Shown: piece after piece, positions 1-64,000 of the stretch
Numbering within the stretch: the stretch's first letter is position 1
How the letters are laid out: each line of letters begins with the position of its first letter
From: Roseithermus sacchariphilus
Lineage (GTDB): Bacteria > Bacteroidota > Rhodothermia > Rhodothermales > MEBIC09517
Length of the DNA stretch: 64,000 bases
Direction: 5' to 3'
NCBI GenBank assembly: GCA_003285105.1
Contig: CP030158.1
Span: forward strand, 558,001 to 622,000
Notes under the pieces: model-generated
What the model saw: only the letters and a program-made list of their open reading frames with translations
The model's database searches: none
What the model was told of the DNA's origin: nothing
Translations under genes and position numbers: made by a program

Positions 1-1
1 C

Positions 2-1978
2 TCCACCGGCATCGCGCAGTTCTACCGCATGCACCCGATCACGCCGAACGTGCGCCAGGTGGACGTCTTCAACGGCTACACGGCGGCGGCCGGGCATTTC
101 CTCTACACGGCCCGCGCCTTCCCCCGGGCCTACTGGAACCGCGCCGCCCTCATCAACGAACCCACCGGCCACCTGCTCGCACGCGCCTGGCTGGAGGCCG
201 ACGGCGCCGGCTTCCGCGCCGAGGACGGCGGCTCGCTGCTCGCCAGCGCCGACGAGTGGGTCTCCCCGGTCCATGCGCAGGTGGGGCCCGACGGGGCCGT
301 GTGGGTGCTGGACTGGTACAACTTCATCGTCCAGCACAACCCCACCCCGGAGGGCTTCGAGACGGGCGAGGGCAATGCCTACGTGACGGACCTGCGCGAC
401 CGCTCGCACGGCCGCATCTACCGCATCGTCTACCGGGAGGCACCGCCCTACCAGCCGCGCTCGCTCAGCAAGGACGACCCCGAGGGGCTGCTGGATGCAC
501 TCGATGCGGACAATATGTTCTGGCGGCTCACGGCGCAGCGTCTGCTCGTCGAACGTGGCGAGACCGACGTGGCCGAAGCCCTCATCGAGCGGGTCGGCGC
601 GCGGCGCATGGATGCGCTGGGCCTCGACGGCGGGGCCCTGCACGCCCTCTGGACGCTGCACGGACTGGGTTTGCTGGACGGATCGCACCCGGACGCCCTG
701 GAGACGGCCATCCGGGCCCTGCGCCACCCCGCCGCCGGCGTACGCAAGGCGGCCGCCCAGGTGCTGCCTCGCACCGCCGAAGCGCGGGATGCCCTGCTCG
801 ACGCCGGCCTCCTCCGCGACCCGGACCTCCACACCCGCCTTGCCGCGCTGCTGGTCCTGGCGGAGATGCCGGCCTCCACCGAAGCCGGCGAGCAACTCTA
901 CGCCGCCAGCACCGACGCCGACGTCTATGGCGACCGCTGGCTCGCCCAGGCGCTCTACATCGCCGCAGCGGCCCACCCCGACGGGTTCCTCGCCGCCTAC
1001 CGGGCCGACCCCCGCGCCCTCCCGCCCGACGCCCTGCCGCCGGCCCTGCGTGGCTCGTCCGGGCCGGCCGCCTGGCAGGACCTGCCGCGCTCACAGGTCG
1101 AAACGTGGCCGACGATGCCGCTGCCCGGCCGCTGGGAGGGCCAGGGCCTGCCGGATCTGGACGGCTATGTCTGGTTCATCCGCACCGTGGACGGCACGGC
1201 CGCCGGCACCGCCACACTCCACCTCGGCATGATCGACGACAATGAGACGACCTGGGTCAACGGCGTGCAGGTCGGCGCAACCGACGGCTGGGGCGAATCG
1301 CGCTCCTACACCATCCCCGCCTCGGTCTGGCGCACCGGCACGAACGTCATTGCCGTGCGGGTACACGACCGCAGCGGTGGAGGCGGCTTCCACGGCGACC
1401 CGGCCGCGATGCGCGTCGTGCAGGCGGACGGCTCGGCGCTGCCGCTGGCCGGCCCCTGGCACTACCGGGTCGAACGCCAGACCAACGCGCCCGTCGAGTA
1501 CACCCGCCCCGGCGAACTCGCGGCGCACGTGGCGTACCACTACGGCGGACCGGCTCGCCCCCTCGCCGACACCGCCGAAGCCGAAACGCCTGACCAGACC
1601 ATCACCCTGCGGGCCGTCCGCCAGCAGATCGCCTTCGACCAGACCGAGCTGACCGTCCAGGCCGGGGCGCTCGTGGAGATCGTCTTCGTCAACGACGACC
1701 TGATGCAACACAACGTCGTGATCGCCCGCCCGGGTATGCTGGACGAGGTGGGCGCAGCCGCCGACGCCCTGGCGCAGTCACCGGGCGGCGCCGAGCAGCA
1801 GTACGTGCCGCGCATTCCCGGTGTGATCGCCGCGTCGGACCTGGTGGATCCCGGCCAGACCGTGCGCATTCGCTTCCGCGTGCCGGAAGAACCCGGAGCG
1901 TACGTCTACGTCTGCACCTTCCCCGGTCACTGGCGCACCATGAACGGCGTCCTCAACGTCATACCGGCCACATCCTGA
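2..1978 (+). CDS. PVC-type HEAT-repeat protein with C-terminal azurin-like copper domain (5' end outside window)
   Basis: The reading frame enters open from the left edge; the ATG at 29 is internal. What is visible is the tail of a membrane-bound-dehydrogenase-like (sorbosone/glucose dehydrogenase type) propeller (VWVLDWYNFIVQHNP, SHGRIYRIVY), then HEAT-like repeats (about 480-1000), a galactose-binding-like beta-sandwich (about 1140-1430), and a cupredoxin domain at the end. The cupredoxin has a His in MQHNVV (codon 1709) and the spacing Cys-x4-His-x3-Met (codons 1913, 1928, 1940), which exactly matches the type 1 copper loop of azurin. It is probably an exported redox enzyme that passes electrons to its own blue-copper domain. 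A second family member at 31.3 kb carries a cytochrome c motif in the equivalent place. The substrate is unknown. Confidence 0.85.
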   Translation, partial: STGIAQFYRMHPITPNVRQVDVFNGYTAAAGHFLYTARAFPRAYWNRAALINEPTGHLLARAWLEADGAGFRAEDGGSLLASADEWVSPVHAQVGPDGAVWVLDWYNFIVQHNPTPEGFETGEGNAYVTDLRDRSHGRIYRIVYREAPPYQPRSLSKDDPEGLLDALDADNMFWRLTAQRLLVERGETDVAEALIERVGARRMDALGLDGGALHALWTLHGLGLLDGSHPDALETAIRALRHPAAGVRKAAAQVLPRTAEARDALLDAGLLRDPDLHTRLAALLVLAEMPASTEAGEQLYAASTDADVYGDRWLAQALYIAAAAHPDGFLAAYRADPRALPPDALPPALRGSSGPAAWQDLPRSQVETWPTMPLPGRWEGQGLPDLDGYVWFIRTVDGTAAGTATLHLGMIDDNETTWVNGVQVGATDGWGESRSYTIPASVWRTGTNVIAVRVHDRSGGGGFHGDPAAMRVVQADGSALPLAGPWHYRVERQTNAPVEYTRPGELAAHVAYHYGGPARPLADTAEAETPDQTITLRAVRQQIAFDQTELTVQAGALVEIVFVNDDLMQHNVVIARPGMLDEVGAAADALAQSPGGAEQQYVPRIPGVIAASDLVDPGQTVRIRFRVPEEPGAYVYVCTFPGHWRTMNGVLNVIPATS

Positions 1979-2060
1979 CGCGGGAGGTCTGAGACGGGAG
2001 GCTGCCGGCCGTTGGCCCCCGGCTCCCCGCCGGCAGCCGGGGCCCCCTCAGTTCGCCCCC

Positions 2061-2444
2061 TCAGTTCGAGGCCGCGCGGAGGTTGAAGCGAGGGATGGTG
2101 GCCCGGAAGCGGGAGCCGTTGGGGCGCTGCATCAGGTAATTCCCCTCCATGTTTCCTTCGAACGTGGTGAGGATACAGTAGCTGCTGTATTCGTGCACCC
2201 CGCCGGGGGCAATGACGGGCTGCACGCCCACCACGCCGTCGCCCTGCACCTCCTGCACCCGCCCCGTGGCGTCACGAATGAGCCAGTGACGACGCAGAAG
2301 TTGCACTTCCTGGTCCCCCTGGTTCTCGATCCGTACGAAATATCCGAAGACGAACCGCCTGTTCAGAAGGTCCGAGCGGTCGTCCAGGTAGACCGGACGA
2401 ACCGTGACCTCGATGCCTTCGGTCATAGCGATGTAGGGAATCAT
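2061..2444 (-). CDS. apaG: ApaG domain protein
   Basis: A 127-residue protein covering the whole ApaG/DUF525 family: VTVRPVYLDD near the start, FGYFVRIENQG, the RRHWLIRDATG strand and the EYSSYCILTTFEGNMEGNY core. The fold is an immunoglobulin-like beta-sandwich. In enterobacteria apaG is linked to cobalt resistance and magnesium efflux; the biochemical role is unsettled. A GTG ten codons upstream (2474) is possible, but the ATG starting MIPYIAMTEG fits the family length. It stands alone here, reading toward the PVC-type gene and after the BtpA-family gene on the same strand. Confidence 0.9.
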   Translation of the reverse strand: MIPYIAMTEGIEVTVRPVYLDDRSDLLNRRFVFGYFVRIENQGDQEVQLLRRHWLIRDATGRVQEVQGDGVVGVQPVIAPGGVHEYSSYCILTTFEGNMEGNYLMQRPNGSRFRATIPRFNLRAASN

Positions 2445-2522
2445 GGGAGCACCTGATCGAGGATGGTAAAACACCGCATGGCGGCCTCGTTTGAAGCAGA
2501 GGCCGGGCGCCGTCCACCGGGG

Positions 2523-3365
2523 TCAATTGGGCGGGAGCGCGGCCTGATGCGCCGCGCGAGCCTGTTCGGCAGCGGCCACCATGCGTTCGACCCGCTCGCA
2601 GCACACGGGCGCATTCCAGCGCCCTCCCTCCTTGAGGGCGCTGCCGACGATGAACCCGTCCACCCACGGGAACAGGGCGCGCAGGTTCTCCGGCGTCGTA
2701 CCGCTCCCCACGAACAGGGGCACCTCCGTCACGCTCCGCACGGCCTCCAGGTCGGCCGGCGTCGGGGGCTCGCCGGTGTGCCCCCCCGTGACGACGACGG
2801 CGTCGGCCCGGTGCAGCGCCATGCCGCGGGCGAGATCGGCCAGCGAGAGGTCGGCCGTCCAGGCGTGCGCGGCGTGCTTCTTACGGACGTCGGCCAGGAC
2901 GGGGATGTGATCGGCTCCGATCTGGTGGCGGTAGCGCACCGTCGTCCCGGCCGAGGCGTCGGCGATGCCCTTGTCGGCCACGTGGGCATGGGTCCAGCCC
3001 TCCGCCCGGATGAAATCACACCCGGCGGCCAGCGCCACGGCCAGCGCCGTCCGGTTGCCCTGGAAGAGCACCTGCACACCCACCGGCACCCGGCCGGCCC
3101 GGCGCTTGACGGCGTGGGCCACCCGCGTCATGAACGCGGCCACCTCCGGCCCCATCTCGCGCTCGTGCACACAGGGGAAGTCGTGCATGTTCTCCACCAG
3201 GATCCCATCGACGCCGGCGCCGAGGTAGACCTCGGCTTCGGCCACGGCACGGTCCACGGCGCTGTCGACACAGACGAATCCGGGAACGCCCGGGCTCGGC
3301 CCGGTATGGATCATGGCGATCACCGGGCGGGGCTTTTCGAAGAGCGCACGAACGTCGGCAGGCAT
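2523..3365 (-). CDS. BtpA-family TIM-barrel protein
   Basis: A 280-residue protein matching the BtpA/SgcQ family from end to end: PVIAMIHTGPSPG near the N-terminus, DGILVENMHDFPC, GCDFIRAEGWTHAHV, and a phosphate-binding-type C-terminal part with VTGGHTGEPPTP and PLFVGSGTTPEN. Cyanobacterial BtpA is needed to stabilise photosystem I, but the family is broad and includes homologues beside sugar and nucleoside genes; this is a non-photosynthetic context. The start MPADVRALFEKP was chosen because the open frame upstream (to 4070) runs antisense into cysI and has no family similarity. It is divergent from the sulfate-assimilation operon. Confidence 0.85.
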   Translation of the reverse strand: MPADVRALFEKPRPVIAMIHTGPSPGVPGFVCVDSAVDRAVAEAEVYLGAGVDGILVENMHDFPCVHEREMGPEVAAFMTRVAHAVKRRAGRVPVGVQVLFQGNRTALAVALAAGCDFIRAEGWTHAHVADKGIADASAGTTVRYRHQIGADHIPVLADVRKKHAAHAWTADLSLADLARGMALHRADAVVVTGGHTGEPPTPADLEAVRSVTEVPLFVGSGTTPENLRALFPWVDGFIVGSALKEGGRWNAPVCCERVERMVAAAEQARAAHQAALPPN

Positions 3366-3843
3366 GGATCTGGCACCCGGCTCGGCTCCTGGGTGGGGGG
3401 CGGCAGCGGGCCGCCGAACGGGGAGGTTAACCGGAGGTCCCGAGGGCGGTTCCACGGTCCGCCCGGTCACAGAAGCGCTTTCCTTTACCATTTCTTCATC
3501 GATCTTCCCGTATGGGGCTTGCCTGAGGCCCTCTCTGCCATTATCATTTCGACTCGACATGGTTACCCGCTCCTCCATAGCGCCCGTTGGCCTGCCCCGC
3601 CAGGTCTGTTGCATGTGTCTCTGTGACGGCATGTGTATGTGTTGCTGCGACGCATACGCTTCCGCCTGTACCCGCATGGGACACGCCGGCGCTCTCCGGG
3701 GCTCAGGTACCTGACACCAGCCCCTCGACCCTCCCGGGTCCCGCTCTCGAGCCCGCTCCCCTGCCACAGGCGAGCGGGCTTTTTTTGTATCCCGCTTTTG
3801 TATCCCGCTGCCCTCGACGATCACCGCACCCCTCTGGCCCCTC
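3366..3843. other. 478-bp intergenic region between divergent btpA-like gene and cysI
   Basis: No convincing gene. It must hold the promoters of both divergent units. The right part contains an inverted repeat GGGGCT (3698-3703) / AGCCCC (3719-3724) enclosing the palindrome CAGGTACCTG, directly followed by a perfect intrinsic terminator (separate entry) 57 bases before the cysI start. A structured leader ending in a terminator would be a natural attenuator, but I could not match it to a known SAM or other riboswitch consensus. Confidence 0.5.
3750..3786 (+). terminator. Intrinsic terminator upstream of cysI (possible attenuator)
   Basis: A perfect 9-bp stem, AGCCCGCTC (3750-3758) with GAGCGGGCT (3772-3780), a 13-base loop and a run of seven T (3780-3786). 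The T-run lies on the + strand side only, so it stops rightward transcripts although no rightward gene precedes it. That position, inside the 5' leader of the sulfate-assimilation operon, suggests conditional termination or a small leader RNA. Confidence 0.7.
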
Positions 3844-5626
3844 ATGGCAAAGACCCCTCCGCCCCCCTCCGAACCGACCGCGACCCGCAAGGTCGCCCTG
3901 CCCCCGCCCGGCCTTCGGAAGCCCGGTGGCCCACCGGCCGGGCGCCAGAAGCCGTCCAAGACCGGCCTCGAAACCATCAAGGTCGAGAGCCGGGCCCTGC
4001 GCGGCCGTCTGGCCGAAGACCTGGCCGCCGACACCGACGCCTTCGACGAAGCCGGCAAACAGCTGCTCAAGTTCCACGGCGTCTATCAACAGGACGACCG
4101 CGACCGCCGCGCTGACGGACGGCACTACATGTTCATGGTCCGGTCCCGCATCCCCGGCGGGACGCTCACGGCCGAGCAGTACCTGGCGCACGACACCATT
4201 GCCGACGCCTATGCCAACGGCACGCTGCGCATCACCACCCGGCAGGGCATCCAGTTCCACGGGATCCTCAAGGGGGACCTCAAGCCGGCGATCCGCGCCA
4301 TCAACGACGCGCTGGTGACGACGCTGGCCGCCTGCGGCGACGTCGTCCGCAACGTGATGTGCTGCCCGCTGCACACGGCCGACCCCGTCCGCCGGGAGGT
4401 CCAGGCCGTCACCGTGCGCCTGGCCGAGGCCGTGCTGCCCCGCACGCGCGCCTACCACGAGATCTGGCTGAACGGGGAGAAGGTGTACAGCAACGAGCCC
4501 GAACCCGAGCCGGACCCGCTGTACGGCCCGGCCTACCTCCCGCGCAAGTTCAAGATCGGCGTGGCGCCGCCCGGCGACAACTGCGTCGACCTCTACACGC
4601 AGGACGTCGGCCTGCTCGCCGTGGCCGAAGAAGGCCGGCTGCTCGGCTTCAACGTGCTCGTCGGGGGCGGGCTCGGCATGACGCACAAACGCCCGGAGAC
4701 CTTCCCGCGGCTGGCCGACGCGCTGGCGTTCGTCCCCACCGACGAGGTGATCCCGGTGGTACGGGCCATCATCGAGGTGCAGCGGGACCATGGCGACCGC
4801 ACCAACCGCCGCCATGCCCGCATGAAGTACCTCATCCACGACTGGGGGCTCGACCGCTTCCGCAAGGCCGTCGAGCAGCGTCTGGGCGCCTCCCTGGCCC
4901 CGCCGCGCCAGACCCCGCCGCTGGCGCTGGACCTGCACCTGGGCTGGCAGGATCAGGGAGACGGCCGCTGGACCTTCGGCCTCTCGGTGGAGAACGGACG
5001 GATCAAGGACGAGGGCTCGCTGCGCCTCAAGAGCGGCCTGCGCCACCTGGTCGAGACGCTGCGGCCCGGCGTGCACCTGACGCCCAACCACGACGTGCTG
5101 CTGACCGACATCGACGAGGCGGACCGGCCCACCGTGGAGACCATCCTGGAGGCCTACGGCATCCCGCACCCGGACGCCCTCTCCCACGCACGCCGGCTGT
5201 CCATGGCCTGCCCTGCCATGCCTACGTGCGGCCTGGCCATCGCCGAGTCGGAGCGCGTCATGCCTTCGGTGATCGACGCGCTGGAAGCCGAGCTGGACGC
5301 GCTCGGCCTGGCCGACGAGGAGATCACGGTGCGGATGACGGGATGCCCCAACGGCTGCGCCCGGCCCTACGTGGCGGACATCGGCTTCGTCGGACGCTCC
5401 CTGAACCGCTATACCCTCTTCCTCGGCGGACGCGCCGACGGCACCCGCCTGAACGAACCCTTCGAAGACCTGGTGCCGCTGGAAGACCTCGTCCCGACGA
5501 TCCGGCCGCTCCTGGTCTACTACCGGGACGAACGCGCCCCCGGCGAATCGTTCGGCGACTTCTGCCATCGGGTGGGCATGGACGCCCTGCGCCGCGCCAG
5601 GACCCTTGCCACCAGCCAGGCCGACC

Positions 5627-5637
<11 letters not shown>
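3844..5637 (+). CDS. cysI: Assimilatory sulfite (nitrite/sulfite) reductase hemoprotein
   Basis: A 597-residue siroheme/[4Fe-4S] reductase. It shows the duplicated ferredoxin-like halves (RITTRQGIQFHG; FKIGVAPPGDNCVDLYTQDVG) and the cluster-binding cysteines Cys456-x5-Cys462 (ACPAMPTCG) and Cys501-x3-Cys505 (MTGCPNGC). It reduces sulfite to sulfide in six electrons in the cytoplasm. The downstream cobA, cysH and precorrin-2 dehydrogenase genes make an assimilatory sulfite role much more likely than nitrite. The first 35 or so residues are a Pro-rich extension. No flavoprotein (cysJ) is present, so the electron donor could be ferredoxin, but this is inference. The stop overlaps cobA by 11 bases. 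Confidence 0.92.
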
Positions 5638-6484
<847 letters not shown>

Positions 6485-7217
6485 CTGGACCCCCGATGCC
6501 CTGCAGGCTGCCAGCCAGAACCTCAGGGACGCTTCGCCCCGCACCATCCTGCAGTGGGCCTTCGAGCAATGGGCGCCCGACCTGGTCATGGCCACCGGAT
6601 TCGGCCCCTCCGGGGTCGTCCTGATGCATCAGGTGGCCCAGCTGCGCCCGGAGACTACCATCTTCTACCTGGACACCGACCTGCTCTTCCCCGAGACCCT
6701 GGCCCTGCGCGACCGGCTGGCCGAACGCCTGGGCCTGACCTTCACCCGCATCCACAGCGGGCTCTCGCTGGAGGAACAGGCGCAGACGCACGGCCCCGAG
6801 CTGTGGCGGCGCGACCCGAACCAGTGCTGCTTCCTGCGCAAGGTGCAACCCCTGCGCCGCTTCCTGGCCGACAAGCCCGCCTGGATCACCGGCATCCGCC
6901 GCGACCAGGCGGACACGCGCGCCCGGGCCGAGGTGGTGGAGTGGGATCGCGCCCACCAGCTCGTCAAGATCAACCCCCTGGCGCACTGGACGGAGGACAT
7001 GGTCTGGGGCTACATCCACCTGCACGACCTGCCCTACAACGAGCTGCACGACCGGGGTTATCCCAGCCTCGGATGCCTGCCCTGCACCCGCCCCGTCGCG
7101 CCCGGGGAACACCCCCGCAACGGCCGCTGGGCCGGCCACCGCAAAACCGAATGTGGCATTCACCTGCAACCCGAGACGACCTGACCCGCCCCCTCCACGC
7201 CCATAGCCGCCAGCCCG

Positions 7218-7922
7218 ATGAACGTCTACCCCATCTTTCTGAACGACCTCGAAGGACGGCGGTGCGTCGTCTTTGGCGGAGGCCACGAAGGCGAGCGCAA
7301 GGCCCGCGAGTTGCTGGACCTGGGGGCGGCCGTGGTGCTGATCAGCCCGGAGGCCACCGCCCCGCTCCAGGACCTGGCGGCCGCCGGGCGGCTGACCTGG
7401 CTCCGCCGCACGTACCGGCCCGGCGACCTGCAGGACGCCTTCCTGACCATCGTCTCCGAAACGAACCCGGAGGCGACGGCCCCGATCTGGGAGGAAGCCC
7501 GGGCGCGGAACGTGCTGATCAACGCGATGGACGACGTCCCGCATTGCACCTTCGTGGCCGGGTCGGTGGTGCGCCAGGGGCCGCTGGTGCTGTCCATCTC
7601 GACGAGCGGCTGCGCCCCGGCGCTGTCGGTCCGCCTGCGGCAACGCTTCGAGCGCGAATTCGGCCCGGCCTACGCCCGCTTCCTGCACTGGATGCGCGCC
7701 CTCCGCGAACCCATGGCCACCCACATCCCGGACTTCGAAACCCGCCGCGCCCGGTGGTATGCCCTCGTCGATGGGGACATCCTCGACCTGCTCGCCGCAG
7801 GACGCGAACAAGAGGCCTATGACCGCCTCGTCTCGATCGTCGGACCGGAGGTGGCCGCCGCGCTGTCCCCGGCTGAGGCACCGGCCGAAGCGACGGCCGA
7901 AGCGACGGCCGATCTCCCCTGA
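7218..7922 (+). CDS. Precorrin-2 dehydrogenase / sirohydrochlorin ferrochelatase (CysG N-terminal/Met8 type)
   Basis: A 234-residue protein with an NAD-binding Rossmann start (RCVVFGGGHEGERKAREL), FVAGSVVRQGPLVLSISTSG in the middle and a dimerisation/chelatase tail (SVRLRQRFEREFG). This is the layout of Met8 and of the N-terminal half of CysG. It oxidises precorrin-2 to sirohydrochlorin and may insert iron, finishing siroheme after CobA. The C-terminal 20 residues are Ala/Glu-rich filler (AEAPAEATAEATAD). It is the last gene of the sulfite-reductase operon, 33 bases after cysH. Confidence 0.9.
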   Translation: MNVYPIFLNDLEGRRCVVFGGGHEGERKARELLDLGAAVVLISPEATAPLQDLAAAGRLTWLRRTYRPGDLQDAFLTIVSETNPEATAPIWEEARARNVLINAMDDVPHCTFVAGSVVRQGPLVLSISTSGCAPALSVRLRQRFEREFGPAYARFLHWMRALREPMATHIPDFETRRARWYALVDGDILDLLAAGREQEAYDRLVSIVGPEVAAALSPAEAPAEATAEATADLP

Positions 7923-8067
7923 TTCCGTGCCCGTCCCGCCCCCGGCGGCAACGCGGCCGGCATGAATCAACCCGGCGCTTCCGGCGTTGGTACGTTCGTG
8001 CCCGGCCGGCCCGGGTACGTTTCCCACTCCGAAGCCCTGCGCGCCCACGTCCGCGCCCCTGCGCCTC

Positions 8068-9933
8068 ATGAGCCTACCCACCTCCCAGAAACCCGTCCAG
8101 ACGATCCCGGAAGCCACCATCCTCTTTGCCGGCGACTCCGGTGACGGGATGCAGCTGACGGGATCGCAGTTCACGCTGGCCACGGCGCTGGCCCGCAACG
8201 ACCTCGCCACGCTGCCCGACTTCCCGGCCGAGATCCGGGCGCCGGCCGGCACCACCTACGGCGTCAGCGGCTTCCAGCTGCGCTTCGGCTCGGAGCACGT
8301 CCGCACCCCCGGCGACGAAGTCGACCTGCTCGTGGCGATGAACCCGGCCGCGCTGAAGGTCCACCTGCCGCGGGTTCGGCCGGAAGGCGCCATCATCGTC
8401 AACGCAGACGCCTTCACGAAGCGCGACCTGGAGCTGGCCGGCTACGACCACAACCCCCTCGAAAACGGCTCGCTGGCCTCCTACCGCGTCTTCGAAGTGC
8501 CCCTCACGACGATGACCCGGGAGGCGCTCAAGGACTCCGGCCTGAACCAGAAGGAGATCGACCGGAGCAAGAACATGTTCGCGCTCGGCCTGGCCCTCTG
8601 GCTCTACTCGCGCCCGATGCAACCGGCGCTCGACTGGATCGAGCAGAAGTTCGGCAAGAAGCCGGAGATCCGCGACGCCAACATCCATCTGCTCAAGAAG
8701 GGCTACCACTTCGGCGAGACGACCGAGGACTTCGTGGTCCGGTACGAGGTGCGCCCGGCCCGGCTGCAGCCCGGCACGTACCGCGCCATCCGCGGGGCGC
8801 AGGCGCTGGCCTTCGGGCTCGTCGCCGCCAGCCAGAAAAGCGGGCTACCCATCTTCTACGGCTCCTACCCGATCACGCCGGCCTCGGACATCCTGCACGA
8901 GCTGAGCCGGCTGAAGACCTTCGGCGTCATGACCTTCCAGGCCGAGGACGAGATCGCCGCCGTCGGCGCGGCGCTGGGGGCCAGCTTCGGCGGCGCCCTC
9001 GGGGTGACGGCCACCAGCGGCCCCGGCATCGCCCTCAAGGGCGAGACGCTCGGGCTGGCCGTGATGACCGAGCTGCCGCTGGTGGTCATCAACATGCAGC
9101 GCGGCGGCCCCTCCACGGGCCTGCCCACCAAGACCGAGCAGAGCGACCTGCTGCAGGCCCTCTACGGCCGCAACGGCGAAGCGCCGATGCCCGTCATCGC
9201 CGCCAGCACCCCGGGCGACTGCTTCGACGCCGCCTTCGAGGCGTGCCGCATCGCCCTCACCTACATGACTCCCGTCATCCTGCTGGCCGACGGCTACCTG
9301 GGCACCGGCGCCGAACCCTGGCGCATCCCCCGCACCGCCGACCTGCCGGACATCCCCGTCTCCTTCGTCACGAAGCCCAACCACACGGCCAACGGCACCG
9401 CCCGTTTCCTCCCCTACGTGCGCGACGAGCAGACGCTCGCACGGCCCTGGGCGCGGCCGGGCACGCCGGGCCTCGAACACCGCCTCGGCGGCCTGGAGAA
9501 GCAGCACGAGACGGGCAACGTCTCCTACGACCCGGCCAACCACGAATACATGACCCGCCTCCGCGCCGAGAAGGTCGAGCGCGTGGCCCGGGATCTGCCG
9601 CCGACGCCCCTCTTCGGGGACCCCGCGGGCGACCTGCTCGTGATCGGCTGGGGGTCGACGCGCGGCAGCATCGAAGCCGCCGTCCAGCGCGCCCGCGAGC
9701 GGGGCCTGAAGGTGAGCAGCCTGCACCTGCGCTACCTCAACCCCCTCCCGCCCGACCTGCCCGAGATCTTCGCGCGGTTCGACCGCCTGCTGGTGCCGGA
9801 GATCAACAACGGCCAGCTCGTGCGCGTCCTGCGCGAGCGCTACCTGTTGCCCTTCATCCCGCTCAACAAGATCCAGGGCCTGCCCTTCCGCGCCGCCGAG
9901 ATCGAGCAGGCCATCCTCGACCTGCTGGCCTGA
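8068..9933 (+). CDS. korA: 2-oxoacid:ferredoxin oxidoreductase, fused gamma-alpha subunit (KorA type)
   Basis: A 621-residue protein. The gamma domain comes first (ILFAGDSGDGMQLTGSQ; FPAEIRAPAGTTYGVSGFQ), then the alpha pyrimidine-binding domain (YGSYPITPASDILHELS; FQAEDEIAAVGAALGAS; ATSGPGIALKGETLGLA), then the transketolase C-terminal-like domain. With KorB it oxidatively decarboxylates a 2-oxoacid, most likely 2-oxoglutarate, to the acyl-CoA while reducing ferredoxin. The ATG at 8068 (MSLPTSQKPVQ) is favoured over 7987, which adds a low-complexity leader. It sits 61 bases upstream of korB. The exact substrate cannot be read from sequence alone. Confidence 0.9.
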   Translation: MSLPTSQKPVQTIPEATILFAGDSGDGMQLTGSQFTLATALARNDLATLPDFPAEIRAPAGTTYGVSGFQLRFGSEHVRTPGDEVDLLVAMNPAALKVHLPRVRPEGAIIVNADAFTKRDLELAGYDHNPLENGSLASYRVFEVPLTTMTREALKDSGLNQKEIDRSKNMFALGLALWLYSRPMQPALDWIEQKFGKKPEIRDANIHLLKKGYHFGETTEDFVVRYEVRPARLQPGTYRAIRGAQALAFGLVAASQKSGLPIFYGSYPITPASDILHELSRLKTFGVMTFQAEDEIAAVGAALGASFGGALGVTATSGPGIALKGETLGLAVMTELPLVVINMQRGGPSTGLPTKTEQSDLLQALYGRNGEAPMPVIAASTPGDCFDAAFEACRIALTYMTPVILLADGYLGTGAEPWRIPRTADLPDIPVSFVTKPNHTANGTARFLPYVRDEQTLARPWARPGTPGLEHRLGGLEKQHETGNVSYDPANHEYMTRLRAEKVERVARDLPPTPLFGDPAGDLLVIGWGSTRGSIEAAVQRARERGLKVSSLHLRYLNPLPPDLPEIFARFDRLLVPEINNGQLVRVLRERYLLPFIPLNKIQGLPFRAAEIEQAILDLLA

Positions 9934-9994
9934 GGCCCCACGCCCGCCGCTCCCCCTGTCTTCCGTCGCATCGACGGCCTACCGAGATCGTCCC

Positions 9995-11173
<1,179 letters not shown>

Positions 11174-11281
11174 GGCGGGAGGCTGCCGGCCGGGGGCTCC
11201 GGGCTCCCGGGGTGTCGGCGGCTGTCCTTTCTGCGGCGGAGCGCGTAGTTTCGAGCTTCTCTGCCACGTTTCTGCCGCCGC

Positions 11282-12481
11282 ATGAAGCTCGGGACTTCCT
11301 CGCTCGTCGTCGCCGCGTTCGTCGGTCCCGGCACGGTGCTGACCTGCGCCTCGGCGGGGGTGCGCTTCGGCTACGACCTGGGGTGGGTGCTGCTGTTCGC
11401 CACGGCGGCGGCGTTCGTGTTGCAGTCGCTGACGGCCGCCACGGGCATTCTGGCGCGCAAGGGGCTGGGCGAGGCGCTGCGTGAGACGGCCCGGACGCCG
11501 GTGCAACGCGGGGTGCTCTTCGGCCTGGTGGTGCTGGGGCTGTGGGTCGGCTGCGCGGCGTTCGAGATGGGAAACCTGATCGGGGCGGCCTCGGGCCTGC
11601 ACGCCGTGTTCGAGCCCGAGCTCGACCTGCGCTGGATCGTCGCCGGCCTCGGCCTCGTCGCCGGGCTGCTGCTGCTCCTGGAGGTGCAGGCGCTGATCCG
11701 TGCCCTGGCCGGGCTGGTGGCGCTGATGAGCCTGCTCTTCCTCGCCACGCTCGTGCTGGCGCCGGTCGACTGGGGCGCGGCGCTGGCCGGGCTGGTCGTG
11801 CCCCGCCTGCCGGAGGGCAGCCTGCTGACGGTCGTCGCCCTCATCGGCACCACCATCGTCACCTACAACCTGTTCCTGCACGCCTCGGCCGCCCGGCGCT
11901 ACTGGGCCGGCGCGCCAGCACACGCCGCCTGGCGGCAGGAGCTACGGGGGATGGCGCTGTTCATCCCCCTGGGCGGGCTCATCTCCTTCGCCATCCTCGC
12001 CGCCGGCGCCACGCTGGCCGGCACCGGAGCCGAGGCCTCCCGCGTTGCCGACTTTGCCGTGCTGCTGGAGCCGGTGGCCGGGCCGGCAGCCCGCTACCTC
12101 TTCGGCGCCGGCCTGCTCGCCGCCGGGCTCACCTCGGCCGTGACGGCCCCGCTGGCGGCCGCCTCGGGCATCCGCGAACTCTTCGGCTGGCCGGACCGCC
12201 GGGACGACCCCCGCGCCCGGCTCGTGTGGGCCTCGGTGCTACTGACCGGCCTCTTCTTCGGGCTGTCCGGCGTCTCCCCGCTGCCGGCCATCATCGCCGC
12301 ACAGGCGGCCAACGGCCTGCTGCTGCCCTTCATCGCCGCCTTCGTCCTGCTCCTGGCCGCCCGGCGGCACCCCCATGCCCTGCCGCGCTGGTACGTCCTC
12401 GCCGGCGTCCTCGTGACGCTCATCTGCGCCGCACTCGGCCTGCGCACGCTGTGGTGGGTGTGGACGAACCTGGGCGTGTGA
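11282..12481 (+). CDS. Nramp-family-like transporter with divergent metal-site motifs
   Basis: A 399-residue integral membrane protein with about 11 hydrophobic segments and an Nramp (SLC11/LeuT-fold) outline: VGPGTVLTCASAG in TM1 and TTIVTYNLFLHASAARRYW in TM6. The canonical metal-binding DPGN of TM1 and MPHN of TM6 are both replaced (PGTV and VTYN), so substrate selectivity may differ from manganese or iron. It stands alone between korB and the Ig-like lipoprotein. A cytoplasmic-membrane uptake role is likely from the family; the ion is unknown. Confidence 0.75.
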   Translation: MKLGTSSLVVAAFVGPGTVLTCASAGVRFGYDLGWVLLFATAAAFVLQSLTAATGILARKGLGEALRETARTPVQRGVLFGLVVLGLWVGCAAFEMGNLIGAASGLHAVFEPELDLRWIVAGLGLVAGLLLLLEVQALIRALAGLVALMSLLFLATLVLAPVDWGAALAGLVVPRLPEGSLLTVVALIGTTIVTYNLFLHASAARRYWAGAPAHAAWRQELRGMALFIPLGGLISFAILAAGATLAGTGAEASRVADFAVLLEPVAGPAARYLFGAGLLAAGLTSAVTAPLAAASGIRELFGWPDRRDDPRARLVWASVLLTGLFFGLSGVSPLPAIIAAQAANGLLLPFIAAFVLLLAARRHPHALPRWYVLAGVLVTLICAALGLRTLWWVWTNLGV

Positions 12482-12658
12482 ACGAACGGGCCGCGTGCCG
12501 ACCGGAAGGCGCTCCGATCCCCGGACCGGCTCCGCCCCTTCGCCGCTCGACATCCCACCCTGAAATCCAGCTAAAGTCTTGCACCCCGCCGGTCGATACC
12601 CGCCCGTGACGTTCGGGCGCTCGCCCGTTTCTCTCGCGTGTTTAGCCGGAATGGTGTG

Positions 12659-14098
12659 ATGACAAAGAACCTGTTTGGCGTACTGATTTCTGTGAGCCTG
12701 ATGGCGCTCGTCCTGACCGGGTGTGATGCCTTCGGCGGCGACGAGGGCGGGCCGGTCATGCTGACCGGCCGGGTGCTGGATGCCACCACGGAAGCCCCGA
12801 TCCCGGATGCCCTGGTGCGGATTGCCCGAAACGCAACCACGGATACGACCCGGACCAACACCAGCGGGCAGTTCAGTTTGGAGATCAACGTCGACAGCAT
12901 TACCACGGTCAGCGTCTCCGTGGTGAAAGACGGATACGCCGAGCCCGAGGCCGTCTCCATCCTGGCCGTGCCCGAGCGCACGGTGGCCGTCCCCGGGTTC
13001 CGGCTCCAGCCGCTGAACACCGGGACGGACGACGACGACGATGAGCCGTCGGGCACGCCCAGCGGCCATGCCGCGAGCATCGCCCTGACGAACGTCAGCG
13101 CGACAGACATCAGCGTACGTGAGAGCGGCTTTGCCGAAACCGCACAGTTCACCTTCACCGTCGTCGACTCGAACGGCGTGCCGGTGGATGCCGACCACGC
13201 AGCCGACGTCCGCCTGAGCATCCTGGCCGGGCCGGGCGGCGGCGAGTTCGTCAGCCCCGCCACGGCCACCACCGACGCCGACGGCAAGGCCGTCTTCACC
13301 CTGACCAGCGGCACCCGGGCCGGTGCCGTGCAGCTCCTGGCCGAGGTGTCGGTGAATGGCCGGACGATCCGCTCGAAGCCGGCACAGATCGCCATCCACG
13401 GCGGCCTGCCGGCCCAGACCCACTTCGCCGCCGGCCCGGCCACCTTCAACTTTGCCGCCTGGGGCATCCTGGGCAAGGAGCTGTCCGTCACGGCCTACGC
13501 CGGCGACAAGTACGGCAACCCCGTCCGCCCCGGCACCATCGTCTACTTCACCACCACCGGCGGCATCATCGAAGGCTCGGCGGCCACCGGCCCCAACGGC
13601 GCGGCGAGCGTCTCGCTGATCTCCAACGCCCCGTTCCCCGTCCACCCGGACTACGGCGAAGGCTATGCCACCGTCACCGCCAGCACCGCCGACGAGAACG
13701 GCAACCCGGTTACCGACGACTTCCTGGTGCTCTTCTCGGGCGCGGCCAACCTGGACGTGGCCCCCTACGACTCGCTCTACGCCGGCGGGCGCTACCGCTT
13801 CTTCGTCTACGACCAGCACGAAAACCCGCTGGCGGCCGGCACGTCGATCAGCGTCAGCATCGAAGGCGAGAACGTGAAGGTCATCGGCGACACCGACGTG
13901 ACGCTCGACGACGCCCTCTTCGGCGGGCCGAAGGTGACGGAGTTCCAGTTCACCATCGCCCGGAGTGAGACGGTGGACGAGCAGGGGAACCCCCTCCCCG
14001 CCCGCGTCGACGCGGTCAAGATCGAGGTCAACGGCCCCAACGGCAACACGGCGCGGACGCTGCTGCACGACGGCACCATCTTCCGCGTGGACGGCTGA
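12659..14098 (+). CDS. Ig-like (Big_1/invasin-type) surface lipoprotein
   Basis: A 479-residue lipoprotein. The signal peptide ends in the lipobox VLTGC. A carboxypeptidase-regulatory-like domain follows (VMLTGRVLDATTEAPIPDALV), then an Asp-rich linker (TDDDDDEPSG) and two or three bacterial Ig-like domains marked by DSNGVPVDAD, ATTDADGKAVFTLTSG, DKYGNPVRPGTIV and DQHENPLAAGT. Such proteins are usually surface-exposed and structural or adhesive. The ATG at 12659 gives a proper N-terminus; one seven codons earlier is possible. A heptamer-repeat array begins three bases after the stop. Confidence 0.8.
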   Translation: MTKNLFGVLISVSLMALVLTGCDAFGGDEGGPVMLTGRVLDATTEAPIPDALVRIARNATTDTTRTNTSGQFSLEINVDSITTVSVSVVKDGYAEPEAVSILAVPERTVAVPGFRLQPLNTGTDDDDDEPSGTPSGHAASIALTNVSATDISVRESGFAETAQFTFTVVDSNGVPVDADHAADVRLSILAGPGGGEFVSPATATTDADGKAVFTLTSGTRAGAVQLLAEVSVNGRTIRSKPAQIAIHGGLPAQTHFAAGPATFNFAAWGILGKELSVTAYAGDKYGNPVRPGTIVYFTTTGGIIEGSAATGPNGAASVSLISNAPFPVHPDYGEGYATVTASTADENGNPVTDDFLVLFSGAANLDVAPYDSLYAGGRYRFFVYDQHENPLAAGTSISVSIEGENVKVIGDTDVTLDDALFGGPKVTEFQFTIARSETVDEQGNPLPARVDAVKIEVNGPNGNTARTLLHDGTIFRVDG

Positions 14099-14100
14099 GC

Positions 14101-14336
14101 CGTCAGCCGTCAGCCGTCAGCCGTCAGCCGTCAGCCGTCAGCCGTCAGCCGTCAGCCGTCAGCCGTCAGCCGTCAGCCGAAGCTGCGCGACGAGCACCAC
14201 CGTGTCAAGCCTGCCGGCTGATCGCTGATTGCTGATCGCTGATTGCTGATCGCTGATTGCTGATCGCTGATCGCTGACCGCTGATTGCTGATCGCTGACC
14301 GCTGATCGCTGACCGCTGATCGCTGACCGCTGACCG
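14101..14336. repeat. Composite heptanucleotide repeat: (CGTCAGC)11, 40-bp core, (CTGATCG-type)17
   Basis: Eleven perfect tandem CGTCAGC units (14101-14177) begin right after the lipoprotein stop. A 40-bp unique core follows (14178-14217, from CGAAGCTGCGCG to CCTGCCGG), then seventeen units of CTGATCG/CTGATTG/CTGACCG (14218-14336), ending at a T-rich stretch. The two arms are partly complementary (GCTGAYC against CGTCAGC, 5-6 of 7 bases allowing G-U), so a transcript could fold into a very long imperfect hairpin. The same core occurs at 18649 and 24043. Confidence 0.95.
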
Positions 14337-14529
14337 CATTTTTTTCCTGTCCTCGGGGAAAAAGATACACCTTCCTTCGAGGACCCGACCGGGGTGGGGC
14401 TCCGCCAGGCCAGACGTTCGGACGCTTTGCAGGGAGATGACCGTAACGCGCGAGGAACGGCACAAAACGGACCGGCTTTTGTCGCCGCCGGACCTCGATC
14501 GTTCCCCCTCACCCCCTGTACGTTCCCGG

Positions 14530-17500
14530 ATGGGCAACCAAGTACGTCGGCGCATCGCCCTGCGGGGCTGGATGGCTCTGGTGGGGGCGCTGGGCCTGGT
14601 CAGCCTCACGGGCAGCCTCACGGGCAGCCTGCTGAGCGCCGCCCACGGCCAGGGGCTCGACCCCGACCTGGCCGTCACCCAGTACACGCACGACGTCTGG
14701 ACGACTGACGACGGGCTGCCGCAAAACTCCATCAATGCCCTCGTGCAGACCCGCGACGGCTACCTCTGGATGGGGACCTACGAGGGGCTCGTCCGCTTCG
14801 ACGGCGTGCGGTTTACCGTCTTCGACAAGCGCAACACGCCGGCCATCCGGGACAACGTCGTCTACGCCCTCCACGAGAGCCCCGACGGCACGCTCTGGGC
14901 CGGCACCCAGGCCGGTGGGCTGATCGCCTATCGCGACGGGGGCTTCACCACCTACACCACCGAAGACGGCCTCGCCAACGACTTCGTCACCTCGCTGGCC
15001 GAAGACGCCGAGGGCACGCTCTGGATCGGGTTCCAGAACGGCGGCCTGTCCCGCTACCGCGACGGGCGCTTCACCACCTACACCGCCGAAGACGGCCTCG
15101 TCCCCAACACCATCCTGGCGCTGCTGGTGGACCGGAACGGGGTGCTCTGGATGGGTACCAACGGCGGCGGGCTGGTCCGCTTCGACGGCGCGGAGTTCAC
15201 GACCTACGGCCCGGAGGACGGGCTGGGAAGCGACATCGTCAAGGCCCTCTGGGAGGATGAGGACGGCACGCTCTGGATCGGCACACGGGGCGGCTACGGG
15301 CTCGTCCGCTTCGACGGCCGCACCTTCACACCGCTCTCGGCCGACGAGGGATTGCCGAACAATCACGTCAACGTCGTCTATGCGGATCGGAACGGCACGT
15401 TCTGGATCGGATTCGACGGAGGCGGCCTGGCACGGTACCGGGCGGGCCGGTTCGACCTGATCACCCTGTCGGGCCGCGTTGGCGGCGAGGTGATCTGGGC
15501 GATCTACGAAGACCGGGAAGGAAGCCTCTGGGTCGGCACCTTCGGCGGGGGGTTGCACCGCTTCAAGAACAGCCGGTTCATGGTCTATGGCATGCCCGAA
15601 GGGATGTCGACCGATGCGATCCGGGCCGTGATTGAAACGCGCGACGGCAGCCTGTGGGTCGGCTCGATGGCCGGCCTGAACCACATCCGGGAGGGCCGCG
15701 TGCAGGTCTTCTCGCAGCGGGACGGCCTCTCGAACGACGCCGTGTGGGCCCTCTGGGAGGGGCGGGACGGAAGCCTCTGGATCGGCACCCGCCGGGGCGG
15801 CCTCAACCGGTACCGGGACGGCCGCTTCGAGGCCTACACCACCGAAGACGGGCTGGGAAACGACTTCGTCCGTACCATCTACGAAGACGCACAGGGCAAC
15901 CTGTGGGTGGGGACCGACGGCGGCGGGCTGCAGCGCTTCGAAAACGGGCGGTTCGTCGACACCTACACGACCGCCAACGGCCTCGAAAGCAACGTCGTCT
16001 GGGTCCTGCGCGATGCGCCCGAAGGCGGCCTCTGGGTGGGCACCCGGGGCGGCGGCCTGAGCCTCTTCCGGGACGGCCGCTTTACGACCTACCGGGCCAC
16101 CGACGGGCTGGCCGACGACTTCGTGACGACGCTCTACCCGGATCGCGACGGCAGCCTGTGGATCGGCAGTTACGGCAAAGGCCTGACCCGCTTCCGGGAC
16201 GGGCGCTTCGCGGTCATCACGTCCGAGCACGGCCTCTTCGACGACGTGATCCACGCCATCCTGGAAGACGACCGGGGCCGCCTCTGGATGAGCAGCAACC
16301 GGGGCGTGTTCTATGTGGAAAAACGCGACCTCGAAGCCTTCTTCGCGGGACGGCTCGACGCGGTCACGTCCACGGTCTTCGGGAAGGAAGATGGCCTGCG
16401 GAGTGAAGAGGGCAACAGCGCCTCGCCGGCCGGCTGGCAGACGCGTGACGGGCGGCTCTGGTTCGCCACGATGCAGGGCGTGGCCGGCATCCGCCCGGAC
16501 CAGTTCCAGCGCAATCCGTATGCGCCGCCGGTCGTCATCGAATCGGTGCGCCTCGGCCCCCGGGAGCAGCACGTCGGAACGGGGCCGATCGTGATTCCGC
16601 CCGGCGGACGGCACCTGGAGATCCAGTACACGGGGCTGAGCTTCCTCTTTCCAAGCAAAGTGCGCTTCCGGTACCGGCTCGAAGGGTACGACCCGGACTG
16701 GATCGAGGCCGGGGGGCGGCGCGTCGCCTACTACACGAGCCTGCCGCCGGGCACGTACCGCTTCCGCGTCATTGCCGCCAACGAGGACGGCGTGTGGAAC
16801 GAGGAGGGGGCCGTGCTCACCGTCCGGATGCAGCCGTTCGTCTACCAGCAGCCCTGGTTCCCACCGTTGATCGTGCTCCTGCTGCTGGCCGGCGCCTACG
16901 GGGTGGTGCGCTACCGGATGATGCGGTTCCGGCAGCGGGAGGCGGAACTGGAGCAGGCCGTTCGGACGCGCACCGTCGAGCTCCGGGAGAAGGCCGCGCA
17001 GCTCCAGCACACGGTGCAGGAACTCGACGCGGCCCGCCGGCGGGCGGAAGACGCCGCCCGGGCCAAGAGCGAGTTCCTGGCCAACATGAGCCATGAGATC
17101 CGCACGCCCATGAACGGCGTCATTGGCATGACCAGCCTGCTGCTCGACACCGACCTCTCGCACGAGCAGCGGGACTTCGTCGAGACGATCCGGACCAGCG
17201 GCGAGAGCCTGCTCACGCTCATCAACGAGATCCTGGATTTCTCGAAGATCGAAGCCGGGCAGATCGAACTGGAGCACCACCCCTTCGACCTGGTTTCCTG
17301 CCTGGAGTCCGCCCTGGACGTGGTGGCGGTCCGGGCCTGCCACAAAGGGCTGGACCTGGTGCTCGACGTGGCGCCCGACGTGCCGGCCACCGTGGTCGGC
17401 GATGCCACGCGGCTGCGGCAGATCGTCGTCAACCTGCTGGGGAATGCCGTCAAGTTCACCGAAGCCGGCGAAGTGGTGCTGTCCGTCCGGCGAGGCAGCG

Positions 17501-18612
17501 AAGACGACCTCCTGCACGTGTCCGTCCGCGACACCGGCATCGGCATCCCGGCCGACCGGATGGACCGGCTCTTCCAGGTCTTCTCGCAGGTGGATGCCTC
17601 GACGACCCGCAAGTACGGCGGGACCGGCCTGGGGCTGGCCATCTGCCGGCGGCTGTGCGAGCAGATGGGCGGACGGATCTGGGTCGAGAGCGCAGTAGGC
17701 ATCGGCTCCACGTTTCATTTCACGTTCCGCGCCGGGTCGGTTCCAGCGCCGGAGGTCGAGCCCCGGCCGCTGTTCCAGCAGAAGCGGGTGTTGCTCGTAC
17801 AGCCGTGCGCGTCGGCACGCCGGGCAACGGCCGCAGTGCTCGCCGGCTGGGACGTCGAGGTGACGAGCGTGGCCGAGGCGCCGGATGCCCTCCGGCAACT
17901 TGCCGAGGCACCGGCCTTCGACCTGCTCGTGGTGGATGCCGGCCTGAAGGATCGCGAACCCCGGTCGTTCCTGCACGCCGTGCGGGCGCATCCGAACGGG
18001 ACGCATCTGCCCGTGGTGCTCCTGAACGACGTATGCCGGCGCCTCGACGTGGGCGAAGTGGAGCACCTCCAGACCGTCAACAAGCCCGTGCGACGGGGCG
18101 ACCTGTACGACGCCCTTGCATCGGCGTTCGGGACGGGCATAGCGGTCCCGTCCCGCCCCACCCGGCCCTCGACGTTCGACCCCGACATGGGCCGGCGGCT
18201 CCCCCTGCGCATCCTGCTGGCCGAGGACAACACCGTCAACCAGCGTGTGGCGCTTCGCCTGCTCGAGCGCCTGGGCTACCGTGCCGACGTGGCCGCCAAC
18301 GGCCTGGAGGTGCTCGAAGCCGTGCGCCGGGTGCAGTACGACCTCATCCTGATGGACATGCAGATGCCCGAGATGAACGGCCTGGAGGCGACCCGGCGGT
18401 TGCGCCAGGAACAGGCCGGCCGGCCCGGCCCCCGCATCATCGCCCTGACGGCCAATGCCCTGGAGGAGGACCGGCAGCGCTGCTTCGAAGCCGGCATGGA
18501 CGACTACCTCGCCAAGCCCATCCAGGTCGCCGCCCTCGTCGCGGCACTCGAGCGGTGTGCCCCGTCCCGGACCCCTGCCCCGACGCCCGGTCCGGGCGTC
18601 GAGGCCCCGTGA
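14530..18612 (+). CDS. Two-component-propeller hybrid sensor histidine kinase
   Basis: About 1,361 residues. A signal-anchor start ([14 protein letters not shown]) is followed by about fourteen Reg_prop repeats (GxLWIGTxGGGLxRFxDGRF) forming a periplasmic propeller, a Y_Y_Y domain ([13 protein letters not shown]), and a membrane segment ([16 protein letters not shown]). After a coiled coil comes HisKA ([16 protein letters not shown], His855) and HATPase_c ([20 protein letters not shown]). A degenerate receiver without a clear phospho-Asp site comes next ([17 protein letters not shown]). A complete receiver ends the protein ([11 protein letters not shown], phospho-acceptor Asp1276 in [11 protein letters not shown], Lys in YLAKPIQ). 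It lacks the AraC output of classical HTCS regulators, so it must signal to a separate partner. A start at 14437 would add 31 residues. Confidence 0.9.
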
Positions 18613-18690
18613 ACACGGCCCGTCTGCCGTCAGCCGTCTGCCGTCAGCCAAAGCTGCGCGACGAGCACCGCCGTGTCAGGCCTGCCGGCT
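18001..18690 (+). repeat. Direct repeat, left copy (kinase receiver end plus downstream repeat); bounds island A
   Basis: The kinase's 3' end, its stop and the following heptamer/core element are repeated at 23544-24084 with about 98% identity. The right copy lacks 156 bases that lie here between two GCCGGCG heptamers (18035 and 18191). Nearly all differences in the receiver coding part are silent; only one residue changes (Thr to Ser near the C-terminus). Confidence 0.93.
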
Positions 18691-18723
18691 GATCGCTGAT
18701 CGCTGATCGCTGATCGCTGACGG
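18621..18723. repeat. Composite heptanucleotide repeat, second copy
   Basis: Four left-arm units (CGTCTGC/CGTCAGC alternating, 18621-18648), the 40-bp core starting CAAAGCTGCGCG (18649-18688), and five right-arm units (four CTGATCG, one CTGACGG; 18689-18723). It lies between the hybrid kinase stop and the convergent stop of the metalloprotease, and is much shorter than the 14.1-kb copy, which points to unit-number variation. Confidence 0.95.
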
Positions 18724-18748
18724 CCAACGGTGCCCGACCCGGCCGCTT

Positions 18749-21523
18749 CTATTTCAGCAGCAGCATCTTCCCGCTGACCACCTCACTGCCCGCCTCCAGC
18801 CGGTACAGGTACACCCCGCTGCTGAGCCCCGACCCGTCGAAGGCTACGTGGTGCGCTCCGGCGGCCTGCTCGCCGGCCACCAGCGTCGCCACCGCCCGGC
18901 CCAGCACGTCGTAGATCACGAGCGTCACCTCCGCTGCCTCCGGCAACGTGTACCGGAGCGTCGTCGCCGGGTTGAACGGGTTCGGGTACACCTCCAACTG
19001 GGCCGCTTCGCTGGCGGTGCTGCCTTCTGAGACGCTGAAAGGCACGCGCCCGGTCACGTCTTCGAAGACCGTCGCCAGCAGCCCATTCGCGGCATCTTCC
19101 TCGCCCAGCCGCAGCAGTTCTGCCAGCAGCACCTCGGCCGTGGCCGCGTCTTCCACCTCCAGCAGGTACTGGTAGAAGAGCAGCTTGGCGACGACCCCGC
19201 GCTCGGTCGCGCTCAGATCCGACCGCTCCAGCAGCGCCTGCCCCAGATCCAGCCCCGCCTGCCGCTGCCCGTCGTCGAGCAGGGTCCGCAGGTAGAGCAC
19301 GTCGGCCGTGCGGGCCAGCCGGGCATCGAGGTGCGCGCGCAGCGGCGTCAGCGTGCTGAAGATCTGCGCCCGGTCCTCCCCACGGAGCGCCCCGACATAC
19401 TTGACCAACCGGGCCGGCGTGAGCGGATCCTCCATTAGCTCGGCCGGCAGGTCCTCAATGACTTGGTTGGTCAACAGCACCGGCGAGGTGGGCTGGAGGT
19501 TCAGCGATGGCTGCGACGTGAGCCAGGGCGTGTAGTCCAGTGTGCTGAACCCATCAACAGTAAACAAGCCGGAACTCGGGGGATCAGCCCCCCACCAGGT
19601 ATTTTCCGCCTTGATCTCCGAACTGTTGATCGACCGAGCATTGTTCTGGACATTGCCCGAGACGATGTTGTTGCCCCCGAAATCATCAGCATCGTTGCCG
19701 ATCTCCAGGTAGGAAGACTGGGAGGCCAGCAGGCCGTCCTTGGCGTTGCCGGTGATCTCCGCATCCCCGGTTTCGTAGTCATAGCCCACGTAGACCGAGC
19801 TGTAGTTGTTGGCGAAGAGCCCGTGGCGGCCGTTGTCCTTAAACTGCGTGCCGAGACGGAAGAAAACGTAGTCGGAGTTATCGACGTAGGCCCCGTCGCC
19901 CGAGCCGTTGTCGAAAGTGCTGTTGGTGACGGTGACCGAGTTGGTGTTGTAGAACTTGAGGTTCTGCGTGCCGCAGTAGGTAATCGTGACGTTATCGATG
20001 GCGAGCGAGCCGGCGCTGTTGGTGTGGATGCCAAAGGTGGCGCCGCTGATCTCGACATGCTTGATGACCGAGCCGCTGGTGCCGCTGCCGTAGAGGTAGA
20101 GGTAGTCCCACTGCCCGCTACCGATGCCTTTCTTGAGTTTGATTTTGTTGGAAGAGGTGCCCTCCAGGTCGAGCTTTCCATAGACGAAGAGGTCTGCATT
20201 GGACAGCAAGGTGATCGTCTTCCCCGCTTCTACCTCAAGCGTAAGGCCGGAAGGAACGGTGATCGTACCGTTCACCGTGAAGGCAGACTCAGCAGCCGAG
20301 AGCACCAGGCTGTGGCTCAGCGTTCCGCTGGGAAGGGCCGATACCGTGTGCTGGTAGGTGTTGCCGGCCAAGTCTCCATCACTCTGGCTCCTCAAAGGTG
20401 CAGCCTTGTTGTAAACAGGATACATAATACTGTTCGCGGTGCCCGTCACATGTTGAAGCCCCAGTCCATGACCTATCTCATGCGCTACAACCTCTATAAA
20501 ATCCTTTGGGTCAGTGGATCTAGAACTAGGAGGAGTAAGCCCAAAATGCCAACCATTATTAACGACTGGATTAAGGCGAATATCCAAACCAGTATTGCTA
20601 TCTGGACCATACTCAACTGGTGGAATCACACCAATATCATTAGGGTGTGTATAAGCTCTTCCAAGAATACCTGTATCTCCGAAGTCGTCCCAATATATCA
20701 CATTCGTTGTATTGCCTATTTGCTTTTCGGATGTCGTAAAAGTAGCATGATTCTGCATTGAGACTGAAGCATATGGATCATCCCACAACTCATATGCTTC
20801 CTCAAGCAAGTTTGCGATGGTGGATAAACCAGGAGCCGTACTGGGATCATCATCAGGATTATATTTGAATTTGACAGGGAAATAACTTTTGTCCCATGTA
20901 AAGTCCCACGTGCTAAATCCTCCATTCAAATGAGGACCAGCGCCATGCGTGCGAGTGCTAGCATCTGCATCGATCAAAATACGATGCATTTCTTGAGTCG
21001 TTACTTGGGGGAGTCTTGAGGAAAGTTTATCTACTTTACCTGTTTTTAGAAAAAGTACTTGCTGTTTGAACGTGGATACATCGATTTCAGTATTTTGCAT
21101 TTTACCATTTGACACGATATGCTTGCCATTTACTAATCCTACTGTACTATATCCTTTCTCATGGGAAAATAGACATAAAACCAGTCTCTCCCCAATCTCG
21201 TAACTTGGTACCCAGGACGAATGTAGAAACTCCAAGCTTGAATTAACGAATGGCCTTTTAATTGAAATGATCTTGGGGCTTTCCCCATGGATCACATCTA
21301 AAACCTCTAATTTTATCTTCGCGCTACCAATTCCTTCGTATCCATATCTATCAGGTTCATATTCGATGTCAAGAACAACGGCTTCAACAATAAGATTAGA
21401 ACTTCTAATTGCTTCCTCCGAGGTCATAAACACAATACTGTCGGCATACAACAGATTCGGGCTTAGCAAGACCATGCATACCGAAAAAAAGAGGCAATGA
21501 GCGTATTTTTCTACGTTTTTCAT
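18749..21523 (-). CDS. Secreted matrixin-type zinc metalloprotease with beta-helix and T9SS sorting domain (mosaic gene)
   Basis: A 924-residue protein. The signal peptide (CLFFSVCMVLLSPNLLYA) and an N-terminal domain (NLIVEAVVLDIEYEPD) precede a metzincin catalytic domain with His348-Glu349, His352 and His358 (VAHEIGHGLGLQH) and the Met-turn SIMYP. A right-handed beta-helix-like region follows (repeated N, T and G strands such as NTNSVTVTNSTFDNG), then a helical stretch and a Por-type sorting domain (VYPNPFNPATTLRYTLP ... SGVYLYRLEAG). A strong GGAGGT Shine-Dalgarno lies 6 bases before the ATG. The part encoding residues 1-360 or so (20,430-21,523) is clearly AT-rich and the rest is GC-rich like the host. 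It is probably secreted by T9SS. Confidence 0.88.
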   Translation of the reverse strand: MKNVEKYAHCLFFSVCMVLLSPNLLYADSIVFMTSEEAIRSSNLIVEAVVLDIEYEPDRYGYEGIGSAKIKLEVLDVIHGESPKIISIKRPFVNSSLEFLHSSWVPSYEIGERLVLCLFSHEKGYSTVGLVNGKHIVSNGKMQNTEIDVSTFKQQVLFLKTGKVDKLSSRLPQVTTQEMHRILIDADASTRTHGAGPHLNGGFSTWDFTWDKSYFPVKFKYNPDDDPSTAPGLSTIANLLEEAYELWDDPYASVSMQNHATFTTSEKQIGNTTNVIYWDDFGDTGILGRAYTHPNDIGVIPPVEYGPDSNTGLDIRLNPVVNNGWHFGLTPPSSRSTDPKDFIEVVAHEIGHGLGLQHVTGTANSIMYPVYNKAAPLRSQSDGDLAGNTYQHTVSALPSGTLSHSLVLSAAESAFTVNGTITVPSGLTLEVEAGKTITLLSNADLFVYGKLDLEGTSSNKIKLKKGIGSGQWDYLYLYGSGTSGSVIKHVEISGATFGIHTNSAGSLAIDNVTITYCGTQNLKFYNTNSVTVTNSTFDNGSGDGAYVDNSDYVFFRLGTQFKDNGRHGLFANNYSSVYVGYDYETGDAEITGNAKDGLLASQSSYLEIGNDADDFGGNNIVSGNVQNNARSINSSEIKAENTWWGADPPSSGLFTVDGFSTLDYTPWLTSQPSLNLQPTSPVLLTNQVIEDLPAELMEDPLTPARLVKYVGALRGEDRAQIFSTLTPLRAHLDARLARTADVLYLRTLLDDGQRQAGLDLGQALLERSDLSATERGVVAKLLFYQYLLEVEDAATAEVLLAELLRLGEEDAANGLLATVFEDVTGRVPFSVSEGSTASEAAQLEVYPNPFNPATTLRYTLPEAAEVTLVIYDVLGRAVATLVAGEQAAGAHHVAFDGSGLSSGVYLYRLEAGSEVVSGKMLLLK

Positions 21524-21540
21524 GGCATACCTCCACGTTG

Positions 21541-21573
21541 CAAAGATAGTTGAATATCCCGAACAAACCCAAC
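21541..21573 (-). promoter_or_regulatory. Bacteroidota-type promoter for the metalloprotease
   Basis: Reading leftward, GTTG (complement of 21570-21573), 21 bases, then TATCTTTG (complement of 21541-21548). This fits the TTTG / TAnnTTTG arrangement of Bacteroidota housekeeping promoters except for one base in the upstream element. Initiation a few bases downstream would leave a short leader that contains the GGAGGT ribosome-binding site before the ATG at 21523. Confidence 0.5.
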
Positions 21574-21592
21574 CTGATCATGCCAATGTATA

Positions 21593-22180
21593 TTAACATG
21601 TTTCATCCGTTTCCGACTGCATCTCTACATAGTATCCCATGTTTATTAAAGACACTGTATCAGCCCGTATAAGAACGCTGAAATGCCTATGCTCATAGCA
21701 ATAAGTGTAGAGGTCCCGATCTTCTCTGCCATCGATGTATGACGGCCGTCCATACCGATTCTCCAGTTCACGCCGCGTCGATCCGATCCCAATCCCTTCT
21801 TTGGTTCGTCCTGAAAATGGAGCGGTGAGTATGAATACATCAACAGGTCCAAACTCATTGACTTCATCGATAAAATATATACTCAGGCCACCTTGTGGTC
21901 CCTCTGCATAATCGTACGCCCGCCAAGCTCTAAATACGCCATGAGCCCAGCCTATCGTGCTTGGCGCGCCAAACTTGCGTTCGACCTTGTCTACTCGGTC
22001 GCCATAGACTATCCCATCGACGCCCTTACAGGGGATGATGCGGACCTCGTCCGTGAAGCGCTCGGTGCAAGCATCCTCGGCATCGTCGCCGAAGAGGCTG
22101 CATCCGGCCAGGCCGGCGGTGAGGAGGAGCACGAGGCCCAGCAGATACGGGCGGGAGCGGCACAACGGGTGGTAGTCCAT
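21593..22180 (-). CDS. BamE/SmpA-like lipoprotein, tandem copy 1
   Basis: A 195-residue lipoprotein (MDYHPLCRSRPYLLGL, lipobox GLAGC). The mature part has two copies of the motif seen in BamE/SmpA folds: GIVYGDRVDKVERKFGAPS and GIGIGSTRRELENRYGRPS. The fold is inferred from this pattern and the function is unknown. It is a tandem paralogue of the gene 1,072 bases to the right; identity is very high at the 5' end and falls toward the 3' end, where this copy becomes AT-rich (DTVSLINMGYYVEM). It lies upstream of the metalloprotease on the same strand, 69 bases away, and may be coexpressed. A GTG at 22243 would add 21 residues but would bury the lipobox. Confidence 0.75.
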   Translation of the reverse strand: MDYHPLCRSRPYLLGLVLLLTAGLAGCSLFGDDAEDACTERFTDEVRIIPCKGVDGIVYGDRVDKVERKFGAPSTIGWAHGVFRAWRAYDYAEGPQGGLSIYFIDEVNEFGPVDVFILTAPFSGRTKEGIGIGSTRRELENRYGRPSYIDGREDRDLYTYCYEHRHFSVLIRADTVSLINMGYYVEMQSETDETC

Positions 22181-22403
22181 CAGAAGCGATCCAGTCGGCA
22201 ACACAAGCAGGCACAACACAAGCAGACACAGCCCCGGGCACACCCAGCCCGTGCGGCTGAGCCTGCAACCTCTGTATTATGAATAACGATCATTTTTCAG
22301 AATGTCGCGCCCGGCGGTGTATAAAATTTTGCAGCACGCCTTTTCAGCGCAGGACGGCACCTCCTCGTAGGCGCTCGTAGGCGATGTCGGTAACGACGGC
22401 CTC
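22014..22403 (-). repeat. Tandem duplication, unit 1 (period 1,072 bp)
   Basis: About 390 bases here recur at 23086-23475 with only scattered changes. They cover the 5' part of the lipoprotein gene, about 160 bases of upstream DNA and the end of the truncated signal-peptide gene. Outside this core the two units are still homologous at the protein level but diverged. Confidence 0.92.
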
Positions 22404-22562
22404 CACGATGAGCGGAGCGCGCTTTACGACGTCCTCGGGAGGTTGGATGATGATGGTGTCAGCCAGCAGAGATCCTGGCACACACACCAGGAGAAGTACG
22501 ACCAGTCGGGATACCCAATGCGCTACTCTGGCTGAGGCAAGAACTCGATGAACGGTGTTCAT
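22344..22562 (-). pseudogene. Truncated secreted-protein gene, N-terminal domain only
   Basis: A strong GGAGGAGG ribosome-binding site, a signal peptide (VVLLLVCVPGSLLADT) and then [25 protein letters not shown], closely resembling residues 35-60 of the neighbouring metalloprotease (SEEAIRSSNLIVEAVVLDIEYEP). The frame stops at residue 72, before any catalytic domain. It is best read as the decayed 5' end of a second metalloprotease-type gene. A short secreted product cannot be excluded because the signals for translation and export are intact. Confidence 0.7.
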
Positions 22563-22637
22563 GACGAACCTCCTCCTCTGCGAGGATGTCCAGATGAGAG
22601 ATTTAGGGATACATGTACGCGTACAAGCTGCTTTTCC

Positions 22638-23252
22638 TTATTGACAATTGAGGGGAGACTCTTCGGGGACTGGCTGATAGTAACCCATGCCCATTGCTTC
22701 AACTGTGTCTCCTTGAATCACGAGATTGAAGAAATGGGCCGGGCCAACACAATAGGTAAGCAGATGCACAGTCCCTGAGGTAAGCTCAGCAGTGTGGATT
22801 CGCTCTGGCTCGCCATAGTGCTGCTCGACCTCCGCACGCGTCGACCCGATCCCGATGCCCTCTCTGGTCTTCCCGTCGTAGGGCGCCCGTAGCCGGATGA
22901 AGTCCAGCGGGCCAAAGCTGACGCCGTCGTCTTCGATGAGGAAGCCGATCAGCATTTCGCTGTAGGGGCCATCGAGGTACTCATACGTACGCCATCCTCG
23001 ATACAAGCCATCCATCCATCCCTGGTTCACCGTCGGTGGTCCCAGCGTGGCCTTGACCTCGGCCGGGGTGTCGCCGAATACAACGCCATCGACGCCCTTA
23101 CAGGGGATGACGCGTACGGTATCGGTGAAGCGCTCGGTGCAAGCATCCTCGGCATCGTCGTTGAAGAGGCTGCACCCGGCCAGGCCGGCGGTGAGGAGGA
23201 GTACGAAGCCCAGCAGATACAGGCGGTGGCGGTACAACGGGTGGTAGTCCAT
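22638..23252 (-). CDS. BamE/SmpA-like lipoprotein, tandem copy 2
   Basis: A 204-residue paralogue of the preceding lipoprotein (MDYHPLYRHRLYLLGF, lipobox GLAGC). The motif pairs are GVVFGDTPAEVKATLGPPT and GIGIGSTRAEVEQHYGEPE. Unlike copy 1 it keeps host-like GC content to the end, so it is probably closer to the original. The function is unknown; an outer-membrane-anchored periplasmic location is expected. Two cysteines, one beyond the lipid-bearing one (TYCVGPAHF) and one near the end (LNCQ), are shared in position with copy 1. Confidence 0.75.
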   Translation of the reverse strand: MDYHPLYRHRLYLLGFVLLLTAGLAGCSLFNDDAEDACTERFTDTVRVIPCKGVDGVVFGDTPAEVKATLGPPTVNQGWMDGLYRGWRTYEYLDGPYSEMLIGFLIEDDGVSFGPLDFIRLRAPYDGKTREGIGIGSTRAEVEQHYGEPERIHTAELTSGTVHLLTYCVGPAHFFNLVIQGDTVEAMGMGYYQPVPEESPLNCQ

Positions 23253-23475
23253 CAGAAGCGATCCAGTCGGCAACACAAGCAGGCACAACACAAGCAGGCA
23301 CAGCCCCGGGCACACCCAGCCCGTGCGGCTGAGCCTGCAACCTCTGTATTATGAATAACGATCATTTTTCAGAATGTCGCGCCCGGAGGTGTATAAAATT
23401 TTGCAGCACGCCTTTTCAGCGCAGGACGGCACCTCCTCGTAGGCGCTCGTAGGCGATGTCAGTGACGACGGCCTC
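23086..23475 (-). repeat. Tandem duplication, unit 2
   Basis: The right copy of the 1,072-bp-period duplication described at 22014-22403. The similarity ends within the signal-peptide-gene remnant, shortly before the duplicated receiver segment begins. Confidence 0.92.
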
Positions 23476-23535
23476 GACCACGACCGGGGCACGGTGCAGG
23501 GCCGAATCCGGCGAGGGGCCGCTGTCTGAGGCCGC
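23416..23535 (-). pseudogene. Second remnant of the metalloprotease-type N-terminal domain
   Basis: Read leftward in the frame that matches the 22.4-kb fragment, it gives [19 protein letters not shown] followed by the same stop. There is no start codon or signal peptide, because the sequence to the right changes abruptly into the duplicated kinase receiver. It is a non-coding relic that marks the junction. Confidence 0.7.
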
Positions 23536-23543
23536 CAGCGAGG

Positions 23544-23999
23544 ACGCATCTGCCCGTGGTGCTCCTGAACGACGTGTGCCGGCGGCTCCCCCTGCGCATC
23601 CTGCTGGCCGAGGACAACACCGTCAACCAGCGCGTGGCGCTCCGCCTGCTCGAGCGCCTGGGCTACCGTGCCGACGTGGCCGCCAACGGCCTGGAGGTGC
23701 TCGAAGCCGTGCGCCGGGTGCAGTACGACCTCATCCTGATGGACATGCAGATGCCCGAGATGAACGGCCTGGAGGCGACCCGGCGGTTGCGCCAGGAACA
23801 GGCCGGCCGCCCCGGCCCCCGCATCATCGCCCTGACGGCCAACGCCCTGGAGGAGGACCGGCAGCGCTGCTTCGAAGCCGGCATGGACGACTACCTTGCC
23901 AAGCCCATCCAGGTCGCCGCCCTCGTCGCAGCACTCGAGCGGTGTGCCCCGTCCCGGACCCCGGCCCCGTCGCCCGGTCCGGGCGTCGAGGCCCCGTGA
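23544..23999 (+). pseudogene. Duplicated receiver domain of the hybrid kinase (possibly a standalone CheY-like protein)
   Basis: Near-exact copy of the kinase's last receiver. A GTG at 23556 would give a 147-residue protein [10 protein letters not shown] joined directly to [16 protein letters not shown], keeping the phospho-acceptor [11 protein letters not shown] and YLAKPIQ and ending as the kinase does. The 156-base deletion that removes the degenerate-receiver tail is in frame, and substitutions are almost all silent, so the receiver is intact. A weak GAGGA lies 11 bases before the GTG. It could be a free response regulator competing with the kinase's own domain, or an untranslated remnant. 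Confidence 0.6.
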
Positions 24000-24007
24000 A
24001 CACGGCC

Positions 24008-24103
24008 CGTCAGCCCTCAGCCGTCAGCCGTCAGCCGTCAGCCAAAGCTGCGCGACGAGCACCGCCGTGTCAGGCCTGCCGGCTGATCGCTGATCGCTGA
24101 CCG
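24008..24103. repeat. Composite heptanucleotide repeat, third copy
   Basis: Five left units (CGTCAGC with one CCTCAGC; 24008-24042), the 40-bp core identical to the 18.6-kb copy (24043-24082), and three right units (24083-24103). It was carried along with the duplicated receiver, so it is part of the direct repeat that closes island A. Unit numbers differ from the left copy (4 and 5). Confidence 0.95.
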
Positions 24104-24217
24104 CTGTTTTAACACCTCCGCAACGACAGCATAACGTCTCTCTAACACAGAGCATGCACGCGAGAACGAGCTTTGGGGCGATACCCTGACCCCTTTTTTC
24201 CATTCCCTTTTCTCGCC

Positions 24218-27200
24218 ATGCGTTTCGTTCTACGATGCATCCCCCTGCTGTTGCTGCTGACCCTCCCGGGGCTCACCGCGGCACAGCCCTCACCCGCTCC
24301 GTTCCGCCTCGAACGGCAAGGCACCTACCAGAGCCTGGTCTTCGATGCCGGCGCGGCTGAGATCGCGGCCTATGATCCGGTTTCGCAGACCGTATTCTTC
24401 ACCAATGCCGATGCAAACACCCTGGGTGTGTTGGACGTGTCCAACCCGGCGATGCCCACCCTGCGGGCCTCTATCGACCTGAGCCCCTACGGAGCCGGCG
24501 TGAACAGCGTCACGTACGCCGGCGGCACCCTGGCCGTCGCCGTCGAGGCCGACCCCGCTACCGATCCCGGCCAGGTGGTCTTCTTCGACACCGACGGCAA
24601 CGTGCTCGGTCAGGTCACCGTGGGATCGCTGCCGGACATGGTCGCCTTCACGCCCGATGGCAGCAAGGTCGTCGTCGCCAATGAGGGAGAGCCGAACGAC
24701 GACTACACCATCGACCCCGAAGGCTCGGTCAGCATCATCGACCTGAGCGGCGGCATCGCCGCGGCCTCGGTTACCACCGTGAGCTTCGCCGACTTCAACG
24801 CGGGCGGTCCCCGCTCCGCCGAGCTGCCGGCCGGCGTCCGCATCTTTGGCCCGAACGCCTCCGTCGCCCAGGACCTGGAGCCCGAGTATGTGGCCATCTC
24901 GGACGACGGTACGACGGCCTACGTGACGTTGCAGGAAAACAACGCCATCGCGGTGGTGGATCTCGACGCCGGCGCCGTGACGAGCATCTGGGCGCTCGGC
25001 GTCAAGGACCACCGCCTGCCCGGCCACGGCCTCGACGCCAGCAACCGGGACGAGGGCATCCGCATCGAAAACGGGCCGGTCTACGGCCTGTACCAGCCCG
25101 ATGCCATCGCCTATGTCGAGATCGATGGGCAAGGCTATCTCGTCACGGCCAATGAGGGCGATGCCCGCGACTACGACGGCTTCGCCGAAGAGGAGCGCGT
25201 GGCCGATCTGTCGCTCGACCCGACGGCCTTCCCGGAGGCCGCCTCGCTGCAGGCCGCCGACCGGCTCGGCCGGCTCACCGTCACGACGGCCACCGGCGAC
25301 ACGGACGGCGATGGCGACTTCGACGCGCTCTATGCCTTCGGCGCCCGGTCCTTCAGCATCTGGAACGCCTCGACCGGGGCCCTGGTCTTCGACAGCGGCG
25401 ACGACCTCGAGCAACGCCTCGCGGGCCTCCTCCCCGAACAGTTCAACAGCACCAACGACGAGAACCAGTCGTTCGACAGCCGCAGCGACGACAAGGGCCC
25501 GGAACCAGAAGCGGTGACGGTGGGCTCCTTCAACGGCCGCGTCTACGCCTTCCTCGGGCTGGAGCGCATCGGCGGGGTGATGGTCTATGACATCACCGAG
25601 CCGACGGCCCCGGCGTTCGTCACCTATGCCAATCATCGCGACTTCTCGGTGCGGTTTGCCACCGATGAGGACGGCGACCCGGCCCCCACACCAACGCAGT
25701 TGCAGGCCGTGGGCGACCTCGGCCCGGAGCAGGTGCTGTTCGTACCGGCGGCGCAGAGCCCGTCGGGCCGTCCTCTGCTCGTCGTGCCCAACGAAGTCAG
25801 CGGCAGCATCTCCCTCTTCGACCTGGCGCCTGCCGAGCCTACAGACCTGCTCATCACCGGTGTCCTCGACGGTCCGCTGCCGGGTGGTCTGCCCAAGGTG
25901 GTGGAGCTCTACGCGCTCGATGACATTGCCGACCTGAGTGCCTACGGCCTCGGTTCGGCCAACAACGGAGACGGCACCGACGGGCAGGAGTTCACCTTCC
26001 CCGCCGAACCCGTGACGGCCGGAACGTACCTCTACGTCACCTCCACCGGTGGCGAGTCGGCCTTCGAGACGTTCTTCGGCTTCGCGCCGTCCTATACGAG
26101 CGACGCCGTGTTCATCAACGGAGACGACGCCGTGGAGCTATTCAAAGACGGCCTGGTGGTGGACGTCTTCGGCGACCGGTTCGTCGACGGCAACGGAACG
26201 GCATGGGAGTACCTCGACGGATGGGCCTACCGCAAAGCCGGCACCGGCCCGGACGGCGGGCTGTTCGTCGCCGAGCACTGGACCTATAGCGGACCGGACG
26301 CCCTCGACGGAGCCGAGACGAACGCGACGGCGGCCACCCCCTTCCCGATCGGCACATACGACCGGGCATTCACCCTGCAGGTGCTGCACGCCGCCGACCA
26401 GGAAGCCGGCATCCCCGCTGTGGAGGACGCCATCCGCTTCTCGGCCGTGATGGAAGGACTTGCGGCCTCCATGGATCACACGATCCGTCTGACCTCCGGC
26501 GACCTCTACATCCCCGGGCCCTTCTTCAGCGCCGGCGAAGCCGTCTACGGCGGAGCCGGCATCGCCGACGTCCTGATCAACAACGCCCTCGGGTGGCACG
26601 CCGCCGCCTTCGGCAATCACGAATTCGACCTCGGCACCGCAACGGTCGCTCGCCTGCTCCAGCCCGACCCGGCGCTGACGCTCACCGGCGTGCCGGACGT
26701 GACGACGTATCCCGGTACGGCCCTCCCGTATCTCAGCGCCAACCTCGACGTCACGACCGATGCGAACCTGGCCGGCCTCCGCGTGGCCGACGGCAACCCC
26801 CCGCAGCCCGGCACCATCGCCCGCAGCGTCGTCCTCACCGTGGGCGGCAACCGCATCGGAGTCGTGGGGGCCACCACCCCCCGGCTGGACGTCATCTCCT
26901 CGCCGGGTGACGTAACGGTGACGCCCCCCCTCCGGGGAGACGGGAGCGAGGACATCGCGGCCCTGGCGGCCATCATCCAGGCCTCCGTGGATGCGCTGAC
27001 GGCGGACGGTGTCGATAAGATCATCCTGCTGGCTCACATGCAGCAGATCGGTATCGAGGAACAACTGGCCCAGGCTCTCCGAGACGTCGACCTGATCATC
27101 GCCGGCGGCTCGAACACCCTGCTCGCCGACGAAGACGACCCGCTGCGCACGGGCGACAGCCGGGAAGGCGATTATCCCATCGCGCTCACCTCGGCCGCCG

Positions 27201-28585
27201 GAGAACCGGTCTACGTGGTCAATACCGACGGCAACTACACCTACGTCGGGCGTTTCATAGCGACCTTCGACGGCCACGGCGTCATCACGACGGTCGACCC
27301 GGCCAGCGGCGCCTATGCCACCGACGCGGCCGGCGTGAACCGCGTCTACGGAGCCGACGTGGACCCGCGCGACGTGGCCCACCCGGTCGTCGTCGCCGTG
27401 GCCGATGCGGTGCGGGAGAATGTGCTGGCACGCGACGCCAACCTCTTCGGCCGCACGGCGGTGTTCCTCAACGGCACCCGTGGCTCCGTGCGTCAGCAGG
27501 AAACCAACCTCGGCAACCTCACCGCCGACGCCAACCTGGCCGTCGCCCGGCAATACGACCCATCGGTCCGCATCGCCCTCAAAAACGGCGGCGGCATCCG
27601 TGACAACATCGGCGTGGAGATCGTCCCCGCCGGCGGCACGGACTACGTCCAGCTCCCGCCGCCGGCCAACCCGCTGGCCGGCAAGGACGAAGGCGACATC
27701 TCGCAGCTCGACATCGAGAATGCGCTTCGCTTCAACAACGGCCTGACGCTGCTCACGGTGACGGCCGAGGAGCTACGGGCGCTCATCGAGCACGGGGTAG
27801 GGGCCAGCGACTTCCCGCCCACGGCCACCCCCGGGCGCTTCCCCCAGGTGAGCGGCCTCCGGTTCAGCTTCGATGCCACCCGCCCCGCCGGCGACCGGGT
27901 GCGGAACCTCGTCGTCCTCGACGAGCTGGGCGCCGCGGCGGACGTCGTCGTCCGCGACGGTACGCTCCAGGGCGATCCGAGCCGCACCTTCCGCCTGGTC
28001 ACGCTCAACTTCCTGGCCGACGGGGGCGACGGCTACCCCTTCCCGGCGGGCGAGGCGGCCCGGCGCCTCGACCTCGTCGGCGAACCCCTGCCGTCGGGCG
28101 CCTGGAACGTCGCATCCTTTGCACCCGACGGCAGTGAGCAGGACGCCCTGGCCGAGTACCTGGCAGCCCGCTTCCCGAGCGATGACGACCCGGCCACGCC
28201 GGCCTTCGACGTGGCCGATACGGCCCCCGGGGAGGACGAACGCATCCAGAACCTCGGCTTCCGTGCGGACGGCGTCCTGGACGAAACCGGCACCCACCGG
28301 GAGGATGCCCCCGGGCTTCCCGTCTCGTTCACGCTGGAACAGAACTACCCGAACCCCTTCAACCCGACCACCACGATCCGCTTCGGCCTGCCGCAGAGCA
28401 CCGACGTGCGCCTCGCCGTCTACGACATGCTGGGCCGCCGGGTCACGACGCTCGTGGATGCGCCGCATCCGGCCGGCTGGCACGAAGTGGCCTTCGATGC
28501 CAGCCGCCTGGCCAGCGGCGTCTACTTCTACCGGATCGAGGCCGGGACTTTCTCGCAGACGCATACGATGCTGCTGGTGAAGTGA
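24218..28585 (+). CDS. Giant secreted choice-of-anchor-I / lamin-tail / 5'-nucleotidase protein with T9SS signal
   Basis: About 1,455 residues. A signal peptide (LLLLLTLPGLTAAQ) is followed by a beta-propeller 'choice-of-anchor I' domain (about 20-550; DPGQVVFFDTDGNVLGQVT, VTANEGDARDYDGFAEEE) and a lamin-tail-like sandwich (VVELYALDDIADLSAYGLG). A metallophosphatase domain comes next (VLHAADQEAGIP, AFGNHEFDLG), then the 5'-nucleotidase C-terminal domain (GNLTADANLAVARQY, ALKNGGGIRDNI) and a Por sorting domain (NYPNPFNPTTTIRFGLP ... GVYFYRIEAG). The GGHSH motif of classical enzymes reads IIAGGSNTLL, as in a known subgroup. It probably releases phosphate from nucleotides or other phosphoesters outside the cell. 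An ATG at 24173 would add 15 residues before the signal peptide. Confidence 0.9.
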   Translation: MRFVLRCIPLLLLLTLPGLTAAQPSPAPFRLERQGTYQSLVFDAGAAEIAAYDPVSQTVFFTNADANTLGVLDVSNPAMPTLRASIDLSPYGAGVNSVTYAGGTLAVAVEADPATDPGQVVFFDTDGNVLGQVTVGSLPDMVAFTPDGSKVVVANEGEPNDDYTIDPEGSVSIIDLSGGIAAASVTTVSFADFNAGGPRSAELPAGVRIFGPNASVAQDLEPEYVAISDDGTTAYVTLQENNAIAVVDLDAGAVTSIWALGVKDHRLPGHGLDASNRDEGIRIENGPVYGLYQPDAIAYVEIDGQGYLVTANEGDARDYDGFAEEERVADLSLDPTAFPEAASLQAADRLGRLTVTTATGDTDGDGDFDALYAFGARSFSIWNASTGALVFDSGDDLEQRLAGLLPEQFNSTNDENQSFDSRSDDKGPEPEAVTVGSFNGRVYAFLGLERIGGVMVYDITEPTAPAFVTYANHRDFSVRFATDEDGDPAPTPTQLQAVGDLGPEQVLFVPAAQSPSGRPLLVVPNEVSGSISLFDLAPAEPTDLLITGVLDGPLPGGLPKVVELYALDDIADLSAYGLGSANNGDGTDGQEFTFPAEPVTAGTYLYVTSTGGESAFETFFGFAPSYTSDAVFINGDDAVELFKDGLVVDVFGDRFVDGNGTAWEYLDGWAYRKAGTGPDGGLFVAEHWTYSGPDALDGAETNATAATPFPIGTYDRAFTLQVLHAADQEAGIPAVEDAIRFSAVMEGLAASMDHTIRLTSGDLYIPGPFFSAGEAVYGGAGIADVLINNALGWHAAAFGNHEFDLGTATVARLLQPDPALTLTGVPDVTTYPGTALPYLSANLDVTTDANLAGLRVADGNPPQPGTIARSVVLTVGGNRIGVVGATTPRLDVISSPGDVTVTPPLRGDGSEDIAALAAIIQASVDALTADGVDKIILLAHMQQIGIEEQLAQALRDVDLIIAGGSNTLLADEDDPLRTGDSREGDYPIALTSAAGEPVYVVNTDGNYTYVGRFIATFDGHGVITTVDPASGAYATDAAGVNRVYGADVDPRDVAHPVVVAVADAVRENVLARDANLFGRTAVFLNGTRGSVRQQETNLGNLTADANLAVARQYDPSVRIALKNGGGIRDNIGVEIVPAGGTDYVQLPPPANPLAGKDEGDISQLDIENALRFNNGLTLLTVTAEELRALIEHGVGASDFPPTATPGRFPQVSGLRFSFDATRPAGDRVRNLVVLDELGAAADVVVRDGTLQGDPSRTFRLVTLNFLADGGDGYPFPAGEAARRLDLVGEPLPSGAWNVASFAPDGSEQDALAEYLAARFPSDDDPATPAFDVADTAPGEDERIQNLGFRADGVLDETGTHREDAPGLPVSFTLEQNYPNPFNPTTTIRFGLPQSTDVRLAVYDMLGRRVTTLVDAPHPAGWHEVAFDASRLASGVYFYRIEAGTFSQTHTMLLVK

Positions 28586-28687
28586 CCCGGTGCCGAACGG
28601 GGCGGCAGGACGGCGCACCGCTCGAACCTGCTCTCCGCTTCATGGGCATACCCCCCTGACGCCCCCACCGGCTCGTTCCCCCCTCCC

Positions 28688-28722
28688 GCGCCCCCGGTTG
28701 CCTTCGTCGCAGCCGGGGGCGC
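28688..28722. terminator. Strong GC hairpin after the 5'-nucleotidase gene
   Basis: A perfect 10-bp stem, GCGCCCCCGG (28688-28697) with CCGGGGGCGC (28713-28722), and a 15-base loop, about 100 bases past the stop. There is no T-run on either side, so it may be a processing or pausing hairpin rather than a classical intrinsic terminator. Confidence 0.45.
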
Positions 28723-28876
28723 GTTGCATCCGGGGGTAGGCCCCTGGCGCCGCCGCGGGCCGGGCCGGCGGCGGGCGGAAGAAACCCGAACGGCCGGCAA
28801 CGGGTCTCGTCCGTTGCCCGCCCACGGAACCCTCGACCGCCGGCCTCCGCCCGCCCCACACCCTCCCGGCTGCCGT

Positions 28877-29707
28877 ATGCCCCTCTCCCTACCCGCCTCC
28901 CCGCTCCTGCGCATCCTCGCCATCGTGATCCTGGCCGTGCTGGCCCACCTGCTGGTCCGGGGGCTGCGCCGGCTGGGAACGTGGCTGCTGACCCCGCACG
29001 GCTCCGACCGCACCACGCTGAGCCGCCGCTCCCCGAAGCTCGCCACCATCGGCACCATCGTGGTCAGCGCGGTGACCTTTACGATCTACTTCGGCGGGAT
29101 CGGGCTGATCCTGCGCGAACTGGGCGTGCCGCTGGAGAACTACCTCGTCAGCGCGTCCGTCATCGGGCTGGCCGTGGGCTTCGGCTCGCAGGGCTTCGTG
29201 CAGGATATCGTCATCGGCCTGACGCTGATCTTCTCGGACGTGCTGAACGTGGGCGACGTGGTCGACATCGGCGGACAGTCCGGGCGCGTGGAAACCATCG
29301 GGCTGCGCTTCACCACACTCGTCAACCTGCTCGACCAGAAGATCTACGTCCCGAACCGGAACATCGGGCAGATCAACCGTTACCGGAACGGCTACATCCG
29401 GGCCTATGCGGACGTCCAGTTGCCCGAGGGGATGAGCGAACAGGAGCTGACCGCCCTCGTCGCCCCCCTGGCCGAGGGCATGCACGCACAGTACGGCGCC
29501 ATCGTGCTGACACCGCCCGAGGTGATGGGCCTCCGCCGGGCCGAACCGGGTCCCTGGCGGTACCTCCGCATCAAGTTCCGGCTGTGGCCCGGCCAGGGCG
29601 CGCTCATCGAAAGCGTCTTCCGCCAGCGCGTCCTGGCCACCCTCCGGGCACACCGGCCCGACTATGCCGACTGGATGGTCACGGTCACCTACCGGGTCGA
29701 TGCATGA
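28877..29707 (+). CDS. Small-conductance mechanosensitive channel family protein (MscS)
   Basis: A 276-residue MscS-family channel. Hydrophobic segments lie near the start (LLRILAIVILAVLAHLL) and at TIVVSAVTFTIYFGGIGLIL. The pore-lining TM3-like helix and its following motif read VIGLAVGFGSQGFVQDIVIGL, then the beta domain (SDVLNVGDVVDIGGQSGRVE, LRFTTLVNLLDQKIYVPNRN). It opens on membrane tension to release solutes under osmotic downshock. The ATG at 28877 was chosen because the open frame upstream is low-complexity and not family-like. Confidence 0.85.
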   Translation: MPLSLPASPLLRILAIVILAVLAHLLVRGLRRLGTWLLTPHGSDRTTLSRRSPKLATIGTIVVSAVTFTIYFGGIGLILRELGVPLENYLVSASVIGLAVGFGSQGFVQDIVIGLTLIFSDVLNVGDVVDIGGQSGRVETIGLRFTTLVNLLDQKIYVPNRNIGQINRYRNGYIRAYADVQLPEGMSEQELTALVAPLAEGMHAQYGAIVLTPPEVMGLRRAEPGPWRYLRIKFRLWPGQGALIESVFRQRVLATLRAHRPDYADWMVTVTYRVDA

Positions 29708-29790
29708 ATCGCTGACGAAGCAAGGGCTTTTTTTCGACAAATACGATATCCTCCCCGATAGATCCTCCACGCAAAGACCCCAACGTCATC

Positions 29791-31077
<1,287 letters not shown>

Positions 31078-31308
31078 TCGCCCGCCTCGCCGGAGCCCGG
31101 GCCCCGGACGCCTCCCGCCCCGGTGCCCGGGCCTCCACCCGCGTGCGCATCGCCCCCATGCAAAAAAACCTGCACTCCGGGGAAACGCCGGTCCGAACCG
31201 GTGCGTAAGGGAGCCTCGGCCGCGGCGTGCCGTCGCTTCGCATCGGTGCGCTTCGCACAGGTACGCCGCGCGCCGGCCGGTCCGTCTCATCCGTTCCGCG
31301 TGCCCCCC

Positions 31309-34300
31309 GTGACGCCGCTCCCCCGTCCGCGCATCGCCTGCCGCGCCCGCCTCCTGCCGGTCTTCCTGCCGGTCTTCCTGCCGATCCTCCTCATCGCCGG
31401 CTGCTCGCCCACCCCCGCCGCCCCGCCCCTGCCCGACGACGTCGCGGTCACGCTGGCCGACGACCTCGCCCTCACGCTCTGGGCCACCGAGCCGATGGTG
31501 GTCAGCCCCGTCGCTCTCAGCGTGGACCACCGGGGCGTCGTCTACGTGACCGAGACGCGCCGCCGCAAGACCTCCAACCTCGACATCCGCCGCCACCGCG
31601 ACTGGATCACCGACGACCTCTCGTTCGAAACCATCGCGGACAAACGAGCCTTCCTGCATGACCGCCTCGCACCCGCCCGCAGCGCCGACAACGCCGCCTG
31701 GCTGGACGACCGCAACGGCGACGGCCTCCACGACTGGCGCGACCTGACGGTCTTCTCGGACCGTATCCATCGTGTGCTCGACACCGACGGCGACGGGGTG
31801 GCGGACTCGTCCACCGTCTTTGCCGACGGCTTCAACACCGAGGTGACCGGCGTCGGGGCGGGCGTCCTGGCTGCCGATGACGCCGTCTACTACACCATCG
31901 CCCCGGACCTCTGGCGCCTGCGCGACACCGACGGCGACGGGGTGGCGGACCAGCGCACCGCCCTTGCCCACGACTTCGGCGTCCACTTCGGCTATGCCGG
32001 CCACGACATGTCCGGCCTGACGATGGGACCCGACGGCCGGGTCTACTGGACCATTGGCGACATCGGCGTGGACGTGACGGAGGCCGGGGGCCGCCGCTGG
32101 CACTACCCTTACGACGGCGCCGTGCTGCGTGCCAACCCCGACGGCTCCGGCTTCGAGGTCTTCGCCCGGGGCCTGCGCAACCCCCAGGAGATCGCCTTCG
32201 ACGCCTTCGGCAACCTCTTCACCGCGGACAACGACTCCGACAAGCCCGGCGACGACGAGCGCATCGTCTACGTCACCGAGGGCTCCGACAGCGGCTGGCG
32301 GATGTACTGGCAGTTCGGCAAGTATACCGACCCGCGCAGCAACGACTACAACGTCTGGCTGGCCGAGCGCTACCACGCCCCCGCCTTCGAGGGCCAGGCC
32401 GCCTTCCTGACGCCGCCGGTCGCCTACCACCACGCCGGCCCGGCCGGCTTCGCCTACAACCCCGGCACGGCGCTGAGCGACCGCTGGGACGGCTACTTCT
32501 TCGTCTCGCAGTTCACCGGCACCCCCTCGCAATCCCGCATCACCGCCTTCCGCGTCGAGCCGCAGGGGGCCTCCTTCCGGCTGGTCGACGACGTGGAGGT
32601 GGTCCGCGGCCTGCAGGCGACGGGCCTCGCCTTCGGCCCGGACGGGGCGCTCTACTTCGCCGACTGGCTGGAGGGCTGGGAGGTGAAGGACCGCGGCCGC
32701 ATCTGGCGGCTCGACACCCCGGCCACGGCCCGCGACGCCGCCCGCCGGGAAACGCAACGGCTGCTGGCCGAAGGAGCCGCCGGCCGCTCGACGGAGGACC
32801 TGCACGCCCTCCTGGGCCACGCCGACCAGCGCGTGCGCATGATGGCGCAGTTCGAGCTGGTACGCCGCCACGCCGCCGAGCCCCTGATCGACGCGGCCCA
32901 CCACGCCACCGACCGGCTCGCCCGGATCCACGGCATCTGGGGCATCGGGCAGATGGGCCGCGCCGACGCCGCCGCAATGGCACCGATCGTCGACCTGCTC
33001 GGCGATCCTGACTCCGAGATCCGGGCCCAGGTGGCCCGCGTCATGGGCGACGCCCGCTACCGGCCGGCCCTCGCGCCCCTCATCGCCCTCCTGCAGGATG
33101 ATAGCGCCCGGGTTCGCTTCTTCGCCGCCGAGGCCCTCGGCAAGCTGGCGGACCCGGCCGCCATCGACCCGCTGCTCGCCCTGCTGGAGGCCAACGCCGA
33201 CGCCGATCCGCACCTGCGGCACGCCGGGGCCCTGGCCCTCGCCCGCATCGGCGACACGGACGCGCTGGTCGACCTGGCCACGCACCCCGCCCGCTCGGTG
33301 CGCGTGGCCGCCGTCGTGGCGCTGCGCCGCCTGCGCCACCCGGGCGTCGCCGCCTTCCTGCAGGACGCCGACGAGGGGGTCGTGACCGAAGCCGCCCGCG
33401 CCATCCACGACGACACCTCGATCCCGGACGCCCTGCCGGCGCTGGCCCGGATCATCGAGCGCCGCGGGCTGACGAGCGAGGCCCTGCTGCGCCGTGCCCT
33501 CAACGCCAACCTGCGCCTGGGCCGCGCCGGCGATGCCCTCCGCGTGGCCGCCTTCGCCGACCGGGCCGACGCCCCGGAGGCCATGCGCGTCGAAGCCGTG
33601 CAGATCCTCGGCGTCTGGCCGAACCCGCTCGCGCTGGACCGGGTGGAGGGCCGCTACCGGGACCTCGGCACGCGCGACCCGGCGCCGGTCCGGGCGGCCG
33701 TGCAGCCGCGGCTGGAGGCCTGGCTGGCCGACGGCCCGGAGCCCATGCGCATCGCCGCCGCCCACACCGCCGGGGCACTCCGGCTCCGGGGTGCCGCCGG
33801 GCACCTCTACCGGATGGCCACCACCCCCACCGAGCCGCCCGCCGTCCGCACCGCCGCGCTGGACGCCCTGGACCGCCTCGGCGACACCCGCCGCTTCATC
33901 GCGGCGCTGGAAGCGGCCCTGGCCGACGCCGCGCCCGCCGTCCGCACCGCCGCGCTGACCCGCGTGCTCGACAGCGACCTGCCGGCCGACCGCGTTACCG
34001 ACCTCCTTGCCACCGTCCTCGACCAGGGCGAACCCCGCGAGCAGCAGACGGCCCTGGACGCGCTGGGCCGGCTCGACACCGACGGCGCCCGACGCCTCTT
34101 GCAGACCTGGATGGAACGGCTCCTCGCCGGCACCGTGCCGCCCGAGGTGCAGCTCGACCTCCTGGAAGCCGCCGAGGCCCAGGGCACCGAGACGCTGCAG
34201 GCCTACCTCGCCCGCTACGACGCCGCGAAACCGGCCGACGATCCGCTGGCCTCCTACCTCGAAACCCTCTACGGCGGCGACCCCGAGGCCGGACGGGCCG

Positions 34301-34740
34301 TGGTCTACGAACACGAAAGCGCCCAGTGCATGCGCTGTCACCAGATCGGAGGCGAGGGCGGGGGCGTTGCCCCGGACCTGACGACCATCGGCGACCGGGC
34401 AGACCGGCGTGCCCTGCTGGAGTCGCTGATCCGGCCAAGCGCCGTGATCGCGCCCGGCTACGGCGAAGTCACCCTTACCCTGCGCAACGGCGACCGCCTC
34501 CAGGGCCGCCTGCTGGCCGAGACGGACACGGAGATCACCGTGCAGACGTCGGACGGCTCGGCGCGCACGGTCGCCCTCGATCGCATCGCCGAGCGGTCGA
34601 ACGCCCCGTCGGCCATGCCGCCGATGGACCTGCTGCTGTCCCGCCGCGAGATCCGCGACGTCATCGCCTACCTGGCCACGCTCCGGCAAGCCCCCGCCAC
34701 GGCGGACGCTTCGGCGGACGTTTCGGCGGACGCCCCGTGA
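31309..34740 (+). CDS. PVC-type dehydrogenase lipoprotein with HEAT repeats and cytochrome c motif
   Basis: About 1,143 residues. A GTG start (31309, or 31300) gives a lipoprotein signal ending LIAGC. A membrane-bound-dehydrogenase propeller follows (ALTLWATEPMVVSPVALSVD, GVVYVTETRRR, DTDGDGVADSSTVFADG, GLTMGPDGRVYWTIGDIG, EIAFDAFGNLFTADND). About 450 residues of HEAT repeats come next, then a C-terminal haem-binding domain (AQCMRCHQIGGEG, CxxCH) and NGDRLQGRLLAETDTEITVQ. It is anchored in the envelope and likely oxidises an unknown substrate through its own haem. It is related to the protein at the left edge, which carries a copper domain instead. It shares 4 bases (GTGA) with the next gene. 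Confidence 0.85.
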   Translation: MTPLPRPRIACRARLLPVFLPVFLPILLIAGCSPTPAAPPLPDDVAVTLADDLALTLWATEPMVVSPVALSVDHRGVVYVTETRRRKTSNLDIRRHRDWITDDLSFETIADKRAFLHDRLAPARSADNAAWLDDRNGDGLHDWRDLTVFSDRIHRVLDTDGDGVADSSTVFADGFNTEVTGVGAGVLAADDAVYYTIAPDLWRLRDTDGDGVADQRTALAHDFGVHFGYAGHDMSGLTMGPDGRVYWTIGDIGVDVTEAGGRRWHYPYDGAVLRANPDGSGFEVFARGLRNPQEIAFDAFGNLFTADNDSDKPGDDERIVYVTEGSDSGWRMYWQFGKYTDPRSNDYNVWLAERYHAPAFEGQAAFLTPPVAYHHAGPAGFAYNPGTALSDRWDGYFFVSQFTGTPSQSRITAFRVEPQGASFRLVDDVEVVRGLQATGLAFGPDGALYFADWLEGWEVKDRGRIWRLDTPATARDAARRETQRLLAEGAAGRSTEDLHALLGHADQRVRMMAQFELVRRHAAEPLIDAAHHATDRLARIHGIWGIGQMGRADAAAMAPIVDLLGDPDSEIRAQVARVMGDARYRPALAPLIALLQDDSARVRFFAAEALGKLADPAAIDPLLALLEANADADPHLRHAGALALARIGDTDALVDLATHPARSVRVAAVVALRRLRHPGVAAFLQDADEGVVTEAARAIHDDTSIPDALPALARIIERRGLTSEALLRRALNANLRLGRAGDALRVAAFADRADAPEAMRVEAVQILGVWPNPLALDRVEGRYRDLGTRDPAPVRAAVQPRLEAWLADGPEPMRIAAAHTAGALRLRGAAGHLYRMATTPTEPPAVRTAALDALDRLGDTRRFIAALEAALADAAPAVRTAALTRVLDSDLPADRVTDLLATVLDQGEPREQQTALDALGRLDTDGARRLLQTWMERLLAGTVPPEVQLDLLEAAEAQGTETLQAYLARYDAAKPADDPLASYLETLYGGDPEAGRAVVYEHESAQCMRCHQIGGEGGGVAPDLTTIGDRADRRALLESLIRPSAVIAPGYGEVTLTLRNGDRLQGRLLAETDTEITVQTSDGSARTVALDRIAERSNAPSAMPPMDLLLSRREIRDVIAYLATLRQAPATADASADVSADAP

Positions 34741-35714
34741 CGGCAACCACCGGCCGGCTCCGGCGTACCCCGCCGGTCCCGCCGCCCGACCTCCCGCCTG
34801 CCCCTGCCGCCGTGGACGTGCCCCCCTACGTGACCGAGATCCGCGCCGAGGCGGTCTGGCAGGAAGAGCAGCGCGCGCACGAGGCCCGGCTGCGCCCGGT
34901 GCTCGACCCCTACCTGGCCCGGCGATCCCGCGGGCAGGCGGACCCGGTGATGGATTTTCTGTTCGAGTATTACGCCTTCCGCCCGGCGCAGCTGCTGCGG
35001 TGGAGCCCCGGCCTCGGCGTGGCGTTGGCCGGCCCGGCGGCCGAGGCCTTCCTGGACCGGACCGGCTTCGTCCGGACGCCGGCCGGCGTCACCCTCGATC
35101 CGTCGTCGTTTCCCCGGCGGCGCCTCGACGCCGTGCGGTGGACGCGGCGGCTGCTGGCCGGCACCGCCGCCCGCCCGCCCTTCCTCGGCTGCAGCGGCCT
35201 GCACGAGTGGGCCATGGTCTACCGCACCACCGCCGTCCGCCACCCGCAGGTGCCGCTGCGCCTCCCGCCGGACGCCATCGCCGCCGTCGTCGAGGCCGGG
35301 CCGGTGGTCTGCTCCCACTTCGACGCCTTCCGCTTCTTCACCCCGGCCGCCCGGCCCCTGAACCGGCATCAGCCCACCCGCTCCGCCATGCCGGACTTCG
35401 AGCAGCCCGGCTGCCTGCACACCAACATGGACCTCTACCGCTGGGCCTTCAAGCTGGCGCCGTACGTCCCCGGCGATCTCCTCGCCGACACCTTCCTGCT
35501 CGCCTGTCGCATCCGCGAGGTCGACATGCGCGCCAGCCCCTACGACCTGCGCGACCACGGCCTGAGCCCGATCCCCGTCGAAACGCCGGAGGGCCGCCGG
35601 CACTACCGGGCCTGCCAGCAGCGCTTCGCCGCGGAGGCCGCCCCGCTGCGCGCCCGCCTGATCGCCGCCTATGACCGCCTGATCGCCGCCCTGGACGCCC
35701 CCGGCACGCCCTGA
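34737..35714 (+). CDS. Conserved protein of the '3-methyladenine DNA glycosylase' annotation group
   Basis: A 325-residue protein starting at a GTG inside the TGA of the preceding gene (GTGA overlap, translational coupling). Recognisable phrases are LARRSRGQADPVMDFLFEYY, FRPAQLLRWSPGLGVAL, CSGLHEWAMVYR and GCLHTNMDLYRWAFKL. Actinobacterial homologues are commonly labelled 3-methyladenine DNA glycosylase, but I see no helix-hairpin-helix or known glycosylase motif, so that label should be treated as unproven. The tight linkage to the PVC-type protein may reflect accidental operon structure. Cytoplasmic; no signal peptide. Confidence 0.6.
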   Translation: MTATTGRLRRTPPVPPPDLPPAPAAVDVPPYVTEIRAEAVWQEEQRAHEARLRPVLDPYLARRSRGQADPVMDFLFEYYAFRPAQLLRWSPGLGVALAGPAAEAFLDRTGFVRTPAGVTLDPSSFPRRRLDAVRWTRRLLAGTAARPPFLGCSGLHEWAMVYRTTAVRHPQVPLRLPPDAIAAVVEAGPVVCSHFDAFRFFTPAARPLNRHQPTRSAMPDFEQPGCLHTNMDLYRWAFKLAPYVPGDLLADTFLLACRIREVDMRASPYDLRDHGLSPIPVETPEGRRHYRACQQRFAAEAAPLRARLIAAYDRLIAALDAPGTP

Positions 35715-35813
35715 CCCGGCCCGGCGCTCGGGCCCGGACACAACCCGCCGACGCAACCCGCCGACGGGCCCCGTCGTTAGTCCTGTGGTTACCTCGTCCC
35801 GCCCGGATCTCCC

Positions 35814-36530
35814 ATGCTTCGACTCGTGACACGCTCGCTCCGCCGCCGGCCTGCTCTGTGGCCGGTGCTGCTGCTGGCGGCCCTGCTGCTGCCCATCCCG
35901 GAGGCCCCGGCCCAGGATGCCTATACCTTCCGCATCGCCCGCCTCAAATACGGGGGTGGCGGCGACTGGTACAGCGATGAGACGTCGCTGCGGCACCTCC
36001 TGGCCTTCGTCCGCGAGCACACGCTGCTGGACGTCGCCCCCGAGGAGGACGTGGTGGAACCCGGCAGCGACAAGCTGTTCACCTACCCGTACGTCTACCT
36101 CACCGGCCACGGCAACGTCCGCTTCACCGACGCCGAGGCCGAACGGCTCCGGCGCTACCTGGAAGGCGGCGGCTTCCTGCACATCGACGACAACTACGGG
36201 CTCGACGAGCACATCCGGCGCGAGATGAAGAAAGTCTTTCCCGAGCAGGAGTTCGTCGAACTGCCCTTCAGCCACCCCATCTATCACATCCACTTCGACT
36301 TCCCGAACGGGCTGCCGAAGATCCACGAGCACGACGGCAAGCCGCCGCAGGGCTTCGGCCTGTTCGACCGCAACGGGCGCCTGGCCGTCTTCTACACCTA
36401 CGAAACCGACCTGGGCGACGGCTGGGAGCCGCCTTCCGTCCACGACAACCCGCCCGAGAAACGCCGCGCCGCCCTGCAGATGGGCACCAACATCCTCGTC
36501 TACGCCATGACGCGGCCGATGGTACCCTGA
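35814..36530 (+). CDS. DUF4159 protein, secreted
   Basis: A 238-residue protein with a signal peptide (LLLAALLLPIPEAPAQ). The mature part is the DUF4159 domain: IARLKYGGGGDWYSDETSL, YPYVYLTGHGNVRFT, GGGFLHIDDNYG and FSHPIYHIHFDFPNGLPKI. The domain resembles the GATase1-like fold used in gliding/surface proteins of Bacteroidota and is often next to MoxR/vWA clusters, none of which is here. The function is unknown; periplasmic. Confidence 0.8.
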   Translation: MLRLVTRSLRRRPALWPVLLLAALLLPIPEAPAQDAYTFRIARLKYGGGGDWYSDETSLRHLLAFVREHTLLDVAPEEDVVEPGSDKLFTYPYVYLTGHGNVRFTDAEAERLRRYLEGGGFLHIDDNYGLDEHIRREMKKVFPEQEFVELPFSHPIYHIHFDFPNGLPKIHEHDGKPPQGFGLFDRNGRLAVFYTYETDLGDGWEPPSVHDNPPEKRRAALQMGTNILVYAMTRPMVP

Positions 36531-36603
36531 TCGCTGCAACCCGGACGCAGCCTCCGACGAACAACGGGGCCTTCGCGCCCCCTTCCTCTCTGCTGATCTG
36601 CCC

Positions 36604-36951
36604 ATGCGGACGTTTCTCGTCATCCTGATCCTCGCTGCCGTCGCTCTGGCCCTCACCAACCCCGGCATGGACCGGTTCAAGGACTTCGCCGAGGATCGCT
36701 CCGAGGACATCCTGTTGCAAGAAACCGGCGACAATGCCCTGGGCCGGTTCCTCGCCAACCTCGGCGGCAGCCTGGCCGGCTCCTACGTGGACCGCATCAC
36801 CGAGCGCCGCAACTACCTCCTCTTCAGCACCTACACCGTCGACCTCGACCGCGAGCGGCAGGGCGACGAGTGGCGCTTCCTCGGCATCGCCGGGCAGTTC
36901 CTCGAACTCCAGCGCCCCGAGGGGCTGAACGACGTCCAGCCCGACCGCTGA
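36604..36951 (+). CDS. DUF4359 small secreted/anchored protein
   Basis: A 115-residue protein with an N-terminal hydrophobic helix (FLVILILAAVALALTNP) and the DUF4359 pattern: TNPGMDRFKDFAEDR near the start and RRNYLLFSTYTVDL, FLGIAGQFLEL toward the end. The function is unknown. It probably stays anchored by its N-terminal helix. It follows the DUF4159 gene by 73 bases and could be cotranscribed. Confidence 0.75.
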   Translation: MRTFLVILILAAVALALTNPGMDRFKDFAEDRSEDILLQETGDNALGRFLANLGGSLAGSYVDRITERRNYLLFSTYTVDLDRERQGDEWRFLGIAGQFLELQRPEGLNDVQPDR

Positions 36952-37076
36952 GCCCCGGGGATTTTTCACAGCACATCCGTCCGGCTGGTGCGTAGCTTTG
37001 GATAGCGCCGAATGCCGAGTGTCGAATGTCGAAGGGATATCGACGGGCGTCACTCGCCACCGGACACGTGCTCATG

Positions 37077-37097
37077 CGTCACTCGTCACTCGTCACT
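37077..37097. repeat. Short heptamer array (CGTCACT)3 upstream of glyA
   Basis: Three CGTCACT units ending 10 bases before the glyA start, preceded by looser echoes (GCGTCACTCG at 37048, and alternating GTCGAATG words near 37020). The heptamer differs from the CGTCAGC family at two positions but has the same period, so it may be a related lineage. Confidence 0.7.
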
Positions 37098-37107
37098 CGT
37101 CCTTTCC

Positions 37108-38415
37108 ATGGTTGAGCTTCAAGCCCAGGACGCCCCGGTTTTCGATGCCATCCAGCGCGAGATCGAGCGCCAGAACAACGGCCTCGAACTGATCGCCTCC
37201 GAGAACTTCGTCTCCCGCGCCGTCCTGCAGGCGATGGGGTCGCCGCTGACGAACAAGTATGCCGAAGGGCTACCCGGCCGGCGCTACTACGGCGGCTGCC
37301 AGTTCGTCGACGTCGTGGAAGACCTGGCCCGGGACCGCGCCCGGCAGCTGTTCGGGTGCGACTGGGTCAACGTCCAGCCCCACTCGGGCGCCCAGGCCAA
37401 CGCCGCCGTCTACCTGACCCTGCTCGAACCCGGCGACACGCTGCTCGGCCTGGACCTGGCCCACGGCGGCCACCTCACGCACGGCAGCCCCGTCAACTTC
37501 TCCGGCATCCTCTACAACGCCACCTTCTACGGCGTTGAGAAGGACGGACCGCTGGCCGGGCGCATCGACATGGACCGCGTGCGGGACCTCGCCCGGAAGG
37601 TCCGCCCGAAGCTCCTCTCCATCGGCGCCAGCGCCTACCCGCGCGACTTCGACTACGCAGCCTTCCGTAGCATTGCCGACGAGGTCGGCGCGTTCCTGTG
37701 GATGGACATGGCGCACACGGCCGGCCTGATCGCCGCCGGCGTGCTGAACGACCCGATGCCGCACACGCACGTGGTCACCACCACCACGCACAAGACCCTG
37801 CGCGGCCCCCGCGGCGGCATGATCCTCGTCGGGCGGGACTATGAAAACCCCTTCGGCAAGACGGCCCCGAAGAGCGGGCGCGTCCGCATGATGAGCGAGT
37901 TGTTCGACAGCGCCGTCTTCCCCGGCATCCAGGGCGGCCCGCTGATGCACGTCATCGCCGCCAAGGCCGTCGCCTTCGGCGAGGCGCTGCAACCGGAGTT
38001 CAAGACCTACGCCCGGCAGATCCTGGCCAACGCACAGGCCATGGCCACCGCCTTCCTCGAACGCGGCTACGACCTCGTCTCCGGCGGCACGGACAACCAC
38101 CTCGTCCTGATCGACCTGCGCAACAAGGGCCTCACGGGCAAGCAGGCCGAGGCGCTGCTGCAGGAGGCGGAGATCACGGTCAACAAGAACATGGTGCCCT
38201 ACGACACCGAGAGCCCGTTCGTCACCAGCGGCATCCGCATCGGCACCCCGGCCATGACCACGCGCGGCTTCGGCGAAGACGAGTTCCGGCAGGTCGTCGA
38301 GTTGATCGACCGCGTCCTGTCCCGGCCCGGCGACGAGGCCGTCCGCCGGCAGGTCCGCCAGGAAGTGCACGCCCTCTGCCGGCGCTTCCCGCTGTACGAC
38401 TTCGCCGTGGCGTAG
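37108..38415 (+). CDS. glyA: Serine hydroxymethyltransferase
   Basis: A 435-residue PLP enzyme interconverting serine and glycine with tetrahydrofolate: [27 protein letters not shown], the PLP-lysine motif [16 protein letters not shown], and [10 protein letters not shown]. Full length. The ATG at 37108 ([10 protein letters not shown]) was chosen over 37012 because the upstream codons are repetitive DNA. Most SHMTs read GGxxxHxD in the middle; here it is [10 protein letters not shown] as usual. It stands alone. Confidence 0.95.
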
Positions 38416-38418
38416 AGC

Positions 38419-38446
38419 CGTCAGCCGTTAGCCGTCAGCCGTCAGC
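38419..38446. repeat. Single-arm heptamer array (CGTCAGC)4 after glyA
   Basis: Four units (one CGTTAGC) starting three bases after the glyA stop codon. No core element or right arm follows. Confidence 0.9.
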
Positions 38447-38598
38447 GGGGTGAGGGAAGCACCCTGAACGCGGACGGCTGAAACCTGACCGAGGCAACGG
38501 AACGGATCTCCGGTGCGGAGGTTGATGCTATCCGGCCTCGCCCCCGTGCACCCGGGTGTCGGAGCCGTGGCACGTTCACCGATGACCCACGCGCGCGC

Positions 38599-39198
38599 AT
38601 GGCTAGCCGTACGCTCAGCCCCTCCACGTATGCCGACCTGGTCGAACTGGGACGCCGGCTTTACGAGCAGTCGCTGGTGCGCCGGGAGCAGGAGCTGATC
38701 ACCGACCCGCGGGGCCAGCCCATCGGCTGGCTGCTCGACACCCGCATCCCGATGCTCGACGGGCCGATGTTCCAGGAGGTCGGGCAGGTGCTGGCGGAGC
38801 GGCTCCGCAGCCGCGGGGTCTACCAGGTGGCCGGATTCGGCTTCGGCGCCTATTCGATGGTCTGCTCGGTGCTGGCCGCCCCCGGGACGCCGTCCTTCCG
38901 CGGCGGGTTCGTGCGCGAGCGCCGCAAACCCCACGGCCGCCGCCGCCTCGTCGAAGGCCCCCTCGACCGCAACGTCCCCGTGGTGCTGCTGGACGACATC
39001 CTGAACAGCGGTCGCAGCGCCGCCCGCGCCATCGCCCTGTTGCAGGGAGACGGCTACACCGTCGCCGGCCTGGCCACGCTGTTCAACTTCACCTGGAGCG
39101 GCGGCCGGGCCCGCATCGAAGCCGAAGGCCTCTGGGTGGATGCCCTGCTGGACCTGAACCTGCGCGACAGCGGGCGAAGCTCCTCGGACTCGCTCTAG
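38599..39198 (+). CDS. Phosphoribosyltransferase-fold protein (orotate PRTase-like)
   Basis: A 199-residue type I PRTase fold with the PRPP-binding loop VVLLDDILNSGRSAA, preceded by GFVRERRKPHGRRRLVEGP (the flexible catalytic loop of the OPRT type) and GRRLYEQSLVRR at the start. It resembles orotate phosphoribosyltransferase but has a different N-terminus, so it may be a salvage or regulatory homologue. No pyrimidine genes adjoin it. Confidence 0.75.
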   Translation: MASRTLSPSTYADLVELGRRLYEQSLVRREQELITDPRGQPIGWLLDTRIPMLDGPMFQEVGQVLAERLRSRGVYQVAGFGFGAYSMVCSVLAAPGTPSFRGGFVRERRKPHGRRRLVEGPLDRNVPVVLLDDILNSGRSAARAIALLQGDGYTVAGLATLFNFTWSGGRARIEAEGLWVDALLDLNLRDSGRSSSDSL

Positions 39199-39239
39199 CA
39201 CACCGCCCCGCGGCCCCCTGACCATCCTCCCTCACGCCC

Positions 39240-40121
39240 ATGAAGTGGTTCGGATCTCGCACCTCGACCGCGATCCCGGAGCAAACCGGGGCCCACGGCG
39301 ACGGGGCCGCCGGCACGGTGCGCCCCCCGCACGAGGAAGACTATGCCATGGAAGAGATGGGCTTCCTCGATCACCTGGAGGAGCTGCGCTGGAGCCTCAT
39401 CAAAGGCCTCAGCGCCATCCTCGTCTCCACGATCGTCTGTGCCTTCTTCAGCCGCTGGATCCTGGACGTGCTGCTGCTCGGGCCGACGCGGGCCTCGTTC
39501 TTCATGTATGACGTCTTCGGCATCGACGCCGTCGACCTCGTCCTCCAGAACCGGACCATCACCGGGCAGTTCTTCGCCCATATCGGCACGGTGCTCGTCG
39601 TGGGCATCATCGTCGGCTCACCCATCTTCGTCTACTACCTCTGGAAGTTCATCGAGCCGGGGCTGTACCCGAACGAAAAGGAGGGCATGCGCTTCGCCGC
39701 CTTCTTTGCCAGCCTCTGCTTCTTCCTGGGCATCCTCTTCGGCTACCTGGTCATCACCCCGCTGGCCCTGCAGTTCTTCGCCAACTACACGATCTCGGAG
39801 ATGATCATCAACGAGTTCGACATCACCAAGTACTTCTCGATGGTGACGTTCTGGTCCTTCGGCGTGGGGCTGCTCTTCGAATTGCCGGTGGTCGTGTACT
39901 TCCTGAGCAAGCTGGGCCTGCTCACGCCGGAGTTGATGCGCAACTACCGCAAGTTCGCGCTGATCCTGGTGCTGATCCTGGGCGCGCTCCTGACCCCGCC
40001 CGACCCGATCTCGCAGGTGCTCGTGGCGATGCCGTTGATGCTGCTCTACGAGCTGTCGATCAAGATCGCGGCCTACACCACCCGCAAGCGTGAGCGCGAG
40101 CTACGGGAGGCGCTGGGGTAG
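39240..40121 (+). CDS. tatC: Twin-arginine translocase subunit TatC
   Basis: A 293-residue membrane protein with six hydrophobic segments and TatC signatures: EEMGFLDHLEELRWSLIKG, KFIEPGLYPNEKEGMRFAAF, LLFELPVVVYFLSKLGLLTP and LTPPDPISQVLVAMPLMLLYE. It recognises the twin-arginine signals of folded exported proteins. The first 35 residues are a variable extension; the domain core starts around MEEMGF. tatA is not in the window. It marks the left edge of the accessory RND block. Confidence 0.93.
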   Translation: MKWFGSRTSTAIPEQTGAHGDGAAGTVRPPHEEDYAMEEMGFLDHLEELRWSLIKGLSAILVSTIVCAFFSRWILDVLLLGPTRASFFMYDVFGIDAVDLVLQNRTITGQFFAHIGTVLVVGIIVGSPIFVYYLWKFIEPGLYPNEKEGMRFAAFFASLCFFLGILFGYLVITPLALQFFANYTISEMIINEFDITKYFSMVTFWSFGVGLLFELPVVVYFLSKLGLLTPELMRNYRKFALILVLILGALLTPPDPISQVLVAMPLMLLYELSIKIAAYTTRKRERELREALG

Positions 40122-40126
40122 GAGGG

Positions 40127-43100
40127 CTATCTGGAAAGCAGGGCCACCGAGGCCAGCGGCGCCAGCAGCGTCGAGGCCAGCAAGCCACTGATCACGGTCA
40201 CAGCCAGGCCCTCCCAGAAGTCATCCTCACCGGGGATGATGACCAGCGGCAACATAGCCGCGACGGACGTCATCGTGGTCGTCCACATGGGGCGAAGCCG
40301 CCGGCGAAGCGCCAGACGAACCAGTATACCCGGGGCCCGGTGTGGGCGAGCCCGGCGAAGCCCGCGATACCCGTCGACGAGCAGAATGCTGTCGTTGACC
40401 GCGATACCCACGAGCAAGACCGTACCAATGAAGGCACCCTCGGCGAAGGGGATTCCTGTCGACAAAAACCCGATGCTCACGCCGACGAGCGCCATGGGCA
40501 CGCTCAGCAGCACGACCAGCGGCAACCGCCACGATTCAAACACGGCGGCGGTGATGAGAAACACGAGCGCGACGGTGGCCAATACTACCCCGCCGAAGGT
40601 ACGACGCGTCTCGGCGGTAAAGAAGATGGGCCTGAGTTGCAGGAGTTGATATCCGGCCGGCATAGCAAAGCTCGCCAGGGCCTCCTCCACAAACGTCTGC
40701 GCCATCGGATAGGGACCACGATAGTCAATGCTGACATACCGTCGGTACTGTTGATCCACCCGTTCAATGGCGGCGGGTCTTCTCTCGATCTGGTAGGAGA
40801 GCAGACCGGCCAGGTGCACCGGCGTGCTGTCACCCAGGACGAACGGCCGCTCCATGACACGATCCACATCCATCTGCTCCGCGTCCCGAATCACCAGGCG
40901 CACCGGAATTTGATGTTCGCCGGCGAGGTCAGCGTAGAACGCCGGGATACGCGTGGCAAGGGAGGGACGTAGCCATTCGGCAAGCTGATAAGCCGTGGAC
41001 CCGGTTCGAGCCTGCGCCTCGGCGTCCCAGCGGAAGCGCAGCACGTCCCGAGTCAGGTCATTTCCGGCATCGTACCGGCTGGCGTTGGTATTGACCTCGG
41101 CCACGCGTCGACTGCGACCACGGACGTGTCTGGCAAAGCGATCGACGAGTGTCTCCAGTACGTCGTAGGAGGCGCCCCGCATCTCGACGCGCAGTCCCGT
41201 GATACTCATCCCACTACCGCTGCTATACCCCTGTGGCAGGAGGCCCCCCACGGACACCTCGATCCCACCCAGCCACAGGGCCTGCTGGATCAGTTGCTCA
41301 CGTACCCGGTAGGGCACAAACGTGTTCAGAGCGGCGGGGGTGAACTGGACACGCAGGATGGCACGGTGCTCCTGAATGCGTGACAGCGTACGTGCCACCG
41401 CATCGAAGGCCAGAGCGGTCCGCTCGAACCGCTGCAGCAGCGAGTCGGCCTGCTCGATCGGCGTGCCGGGTGGAAAGGCGAGGTGGACGTTGACCTCTGG
41501 CGGGGCACCGAGGTCCCAACGGGTACCGAAGTCAACCTCACGGAAGAAAGGGCGTAGCACGCCCCCGAAGACGGGGTCGAGCACGGTCCGGGCAGCCCGT
41601 ACCGGTGCGGCGCCCAGGGTTGCGTTGTACAGTGCCGCCAGGCGTGCTTCAGGCCGGTCCGGACGGCCCTCTTGCACGGGTATGTGGTCGGGGAGCAGCC
41701 ACAGAGGGATACCCAGCAACAGGGCCAGAGCCACCAGGGTCATCCGGGGGAACCGGGCGGCACCCCGACAGGCGGCTTCAACGACCCGATGGGGCCACCG
41801 GCGCGGCGGTGACCGGCGCCGGCGCGGCGACCACCATCGAACCAGTACCGGAATCAACACGGCCGCACTCAACAGCGAGGCCAGTAGCGTTAGTCCCACC
41901 AGTACACCGAACGGCCGAAACAACGCCTGTAGTTCACCACTGAGATACACCAGCGGCACCATCACAGCCATGGTGCTGAGCGTCCCTCCCAGCAGCGGTA
42001 CCCACACCGCCTGCAGTACCGCTCCCGCATTCATCGCCGGCGGTAGGCCAGAGCCGGCGCGTTGCTGTAAACGTCCGCGTTGAAAATGCTCCGCTATCAC
42101 AACGCTGTTGTCGACAAGCAGGCCGAAGACAAGAACCAACCCGGCCAGCGTAATCAGGTTGAGCGTCAGCCCAAACGGGACCAGTAAAGCCAGAGCCACC
42201 GCCAGAGCCACCGCCACGCTGAACAGCACGGTAGCTACGGCCCCCGTGCTGCGTAGCATGACCAGCAAGATCAGCACGAGCAGCATCAGTCCCAGCCCAC
42301 CACGCCAGGCCAGGTCGTGCAACTGATCTCGCACATGTTCACTTCGGTCATCGGCGACGAGCAGGCGTACGCCCTCGGGCAGGGTCTCGCGCAACGCCGC
42401 CAGCCGTGCCCGCACGGCCTCGGCCACCGCCAGCATGTGGCTGTCCCGGACCCGATCCACCGTCAGCGTAACCACCGGCTGGCCGTCGATGCGGCTTATG
42501 CTTCGGCGCGGAGCCTCCTGCACCGCAACGCTGGCGACGTCGGCCAGCCGAATCGGCGTTGTCGTGCCTCTCCGCGACCGCACGACGAGCCGGCGCAGCG
42601 CTTCGACCTCCTGTTCGGCAGAGGACAGCAGCAAGGCTCGGCCCGACCCACGGAGCCGCCCATAGACGGCGTCCTTTGTAGCTTCGGCCAGCACGGCGCG
42701 GACCGCTGCCGGGGTCACGCCCAGTGCGTCGAGCCGATCCGGGTCGAGCGTCACCAGCAATTCCCGTTCGGTGCCACCCTCGACGCGCACCTCAGCCACG
42801 CCTTCGAGGCTGCGCAGCACCGGAGCAAGGCGCTCGTCGGCGATCCGGCGCAAGGCGTCCGGAGCGAGCACACCGACGAGTTGAAGGGTCATGAATCCCT
42901 CTTCTTTGCGCAACGCTTCGGGGACCTGCCGGGTCAGCCGGGGGTGAACGTGCTCGGGCAAGACGCCACGCAGCAGCGTCAGCCGCTCTCCGACCCGGGT
43001 TATGTATGTGCTGAGGTCCGTTCCGTCGGCCACCCGGAGGATGACAGTAGACATCCCTTCTCGGGACAGACTCTCGATGCCTTCCGTGCCAGGCACCGTC

Positions 43101-43324
43101 TGCACAGCCCGCTCGATCGGTGCCGTAACGTAGCGTTCCACCTGGCGCGGGGAAGCACCGGGCCAGCTTGCCGTAAGGCGAACCTCCGGGAGTTCCACCC
43201 GGGGCACCCATTCCAGCGGCACTTCGAACGCGGCCCATCCTCCCATGAGTAGCAACGCTACGGCCCATGACAACACGGCCACGGGGCGCTCCATCAGGCC
43301 CGCTATCCACCGATTCACACACAT
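40127..43324 (-). CDS. RND efflux permease 1
   Basis: A 1,065-residue proton-driven inner-membrane pump of the AcrB/MdtB type: a TM1 region (LSWAVALLLMGGWAAFEVPLE), two large periplasmic loops, the TM4 proton-relay GLLVDNSVVIAEH, and TM11-12 FLSTGIPFAEGAFIGTVLLVG. It ends 5 bases from tatC (convergent). It is the last gene of a leftward set that starts with the Cys-rich microprotein at 45.7 kb, 257 bases downstream of the thiol lipoprotein. It has no adaptor of its own, so it may share the one at 49-50 kb. The substrate is unknown; a peptide is possible from context. Confidence 0.9.
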   Translation of the reverse strand: MCVNRWIAGLMERPVAVLSWAVALLLMGGWAAFEVPLEWVPRVELPEVRLTASWPGASPRQVERYVTAPIERAVQTVPGTEGIESLSREGMSTVILRVADGTDLSTYITRVGERLTLLRGVLPEHVHPRLTRQVPEALRKEEGFMTLQLVGVLAPDALRRIADERLAPVLRSLEGVAEVRVEGGTERELLVTLDPDRLDALGVTPAAVRAVLAEATKDAVYGRLRGSGRALLLSSAEQEVEALRRLVVRSRRGTTTPIRLADVASVAVQEAPRRSISRIDGQPVVTLTVDRVRDSHMLAVAEAVRARLAALRETLPEGVRLLVADDRSEHVRDQLHDLAWRGGLGLMLLVLILLVMLRSTGAVATVLFSVAVALAVALALLVPFGLTLNLITLAGLVLVFGLLVDNSVVIAEHFQRGRLQQRAGSGLPPAMNAGAVLQAVWVPLLGGTLSTMAVMVPLVYLSGELQALFRPFGVLVGLTLLASLLSAAVLIPVLVRWWSPRRRRSPPRRWPHRVVEAACRGAARFPRMTLVALALLLGIPLWLLPDHIPVQEGRPDRPEARLAALYNATLGAAPVRAARTVLDPVFGGVLRPFFREVDFGTRWDLGAPPEVNVHLAFPPGTPIEQADSLLQRFERTALAFDAVARTLSRIQEHRAILRVQFTPAALNTFVPYRVREQLIQQALWLGGIEVSVGGLLPQGYSSGSGMSITGLRVEMRGASYDVLETLVDRFARHVRGRSRRVAEVNTNASRYDAGNDLTRDVLRFRWDAEAQARTGSTAYQLAEWLRPSLATRIPAFYADLAGEHQIPVRLVIRDAEQMDVDRVMERPFVLGDSTPVHLAGLLSYQIERRPAAIERVDQQYRRYVSIDYRGPYPMAQTFVEEALASFAMPAGYQLLQLRPIFFTAETRRTFGGVVLATVALVFLITAAVFESWRLPLVVLLSVPMALVGVSIGFLSTGIPFAEGAFIGTVLLVGIAVNDSILLVDGYRGLRRARPHRAPGILVRLALRRRLRPMWTTTMTSVAAMLPLVIIPGEDDFWEGLAVTVISGLLASTLLAPLASVALLSR

Positions 43325-43580
43325 ACCGGCTCCGTGTGCCTTACGAACCGTAAATCGAGTCGCCTTATTCGCAGACCATCCGGTTGAAACGGCAGCGCCT
43401 CAGAGACCATGACCCCCTCACCCGTCCAGGCAAGCGGGGTGCGATGGCTAGGACAACAGGACGCAGCTTTTGAGTTCTTAGCCGCGCCACGATCACGGAA
43501 CCCGCGCCCGGCGGGACCGCCCCATCGTTGCGTGCCGCCCCAACGGTAATGGGAGAACCACCGCTCAGAACACGGAACCA

Positions 43581-44186
43581 TTACGGGGCCGAGGCGCCAT
43601 GCACCCCGAGCAAATGGCTGAGCCGAACGAACGGGTCCTCGCCCGAGGCGGATCGGGTTCGTCGCGGCCATAGTCCGGCCAGAATCCGATGGTCTTTGAG
43701 GACGAAAATAGCCGGATAAGACCAACCCTGCATGAAGGCGATGAGGTCTGGATCCGTGCTGTACCCTACGTCGAATGTAGCTCGGCCCACTTTGCGCAAC
43801 CGCAGGGCTGCCGCCCTGGACGACACCACGTGGGGCTGCACGTCGTCGATGTAGAGTCCAACCATGGGAATACGCCCACCTTGCCTCCGGAAAAGGGTGT
43901 CCAGGCGTTGCATCTGGTATCCCTGCCCCGGATAGCACCCTTCGCGTCCGAGCACCATGATTACGGCTAATCCATCCCGCCGAATCGTCATCACCGAGTC
44001 CGTGACGGCCCGGACATACCGGTCGACCGGAAAGAGCTGTCCCGTGACATGGCCGTGTCTACCGGACTGACCAGACGACCGAGCTGCTCCGTCATGTTCA
44101 CCGGTGTACCGGCAAGCGCTCAGCGCCAGCAGCAGAGCCAACCCGACCACACACTCGAGCACCGGAATGTTCTTGCTTTCATCCAT
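43581..44186 (-). CDS. Monothiol thioredoxin-fold lipoprotein
   Basis: About 201 residues with a lipoprotein signal ending ALSAC. The mature part looks like a redoxin/thioredoxin fold (LAVIMVLGREGCYPGQGY, FDVGYSTDPDLIAFMQ, YPAIFVLKDHRILAGLWP with a cis-Pro-like YP). The usual CxxC is reduced to a single Cys (GREGCYPG), the only cysteine after the lipid-bearing one. It could be a peroxiredoxin-like or mixed-disulfide acceptor. It lies 75 bases after the propeller lipoprotein and is likely in the same transcript. Starts at 44204 and 44255 are possible; 44186 gives the best signal peptide. Confidence 0.65.
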   Translation of the reverse strand: MDESKNIPVLECVVGLALLLALSACRYTGEHDGAARSSGQSGRHGHVTGQLFPVDRYVRAVTDSVMTIRRDGLAVIMVLGREGCYPGQGYQMQRLDTLFRRQGGRIPMVGLYIDDVQPHVVSSRAAALRLRKVGRATFDVGYSTDPDLIAFMQGWSYPAIFVLKDHRILAGLWPRRTRSASGEDPFVRLSHLLGVHGASAP

Positions 44187-44261
44187 GAATCGGGACCGCG
44201 GCATCAGAGGCCTTACCACGTCGGCAAAGCCGGGCGGAAGGCAACGGAACGTCACATGTGT

Positions 44262-45389
44262 TTAAGGCGACACACTTCGGCGATACACTTCGATGGAGGG
44301 GTTCGGCAAATACCCCGCCGCATCCACCTCGGGCTGCACGCTGGTATACGCCAATCCGTTTCGTGCGGCCAGAAAGGGATGGTCGGTCAGTATGGCCCCC
44401 TCGTTGAGCACCCTGCCATCGGTGGTCAACAGCACGATGCCCACTTCCTCGTCTTCATCCCGGTAGGGGTTGATATGCTGGACCATCAACACGGACGGCT
44501 CCAGCAACAGCAGATTGTACGTCATCGAATGGCGCTGGCCCAGGTCCCTGATCGCCTCGGCCAACTGACCGCGAGAGCTACGCATGGGCAAATCCTTGTC
44601 GACGGCCCGGTAATAAGGCGGAGCCCAGCCCAGCGTCTCCACGAACTGCCCTTCTTCCTCGAACACGTACACGTACGGGCTGAACGGGAACGCCACATAC
44701 AGACGATGATCCCCGGTCTGGACGATCCCGCCGCCTTCGATCCTCAGAACGATGTTGCGAAATGCGTCATGCCTCCCGAACGCCGATAGCGTCCTCCCCC
44801 GACGATCCATTCGCCGGATCTCGTACTGGTCAGCAGCATAGAGGCCGTAGAGATACCCGTCCTCTCCCGGCGCCAACAGGCGTGGTGGCATGAACTCATC
44901 AGACATACCTTCCCGGCACGCCCCGTCGGGCGTGAACCAGTACCCCCAGGGACCACCGCCATTGAGCAAAAAAATGTCTCCCGGGGGCGCGAAGTAGGCC
45001 CGGATCGGGCGCATGTTGAACCCCGGATGGCAAGGTTCGGCATCGAGTGTGCGCAGGTGCTTTCCCCCGGACGAGAACAAGAAAACCTTGTTCGAGACAT
45101 GGTCCGTAACGAGCAGTCGCCCCTGGGCGTCGACATCGAGATAGGTCACCGTCCCCACGATGACGGACGTATCCAATGGAATCGACCGACGATGCTCGAA
45201 GGCGTCCTCGAGGCCAAGCACCTCGTCCGAGGAAGAAGCAAAGGCCGGATCGGGTACCCGGGAGAGGTAATCCCCGGATTCCCCACACCCCACGGCCAAC
45301 AGGCCCAGGCCCAGCAGAGCGAACGAGAGCGTACGGAAGCGTCCTCTCTCCCATCCACTCCTGCCATCGGGCCTTATGATCTCGTTCAT
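44262..45389 (-). CDS. 6-bladed beta-propeller lipoprotein
   Basis: A 375-residue lipoprotein (signal ending LLAVGC). The rest is a six-bladed propeller of the type found in Bacteroidota lipoproteins next to small exported peptides: TVTYLDVDAQGRLLVTDH, SNKVFLFSSGGKHLRTLD, DGYLYGLYAADQYEIRRMD, GDHRLYVAFPFSPYVYVFEE. It probably binds a peptide or other ligand at the cell surface. The ATG at 45389 (MNEIIRPDGRSGW) is preferred; longer starts lack a clean signal peptide. It lies 85 bases downstream of the microprotein gene. Confidence 0.75.
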   Translation of the reverse strand: MNEIIRPDGRSGWERGRFRTLSFALLGLGLLAVGCGESGDYLSRVPDPAFASSSDEVLGLEDAFEHRRSIPLDTSVIVGTVTYLDVDAQGRLLVTDHVSNKVFLFSSGGKHLRTLDAEPCHPGFNMRPIRAYFAPPGDIFLLNGGGPWGYWFTPDGACREGMSDEFMPPRLLAPGEDGYLYGLYAADQYEIRRMDRRGRTLSAFGRHDAFRNIVLRIEGGGIVQTGDHRLYVAFPFSPYVYVFEEEGQFVETLGWAPPYYRAVDKDLPMRSSRGQLAEAIRDLGQRHSMTYNLLLLEPSVLMVQHINPYRDEDEEVGIVLLTTDGRVLNEGAILTDHPFLAARNGLAYTSVQPEVDAAGYLPNPSIEVYRRSVSP

Positions 45390-45474
45390 ACGAAGTCGTT
45401 TCGTCTGAAGGAACGGCATCGTTCGCCAGAAGGGGTCGGCTCCCGCAAAACCCGCCCGAAGTGGTCGCGGCCGA

Positions 45475-45741
45475 TCACTGGTTGCCCGGGTCCGGGTCAC
45501 AGAAATAATAACACGTAGTGTCTGACGTGCTGCACTCGTTGCCGGGTCCGGAGCAGATCAGGAGAAAATCACATGGACACCTGGAATCATACCGGTACCA
45601 TTCCATGAACAAACCCGAGGCTGCTCCGGCCTCTCTGACCCCCATGTTCCAGATGGGGACCATCACATAGCCGACGAGCAACAGCAAACAGCCCATCATG
45701 AAACGGAATGCACGCGTACGCTTCAGCCTCTTCAGAGTCAT
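45475..45741 (-). CDS. Cys-rich exported microprotein
   Basis: An 88-residue protein. The start at 45741 is set by a near-perfect GAGGAGGTG Shine-Dalgarno just upstream. It has a positively charged N-terminus (MTLKRLKRTRAFR), one hydrophobic segment (MMGCLLLLVGYVMVPIW), a linker with AGAAS that could be a cleavage site, and a C-terminal tail with six cysteines in 32 residues (RCPCDF, LICSG, NECST, TTCYYFC). Size, layout and neighbours recall the NVEALA-type peptides of Bacteroidota, though the NVEALA motif itself is not present. No function is known; a disulfide-stabilised exported peptide or signal is the simplest reading. Confidence 0.75.
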   Translation of the reverse strand: MTLKRLKRTRAFRFMMGCLLLLVGYVMVPIWNMGVREAGAASGLFMEWYRYDSRCPCDFLLICSGPGNECSTSDTTCYYFCDPDPGNQ

Positions 45742-46104
45742 GATGCACCTCCTCTGGGCGATGGTGGAATAGGACACGATTCACTTCTGATGCGCGTCTT
45801 AAGGGGGGACGCATTTCTGGTCCCCGCATTCATGAAAACCATCGCAGAATCATATCCACAAGGGGTGGGGTCTTATTCACAAAATTTTAACCTTTGCCAT
45901 TATCCATGGATGCTTCTGGAATCGTCCGGTGTACGGGCACGTGCCGGTATCCAAAGGGAAAGGGATACGCAGCCGCCCCCCTTCAACGGCGCACGCACCC
46001 GACATTCTCAACCTCTCACCCCATCGCGCTACAATTTCGACTCCAGGACCATATTCCCGGAACGCATGAGCTGTGATTCGGCCCTGATGCAGGGTTTGTC
46101 TCTC
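45742..46104. other. 363-bp intergenic region upstream of the microprotein gene
   Basis: AT-richer than its surroundings around 45870-45900 (a run including ACAAAATTTTAACC). It must carry the promoter for the leftward microprotein-propeller-thiol-RND set, and the end of the upstream RND operon. No TAnnTTTG element at an ideal distance was recognised and no gene is seen. Confidence 0.5.
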
Positions 46105-49100
46105 TCATGGGAGGGGGCCGGCTTCACGAGCAACCGTCTGGTAGAGTACCGGAACGACCAGCAGCGTCAGGAGGGTGGCGCCGGTGAGCCCGCCCGCGAG
46201 GGCGATCGCCAGCGGCGCCCGCAGTTCGGCTCCCTCGCCCAGTCCAAGCGCCAACGGCAGCAGCCCCAGCACGGTCGTGAGGGTCGTCATCAGGATCGGG
46301 CGCAGGCGATCTCGACCGGCCTGGACGATGGCCTCCCGCACCGAGAAACCGGCGGCACGGCGGCGGTTGATGAAATCCACCTTCACGATGGCATCATTGA
46401 CGACGAGACCCACCAGGACCACGCAGCCGGTGAGGCTCATCAGGTTGATGCTCTGCCCCGTCAGAAGCAGCACCAGCACCACACCCGCAGCCGCCAGCGG
46501 CACGGCGGCGAGCACGACCAGCGGCTGCACCAGACTCTCGAACTGAGCCGCCAGAATGAGGTAAACCAGCAGCACACTCAGAAGCAGACTCAGCCCCACC
46601 GCACGCAGTCCTTCCCGGAGCGTGTCCGCGCTACCCCCGACCCGGCCCCGCACCCCGCCCGACAGCGTAGCCGCAAAGACCTCCTCCACGGCCTGTACCG
46701 CCGCCCCCAGGTCGGCGCCGGGGGCCACACCAGCCGTCAGGCGCACGATGGGCGCTTGCTCCACGCGATATAGTCCAGCGGGTAGCTCGACGAAGGTGGC
46801 CTCAACGAACGTGCTCAGCGGCAACAGCCCCTCACGCGTGGGAATCCACTCAGCCAGCAGCGCATCGATGGAATCGATGTGTCGACTGCGAAGCACAATG
46901 GGGACGGTCTCGTCGACCGTGCGAAGCTCGGTGGCCTGCCACCCGCGTGCACCCGCCTCCAGGTAGGCCGAAAGCGTAGCCGGGCTCACGCCGAAGCGGT
47001 GCAGGTTGTCCCGGCGGAACGTGAGCCGGTAGGCCGGAACCGACGCTGCCTCGGCGCGCTGCACGTCGATCAGTTCCGGCCGCATCCGGAGTTGGGCCAG
47101 CACACGCTCCACGATGGTCTCTGCGTCCCGCCGGTCGTCGCTCACGAGGTCAATCAGCAGATCAGCGCCATCGGGGGTCAGTAGCGCCTCGAGGCGGGTC
47201 GGCTCGGGCCGTACCTCCAGCGAGACGTCGGCCGACAGATCGAGCGCGTGGAGGCGGGATCGGGCCTCGGCGACGGCAAGTTCCGGAGGAAGCAGCAGCA
47301 ACAAATCCCCCTGGTAGGGGGGACGCGGATCCAGGTCGAGGCGGGCCTCATCACGCTCCCCGAGGTCGGCCAGCACATGCAAGGCCAGTCCCATCGACAG
47401 AAACGTTTCCTCGAGAGCTGCGGCCCGGGCGCTCAGGAGCGAAAGGTCCGCATCCGGCGGAAGGGACAGGCGTACCGTCACGCGGCCCAGATCCGTCCGT
47501 GGGACGATTTCCCGGGGGAGCCTCACAGCGATGAGCGTGGTGGCTCCGAGCAACACGAAACAACCCGCCAGCACCCGCCTCCGGTGCGTCAGGCACCCAA
47601 TCAGGACACGCTCGTAACGGTGCATCAGGCCCGCCTTGCGAAACCGCATGCCGGCAGGCCCCCCCGTGCCGGCATGGCGATCTCTGGCGGCAAGGAGCGG
47701 TACGGCTGTCAGAGCCACGAGCAGCGAAGCGGCCAGCGAGGTGACTACGGCCAACGACTGATCGCTGAAGAGCCGGCCAGCCAGCCCCTCGACGAACGTC
47801 AAGGGCAGAAACACCGCCACGGTCGTCAGCGTGCTCGCAGCGATGGCACCGGCCACTTCGGCGGTGCCGTTGAGCGATGCCTCTCGCGGAGCCTGCCCCT
47901 CTTCCCGCAGCCGGGCGATGTTCTCGACGACGACAATGGCATTGTCCACGAGCAGACCCACACCCAGGGCCAATCCACTGAGCGAGATCAGGTTGAACGT
48001 TACACCGAGCACATCGAAAAGCACGAGGGTAAGCCCCAGCGACAGCGGCACCGCCGCGGCGACGGCAACCAGCGCACGCGGGCGACGCAGAAAGACGAAC
48101 AAGACCACGACGGCCAGAAGGGCACCCAATAGCGCCGCCTGTGCCACACCGCCTATGGCTTGCCGTACGAAAACGCTCTCATCCACCACAACCTCGAGGC
48201 GGATACCGGGCAGTTCGGCGTTGAGATCATCCAACACACGCCGCACGTCCTCGGCAGCCCGGACGGTGTTCGCATCAGGCCGGCGCTCGATGAGGAGCAG
48301 CAGCGTCTCGGCCTGATCGAGCCGAACCAGACCGCGTCGCTCTTCGACGCCCTCTCGCACTTCGGCTACGTCGCGCAGGCGCACGAGCGGCTGACCGATG
48401 CCAGAGACGACCGTCGCGGCCACGTCGTCCACCTGCTCGAACTCGCCGCTGACCTCGACGGCGTAACGAAACGGTCCACGCCGGATCATGCCGCCGGGCA
48501 ACGCAACGTTGGCCGCCCGTAATGCCCGGGCGATCTGCTCCATACCGAGATCGTAGGCAGCCAACCGCGCCGGATCGACGAGGATCTCGATACGCCGCTC
48601 GAAGCCTCCCGTGATACGGACACGTGCCACGTCCCGGAGCTGTTCGAGCCTCCGCACGACGACCTCACGCCCCACCTGTTTGAGCCCGACCAGATCCTCC
48701 CGGAGCAGAACGTCCTCCGCCCTGGTCATATCGGCAGTGGCCGTGCGAAGCGCAATCAGCAAGATGGGGCGATCGCTGGGATCAATCTGCAGCACTACGG
48801 GCCGCTCGGCGGCCTGAGGCAGCACATCGCCCAGCCGGTCGATTTGCTGACGTACGTTCAGCAGCGCCAGATCCAGGTCTGCATTCCAGCCGAAATCCAG
48901 CCGCACGAGGCTCCCCCCCAGCAGCGTCCGCGACGTAACGCGAACGAGCCCGTCCGTTCCGGCCACGGCTTCCTCGACGGGTTCGGTGACGGCACGCTCG
49001 ACCCGCTCCGGAGGCACATCCGGGTAAGACGTCCAGACCACCAGACCCGGGTAGCGCAGGTCCGGCAACAGGGCCACAGGCAGACGCAGAAAGGCCACCA

Positions 49101-49179
49101 CTGCCAGCGCCATCAGCAATACATAGATCGCCGTCACAGCCACCGGCCGCCGTAAACACAGGGTGATGAGGGCTTTCAT
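46105..49179 (-). CDS. RND efflux permease 2
   Basis: A 1,024-residue RND permease, distinct from permease 1: MKALITLCLRRPVAVTAIYV at the start, VERAVTEPVEEAVAGTDGL, the TM4 motif GVGLLVDNAIVVVENIARLREEG, and LLTGQSINLMSLTGCVVLVGLVVND. It follows the adaptor gene by 11 bases, so the two form one operon and one tripartite pump. No TolC-type outer-membrane channel gene is nearby, so it would have to use one encoded elsewhere. Confidence 0.92.
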   Translation of the reverse strand: MKALITLCLRRPVAVTAIYVLLMALAVVAFLRLPVALLPDLRYPGLVVWTSYPDVPPERVERAVTEPVEEAVAGTDGLVRVTSRTLLGGSLVRLDFGWNADLDLALLNVRQQIDRLGDVLPQAAERPVVLQIDPSDRPILLIALRTATADMTRAEDVLLREDLVGLKQVGREVVVRRLEQLRDVARVRITGGFERRIEILVDPARLAAYDLGMEQIARALRAANVALPGGMIRRGPFRYAVEVSGEFEQVDDVAATVVSGIGQPLVRLRDVAEVREGVEERRGLVRLDQAETLLLLIERRPDANTVRAAEDVRRVLDDLNAELPGIRLEVVVDESVFVRQAIGGVAQAALLGALLAVVVLFVFLRRPRALVAVAAAVPLSLGLTLVLFDVLGVTFNLISLSGLALGVGLLVDNAIVVVENIARLREEGQAPREASLNGTAEVAGAIAASTLTTVAVFLPLTFVEGLAGRLFSDQSLAVVTSLAASLLVALTAVPLLAARDRHAGTGGPAGMRFRKAGLMHRYERVLIGCLTHRRRVLAGCFVLLGATTLIAVRLPREIVPRTDLGRVTVRLSLPPDADLSLLSARAAALEETFLSMGLALHVLADLGERDEARLDLDPRPPYQGDLLLLLPPELAVAEARSRLHALDLSADVSLEVRPEPTRLEALLTPDGADLLIDLVSDDRRDAETIVERVLAQLRMRPELIDVQRAEAASVPAYRLTFRRDNLHRFGVSPATLSAYLEAGARGWQATELRTVDETVPIVLRSRHIDSIDALLAEWIPTREGLLPLSTFVEATFVELPAGLYRVEQAPIVRLTAGVAPGADLGAAVQAVEEVFAATLSGGVRGRVGGSADTLREGLRAVGLSLLLSVLLVYLILAAQFESLVQPLVVLAAVPLAAAGVVLVLLLTGQSINLMSLTGCVVLVGLVVNDAIVKVDFINRRRAAGFSVREAIVQAGRDRLRPILMTTLTTVLGLLPLALGLGEGAELRAPLAIALAGGLTGATLLTLLVVPVLYQTVAREAGPLP

Positions 49180-49190
49180 GACCCGGCGAT

Positions 49191-50462
49191 TTACCTGTTA
49201 CCCTCGACGAGCACTACCTCGACAGGCGCCTCGTGTGCCAGTGCAAAATGACCACCGACGGCAATGGTATCGCCAGGACGAAGCCCCTCACGGATCACGA
49301 TGTCATCGCCAGATCGCTCCCCCACGGTAACATAGACCCAGTTTACCCGTCCATCCTCGATACGAAACACCAGATCCTGCCCCTGCCGCACCAGAACGGC
49401 CTCGCTCGGCACGGCGAGCCGGTCTGGAAGCCGAGTGACCTCCAATGCAACGTAAGCAAATAGCCCGGCCATGAGCCGTCCCTGCGGATTGGGGATCACC
49501 ACCGTAACGCGGCCCGTCCCCGTGGCCGGCTCTACACGAGGGTTGATCGTATGGACGAACCCCTCGAAGATCTCATCGGCCAGCGCTGGAATGCGCACCC
49601 AGGCTCTGGCCCCGGCCTTCAGACGAACGAGGTCAGCTTCCAGGACGTCTACTTCCACCTTCATGCGGGTATCGTCCAGCAACACCAGTAACGGATCACC
49701 GGCCGCGGCGTGCTGGCCCTCCTCGACGTCGACGCTGGCTACACGGCCGGCAAAAGGAGCACGCACCTCCGTGCGACTCAATGCAAGGCGAGCCCGCTCC
49801 AGACGCAACTCAGCCTGAACCAGCCCGCTCACAATGGCCTGCACATCCCCACGGTCGACGCCGGCCAGTTCGCGCTCGGTTTCGAAGCGACGACGCATCC
49901 TCTGAAGCTCCACCAGGGAAAGCTCACCCCGATCGAAGGCGATCTGGGCCTGCAGCAACGCCGCCCGGGCTCGAGCCATACGCATCGTATCTGCAGGGAC
50001 CGGGAGGACGTCCGTGCGCATGGCGACGGCATAGTCTATCCGTGCCTTGAGCAGGGCCGCCTCCGCTTCCTGCATTTCGATACGTGCGGCCCGGTCATCG
50101 AGGCGTAGCAGGACCGCATTCTGTGGCACGCGTTGTCCTTCCTCCACGTGCCGATGGCGAACGAACCCACTCGTCTCTGCACTGATCTCTGCCTGCCGCC
50201 AGGGGGCCAGACGTCCCGTTGCCTCAGCACGAAGCGGGACGCCCCTTCGCTGCACCACGATCGCCTCGACCAGGGTCCGGGCAGGGCTGGCCTCTACCAC
50301 CGGCCGGTTCGCAGCTTCGGTGCTCTCACCCGTCAGCATCGGCCAGAAAGCATAGACGAGCAGGGCAACGATACCCAGCACAAGCATCCCCCCCGCAACG
50401 TACCCCGCCCTGAATGGCCGAGACTCCCTGACCTGACGCGCTGAACCTGCCATAAACCACAT
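49191..50462 (-). CDS. RND periplasmic adaptor (membrane fusion protein)
   Basis: A 423-residue adaptor: an N-terminal membrane anchor (GMLVLGIVALLVYAFWPML), a first half-lipoyl motif (AEISAETSGFVRHRHVEEGQRV), a helical hairpin (AALLKARIDYAVAMRTD to ERARLALSRTEV), a second half-lipoyl motif (RAPFAGRVASVDVEEGQHA) and beta-barrel/membrane-proximal parts (MAGLFAYVALEV, VPSEAVLVRQGQDLVFRIEDG). The start ATG at 50462 overlaps the TGA of the upstream gene as TGATG, a hallmark of translational coupling; this decides the start over 50489 and 50453. It bridges RND permease 2 and an outer-membrane channel. Confidence 0.9.
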   Translation of the reverse strand: MWFMAGSARQVRESRPFRAGYVAGGMLVLGIVALLVYAFWPMLTGESTEAANRPVVEASPARTLVEAIVVQRRGVPLRAEATGRLAPWRQAEISAETSGFVRHRHVEEGQRVPQNAVLLRLDDRAARIEMQEAEAALLKARIDYAVAMRTDVLPVPADTMRMARARAALLQAQIAFDRGELSLVELQRMRRRFETERELAGVDRGDVQAIVSGLVQAELRLERARLALSRTEVRAPFAGRVASVDVEEGQHAAAGDPLLVLLDDTRMKVEVDVLEADLVRLKAGARAWVRIPALADEIFEGFVHTINPRVEPATGTGRVTVVIPNPQGRLMAGLFAYVALEVTRLPDRLAVPSEAVLVRQGQDLVFRIEDGRVNWVYVTVGERSGDDIVIREGLRPGDTIAVGGHFALAHEAPVEVVLVEGNR

Positions 50463-50857
50463 CACGTCGGACCGCCAGTCGTTTCGCATGCCGGCAACAA
50501 ACGGTCTTCTGCCAGAAAAGATACTTTTACCCCCGGCACATATACAACACAAGTTGCACCCAGGTAGGGTTCTTGACCCACCGGGGGTTTCTCTGTTCTT
50601 GGTGTTAGCACTAGAAGAGGTGCCGTCTCTTGAGTTAGATTGATCCCGGTAAACCGAAATCCACGAAACACAATAACCACTCCATCGAAGGCAACGCATT
50701 CCCCCCCGGGCGGATGAACGAGCCGTTCGACAGACTGCTGCAGGACAAAGCGCCGACGCGCGATGACCTGCACGGTGAGCTCATGATTCAGGATCGCACA
50801 CGCATCCTGCAGCACACTCTGTAAGCCGAAGTCACGAACGTCCTCGGACGCGCTCAC
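50462..50857 (-). CDS. Unknown 131-residue protein coupled to the RND adaptor
   Basis: A GTG start (50857) gives MSASEDVRDFGLQSVLQDAC and continues through LNHELTVQVIARRRFVLQQ, GGECVAFDGVVIVFRGFRF to VYVPGVKVSFLAEDR. Codon use is normal and the TGATG junction with the adaptor supports real translation. There is no signal peptide or membrane helix, so it is cytoplasmic. I do not recognise the family. Its place as first gene suggests a regulator or a partner in loading or maturing the pump's substrate. The open frame extends nine codons upstream (FREGTLV) without a better start. Confidence 0.6.
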   Translation of the reverse strand: MSASEDVRDFGLQSVLQDACAILNHELTVQVIARRRFVLQQSVERLVHPPGGECVAFDGVVIVFRGFRFTGINLTQETAPLLVLTPRTEKPPVGQEPYLGATCVVYVPGVKVSFLAEDRLLPACETTGGPT

Positions 50858-50887
50858 TACGAGCGTGCCCTCGCGGAAACCGTGCCC

Positions 50888-50959
50888 TCAAGGAAACACC
50901 GCGGACCAATTACCACAACAGCTACCGCAACCACCACCTGAAACCGTACCAGGGCACGC
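50888..50959 (-). pseudogene. Cys/Gly-rich reading-frame fragment upstream of the 131-residue gene
   Basis: A short frame between two stops encodes 23 residues with SGGGCGSCCGNW near its end. It has no start codon of its own. To the right it runs toward the duplicated ctpA fragment (from 51007), so a longer peptide gene may have been cut there. The Cys/Gly pattern is reminiscent of small exported or modified peptides, but 23 codons can also look like this by chance. Confidence 0.25.
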
Positions 50960-51024
50960 TTACCGTGCGGCAGCCCTGTCTGCGAGACACCGACGAGCCC
51001 GTCACCAGTAGCCGCCTCCCTGCC

Positions 51025-51153
51025 ATGCGTACCCGCCTGCTCCTGCCCGCCCTGTTCATCCTGACCCTCGTCAGCGGGATCGCCGTCGGGTCCTGGATGA
51101 CAGCGTGGGACACCCTTTTCTGCAGAGCCAATACTTGTCGGACAAATAATTAA
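51025..51153 (+). pseudogene. Duplicated 5' end of ctpA
   Basis: The sequence 51007-51105 repeats 53396-53494 (the ribosome-binding region and first 27 codons of the S41 peptidase) with about three mismatches in 99 bases. The product would read MRTRLLLPALFILTLVSGIA and then diverge to a stop at 51153. It is a relic that marks the left border of island B. It also abuts the 131-residue gene's upstream region. Confidence 0.85.
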
Positions 51154-51297
51154 ATCGGCTGTTCTGAGCCAGAATACCTCTTCATTATAACTTCGCGGAC
51201 CTCATGGATTGACATAACCCCGGATAGGATTATCTTGACAACAACTGTCCTGTTGCAGAGACAGAGTAGTGATCATCACTCTAAGATATCAATTGAT

Positions 51298-51439
51298 AGC
51301 TAACCCGATGTGCAAGTTTCTCTGAATCGGCGATTACGGGCTGTTTTTCGCGTGCCGAGTTTGACAAGCAAGATACACAGACGGTGATTCTGGGACATAT
51401 AGCCCGTTTCACTGAAAAAACCTGCACAACGGGTTAGCT
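51298..51439. repeat. 142-bp palindromic element (attC-like or MITE-like)
   Basis: Outer arms AGCTAACCCG (51298-51307) and CGGGTTAGCT (51430-51439) are perfect complements. Pairing continues inward with GTGCA-GTTT against AAAC-TGCAC, and a nested perfect pair ACGGGCT (51336-51342) / AGCCCGT (51401-51407) follows. The ends resemble the RYYYAAC / GTTRRRY core sites of integron attC sites except for one base each, and the length is within the attC range. A small non-autonomous transposable element with terminal inverted repeats is the alternative. The flanks show no obvious target duplication. Confidence 0.7.
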
Positions 51440-51537
51440 AGTTGTTGAGAGCAGGTCACTTCATGGCGTCTTGCAAAACTTGTGCTGAACGATTTCAGGG
51501 TTAAGCAAACTATCCAACGAGAAAGGGGGGAACTGCA

Positions 51538-52851
51538 ATGATTACTCTTCCACGGCGTTGCGAATTGGTCGTTATTGCTCTAACCAGCCTACTTTTCATA
51601 CTTCCCGGCTGTGATTTAGCAGATGTGGGTCCAACCACCCCTCTTGATCAAGTCACCAAAGACACAAACGAACTCGCTATTGGACCTTACGATAGGGAGC
51701 TATTCAATATTGCCCGGGACTACCCTGGTTTTGGAGGAATGTTCTTCGATGAAAGCGGCGCGCTGATTGTTTACTTGACAGAGCCCGATGCACACCTGAC
51801 ATCCTCGGTCTCGAAAAGCTCTCTGGCAGGTCGCCTCCAATCACTGATTGGTTCTAGCTCTAGTGACGCAGCCAAGGCGGCAACTATTAATGTTCTACAA
51901 GGACAATATGATTTTAGAGAGCTAGCCGAACTCAAAACCTCATTAGTCGATATACTCGATTTTTCCCATGTAGTCCTCGTCGACATTGACGAACGTATTA
52001 ATCGACTAGTGATAGGAGTGAAAAGTGATGCATCTGTAGATCAAGTAGAGGAGATAGTAGCTAAATCTGGATTGCCAACAGAGGCTATTGCTATTCAGAT
52101 CATTGAACCTAAGAAATCTATGGCAACCCTTAGTAGCAAAATACGTCCCCTCTCGGGAGGCCTTAAAACAGAAAGATCAGGATCTGGCTTCGACAAACTA
52201 TGCACATTAGGATTCAACGTTGTTCACGGTACTTACGGGAAGGGATTTATAACAAACTCACATTGTACAAAAGCCAGAGGAGGTAATCAGGGAACAATTT
52301 TCTATCAGCCTGAAAAGGGACTTATCACGACTAACGAAATCGGCACGGAGGCGATCGATCCTGATTGGACCTCTACGGCAAGAGGATGTCCAGCTGGCAT
52401 GTTATGCCGCGAAAGCGATGCCGCGTATATAGACTATTCTGTCTCTCCGTCAGGTGCTACCGTAGGGCGCATCATGAAAACACAATATCCTGGCACATAC
52501 TCTGGTTCAACCACGATCAGCGGACCGTACTTTTATATAAATGGTGAGAACCCATACGCTGTCGTAGGCCAGCAGGTAAACAAGATGGGACACGCGACTG
52601 GGTGGACTCAGGGTAATGTCGTCAGGGCTTGTGCTGATGAAGGAGTCGCAGGCACAAATTACTGGCTTTTCTGCCAAACTGATGTGACAGCTGGCTCTGC
52701 TGGTGGAGATAGCGGTTCGCCCGTTTTTCAGATCATCAGCGGAAATTCGGTTCAGTTGAACGGTATCCTATGGGGCGGAACTGGGACAGAATTTGGCTAC
52801 AGCCCCATACATCTGATTGAAAGAGAAATTGGGGCCTTTGACACATATTAG
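51538..52851 (+). CDS. Chymotrypsin-fold (alpha-lytic/streptogrisin-like) serine protease lipoprotein
   Basis: A 437-residue protein. The signal ends ILPGC, making it a lipoprotein. A pro-region of about 170 residues (DIDERINRLVIGVKSDASVDQVEEIV, typical of alpha-lytic protease pro-domains) precedes a catalytic domain with His242 (FITNSHC), Asp294 (ESDAAYIDYS) and Ser392 (GGDSGSPVF). Cysteines near His and at RGCPAGMLC and ACADEG suggest disulfides. It is AT-rich, unlike its surroundings, so likely acquired. It pairs with the lipoprotein gene 64 bases downstream. It is probably surface- or periplasm-exposed. Confidence 0.85.
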   Translation: MITLPRRCELVVIALTSLLFILPGCDLADVGPTTPLDQVTKDTNELAIGPYDRELFNIARDYPGFGGMFFDESGALIVYLTEPDAHLTSSVSKSSLAGRLQSLIGSSSSDAAKAATINVLQGQYDFRELAELKTSLVDILDFSHVVLVDIDERINRLVIGVKSDASVDQVEEIVAKSGLPTEAIAIQIIEPKKSMATLSSKIRPLSGGLKTERSGSGFDKLCTLGFNVVHGTYGKGFITNSHCTKARGGNQGTIFYQPEKGLITTNEIGTEAIDPDWTSTARGCPAGMLCRESDAAYIDYSVSPSGATVGRIMKTQYPGTYSGSTTISGPYFYINGENPYAVVGQQVNKMGHATGWTQGNVVRACADEGVAGTNYWLFCQTDVTAGSAGGDSGSPVFQIISGNSVQLNGILWGGTGTEFGYSPIHLIEREIGAFDTY

Positions 52852-52915
52852 ATTGTGTGTTCCAGGCTTAAACACCGACAAGTGCGAGCTTCAAATTTCA
52901 ACAGGAGAGTGAGCG

Positions 52916-53380
52916 ATGAAACGACGTCAAGCGTTTGCACTTCTGCTATCCTTCCTGGTAGGGGGTTGTAACCTGGTCGGCTTGGATTCGGAAAGCAATA
53001 TTGATCCCAGTGGCCTGCTTATTAATACCGACAAAGAAACGTACGCCGGAATAGACATCATACGAGTGACACTAAACAATCATACTGGCGCTGATCTTGC
53101 ATATAATTTATGTTTGAACAATTTCCAGATCCTCAAAGACAATACCTGGATACCAGTCGACAAAAACTGGGGAAGCTATAAGTGTACTCTTGCAGCTTCG
53201 ATACTTGCTGAGGGTGATTCTACGTCAACTAGCATCGAAATTCCCGAGAGCATGGATTCTGGATTATATCGCGTTCACTTCAACAGCATCTTTGAGAACA
53301 CAGAAGAACGCAGGCGTCTACCTGATGAATATTGTGTTTCAAATGCTTTTCAGGTGACTCAGCCTACTGAGACCAGTTAA
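52916..53380 (+). CDS. Small Ig-like lipoprotein downstream of the protease
   Basis: A 154-residue lipoprotein (signal ending LVGGC) with a good AGGAGAG ribosome-binding site. The mature part has the beta-sandwich pattern INTDKETYAGIDIIRVTLNNHTG, LCLNNFQILKDNTWIPVDKNW and SGLYRVHFNSIF, as in bacterial Ig-like or BsuPI-type inhibitor domains. Cysteines at NLCLN, YKCTL and EYCVS could form disulfides. AT-rich like the protease and transcribed with it. A role as the protease's inhibitor or partner is plausible but unproven. Confidence 0.65.
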   Translation: MKRRQAFALLLSFLVGGCNLVGLDSESNIDPSGLLINTDKETYAGIDIIRVTLNNHTGADLAYNLCLNNFQILKDNTWIPVDKNWGSYKCTLAASILAEGDSTSTSIEIPESMDSGLYRVHFNSIFENTEERRRLPDEYCVSNAFQVTQPTETS

Positions 53381-53395
53381 GCACAAGCCTTTTAT

Positions 53396-53494
53396 AGTAG
53401 CCGCCTCCCTGCCATGCGTACCCGCCTGCTCCTGCCTGCCCTGCTCATCCTGACCCTCGTCAGCGGGATCGCCGTCGGGGCCTGGATGCCGCGG
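53396..53494 (+). repeat. Direct repeat, right copy (5' end of ctpA); bounds island B
   Basis: The intact counterpart of 51007-51105, lying 2,389 bases away. The repeat covers the 18 bases before the ctpA start and 27 codons. The similarity starts abruptly at AGTAGCCGCC in both copies and fades after the signal-anchor codons. Confidence 0.9.
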
Positions 53495-55114
53495 GACGAT
53501 ACGTTCTTCGCGCTGCGCAAGAATTTTCAGATCTTCGGCGCGGTCTACGAAGAGCTGGTCGGTGGCTACGTGGATCCCCTCGACCCCGAGCGGTTCATGC
53601 GCACCGGCCTCGATGCGATGCTGGAGGATCTGGACCCGTACACGACGTTCATCGACGAGGCGGACAACGCGGACATCGACATCATGACGCGCGGACGCTA
53701 CGGCGGGGTGGGGCTCAACGTGGGCCTGCGCGGTGGGAAGCTGACGGTCATCGCCCCCGTCGAAGGGGCCAGCGGCTTCCGGCAGGGCGTCCGCACGGGC
53801 GACGTCATCACGCACATCGCCGGGCAGCCGACGGCGGGGCTGTCTCAGCGGGAGGTGGGTACGCTGCTGCGGGGCGAACCGGGCACGACGGTGGAGATCC
53901 GGGTCGAGCGCGAGGGCGTGCCGGAACCGCTGACGTTCGTGCTCACGCGCGAGCAGGTGCGCCTGCGCAACGTCACCTATGCCGGCTTCGTGCGGGACGA
54001 CACGGCCGCCGGCATCGGCTACGTGAAGCTGGAGCGCTTCGCCCGCGACGCCGCGCCGGAGGTGCGCCGGGCCATCCAGGACCTGGAACAGACCGGCGCG
54101 CTCCGCGGGCTCGTCCTGGACCTGCGCGACAACCCCGGCGGCCTGCTCGACGCCGCCGTCGAGATCACGCAGCTCTTCGTACCGCAGGGCTCGGTGATCG
54201 TCTCCACACGCGGCCGCCTCCCCGAGACCGAACGCGTCTACCGCAGCAAGCTGCCGCCGCTGGTGCCGGACCTGCCGCTGGCGGTACTCATCAACGAATT
54301 CAGCGCCTCGGCCAGCGAGATCGTCGCCGGCGCCATCCAGGACCTGGACCGGGGGGTGATCGTCGGCACGACGAGCTTCGGCAAGGGGCTGGTGCAGGTC
54401 ATCCGCCCGCTGCCGCACAACACGTCGCTCAAGATGACGACGTCCCGGTACTTCACGCCGAGCGGCCGGAGCATCCAGGCGCTCGACTACGGCCGGCACG
54501 ACGGCACGGCGACGGCCATCCCGGACTCGCTGCGCCGCACCTTCCGCACCAGGAACGGCCGGGCCGTGCAGGACGGCCGGGGCATCGAACCGGACGTGAC
54601 CGTCTCGCCCGGCCCACCCAGCGAACTCGAAGAAGCCCTCCTGCGCCGCGCCGCCTTCTTCTTCTTCGCCAACACCTACGTCGCCCGCCACCCGCTGCCC
54701 GATGCCACGGCCCGGGACGAGCGCACCTTCGACCCGGACGACCCCGCCTTCGCGCTCGACATGGACGCCGTCCTGGCCGAGTTCCAGCGCTGGCTCCAGA
54801 CGCAGGACTTCTCCTACCGCACCGCCGCCGAACGGGCCACCGCCTCGCTCTCGGCCGAACTCGCCGAGATCGGCTACGACACCGCGCAGGACGAGGTCGC
54901 GGCGCTGGAGCGGGCCATCCGCGAGGAAAAGCAGGCCGACTTCGCCCGGCACGCCGACCGGCTCAAGGCCCGGCTGCGCACGGAGATCCTGGCCCGCTAC
55001 CTCGGCGAAACGGCCCAGATCAAGGCCGCCCTGCACGACGACCCGACGCTCGACCGCGCCCTGGGGATCCTGGCCGACCCGGCTGCCTACACGGCGCTCC
55101 TGGACACCCCATGA
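53414..55114 (+). CDS. ctpA: S41 C-terminal processing peptidase
   Basis: A 566-residue periplasmic protease: an N-terminal signal anchor (LLLPALLILTLVSGIAVGAW), a PDZ domain (GRYGGVGLNVGLRGGKLTV to VEIRVEREG) and the S41 catalytic domain with Ser299 and Lys324 (NEFSASASEI ... TSFGKGLVQ), 25 residues apart as in Tsp/CtpA. It degrades or trims periplasmic substrates, often recognised by C-terminal tails. Its C-terminal 150 residues are helical. The gene is GC-rich and host-like from its first codon, unlike the DNA just upstream. Confidence 0.93.
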   Translation: MRTRLLLPALLILTLVSGIAVGAWMPRDDTFFALRKNFQIFGAVYEELVGGYVDPLDPERFMRTGLDAMLEDLDPYTTFIDEADNADIDIMTRGRYGGVGLNVGLRGGKLTVIAPVEGASGFRQGVRTGDVITHIAGQPTAGLSQREVGTLLRGEPGTTVEIRVEREGVPEPLTFVLTREQVRLRNVTYAGFVRDDTAAGIGYVKLERFARDAAPEVRRAIQDLEQTGALRGLVLDLRDNPGGLLDAAVEITQLFVPQGSVIVSTRGRLPETERVYRSKLPPLVPDLPLAVLINEFSASASEIVAGAIQDLDRGVIVGTTSFGKGLVQVIRPLPHNTSLKMTTSRYFTPSGRSIQALDYGRHDGTATAIPDSLRRTFRTRNGRAVQDGRGIEPDVTVSPGPPSELEEALLRRAAFFFFANTYVARHPLPDATARDERTFDPDDPAFALDMDAVLAEFQRWLQTQDFSYRTAAERATASLSAELAEIGYDTAQDEVAALERAIREEKQADFARHADRLKARLRTEILARYLGETAQIKAALHDDPTLDRALGILADPAAYTALLDTP

Positions 55115-55124
55115 CCCGGCCCGT

Positions 55125-55949
55125 ATGTCCCTGCTGTTCCTGATACTGGCCGGGCTGATCGGCGGCTTCCTGGCCGGGCTGATCGGCGTCGGCGGCGGTA
55201 TCGTCTTCGCCCCGGTGCTGTTCTTCTACTTCCAGGCCGCCGGCGTGGACCCGGCCGTCCTGCCGCCGCTGACCATCGGGACGAGCCTGCTGTGTACGCT
55301 GCTGGCCTCGCTCGCGAGCGCCTGGTTTCAGCTCCGGCGCGGCGCGGTGCTGGGCCCGGTGGCCCTGAGCGTGGGGGCCTTCAGCGCCCTGGCCGTCTTC
55401 CTGACGACGCGCTACGTGACCACCCAGCCCTGGTACGACAAGGAAGCCTTTCAGATCGTCTTCAGCCTCGTGCTGCTCACCGTGGTGGCCCGCATGGTGC
55501 TGAGCCGGGCGCGGCGTCCCGACGGCGGCACGGAAAGCCCGCCGCCCCGGCACCATCCCTGGCCGATGCTGGCCGCTGCCGGCACCGCCGCCGGGGCCGT
55601 CTCCTCGGCCGCCGGCGTGGGCGGCGGCGTCGTGCTCGTGCCGGCCTACAACAGCTTCCTCAAGATCCCGATCCACTATGCCGTGGGCACCTCCAGCGCC
55701 ACCATCGTGCTCATCGCCGCGGTGGGCGTGGTCACCTACGTGGCCACGGGCTGGAGCGCGCCGGTGCCGACCTCCGCCCTGGGGTTCGTCGACGTCGGGC
55801 GGGCGCTGCTGCTGGCCGTGCCGGCCGTGCCGGCGGCCCGCCTCGGGGTCTGGACGGCGCACCGCATCCCCACCACCGCCCTCCGCCGGAGCTTCGCCGC
55901 CATCGCGGCCTTCGTCGCCCTGCGGCTGCTCTGGAACGCGCTGGGCTGA
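55125..55949 (+). CDS. TauE/SafE family sulfite/anion exporter
   Basis: A 274-residue membrane protein with about eight hydrophobic segments and the duplicated TauE/SafE hairpins: LIGGFLAGLIGVGGGIVFAP at the start and AGAVSSAAGVGGGVVLVP in the second half. The family exports small sulfur or carboxylate anions. It begins 10 bases after ctpA, so it is likely cotranscribed. A link to the sulfite-reductase operon 50 kb away is possible but not shown. Confidence 0.88.
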   Translation: MSLLFLILAGLIGGFLAGLIGVGGGIVFAPVLFFYFQAAGVDPAVLPPLTIGTSLLCTLLASLASAWFQLRRGAVLGPVALSVGAFSALAVFLTTRYVTTQPWYDKEAFQIVFSLVLLTVVARMVLSRARRPDGGTESPPPRHHPWPMLAAAGTAAGAVSSAAGVGGGVVLVPAYNSFLKIPIHYAVGTSSATIVLIAAVGVVTYVATGWSAPVPTSALGFVDVGRALLLAVPAVPAARLGVWTAHRIPTTALRRSFAAIAAFVALRLLWNALG

Positions 55950-55968
55950 ACCCCGCCAGACACAAAAA

Positions 55969-55990
55969 GGGCGGGCCTGACGACCCGCCC
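55969..55990 (-). terminator. Intrinsic terminator for the dodecin gene
   Basis: A 7-bp stem GGGCGGG (55969-55975) / CCCGCCC (55984-55990) with an 8-base loop. A run of A on the left (55964-55968) becomes a T-run on the leftward transcript, so it terminates the dodecin gene that ends 43 bases away. It may also slow the convergent exporter gene's transcript. Confidence 0.75.
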
Positions 55991-56032
55991 CTGACTGCTC
56001 CGAACCTGCGTCCGGTCTACGCGGCGTCCGGG

Positions 56033-56230
56033 TTACTCGACGACGAACGTCACCTTGGCGTTGACCCGGTACTTCACCACGCTCGTCCCCTCGACGAGCG
56101 CCTGGATATCCTTGACGTAGACGTGCTTGATGTTGCGCACCGATCGGGACGCCTCATTGACGCCGTTCTCGACGGCTTTCTCGATGGACTCCCCTTCGGC
56201 GATGACTTCGATGACTTTGGCGATGGACAT
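56033..56230 (-). CDS. Dodecin family protein
   Basis: A 65-residue protein matching dodecin along its length (IAKVIEVIAEGESIEKAVENGV, SVRNIKHVYVKDIQAL, YRVNAKVTFVVE). Dodecins form dodecameric spheres that store riboflavin or FMN. The Trp that stacks on the flavin in characterised dodecins (RNxRW) is His here (RNIKH), so flavin binding may be weak or absent. The ATG at 56230 has an aggagg-type site (GGAGGAATACG) just upstream. It has its own terminator and stands alone. Confidence 0.88.
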   Translation of the reverse strand: MSIAKVIEVIAEGESIEKAVENGVNEASRSVRNIKHVYVKDIQALVEGTSVVKYRVNAKVTFVVE

Positions 56231-56435
56231 CGTATTCCTCCACACATCTGGTTGATTGAAAACGCTTTCCTTACAACACAGTAACGACTGGACGGCCCGA
56301 TCGCAACCCCGGCGCCTTCATTCTTAACCGGACGATGCGTATCATGGGTCACCCGGGCGGGCTCAACCGGAATCCTGCGCCTCGCTCCTTCTTCCCCTCC
56401 ATCCTTCCTCCCCTCCATAAGAACGGCACACGCGC

Positions 56436-56969
56436 ATGGACGCCCTGAAAGAACACATCATGAACGCCCTGGGCTCTCAGGTGACCGACCTGCTCGGCCG
56501 GCAGTTCGGGCTGGCGCCGGAGAAGGCCGAGCAGGTGCTGCCCGAGGTGACGCCGCCGGTGCTGTCCTCGCTCCAGGACGCCCTCCAGAATCCGCAGAAC
56601 CACCTGGGGCTTCTTCAGGGCATCGCCTCGCAGTTTCTCAACGACCGCGACACCCCGCCCTCCTCCGGCATGGGCGACCTCGTGCATCAACTCCTGGGCA
56701 GCCGCCTCGGCGACGTCGCCGGCTCGCTCAGCCAGCGCCTCGGCATCGACGCCGGCACCGCACAGCGCATCCTGGCGACGGTCGTGCCCATGGTGCTGAA
56801 CGTCCTGGGCACCCGCGCCCACCAGGCCGAGGGCAACGACCTCGACGCCCTGGGACGGATGCTCGGCGCCTCGGGCGGCCTGGGCGGGCTGATGGGCTCG
56901 CTGCTGAAAGGCTCCTCCGACGCCGGCTCGCTGCTCGGCAGTCTCGGCGGACTGTTCGGAAAAAAGTAA
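56436..56969 (+). CDS. DUF937 protein
   Basis: A 177-residue protein covering DUF937: QVTDLLGRQFGLAPEKAEQVLPEVTP, then SLSQRLGIDAGTAQRILATVVP and a Gly/Leu/Ser-rich tail (GGLGGLMGSLLKGSSDAGSLLG). The family is widespread and unassigned; the tail often appears as low complexity. It is cytoplasmic. It precedes the BON-LysM gene by 106 bases, with a heptamer array in between. Confidence 0.8.
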   Translation: MDALKEHIMNALGSQVTDLLGRQFGLAPEKAEQVLPEVTPPVLSSLQDALQNPQNHLGLLQGIASQFLNDRDTPPSSGMGDLVHQLLGSRLGDVAGSLSQRLGIDAGTAQRILATVVPMVLNVLGTRAHQAEGNDLDALGRMLGASGGLGGLMGSLLKGSSDAGSLLGSLGGLFGKK

Positions 56970-56980
56970 ACGGCGACGGG

Positions 56981-57043
<63 letters not shown>

Positions 57044-57074
57044 TCTTCCTCATCATCCATCCCAACACATCACC

Positions 57075-57497
57075 ATGGGCATTTTTGATTTTATCAAAGA
57101 CATCGGCAAAGCCGTCGGCATCGGCAACGAGGCCGAGGAGATCCAGGCCGACATCCAGGCCAAGCTCGCCGGGCAGGTAGAGAACCTGACCGTCACGTTC
57201 AACAACGGCACCGTGATCCTGACCGGCAGCGTGGCCGACCAGGCCGCCCGCGAGAAAGCCGTGCTGCTGGCCGGCAACGTGAAGGGCGTCGAGAAGGTGG
57301 ACGACCGGCTGACCATCCGCGCGCCGGAGCCGGTCTTCTACACGATCCAGAAGGGCGACAGCCTCTCGAAGATCGCAAAGGAGCAGTATGGCGATGCCTC
57401 GAAGTGGAAGGCGCTCTTCGAGGCCAACCGGGAGGTCATCGAGGACCCCGACCTCATCTACCCCGGGCAGCGCATCCGCATCCCGCAGGACGTGTAG
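57075..57497 (+). CDS. BON-LysM domain protein (Kbp/YgaU-like)
   Basis: A 140-residue protein: a short leader (MGIFDFIKDIGKAVGIG), a BON domain (VENLTVTFNNGTVILTGSV ... VKGVEKVDDRL) and a LysM domain (FYTIQKGDSLSKIAKEQYGD ... LIYPGQRIRIP). This is the layout and size of E. coli Kbp (YgaU), a cytoplasmic potassium-binding protein induced by osmotic stress. No signal peptide, consistent with that role. It ends at a strong terminator. Confidence 0.88.
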   Translation: MGIFDFIKDIGKAVGIGNEAEEIQADIQAKLAGQVENLTVTFNNGTVILTGSVADQAAREKAVLLAGNVKGVEKVDDRLTIRAPEPVFYTIQKGDSLSKIAKEQYGDASKWKALFEANREVIEDPDLIYPGQRIRIPQDV

Positions 57498-57522
57498 CCG
57501 CCCCGCCAGACGTACCCTCCGG

Positions 57523-57554
57523 CGCCCCGGCCCACCCGCCGGGGCGCTTTTTTG
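57523..57554 (+). terminator. Intrinsic terminator after the BON-LysM gene
   Basis: A 9-bp perfect stem GCGCCCCGG (57523-57531) / CCGGGGCGC (57540-57548), an 8-base loop and six T. It separates the gene from the convergent amidohydrolase. Confidence 0.85.
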
Positions 57555-57582
57555 GGTGTGTCCCGTTTCCGGGGGCAGGCCC

Positions 57583-58803
57583 TCAGGCCGCCAGCGTCCG
57601 TATCGTGTGCAGGAGCACGTTGGCACCGGCCGCGACGTCTTCGGGGCGGGTGTACTCCGTGACGTCGTGGCTGACTCCGCCGACGCTGGGCACGAACAGC
57701 ATCGCGGTAGGGCAGCGCGTCGCCAGGATCTGCGCGTCGTGGCCCGCTCCGCTGGTCATGCGGCGGTGCGTGTAACCGCACGCCTTGGCCGCCTGCTCGA
57801 TGGCGGCCACCACCTCCTCGTCGAAGCGCACCGGCGGGATATGAGCCAGTTCGCGGTGCTCCAGCGCGACCCCCTCGGCCGCGGCCACCTCCTGCGCAAA
57901 ACCGAGCAGCCGGACGGCCATCTCCCGCAACCGCACCGCGTCCGGGTTGCGGAGGTCGGCCGTGAGGCGGGCGCGATCCGGGATGATGTTGATGTAGCCC
58001 GGCTCGACCTCCAGCGTGCCGACGGTGGCTCGCTGCCCGCGGATGCTGCGTGCCAGGTGCCGCACCTGCGCGGCGATGGCTGCGGCCACGAAGCCGGCAT
58101 CCTGCCGCCGGTCCATCGGCGTGACGCCGGCGTGGTTGCTCGCGCCCTGCACGCGGAACTCGTGCCAGAGGATGCCCTGCACGCCGTCCACCACCCCGAT
58201 CGTCACCCCGTCTTCCTCCAGCACCGGTCCCTGTTCGATGTGCAACTCGACGAAGGCCCGCAGCGGCAGGTCGCGGAAGTCGTCCGGGCCGGCCATGCCC
58301 GTGCGGTCCAGGTTGTCGCCCAGCGTCGTCCCGTCGATGCCGACGGTGGCGCGGACGGCGTCGAGGTCGAGATCGCCCCGGAAGAACAGGCTACCCATCA
58401 CGTCCGGCGTGAAGCGGTTGCCCTCCTCGTTGACGAAGGCGGCGACGGCCAGCGGCCGCCGCGTCGTGATGCCGGCCTCCTGGAGCGTGGCGAGCACTTC
58501 CAGGCCGGCCATCACCCCGAGCGCCCCGTCGTAGCGGCCGCCGCGCCCGACGGTGTCCAGGTGCGAGCCCGTCATCACGATCGGGCCTTCCTCCCGGCCG
58601 GGCCGGATGCCGACGAGGTTGCCGATGGCGTCGATGCGGACCTCCAGCCCGAGCGCCCGCATGCGGGCCTCCACAAAATCGCGCCCGGCCTTGTCCTCGT
58701 CCGTGAAGGCCAGGCGGCACACGCCGCCCCCGTCGATGGCGCCGATACGGGCGAGGTCGGCCAGGCTCTGGTTCAGGCGGTCGGCGTTGACGCGCAGCGG
58801 CAT
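57583..58803 (-). CDS. M20-family Zn-dependent amidohydrolase (N-carbamoyl-L-amino-acid / allantoate type)
   Basis: A 406-residue enzyme with the metal ligands of the AmaB/AllC group: MTGSHLDTVGRGGRYDGALG (His, Asp), AFVNEEGNRF (Glu), VELHIEQGPVL (His) and GVSHDVTEYT (His). A lid/dimerisation domain sits in the middle (GASNHAGVTPMDRRQDAG). It hydrolyses N-carbamoyl amino acids or ureido compounds such as allantoate; the sequence alone does not separate these. The ATG at 58803 (MPLRVNADRLNQ) is preferred to 58857. It lies 54 bases downstream of the TPR lipoprotein on the same strand. Confidence 0.88.
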   Translation of the reverse strand: MPLRVNADRLNQSLADLARIGAIDGGGVCRLAFTDEDKAGRDFVEARMRALGLEVRIDAIGNLVGIRPGREEGPIVMTGSHLDTVGRGGRYDGALGVMAGLEVLATLQEAGITTRRPLAVAAFVNEEGNRFTPDVMGSLFFRGDLDLDAVRATVGIDGTTLGDNLDRTGMAGPDDFRDLPLRAFVELHIEQGPVLEEDGVTIGVVDGVQGILWHEFRVQGASNHAGVTPMDRRQDAGFVAAAIAAQVRHLARSIRGQRATVGTLEVEPGYINIIPDRARLTADLRNPDAVRLREMAVRLLGFAQEVAAAEGVALEHRELAHIPPVRFDEEVVAAIEQAAKACGYTHRRMTSGAGHDAQILATRCPTAMLFVPSVGGVSHDVTEYTRPEDVAAGANVLLHTIRTLAA

Positions 58804-58857
58804 GGTGACATGGTAACGGTTGGTGACAGCCCGGTCACCGTCGGGGCGGGCCGGCAC

Positions 58858-59823
58858 TCAGCGCATCCGCCGGAGGTCTGCCTCGGCGGCGATGTAGCCG
58901 AAGGCCGGCCAGTAGGCACCGGCCAGGACCTCCTCGAAGACGGCCCGGGCGCGGTCCGGCTGCCCGTTGTAGAGGTACCAGTTGCCCACGCCGTAGCCCT
59001 GGGTGGCGAGCGAAAGTGCCCGGTCCGGCCCCGTCTCCTCGCCCAGCAGCGCCTCCGGGGCCAGCTCGCCCCGGTACATCTGCAGGCGACGGTAGTAGTC
59101 GTGGTTCTCCAGGATCTCCATGTCCGGGTGGATCCGCTCCAGCACCGCGGCGGCCTCGGCGTCACGCCCGAGGCGGCGCAGCGTCATGTAGAGCCAGTCC
59201 GCCGTCGCCACGAGCATGTCGTCGTTGGTCGACGCGTCCAGGGCGTTCTGGTAGGCCGCCAGGGCCGCCTCGTAGTCGCCGTTGAGGTAATGGGCCAGGC
59301 CGAGGTGGTACCAGACGTTGGTGTGGAGCGTGCTCCGGGGGATGCCGGCCGGGTTGGGCGCGCCGTCCGGCTCGATCTGATCGGGCGTGCCCGCCATCAG
59401 CTCCGCTGCCCGCGACAGGTCGGCGATGGCCCGGTCGAAGTTTCGGACGGTGATGTAGCGATGGCCGCGGTGGCGATAGAGGCGCGGGTCGTCCGGGTGG
59501 AGGGTCAGCCCGTGGGTGTAGACGTCGATGGCCTCGTGGTAGCGCCCGAGGTAGGCCATCCGTCGGCCGAGCCAGATGAGGGCATCCGCGTCGTCCGGAT
59601 CGGCCTCGTAGGCGGCCCGGGCCGCCGCCAGGTCCGCCTCCAGCGCGGCGCGACGCTCCGGGGACAGCGGAAGCGGGGGGAGCGTATCGCCCCCCAGCGA
59701 GAGCACCGGCCTGGCGGGCGATGCCGTCTCCGCGCCGGGGGCCGGGGCGTCGGCACAACCCGCCAGCAGCAGCACGAGCAGGCCCAGCAGCACCATCCTC
59801 GTTTCGATCAGGGCACCCTGCAT
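58858..59823 (-). CDS. TPR lipoprotein
   Basis: A 321-residue lipoprotein; the start at 59823 has a GGAGGG site 5 bases upstream and the signal ends LLAGC. TPR-like repeats follow (DDADALIWLGRRMAYLGRYHEAIDVY, LYRHRGHRYITVRNFDRAIADLSR, VWYHLGLAHYLNGDYEAALAAY), about six helical pairs. It is probably a periplasmic scaffold. It could be cotranscribed with the amidohydrolase, though no functional link is evident. Confidence 0.82.
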   Translation of the reverse strand: MQGALIETRMVLLGLLVLLLAGCADAPAPGAETASPARPVLSLGGDTLPPLPLSPERRAALEADLAAARAAYEADPDDADALIWLGRRMAYLGRYHEAIDVYTHGLTLHPDDPRLYRHRGHRYITVRNFDRAIADLSRAAELMAGTPDQIEPDGAPNPAGIPRSTLHTNVWYHLGLAHYLNGDYEAALAAYQNALDASTNDDMLVATADWLYMTLRRLGRDAEAAAVLERIHPDMEILENHDYYRRLQMYRGELAPEALLGEETGPDRALSLATQGYGVGNWYLYNGQPDRARAVFEEVLAGAYWPAFGYIAAEADLRRMR

Positions 59824-60089
59824 GACGATCCCTCCGGTGGGCGGAGCAAGCGAAGACGACGGAAACGACCCCCTCGTCCGGCACGACGACCCGGCCGGAG
59901 CCGGACGGCCTTCGAATCCGTAGTTAGCACCTGGCGGGGTAAGGCGCAACCGGAGCGAAGCCACCAGGGGGGCCGAGGCCCCCGGCCCGCCTCCGAACCT
60001 GCCCCCTTGCCCATGCATAGGAAGAGGGACCCCGCCGCATGGCTCCGGGTCGCTCGACCGTATCGTTCACGGATGGAGGAAGCCTTCCC

Positions 60090-60365
60090 ATGACGTTTTT
60101 GAACCTGACCCCGCACCCGGTTGACGTGCTGGAAGAAGACGGGACCCGCATCGACTCGGTACCGCCTTCGGGCACGGTCGGCATCGCGGCCGGGGAACGG
60201 CTGCTCAACGTGCCCCCGCCCGAGCCGGGCGTCGTCTACATCGTCCTGCCCGCCATCACCGAGGCCAGCGAACGCGAGGATCTCGTGTCCATCGCGGTCG
60301 AAGAAGCGCGGCGCTCGCAACGGGGCAACGTGCAGACGCACGTCTGCTACTGGTCCGCCGGATAG
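60090..60365 (+). CDS. Small 'NLTPH' protein of a phage-associated unknown family
   Basis: A 91-residue protein (TFLNLTPHPVDVLEEDGTRI, PPSGTVGIA, VYIVLPAITEASEREDLVS) ending QTHVCYWSAG. Proteins with the NLTPH(x)V start and a PPSGTV stretch are known to me mainly from phages, prophages and actinobacterial genomes, with no assigned function. A GGAGGAAG site 7 bases before the ATG supports 60090. No other phage genes adjoin it, so it may be a domesticated relic. Confidence 0.6.
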   Translation: MTFLNLTPHPVDVLEEDGTRIDSVPPSGTVGIAAGERLLNVPPPEPGVVYIVLPAITEASEREDLVSIAVEEARRSQRGNVQTHVCYWSAG

Positions 60366-60450
60366 CCGGCCTCCGGTCAGAAACCCCACGTTTCGGCGGC
60401 ACGTAACAGGCGCCGTTCCACATCCCCGGCAGCCTGACCGAGATCCCCTC

Positions 60451-61614
60451 ATGCGCGCGGCCCGTCTGTTCCTGCTCACCCTGCTCTGCCTCGGCTGCCA
60501 GCAGCCCGTCCGCTCCCAGGAGTCGCCGCCGGAGCCCCCGCCGCAGCGCGTCGAGCCGCCGGCGGGGAACGTCGGCGACCAGATCCAGCGCTCGCGGCAG
60601 ACGGCCATCACGCGGGCCGTCGAGGTCGTCACGCCCGCCGTGGTCAGCGTGAACGTGATCGAGGTGCAGCGGCTGCGCTACCGCGACCCGTTCGAGGGCT
60701 TTTTCAACGACCCCGTGTTCGACTACTTCTTCGGACAGCGGCGGCCTTACTACATCGAGCGGCCGGTGCAGTCGCTCGGCTCCGGGTTCATCATCTCACC
60801 CGACGGCTACCTGGTCACGAACGACCACGTCGCCGGCAACGCCACCGAGATCACCGTCGCCTTCCCGGACGGCCGCACGCTGCCGGCGCGGCTCGTCGGC
60901 ACCGACCCGGCCACGGACATCGCGCTGCTGAAGATCGACACGGACGAGCCGCTGCCCTATCTGACCTTCGCCGAGGATCCGCCCATCGTGGGCGAGTGGG
61001 TGATCGCGCTGGGCAACCCCTTTGGTCTGTTCGAGGCGGCCGACCCCACGGTGACCGTGGGCGTGGTGAGCGCCACCAACCGCGATCTGCAATCGAACCG
61101 GCAGGGACGGATCTACCGGGACATGATCCAGACGGACGCCGCCATCAACCGGGGCAACTCGGGCGGGCCGCTCGTGAACGCGCTGGGCGAGGTCATCGGC
61201 GTCAACACGGCCATCTACAGCGAATCCGGCGGCTCCATCGGCATCGGCTTCGCCGTGCCCGCGGCCAAGGTCCGGCGGATCGTCGAAGAGCTGCGCACCA
61301 ACGGCGCGGTGGATCGCTCCTACTACACCGGCCTCTACGTGGTGAACCTGACCGATCGCATCGCACACGCCCTGGGGATGACGCAGCGCCGCGGGCTGTT
61401 CGTGCGCGACGTCGACCCGGACTCCCCCGCCGCGCAGGCCGGCATCCTGCCCTACGACGTCATCCTCTCCATCGAAGGCGAGGCCATCAACTCCAGCGAC
61501 GACTACGTGGCCCGCATCTACGACTTCCGCCCCGGCGACCGGGTCAGCGTCCGGCTCCTCCGCGACGGCGAGGAACGCACCGTGACGCTCCAGATCGGCC
61601 GAAGCAGGGGTTAG
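60451..61614 (+). CDS. HtrA/DegP-family serine protease with one PDZ domain
   Basis: A 387-residue envelope protease: a signal that could be lipidated (LLTLLCLGC), a trypsin-like domain with His126 (VTNDHVAGN), Asp156 (PATDIALLK) and Ser237 (NRGNSGGPLV), and one PDZ domain at the end (RGLFVRDVDPDSPAAQAGIL). A single PDZ is like DegS rather than DegP. It degrades misfolded envelope proteins or signals stress. A heptamer array begins 33 bases after its stop. Confidence 0.92.
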   Translation: MRAARLFLLTLLCLGCQQPVRSQESPPEPPPQRVEPPAGNVGDQIQRSRQTAITRAVEVVTPAVVSVNVIEVQRLRYRDPFEGFFNDPVFDYFFGQRRPYYIERPVQSLGSGFIISPDGYLVTNDHVAGNATEITVAFPDGRTLPARLVGTDPATDIALLKIDTDEPLPYLTFAEDPPIVGEWVIALGNPFGLFEAADPTVTVGVVSATNRDLQSNRQGRIYRDMIQTDAAINRGNSGGPLVNALGEVIGVNTAIYSESGGSIGIGFAVPAAKVRRIVEELRTNGAVDRSYYTGLYVVNLTDRIAHALGMTQRRGLFVRDVDPDSPAAQAGILPYDVILSIEGEAINSSDDYVARIYDFRPGDRVSVRLLRDGEERTVTLQIGRSRG

Positions 61615-61647
61615 GGCTGCTACGGGCGGCTGGCTGGGGGCCATGGG

Positions 61648-61738
61648 CTGATCGCTGACCGCTGATCGCTGACCGCTGACCGCTGACGGCTGACCGCTGA
61701 CGGCTGACCGCTGACGGCTGATCGCTGACGGCTGATCG
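61648..61738. repeat. Single-arm heptamer array, 13 units (CTGATCG/CTGACCG/CTGACGG)
   Basis: Thirteen perfect-length units between the convergent ends of the HtrA and SGNH genes. The CTGACGG units are exact complements of CGTCAGC-type units, showing that the left- and right-arm families are related by inversion. Confidence 0.95.
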
Positions 61739-61749
61739 CTGAAAGCCCC

Positions 61750-63732
61750 CTACTCCCTGTTGCCTTCGCCGTCGGCTTCGGGCGGCAGGCTGCCGAGTAG
61801 CCGCCGGGCGTCGGCGTGGTCCGGTTGGCGCTCCAGCAGCCGTGTCACCGTGCGGCGGGCCTCGGCGAAGCGGCCTTCGAGGGCGTAGGCGCCGGCGAGG
61901 TTGTAGAGCGTCTGCGGGTGGTCCGGCTCGCCCTGCAGGGACCGCTCCAGCCAGCCGATGGCGGCGGCCCGCTCGCCGCGCCGCAGCAGGATGCTGCCGA
62001 TCATGCGCTGGGCGGCCGGCAGCGGCTCCCGGTCGTGCGCCGCCAGGAAGTAGGAGAGGGCTTCGTCGTAGCGCCCCGCCTTGACCAGCACGTTGCCGGC
62101 ATCGAGGTACGGAGCGGCGGCAAACGGGTATTCCTGCACGAGCGCCAGCGCCGCCTGGAGCGCCCGGCGGTAGTCGCCCTGCTGCTCGTAGTACTGCCGC
62201 AGCAGCGTGATCGTCTCGCCCCAGCTGCGCTGATCCCGAAGGAGCGCCACGGCCAGCTGCTCGACGGGATTCGACGGCTTCAGCGTGTCCCGGCGGGTGA
62301 CGCCGGGCGGCTGAAACGGCCAGTTGTTCATCAACTGACGGATCCGGTAGACGCCCATCAGCGAGTCCACGGCCGTCAGCAGCACCTCCTGCCGGGCGAG
62401 GTCCGCCGGCACGGGGGCCGTCCACACGCCAAAGGCGCTCTCGGCCCGCAGCGCCTCGTAGAAGGCATCGGCGATGAGGAAATAGCCGTCCACGTTGGGG
62501 TGGAGGTGCTCCAGCATGAGGTTGTGGCCGATGATGCCGCCGGGCGACGCCGCCGCGAGCGCGGCCTGCGTCTCGACCACCACCGCGCCGGCCCGGGCGG
62601 CTTCGGCGCGGATGATGGCGTTGATGGCCTCGGGGGCCCGGAAGCGCAGCTGATCGCGGTCTATGGCTGCCCGGTACGCCGCGCGGGCCTCCGCGTACCG
62701 CCCTGCGGCATCGAGCACCTGCGCCTTCCGGTAGAAGGCCTCGGCCGCCAGGCTGTCCAGCGCGATCGCCTCGTCGTAGCGAGCGAGGGCGCGGGCGGTG
62801 TCTCCGGCGGCGGCGGCCCGCCGGGCGTCCTGCATGAGCGCCTCCCAGCGGTCGGCCGGCGTCCCCTCGGCCAGGCCGCTGATGAAGGGCGCGTGATCCC
62901 GCTCGTTGCTCGCCACCGTGCCGATGTAGACGGGAATGCCGGCGGCCCGGTAGCGGGCGAGGAGGTCCCGCAGATTGCCCTGGAATTGCCGCAGCCCCCG
63001 TTCGTAGAGCGGCGAGCCGTAGGGGATGGCCTGCTCGCGCACCATCCGCTCCATCAGCGTATGGCCCGGCCGCGGGCGCTCGTCGCCGGCCAGCGTCCCG
63101 GCGGCGGCCGCCAGCAGCGCCCGGAGGCCCTGCACCAGCCGCAGGTGCTGGAGCCGCAGGTACAGGTTCACCACCCCCCGCACCGTCCCCAGCGACTCCG
63201 TCGAGCCGACGCCCAGCACGCCGTAGTATTCGTTGTGCCCGGCGTAGATGAGCACGGCGTCCGGCTCGATGGCGATGATCTCATCGGCCAGATCCAGCAG
63301 CGTGAACGAGTTCACCGCCGCCATCGCCGTGTTGACGACCTCCACGTTCCGGCCGGGGAACGTCTGGAGCAGGCGTTGCTCCAGCATCCGCGAGAAGCTG
63401 CCGCCCCGGTAGTAGGGATACCCCGCCGCACTCGAACCGCCCTGCACGACGATGCGGAGGGTGTTCGTATCCTTCTCGGCCAGGAAAAAGTCGTACAGGC
63501 TGTTCGGGACGTTCTGCTGGCGGACGAAGTAGCGGCGCGCGACCTCGGGGTTCTGGTAGCGGTAAGCCGGCGCATCGGGGGCCGGGATGAACAGCGGGTA
63601 GTCGTCGCCATAGCCCACGAGCCGCAGCCCTCCTTCGAGGAGCACGAAGAAGAGCACGGGAATCAGCACCATCAGCACCGTCCACAGCAGACGCCGGGCG
63701 GGCGGGGGCGAGGCAGCAGGGGTCGTCGCCAT
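61750..63732 (-). CDS. SGNH/GDSL hydrolase with TPR tail
   Basis: A 660-residue protein: an N-terminal membrane anchor (LLWTVLMVLIPVLFFVLLEG), an SGNH-like domain with block I as VVQGGSSAAG, block III AGHNEYYG and the catalytic pair in LEHLHPNVDG, then TPR repeats (AALALVQEYPFAAAPYLDAGNVLVK, LVKAGRYDEALSYFL, TLYNLAGAYALEGRFAEARRTV). The catalytic Ser sits in GGSS rather than GDSL. It is perhaps a deacetylase acting on envelope polysaccharides. The ATG at 63732 is preferred over 63807. Confidence 0.82.
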   Translation of the reverse strand: MATTPAASPPPARRLLWTVLMVLIPVLFFVLLEGGLRLVGYGDDYPLFIPAPDAPAYRYQNPEVARRYFVRQQNVPNSLYDFFLAEKDTNTLRIVVQGGSSAAGYPYYRGGSFSRMLEQRLLQTFPGRNVEVVNTAMAAVNSFTLLDLADEIIAIEPDAVLIYAGHNEYYGVLGVGSTESLGTVRGVVNLYLRLQHLRLVQGLRALLAAAAGTLAGDERPRPGHTLMERMVREQAIPYGSPLYERGLRQFQGNLRDLLARYRAAGIPVYIGTVASNERDHAPFISGLAEGTPADRWEALMQDARRAAAAGDTARALARYDEAIALDSLAAEAFYRKAQVLDAAGRYAEARAAYRAAIDRDQLRFRAPEAINAIIRAEAARAGAVVVETQAALAAASPGGIIGHNLMLEHLHPNVDGYFLIADAFYEALRAESAFGVWTAPVPADLARQEVLLTAVDSLMGVYRIRQLMNNWPFQPPGVTRRDTLKPSNPVEQLAVALLRDQRSWGETITLLRQYYEQQGDYRRALQAALALVQEYPFAAAPYLDAGNVLVKAGRYDEALSYFLAAHDREPLPAAQRMIGSILLRRGERAAAIGWLERSLQGEPDHPQTLYNLAGAYALEGRFAEARRTVTRLLERQPDHADARRLLGSLPPEADGEGNRE

Positions 63733-63827
63733 CGGTCCGGGGTGGGGAGGAAGCGGCGCGGGGAACTCACCGGCGCCGTCGTGACGTACAGCGGGGCCGG
63801 TATGCATTCACCGAGGCGATTGATCCC

Positions 63828-64000
63828 GTGCTTCGTTTCCCCCCGCTGATCCTGGCCGGGCTGCTCCTGCTGAGCGGCTGCCTGCCCTACGCCTGCCGCC
63901 GGGACGAGTCGCGCGCGCTGCTCCCGTCCGACTCGCTCTCGCGCGCCTTCGCGCAGCAGATCCCGGCCGATACGCTGGCGCTGCGGTGGCGCACGACGGG
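63828..64000 (+). CDS. Lipoprotein, N-terminal part (continues past window)
   Basis: A GTG at 63828 starts a lipoprotein signal (LRFPPLILAGLLLLSGC) followed by LPYACRRDESRALLPSDS; the frame stays open to the window edge. It is divergent from the SGNH gene. Too little is visible to assign a family. Confidence 0.7.
   Translation, partial: MLRFPPLILAGLLLLSGCLPYACRRDESRALLPSDSLSRAFAQQIPADTLALRWRTT

Follow-up and report, generated by a model that had tools for sequence, protein, structure and literature searches.

Small exported peptides are systematically missed, and a short open reading frame in the 64,000-nucleotide stretch of DNA analysed here (the window) raises the question of whether it encodes such a peptide and, if so, which proteins the peptide would work with. 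The preliminary description had reported an 88-residue Cys-rich microprotein with an excellent ribosome-binding site. The open reading frame is present on the minus strand, and the plus-strand frame at 45475-45741 is interrupted by a stop. On the minus strand the peptide gene comes first, then a propeller gene and then a thioredoxin-like gene, and this module is flanked by two RND genes:

40127-43324, minus strand: RND transporter (ACR_tran), downstream of the module
43581-44186, minus strand: predicted thioredoxin-fold lipoprotein, TlpA/ResA/DsbE-like, lipobox LSAC
44262-45389, minus strand: predicted 6-bladed beta-propeller lipoprotein, lipobox LLAVGC, DUF5128 (PF17170, E=1.9e-5)
45475-45741, minus strand: gene of the Cys-rich, probably exported peptide, 267 bases, 88 aa, ATG at 45741, stop ending at 45475
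45746-45753, minus strand: Shine-Dalgarno sequence AGGAGGTG, 4 nt ahead of the peptide ATG
46105-49179, minus strand: RND transporter (ACR_tran), upstream of the module with a 363-bp gap between
49191-50699, minus strand: membrane-fusion protein (HlyD_D23) belonging to the RND locus; its actual start is uncertain

Eight copies of AGGAGGTG occur in the window, both strands counted, and only the copy ahead of the peptide gene has an ATG or GTG within 3-9 nt downstream. None of the 30 tiled window open reading frames of at least 200 aa had an anti-Shine-Dalgarno match longer than 6 nt. Thus, the start signal of the peptide is exceptional for this stretch of the genome, and the ribosome-binding site deserves the adjective given to it earlier. 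No promoter-like sites were found on the minus strand, and an Rfam search over 44-47 kb of the window returned no match.

The peptide has the predicted layout of an exported precursor, as had been proposed: a basic N-terminus with a charge of +6 ahead of the hydrophobic core, a hydrophobic helix at approximately residues 14-31, a putative cleavage region of the A-x-A type (REAGAAS, residues 36-42; candidate signal peptidase I sites between AGA and AS and between GAA and SG) and a cysteine-bearing tail. One cysteine (residue 18) lies within the helix and six (55, 57, 63, 70, 77 and 81) lie in the mature tail, where they would form disulfide bonds; the earlier count of six stands, but they span the last 34 residues rather than the last 32. 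An AlphaFold model contains a single N-terminal helix (residues 3-43) and is uninformative for the unresolved tail (pLDDT <50). These features support the reading of the gene product as an exported Cys-rich microprotein, of a kind that, according to the preliminary description, automated annotation often drops.

No Pfam or NCBIfam model, NVEALA included, matched the peptide, and neither did any known bacteriocin family. Homologues with conserved cysteines, which had been suggested as a check, were nonetheless found in other Rhodothermales genomes and in a second class. In other families of the order, genes for peptides of the same layout immediately precede the closest propellers. A search with a narrow propeller alignment showed that the relatives carrying these propellers are Rhodothermales MAGs, and propellers of the same subfamily are directly preceded by homologous peptides in G140, G141, G143, G144, G146, G147 (3 copies) and G149. 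Representative tails are CYRAFCRDRGTECSRWAGACF (G143) and CYWADCTLWGNECSTWNGACF (G149), as against CDFLLICSGPGNECSTSDTTCYY in the window peptide. All 10 Rhodothermales members compared share the residues C57, C63, G67, C70 and C77 (numbered as in the window peptide), and the conserved pattern that follows the N-terminal helix, C-x(4,5)-C-x3-G-x2-C-[ST], is also present in the window peptide, which deviates from its relatives in the first Cys spacing (x5, not x4) and in the last.

A leave-one-out profile ranked the window peptide first among all window frames and in the correct register, with a weak E value (0.16), and only 2 of 5000 tail shuffles reached its score. It should be noted that the peptide has no family match and only 88 aa and that identity to its closest relatives is about 30% at most, which would be expected of a non-functional or chance open reading frame with a coincidental Shine-Dalgarno sequence. 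However, because homologues beside the same gene elsewhere keep the cysteines and shuffles so rarely score as well, the peptide is more than chance; with the exceptional start signal also taken into account, we consider the chance explanation very improbable. Selection could be measured in close paralogue pairs that do not include the window gene, most other pairs being saturated at synonymous sites and the window genome being the single genome of its family among the genomes compared. Among the three G147 paralogues, whose synonymous sites are near saturation, dN/dS was 0.10-0.26; in the only measurable pairs it was not near 1, the value that had been named as arguing against the gene, and purifying selection on relatives of the peptide is supported.

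The window propeller, the only one of its kind in the window genome, carries CHPGF and GPWGY motifs and two cysteines that are invariant among peptide-linked propellers (C121 and C159 of P0002). In the window, the peptide gene is thus directly followed by a CxPGF propeller and then by a thioredoxin-like gene. An iterated profile built from the window thioredoxin-like protein was used to locate the corresponding gene downstream of other propellers, and in most Rhodothermales loci with a peptide it was found directly downstream of the propeller. Among the 61 propellers examined, the thioredoxin-like gene lay directly 3' of the propeller in 12 of 15 loci with a peptide and 6 of 46 without (Fisher 3e-6), and the CxPGF motif occurred in 15 of 15 and 19 of 46, respectively (3e-5). 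As these counts include paralogues and model-training loci, an independent search in a second class, that of G268, weighs more. There, a blind search with the peptide profile yielded new matches in G636 (E 1e-5) and G494 (3e-5), the only new ones below E 1e-3, and both lie in the order peptide, propeller, thioredoxin-like gene. Weaker matches (E>1e-3) in G572, G565 and G283 had no module in the surroundings read and were dropped.

In two of the three second-class loci the peptide gene is directly preceded by a MauE gene (G268; PF07291, E 5e-23) or by a MauE homologue (G494); the window module has none. The set of peptide, propeller and thioredoxin-like gene in two classes of the phylum has no family model and no description in the searched literature. 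Hence the peptide gene, with its start signal and conserved cysteines, belongs to a three-gene linkage that is found in two classes, and this propeller/thioredoxin module is more informative than the peptide features in the preliminary description, which made no mention of it.

Several further arrangements were observed. A second module in G268 (L142:2370-3129, minus strand) consists of MauE, an 87-aa Cys peptide unmatched by the profile, a propeller, a thioredoxin-like gene and an RND gene. In G146, peptide and propeller are duplicated in tandem (L079:5498-8859); the peptide tails are identical and the propellers nearly so. The other strand of the same locus (12188..10010) encodes a further divergent Cys-rich peptide, a propeller and a CxxC thioredoxin-like protein. 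In G059 (L097:11741-12370, minus strand), a more distant propeller is preceded by a tandem of two different small, Cys-rich exported open reading frames. Frameshifted or decayed peptide genes precede intact propellers at L077, L087 and L146. In G146, a peptide leader is fused in frame to a propeller (L082:6002-7168, minus strand; the same gene as L152:3842-5008), as if a deletion had taken out the Cys tail and the leader had then become the propeller's signal sequence. A propeller lies between membrane-fusion and RND genes in G228 (L084) and G222 (L109), which, together with the window genes at 40127-50699, suggests a recurring association of propellers with RND systems. Three other window open reading frames (51538-52851, 57388-60093 and 34668-36710; 437, 901 and 680 aa) had no Pfam match at E<=0.001.

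Some lookalikes were rejected. A first class-wide peptide search gave frames of about 205 aa at E 1e-4 to 0.1; the plus-strand ones that were read encode HisI/HisIE, whose cysteine pattern (DCDxDALL...CHTG..SCF) is a chance resemblance. Another candidate (L007 in G217, CGLDFLLLC) has an internal stop and no module and was left uncounted.

The third protein of the module was recognised by no profile. Its predicted model (pLDDT 82) would adopt a thioredoxin fold, with Foldseek matches to DsbE of Chlorobium tepidum (3gl3, E 8e-7) and to ResA (E 1e-6). The active-site region, GCYPGQ, holds one cysteine (CYPG) and lacks CxxC; one active-site cysteine is also found in several other Rhodothermales copies, and CxxC is kept in the proteins of G149, G268 and G494, in one G146 copy and in L086. 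With a single active-site cysteine, the window protein cannot work as a conventional dithiol oxidase or reductase, and its sequence argues for an isomerase-like, monothiol or chaperone role.

On balance, we consider it probable that the peptide is exported, matured through disulfide formation by the redox protein of the module and active together with a cognate propeller. The precursor would be inserted or exported by Sec via its N-terminal helix, and cleavage, probably near residue 40-41, would yield a mature peptide of approximately 47 residues that carries the six cysteines. The lipoprotein of TlpA/ResA fold, whose gene is the second one downstream, might then handle the peptide thiols, so that the peptide would fold into an oxidised form with disulfide bonds, and in two of three loci of the other class a MauE-type membrane protein would join in this thiol handling. 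Finally, the mature peptide may bind the adjacent propeller lipoprotein, as a cognate ligand or a small subunit. The presence of a peptide, a propeller and a thiol-redox protein together in two classes provides a testable mechanism, namely disulfide maturation plus a cognate partner. In addition, a CxPGF propeller followed by a thioredoxin-like gene offers a genomic signature for unannotated peptides, of which G636 and G494 are examples.

Other roles for the peptide can be weighed against the same loci. It might be a secreted, disulfide-matured antagonist resembling a bacteriocin or RiPP, with the propeller serving as immunity protein or receptor and the RND pump exporting or removing it. The decay of peptide genes (the three remnants and the L082 fusion) beside intact and amplified propellers resembles the behaviour of orphan immunity genes; propellers or peptides have RND or membrane-fusion genes close by in the window, G228, G222, G209, G158, G007 and G268; and there are precedents in MauE/MauD genes beside Cys-rich precursors (PMC7794033) and in TMcin (PMC13252029). 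However, the Rhodothermales loci contained no recognisable ABC exporter or dedicated peptidase, the peptide matches no known bacteriocin family, most module loci have no RND pump and the propeller fold is not one known from immunity proteins. Moreover, loss of the peptide with retention of the propeller fits ligand turnover as well as orphan immunity and so does not settle the role. We regard an antagonist as rather unlikely.

The chances appear smaller still that the peptide is a small structural subunit and belongs, as in methylamine dehydrogenase, to a periplasmic protein based on a propeller. That enzyme combines a propeller large subunit with a disulfide-rich small subunit, and its set includes MauE and the thioredoxin MauD. 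A subunit of this kind would agree with the joint occurrence of MauE, a Cys-rich small protein, a propeller and a thioredoxin-like protein in G268 and G494, but the light-chain Pfam model does not match, a conserved Trp pair for TTQ is absent, the propeller is 6-bladed rather than 7-bladed and peptides are lost while propellers persist. An exported signalling ligand sensed by its own propeller lipoprotein, in fast-diverging ligand-receptor pairs, seems about as improbable as the subunit. Fast divergence, several paralogous pairs per genome (G147, G146) and one peptide per propeller point in that direction, whereas the module showed no recognisable sensor kinase, sigma/anti-sigma pair or TonB-linked receptor, and the propellers are predicted lipoproteins or secreted proteins without a signalling domain. 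Exported, disulfide-matured and working with a cognate propeller remains our preferred description of the peptide.

How the module relates to known systems bears on its wider meaning. The nearest lead was NVEALA (PF14055), which had been suggested for comparison. In Bacteroidales, these peptides share with the window peptide a length of about 70-90 aa, an N-terminal helix, a linker of about 10-15 residues ending in a small-residue motif, a tail with cysteines and, directly downstream, the gene of a 6-bladed propeller, the last being a feature of context outside the Pfam definition. In G424, a genome of Bacteroidales type as judged by its NVEALA genes, the gene after every one of the six NVEALA genes encodes a 6-bladed propeller lipoprotein (DUF5128, TolB_like or DUF4221). 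The pairs lie at L139-L141, and L140:3701-6724 adds a signal peptidase I and a CxxC lipoprotein, which has no significant similarity to the thioredoxin-like set. Thus, the lead holds for layout and gene neighbourhood. It fails for family assignment: NVEALA did not match the window peptide at E<=10 and exceeded its curated cut-off in none of 240 genomes of the window's class; the leader ends in VREAGAASG, compared with NVEALA or NIEALG in the G424 peptides, and the NVEALA motif is absent; and hhalign gave probabilities of 5% and 12% for window-type peptides, with only helix residues aligned. Membership is ruled out by profile, motif and hhalign, and NVEALA tails lack the C-x(4,5)-C-x3-G-x2-C-[ST] of the window peptide set.

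The searched literature, mostly outside subscription journals, contains no mention of NVEALA and reports no function for the NVEALA-type peptides known from Bacteroides; DUF5128, DUF4221, DUF4934 and the TolB-like 6-blade propeller are also absent from it, and BF3164 appears only in an unrelated context. We tentatively suggest that the window-type peptides could be part of a hitherto undescribed phylum-wide class of disulfide-rich exported peptides, each having a dedicated propeller lipoprotein plus a thioredoxin/MauE pair for its maturation, in which NVEALA would be sequence-unrelated or a very distant branch and the peptides, each specific for one propeller, would act as antagonists or signals; we hold this to be possible rather than probable.

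Beyond the phylum, the bacteriocin TMcin contains a disulfide, undergoes membrane processing and comes with a DsbA-type enzyme of its own (PMC13252029). Like the window peptide, it has a small precursor with one transmembrane helix, and its C-terminal disulfide and dedicated thiol oxidoreductase can be likened to the module, in which the disulfides of the peptide are only inferred. Unlike the module, it comes from a Gram-positive background with an ABC exporter, a site-2 protease, two conserved cysteines and no propeller. The methylamine dehydrogenase set (mauBEDA) combines a propeller, a disulfide-rich small protein, MauE and a thioredoxin-type protein, as do the G268 and G494 loci, but the peptide is much smaller and the propeller is of the 6-bladed DUF5128 kind. 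The window peptide has no Pfam match to the methylamine dehydrogenase light chain, and the peptide alignment contains no invariant Trp corresponding to the TTQ tryptophans. Disulfide formation in the small subunit of methylamine dehydrogenase has been speculatively ascribed to MauE, and MauE/MauD genes beside precursors with at least 8 Cys mark candidate RiPP clusters predicted by decRiPPter in Streptomyces (PMC7794033). These clusters are predictions only, from Streptomyces and with no propeller described, and the window locus differs from them in having no MauE; what they have in common with the G268 and G494 loci is a Cys-rich precursor beside MauE- and thioredoxin-type proteins.
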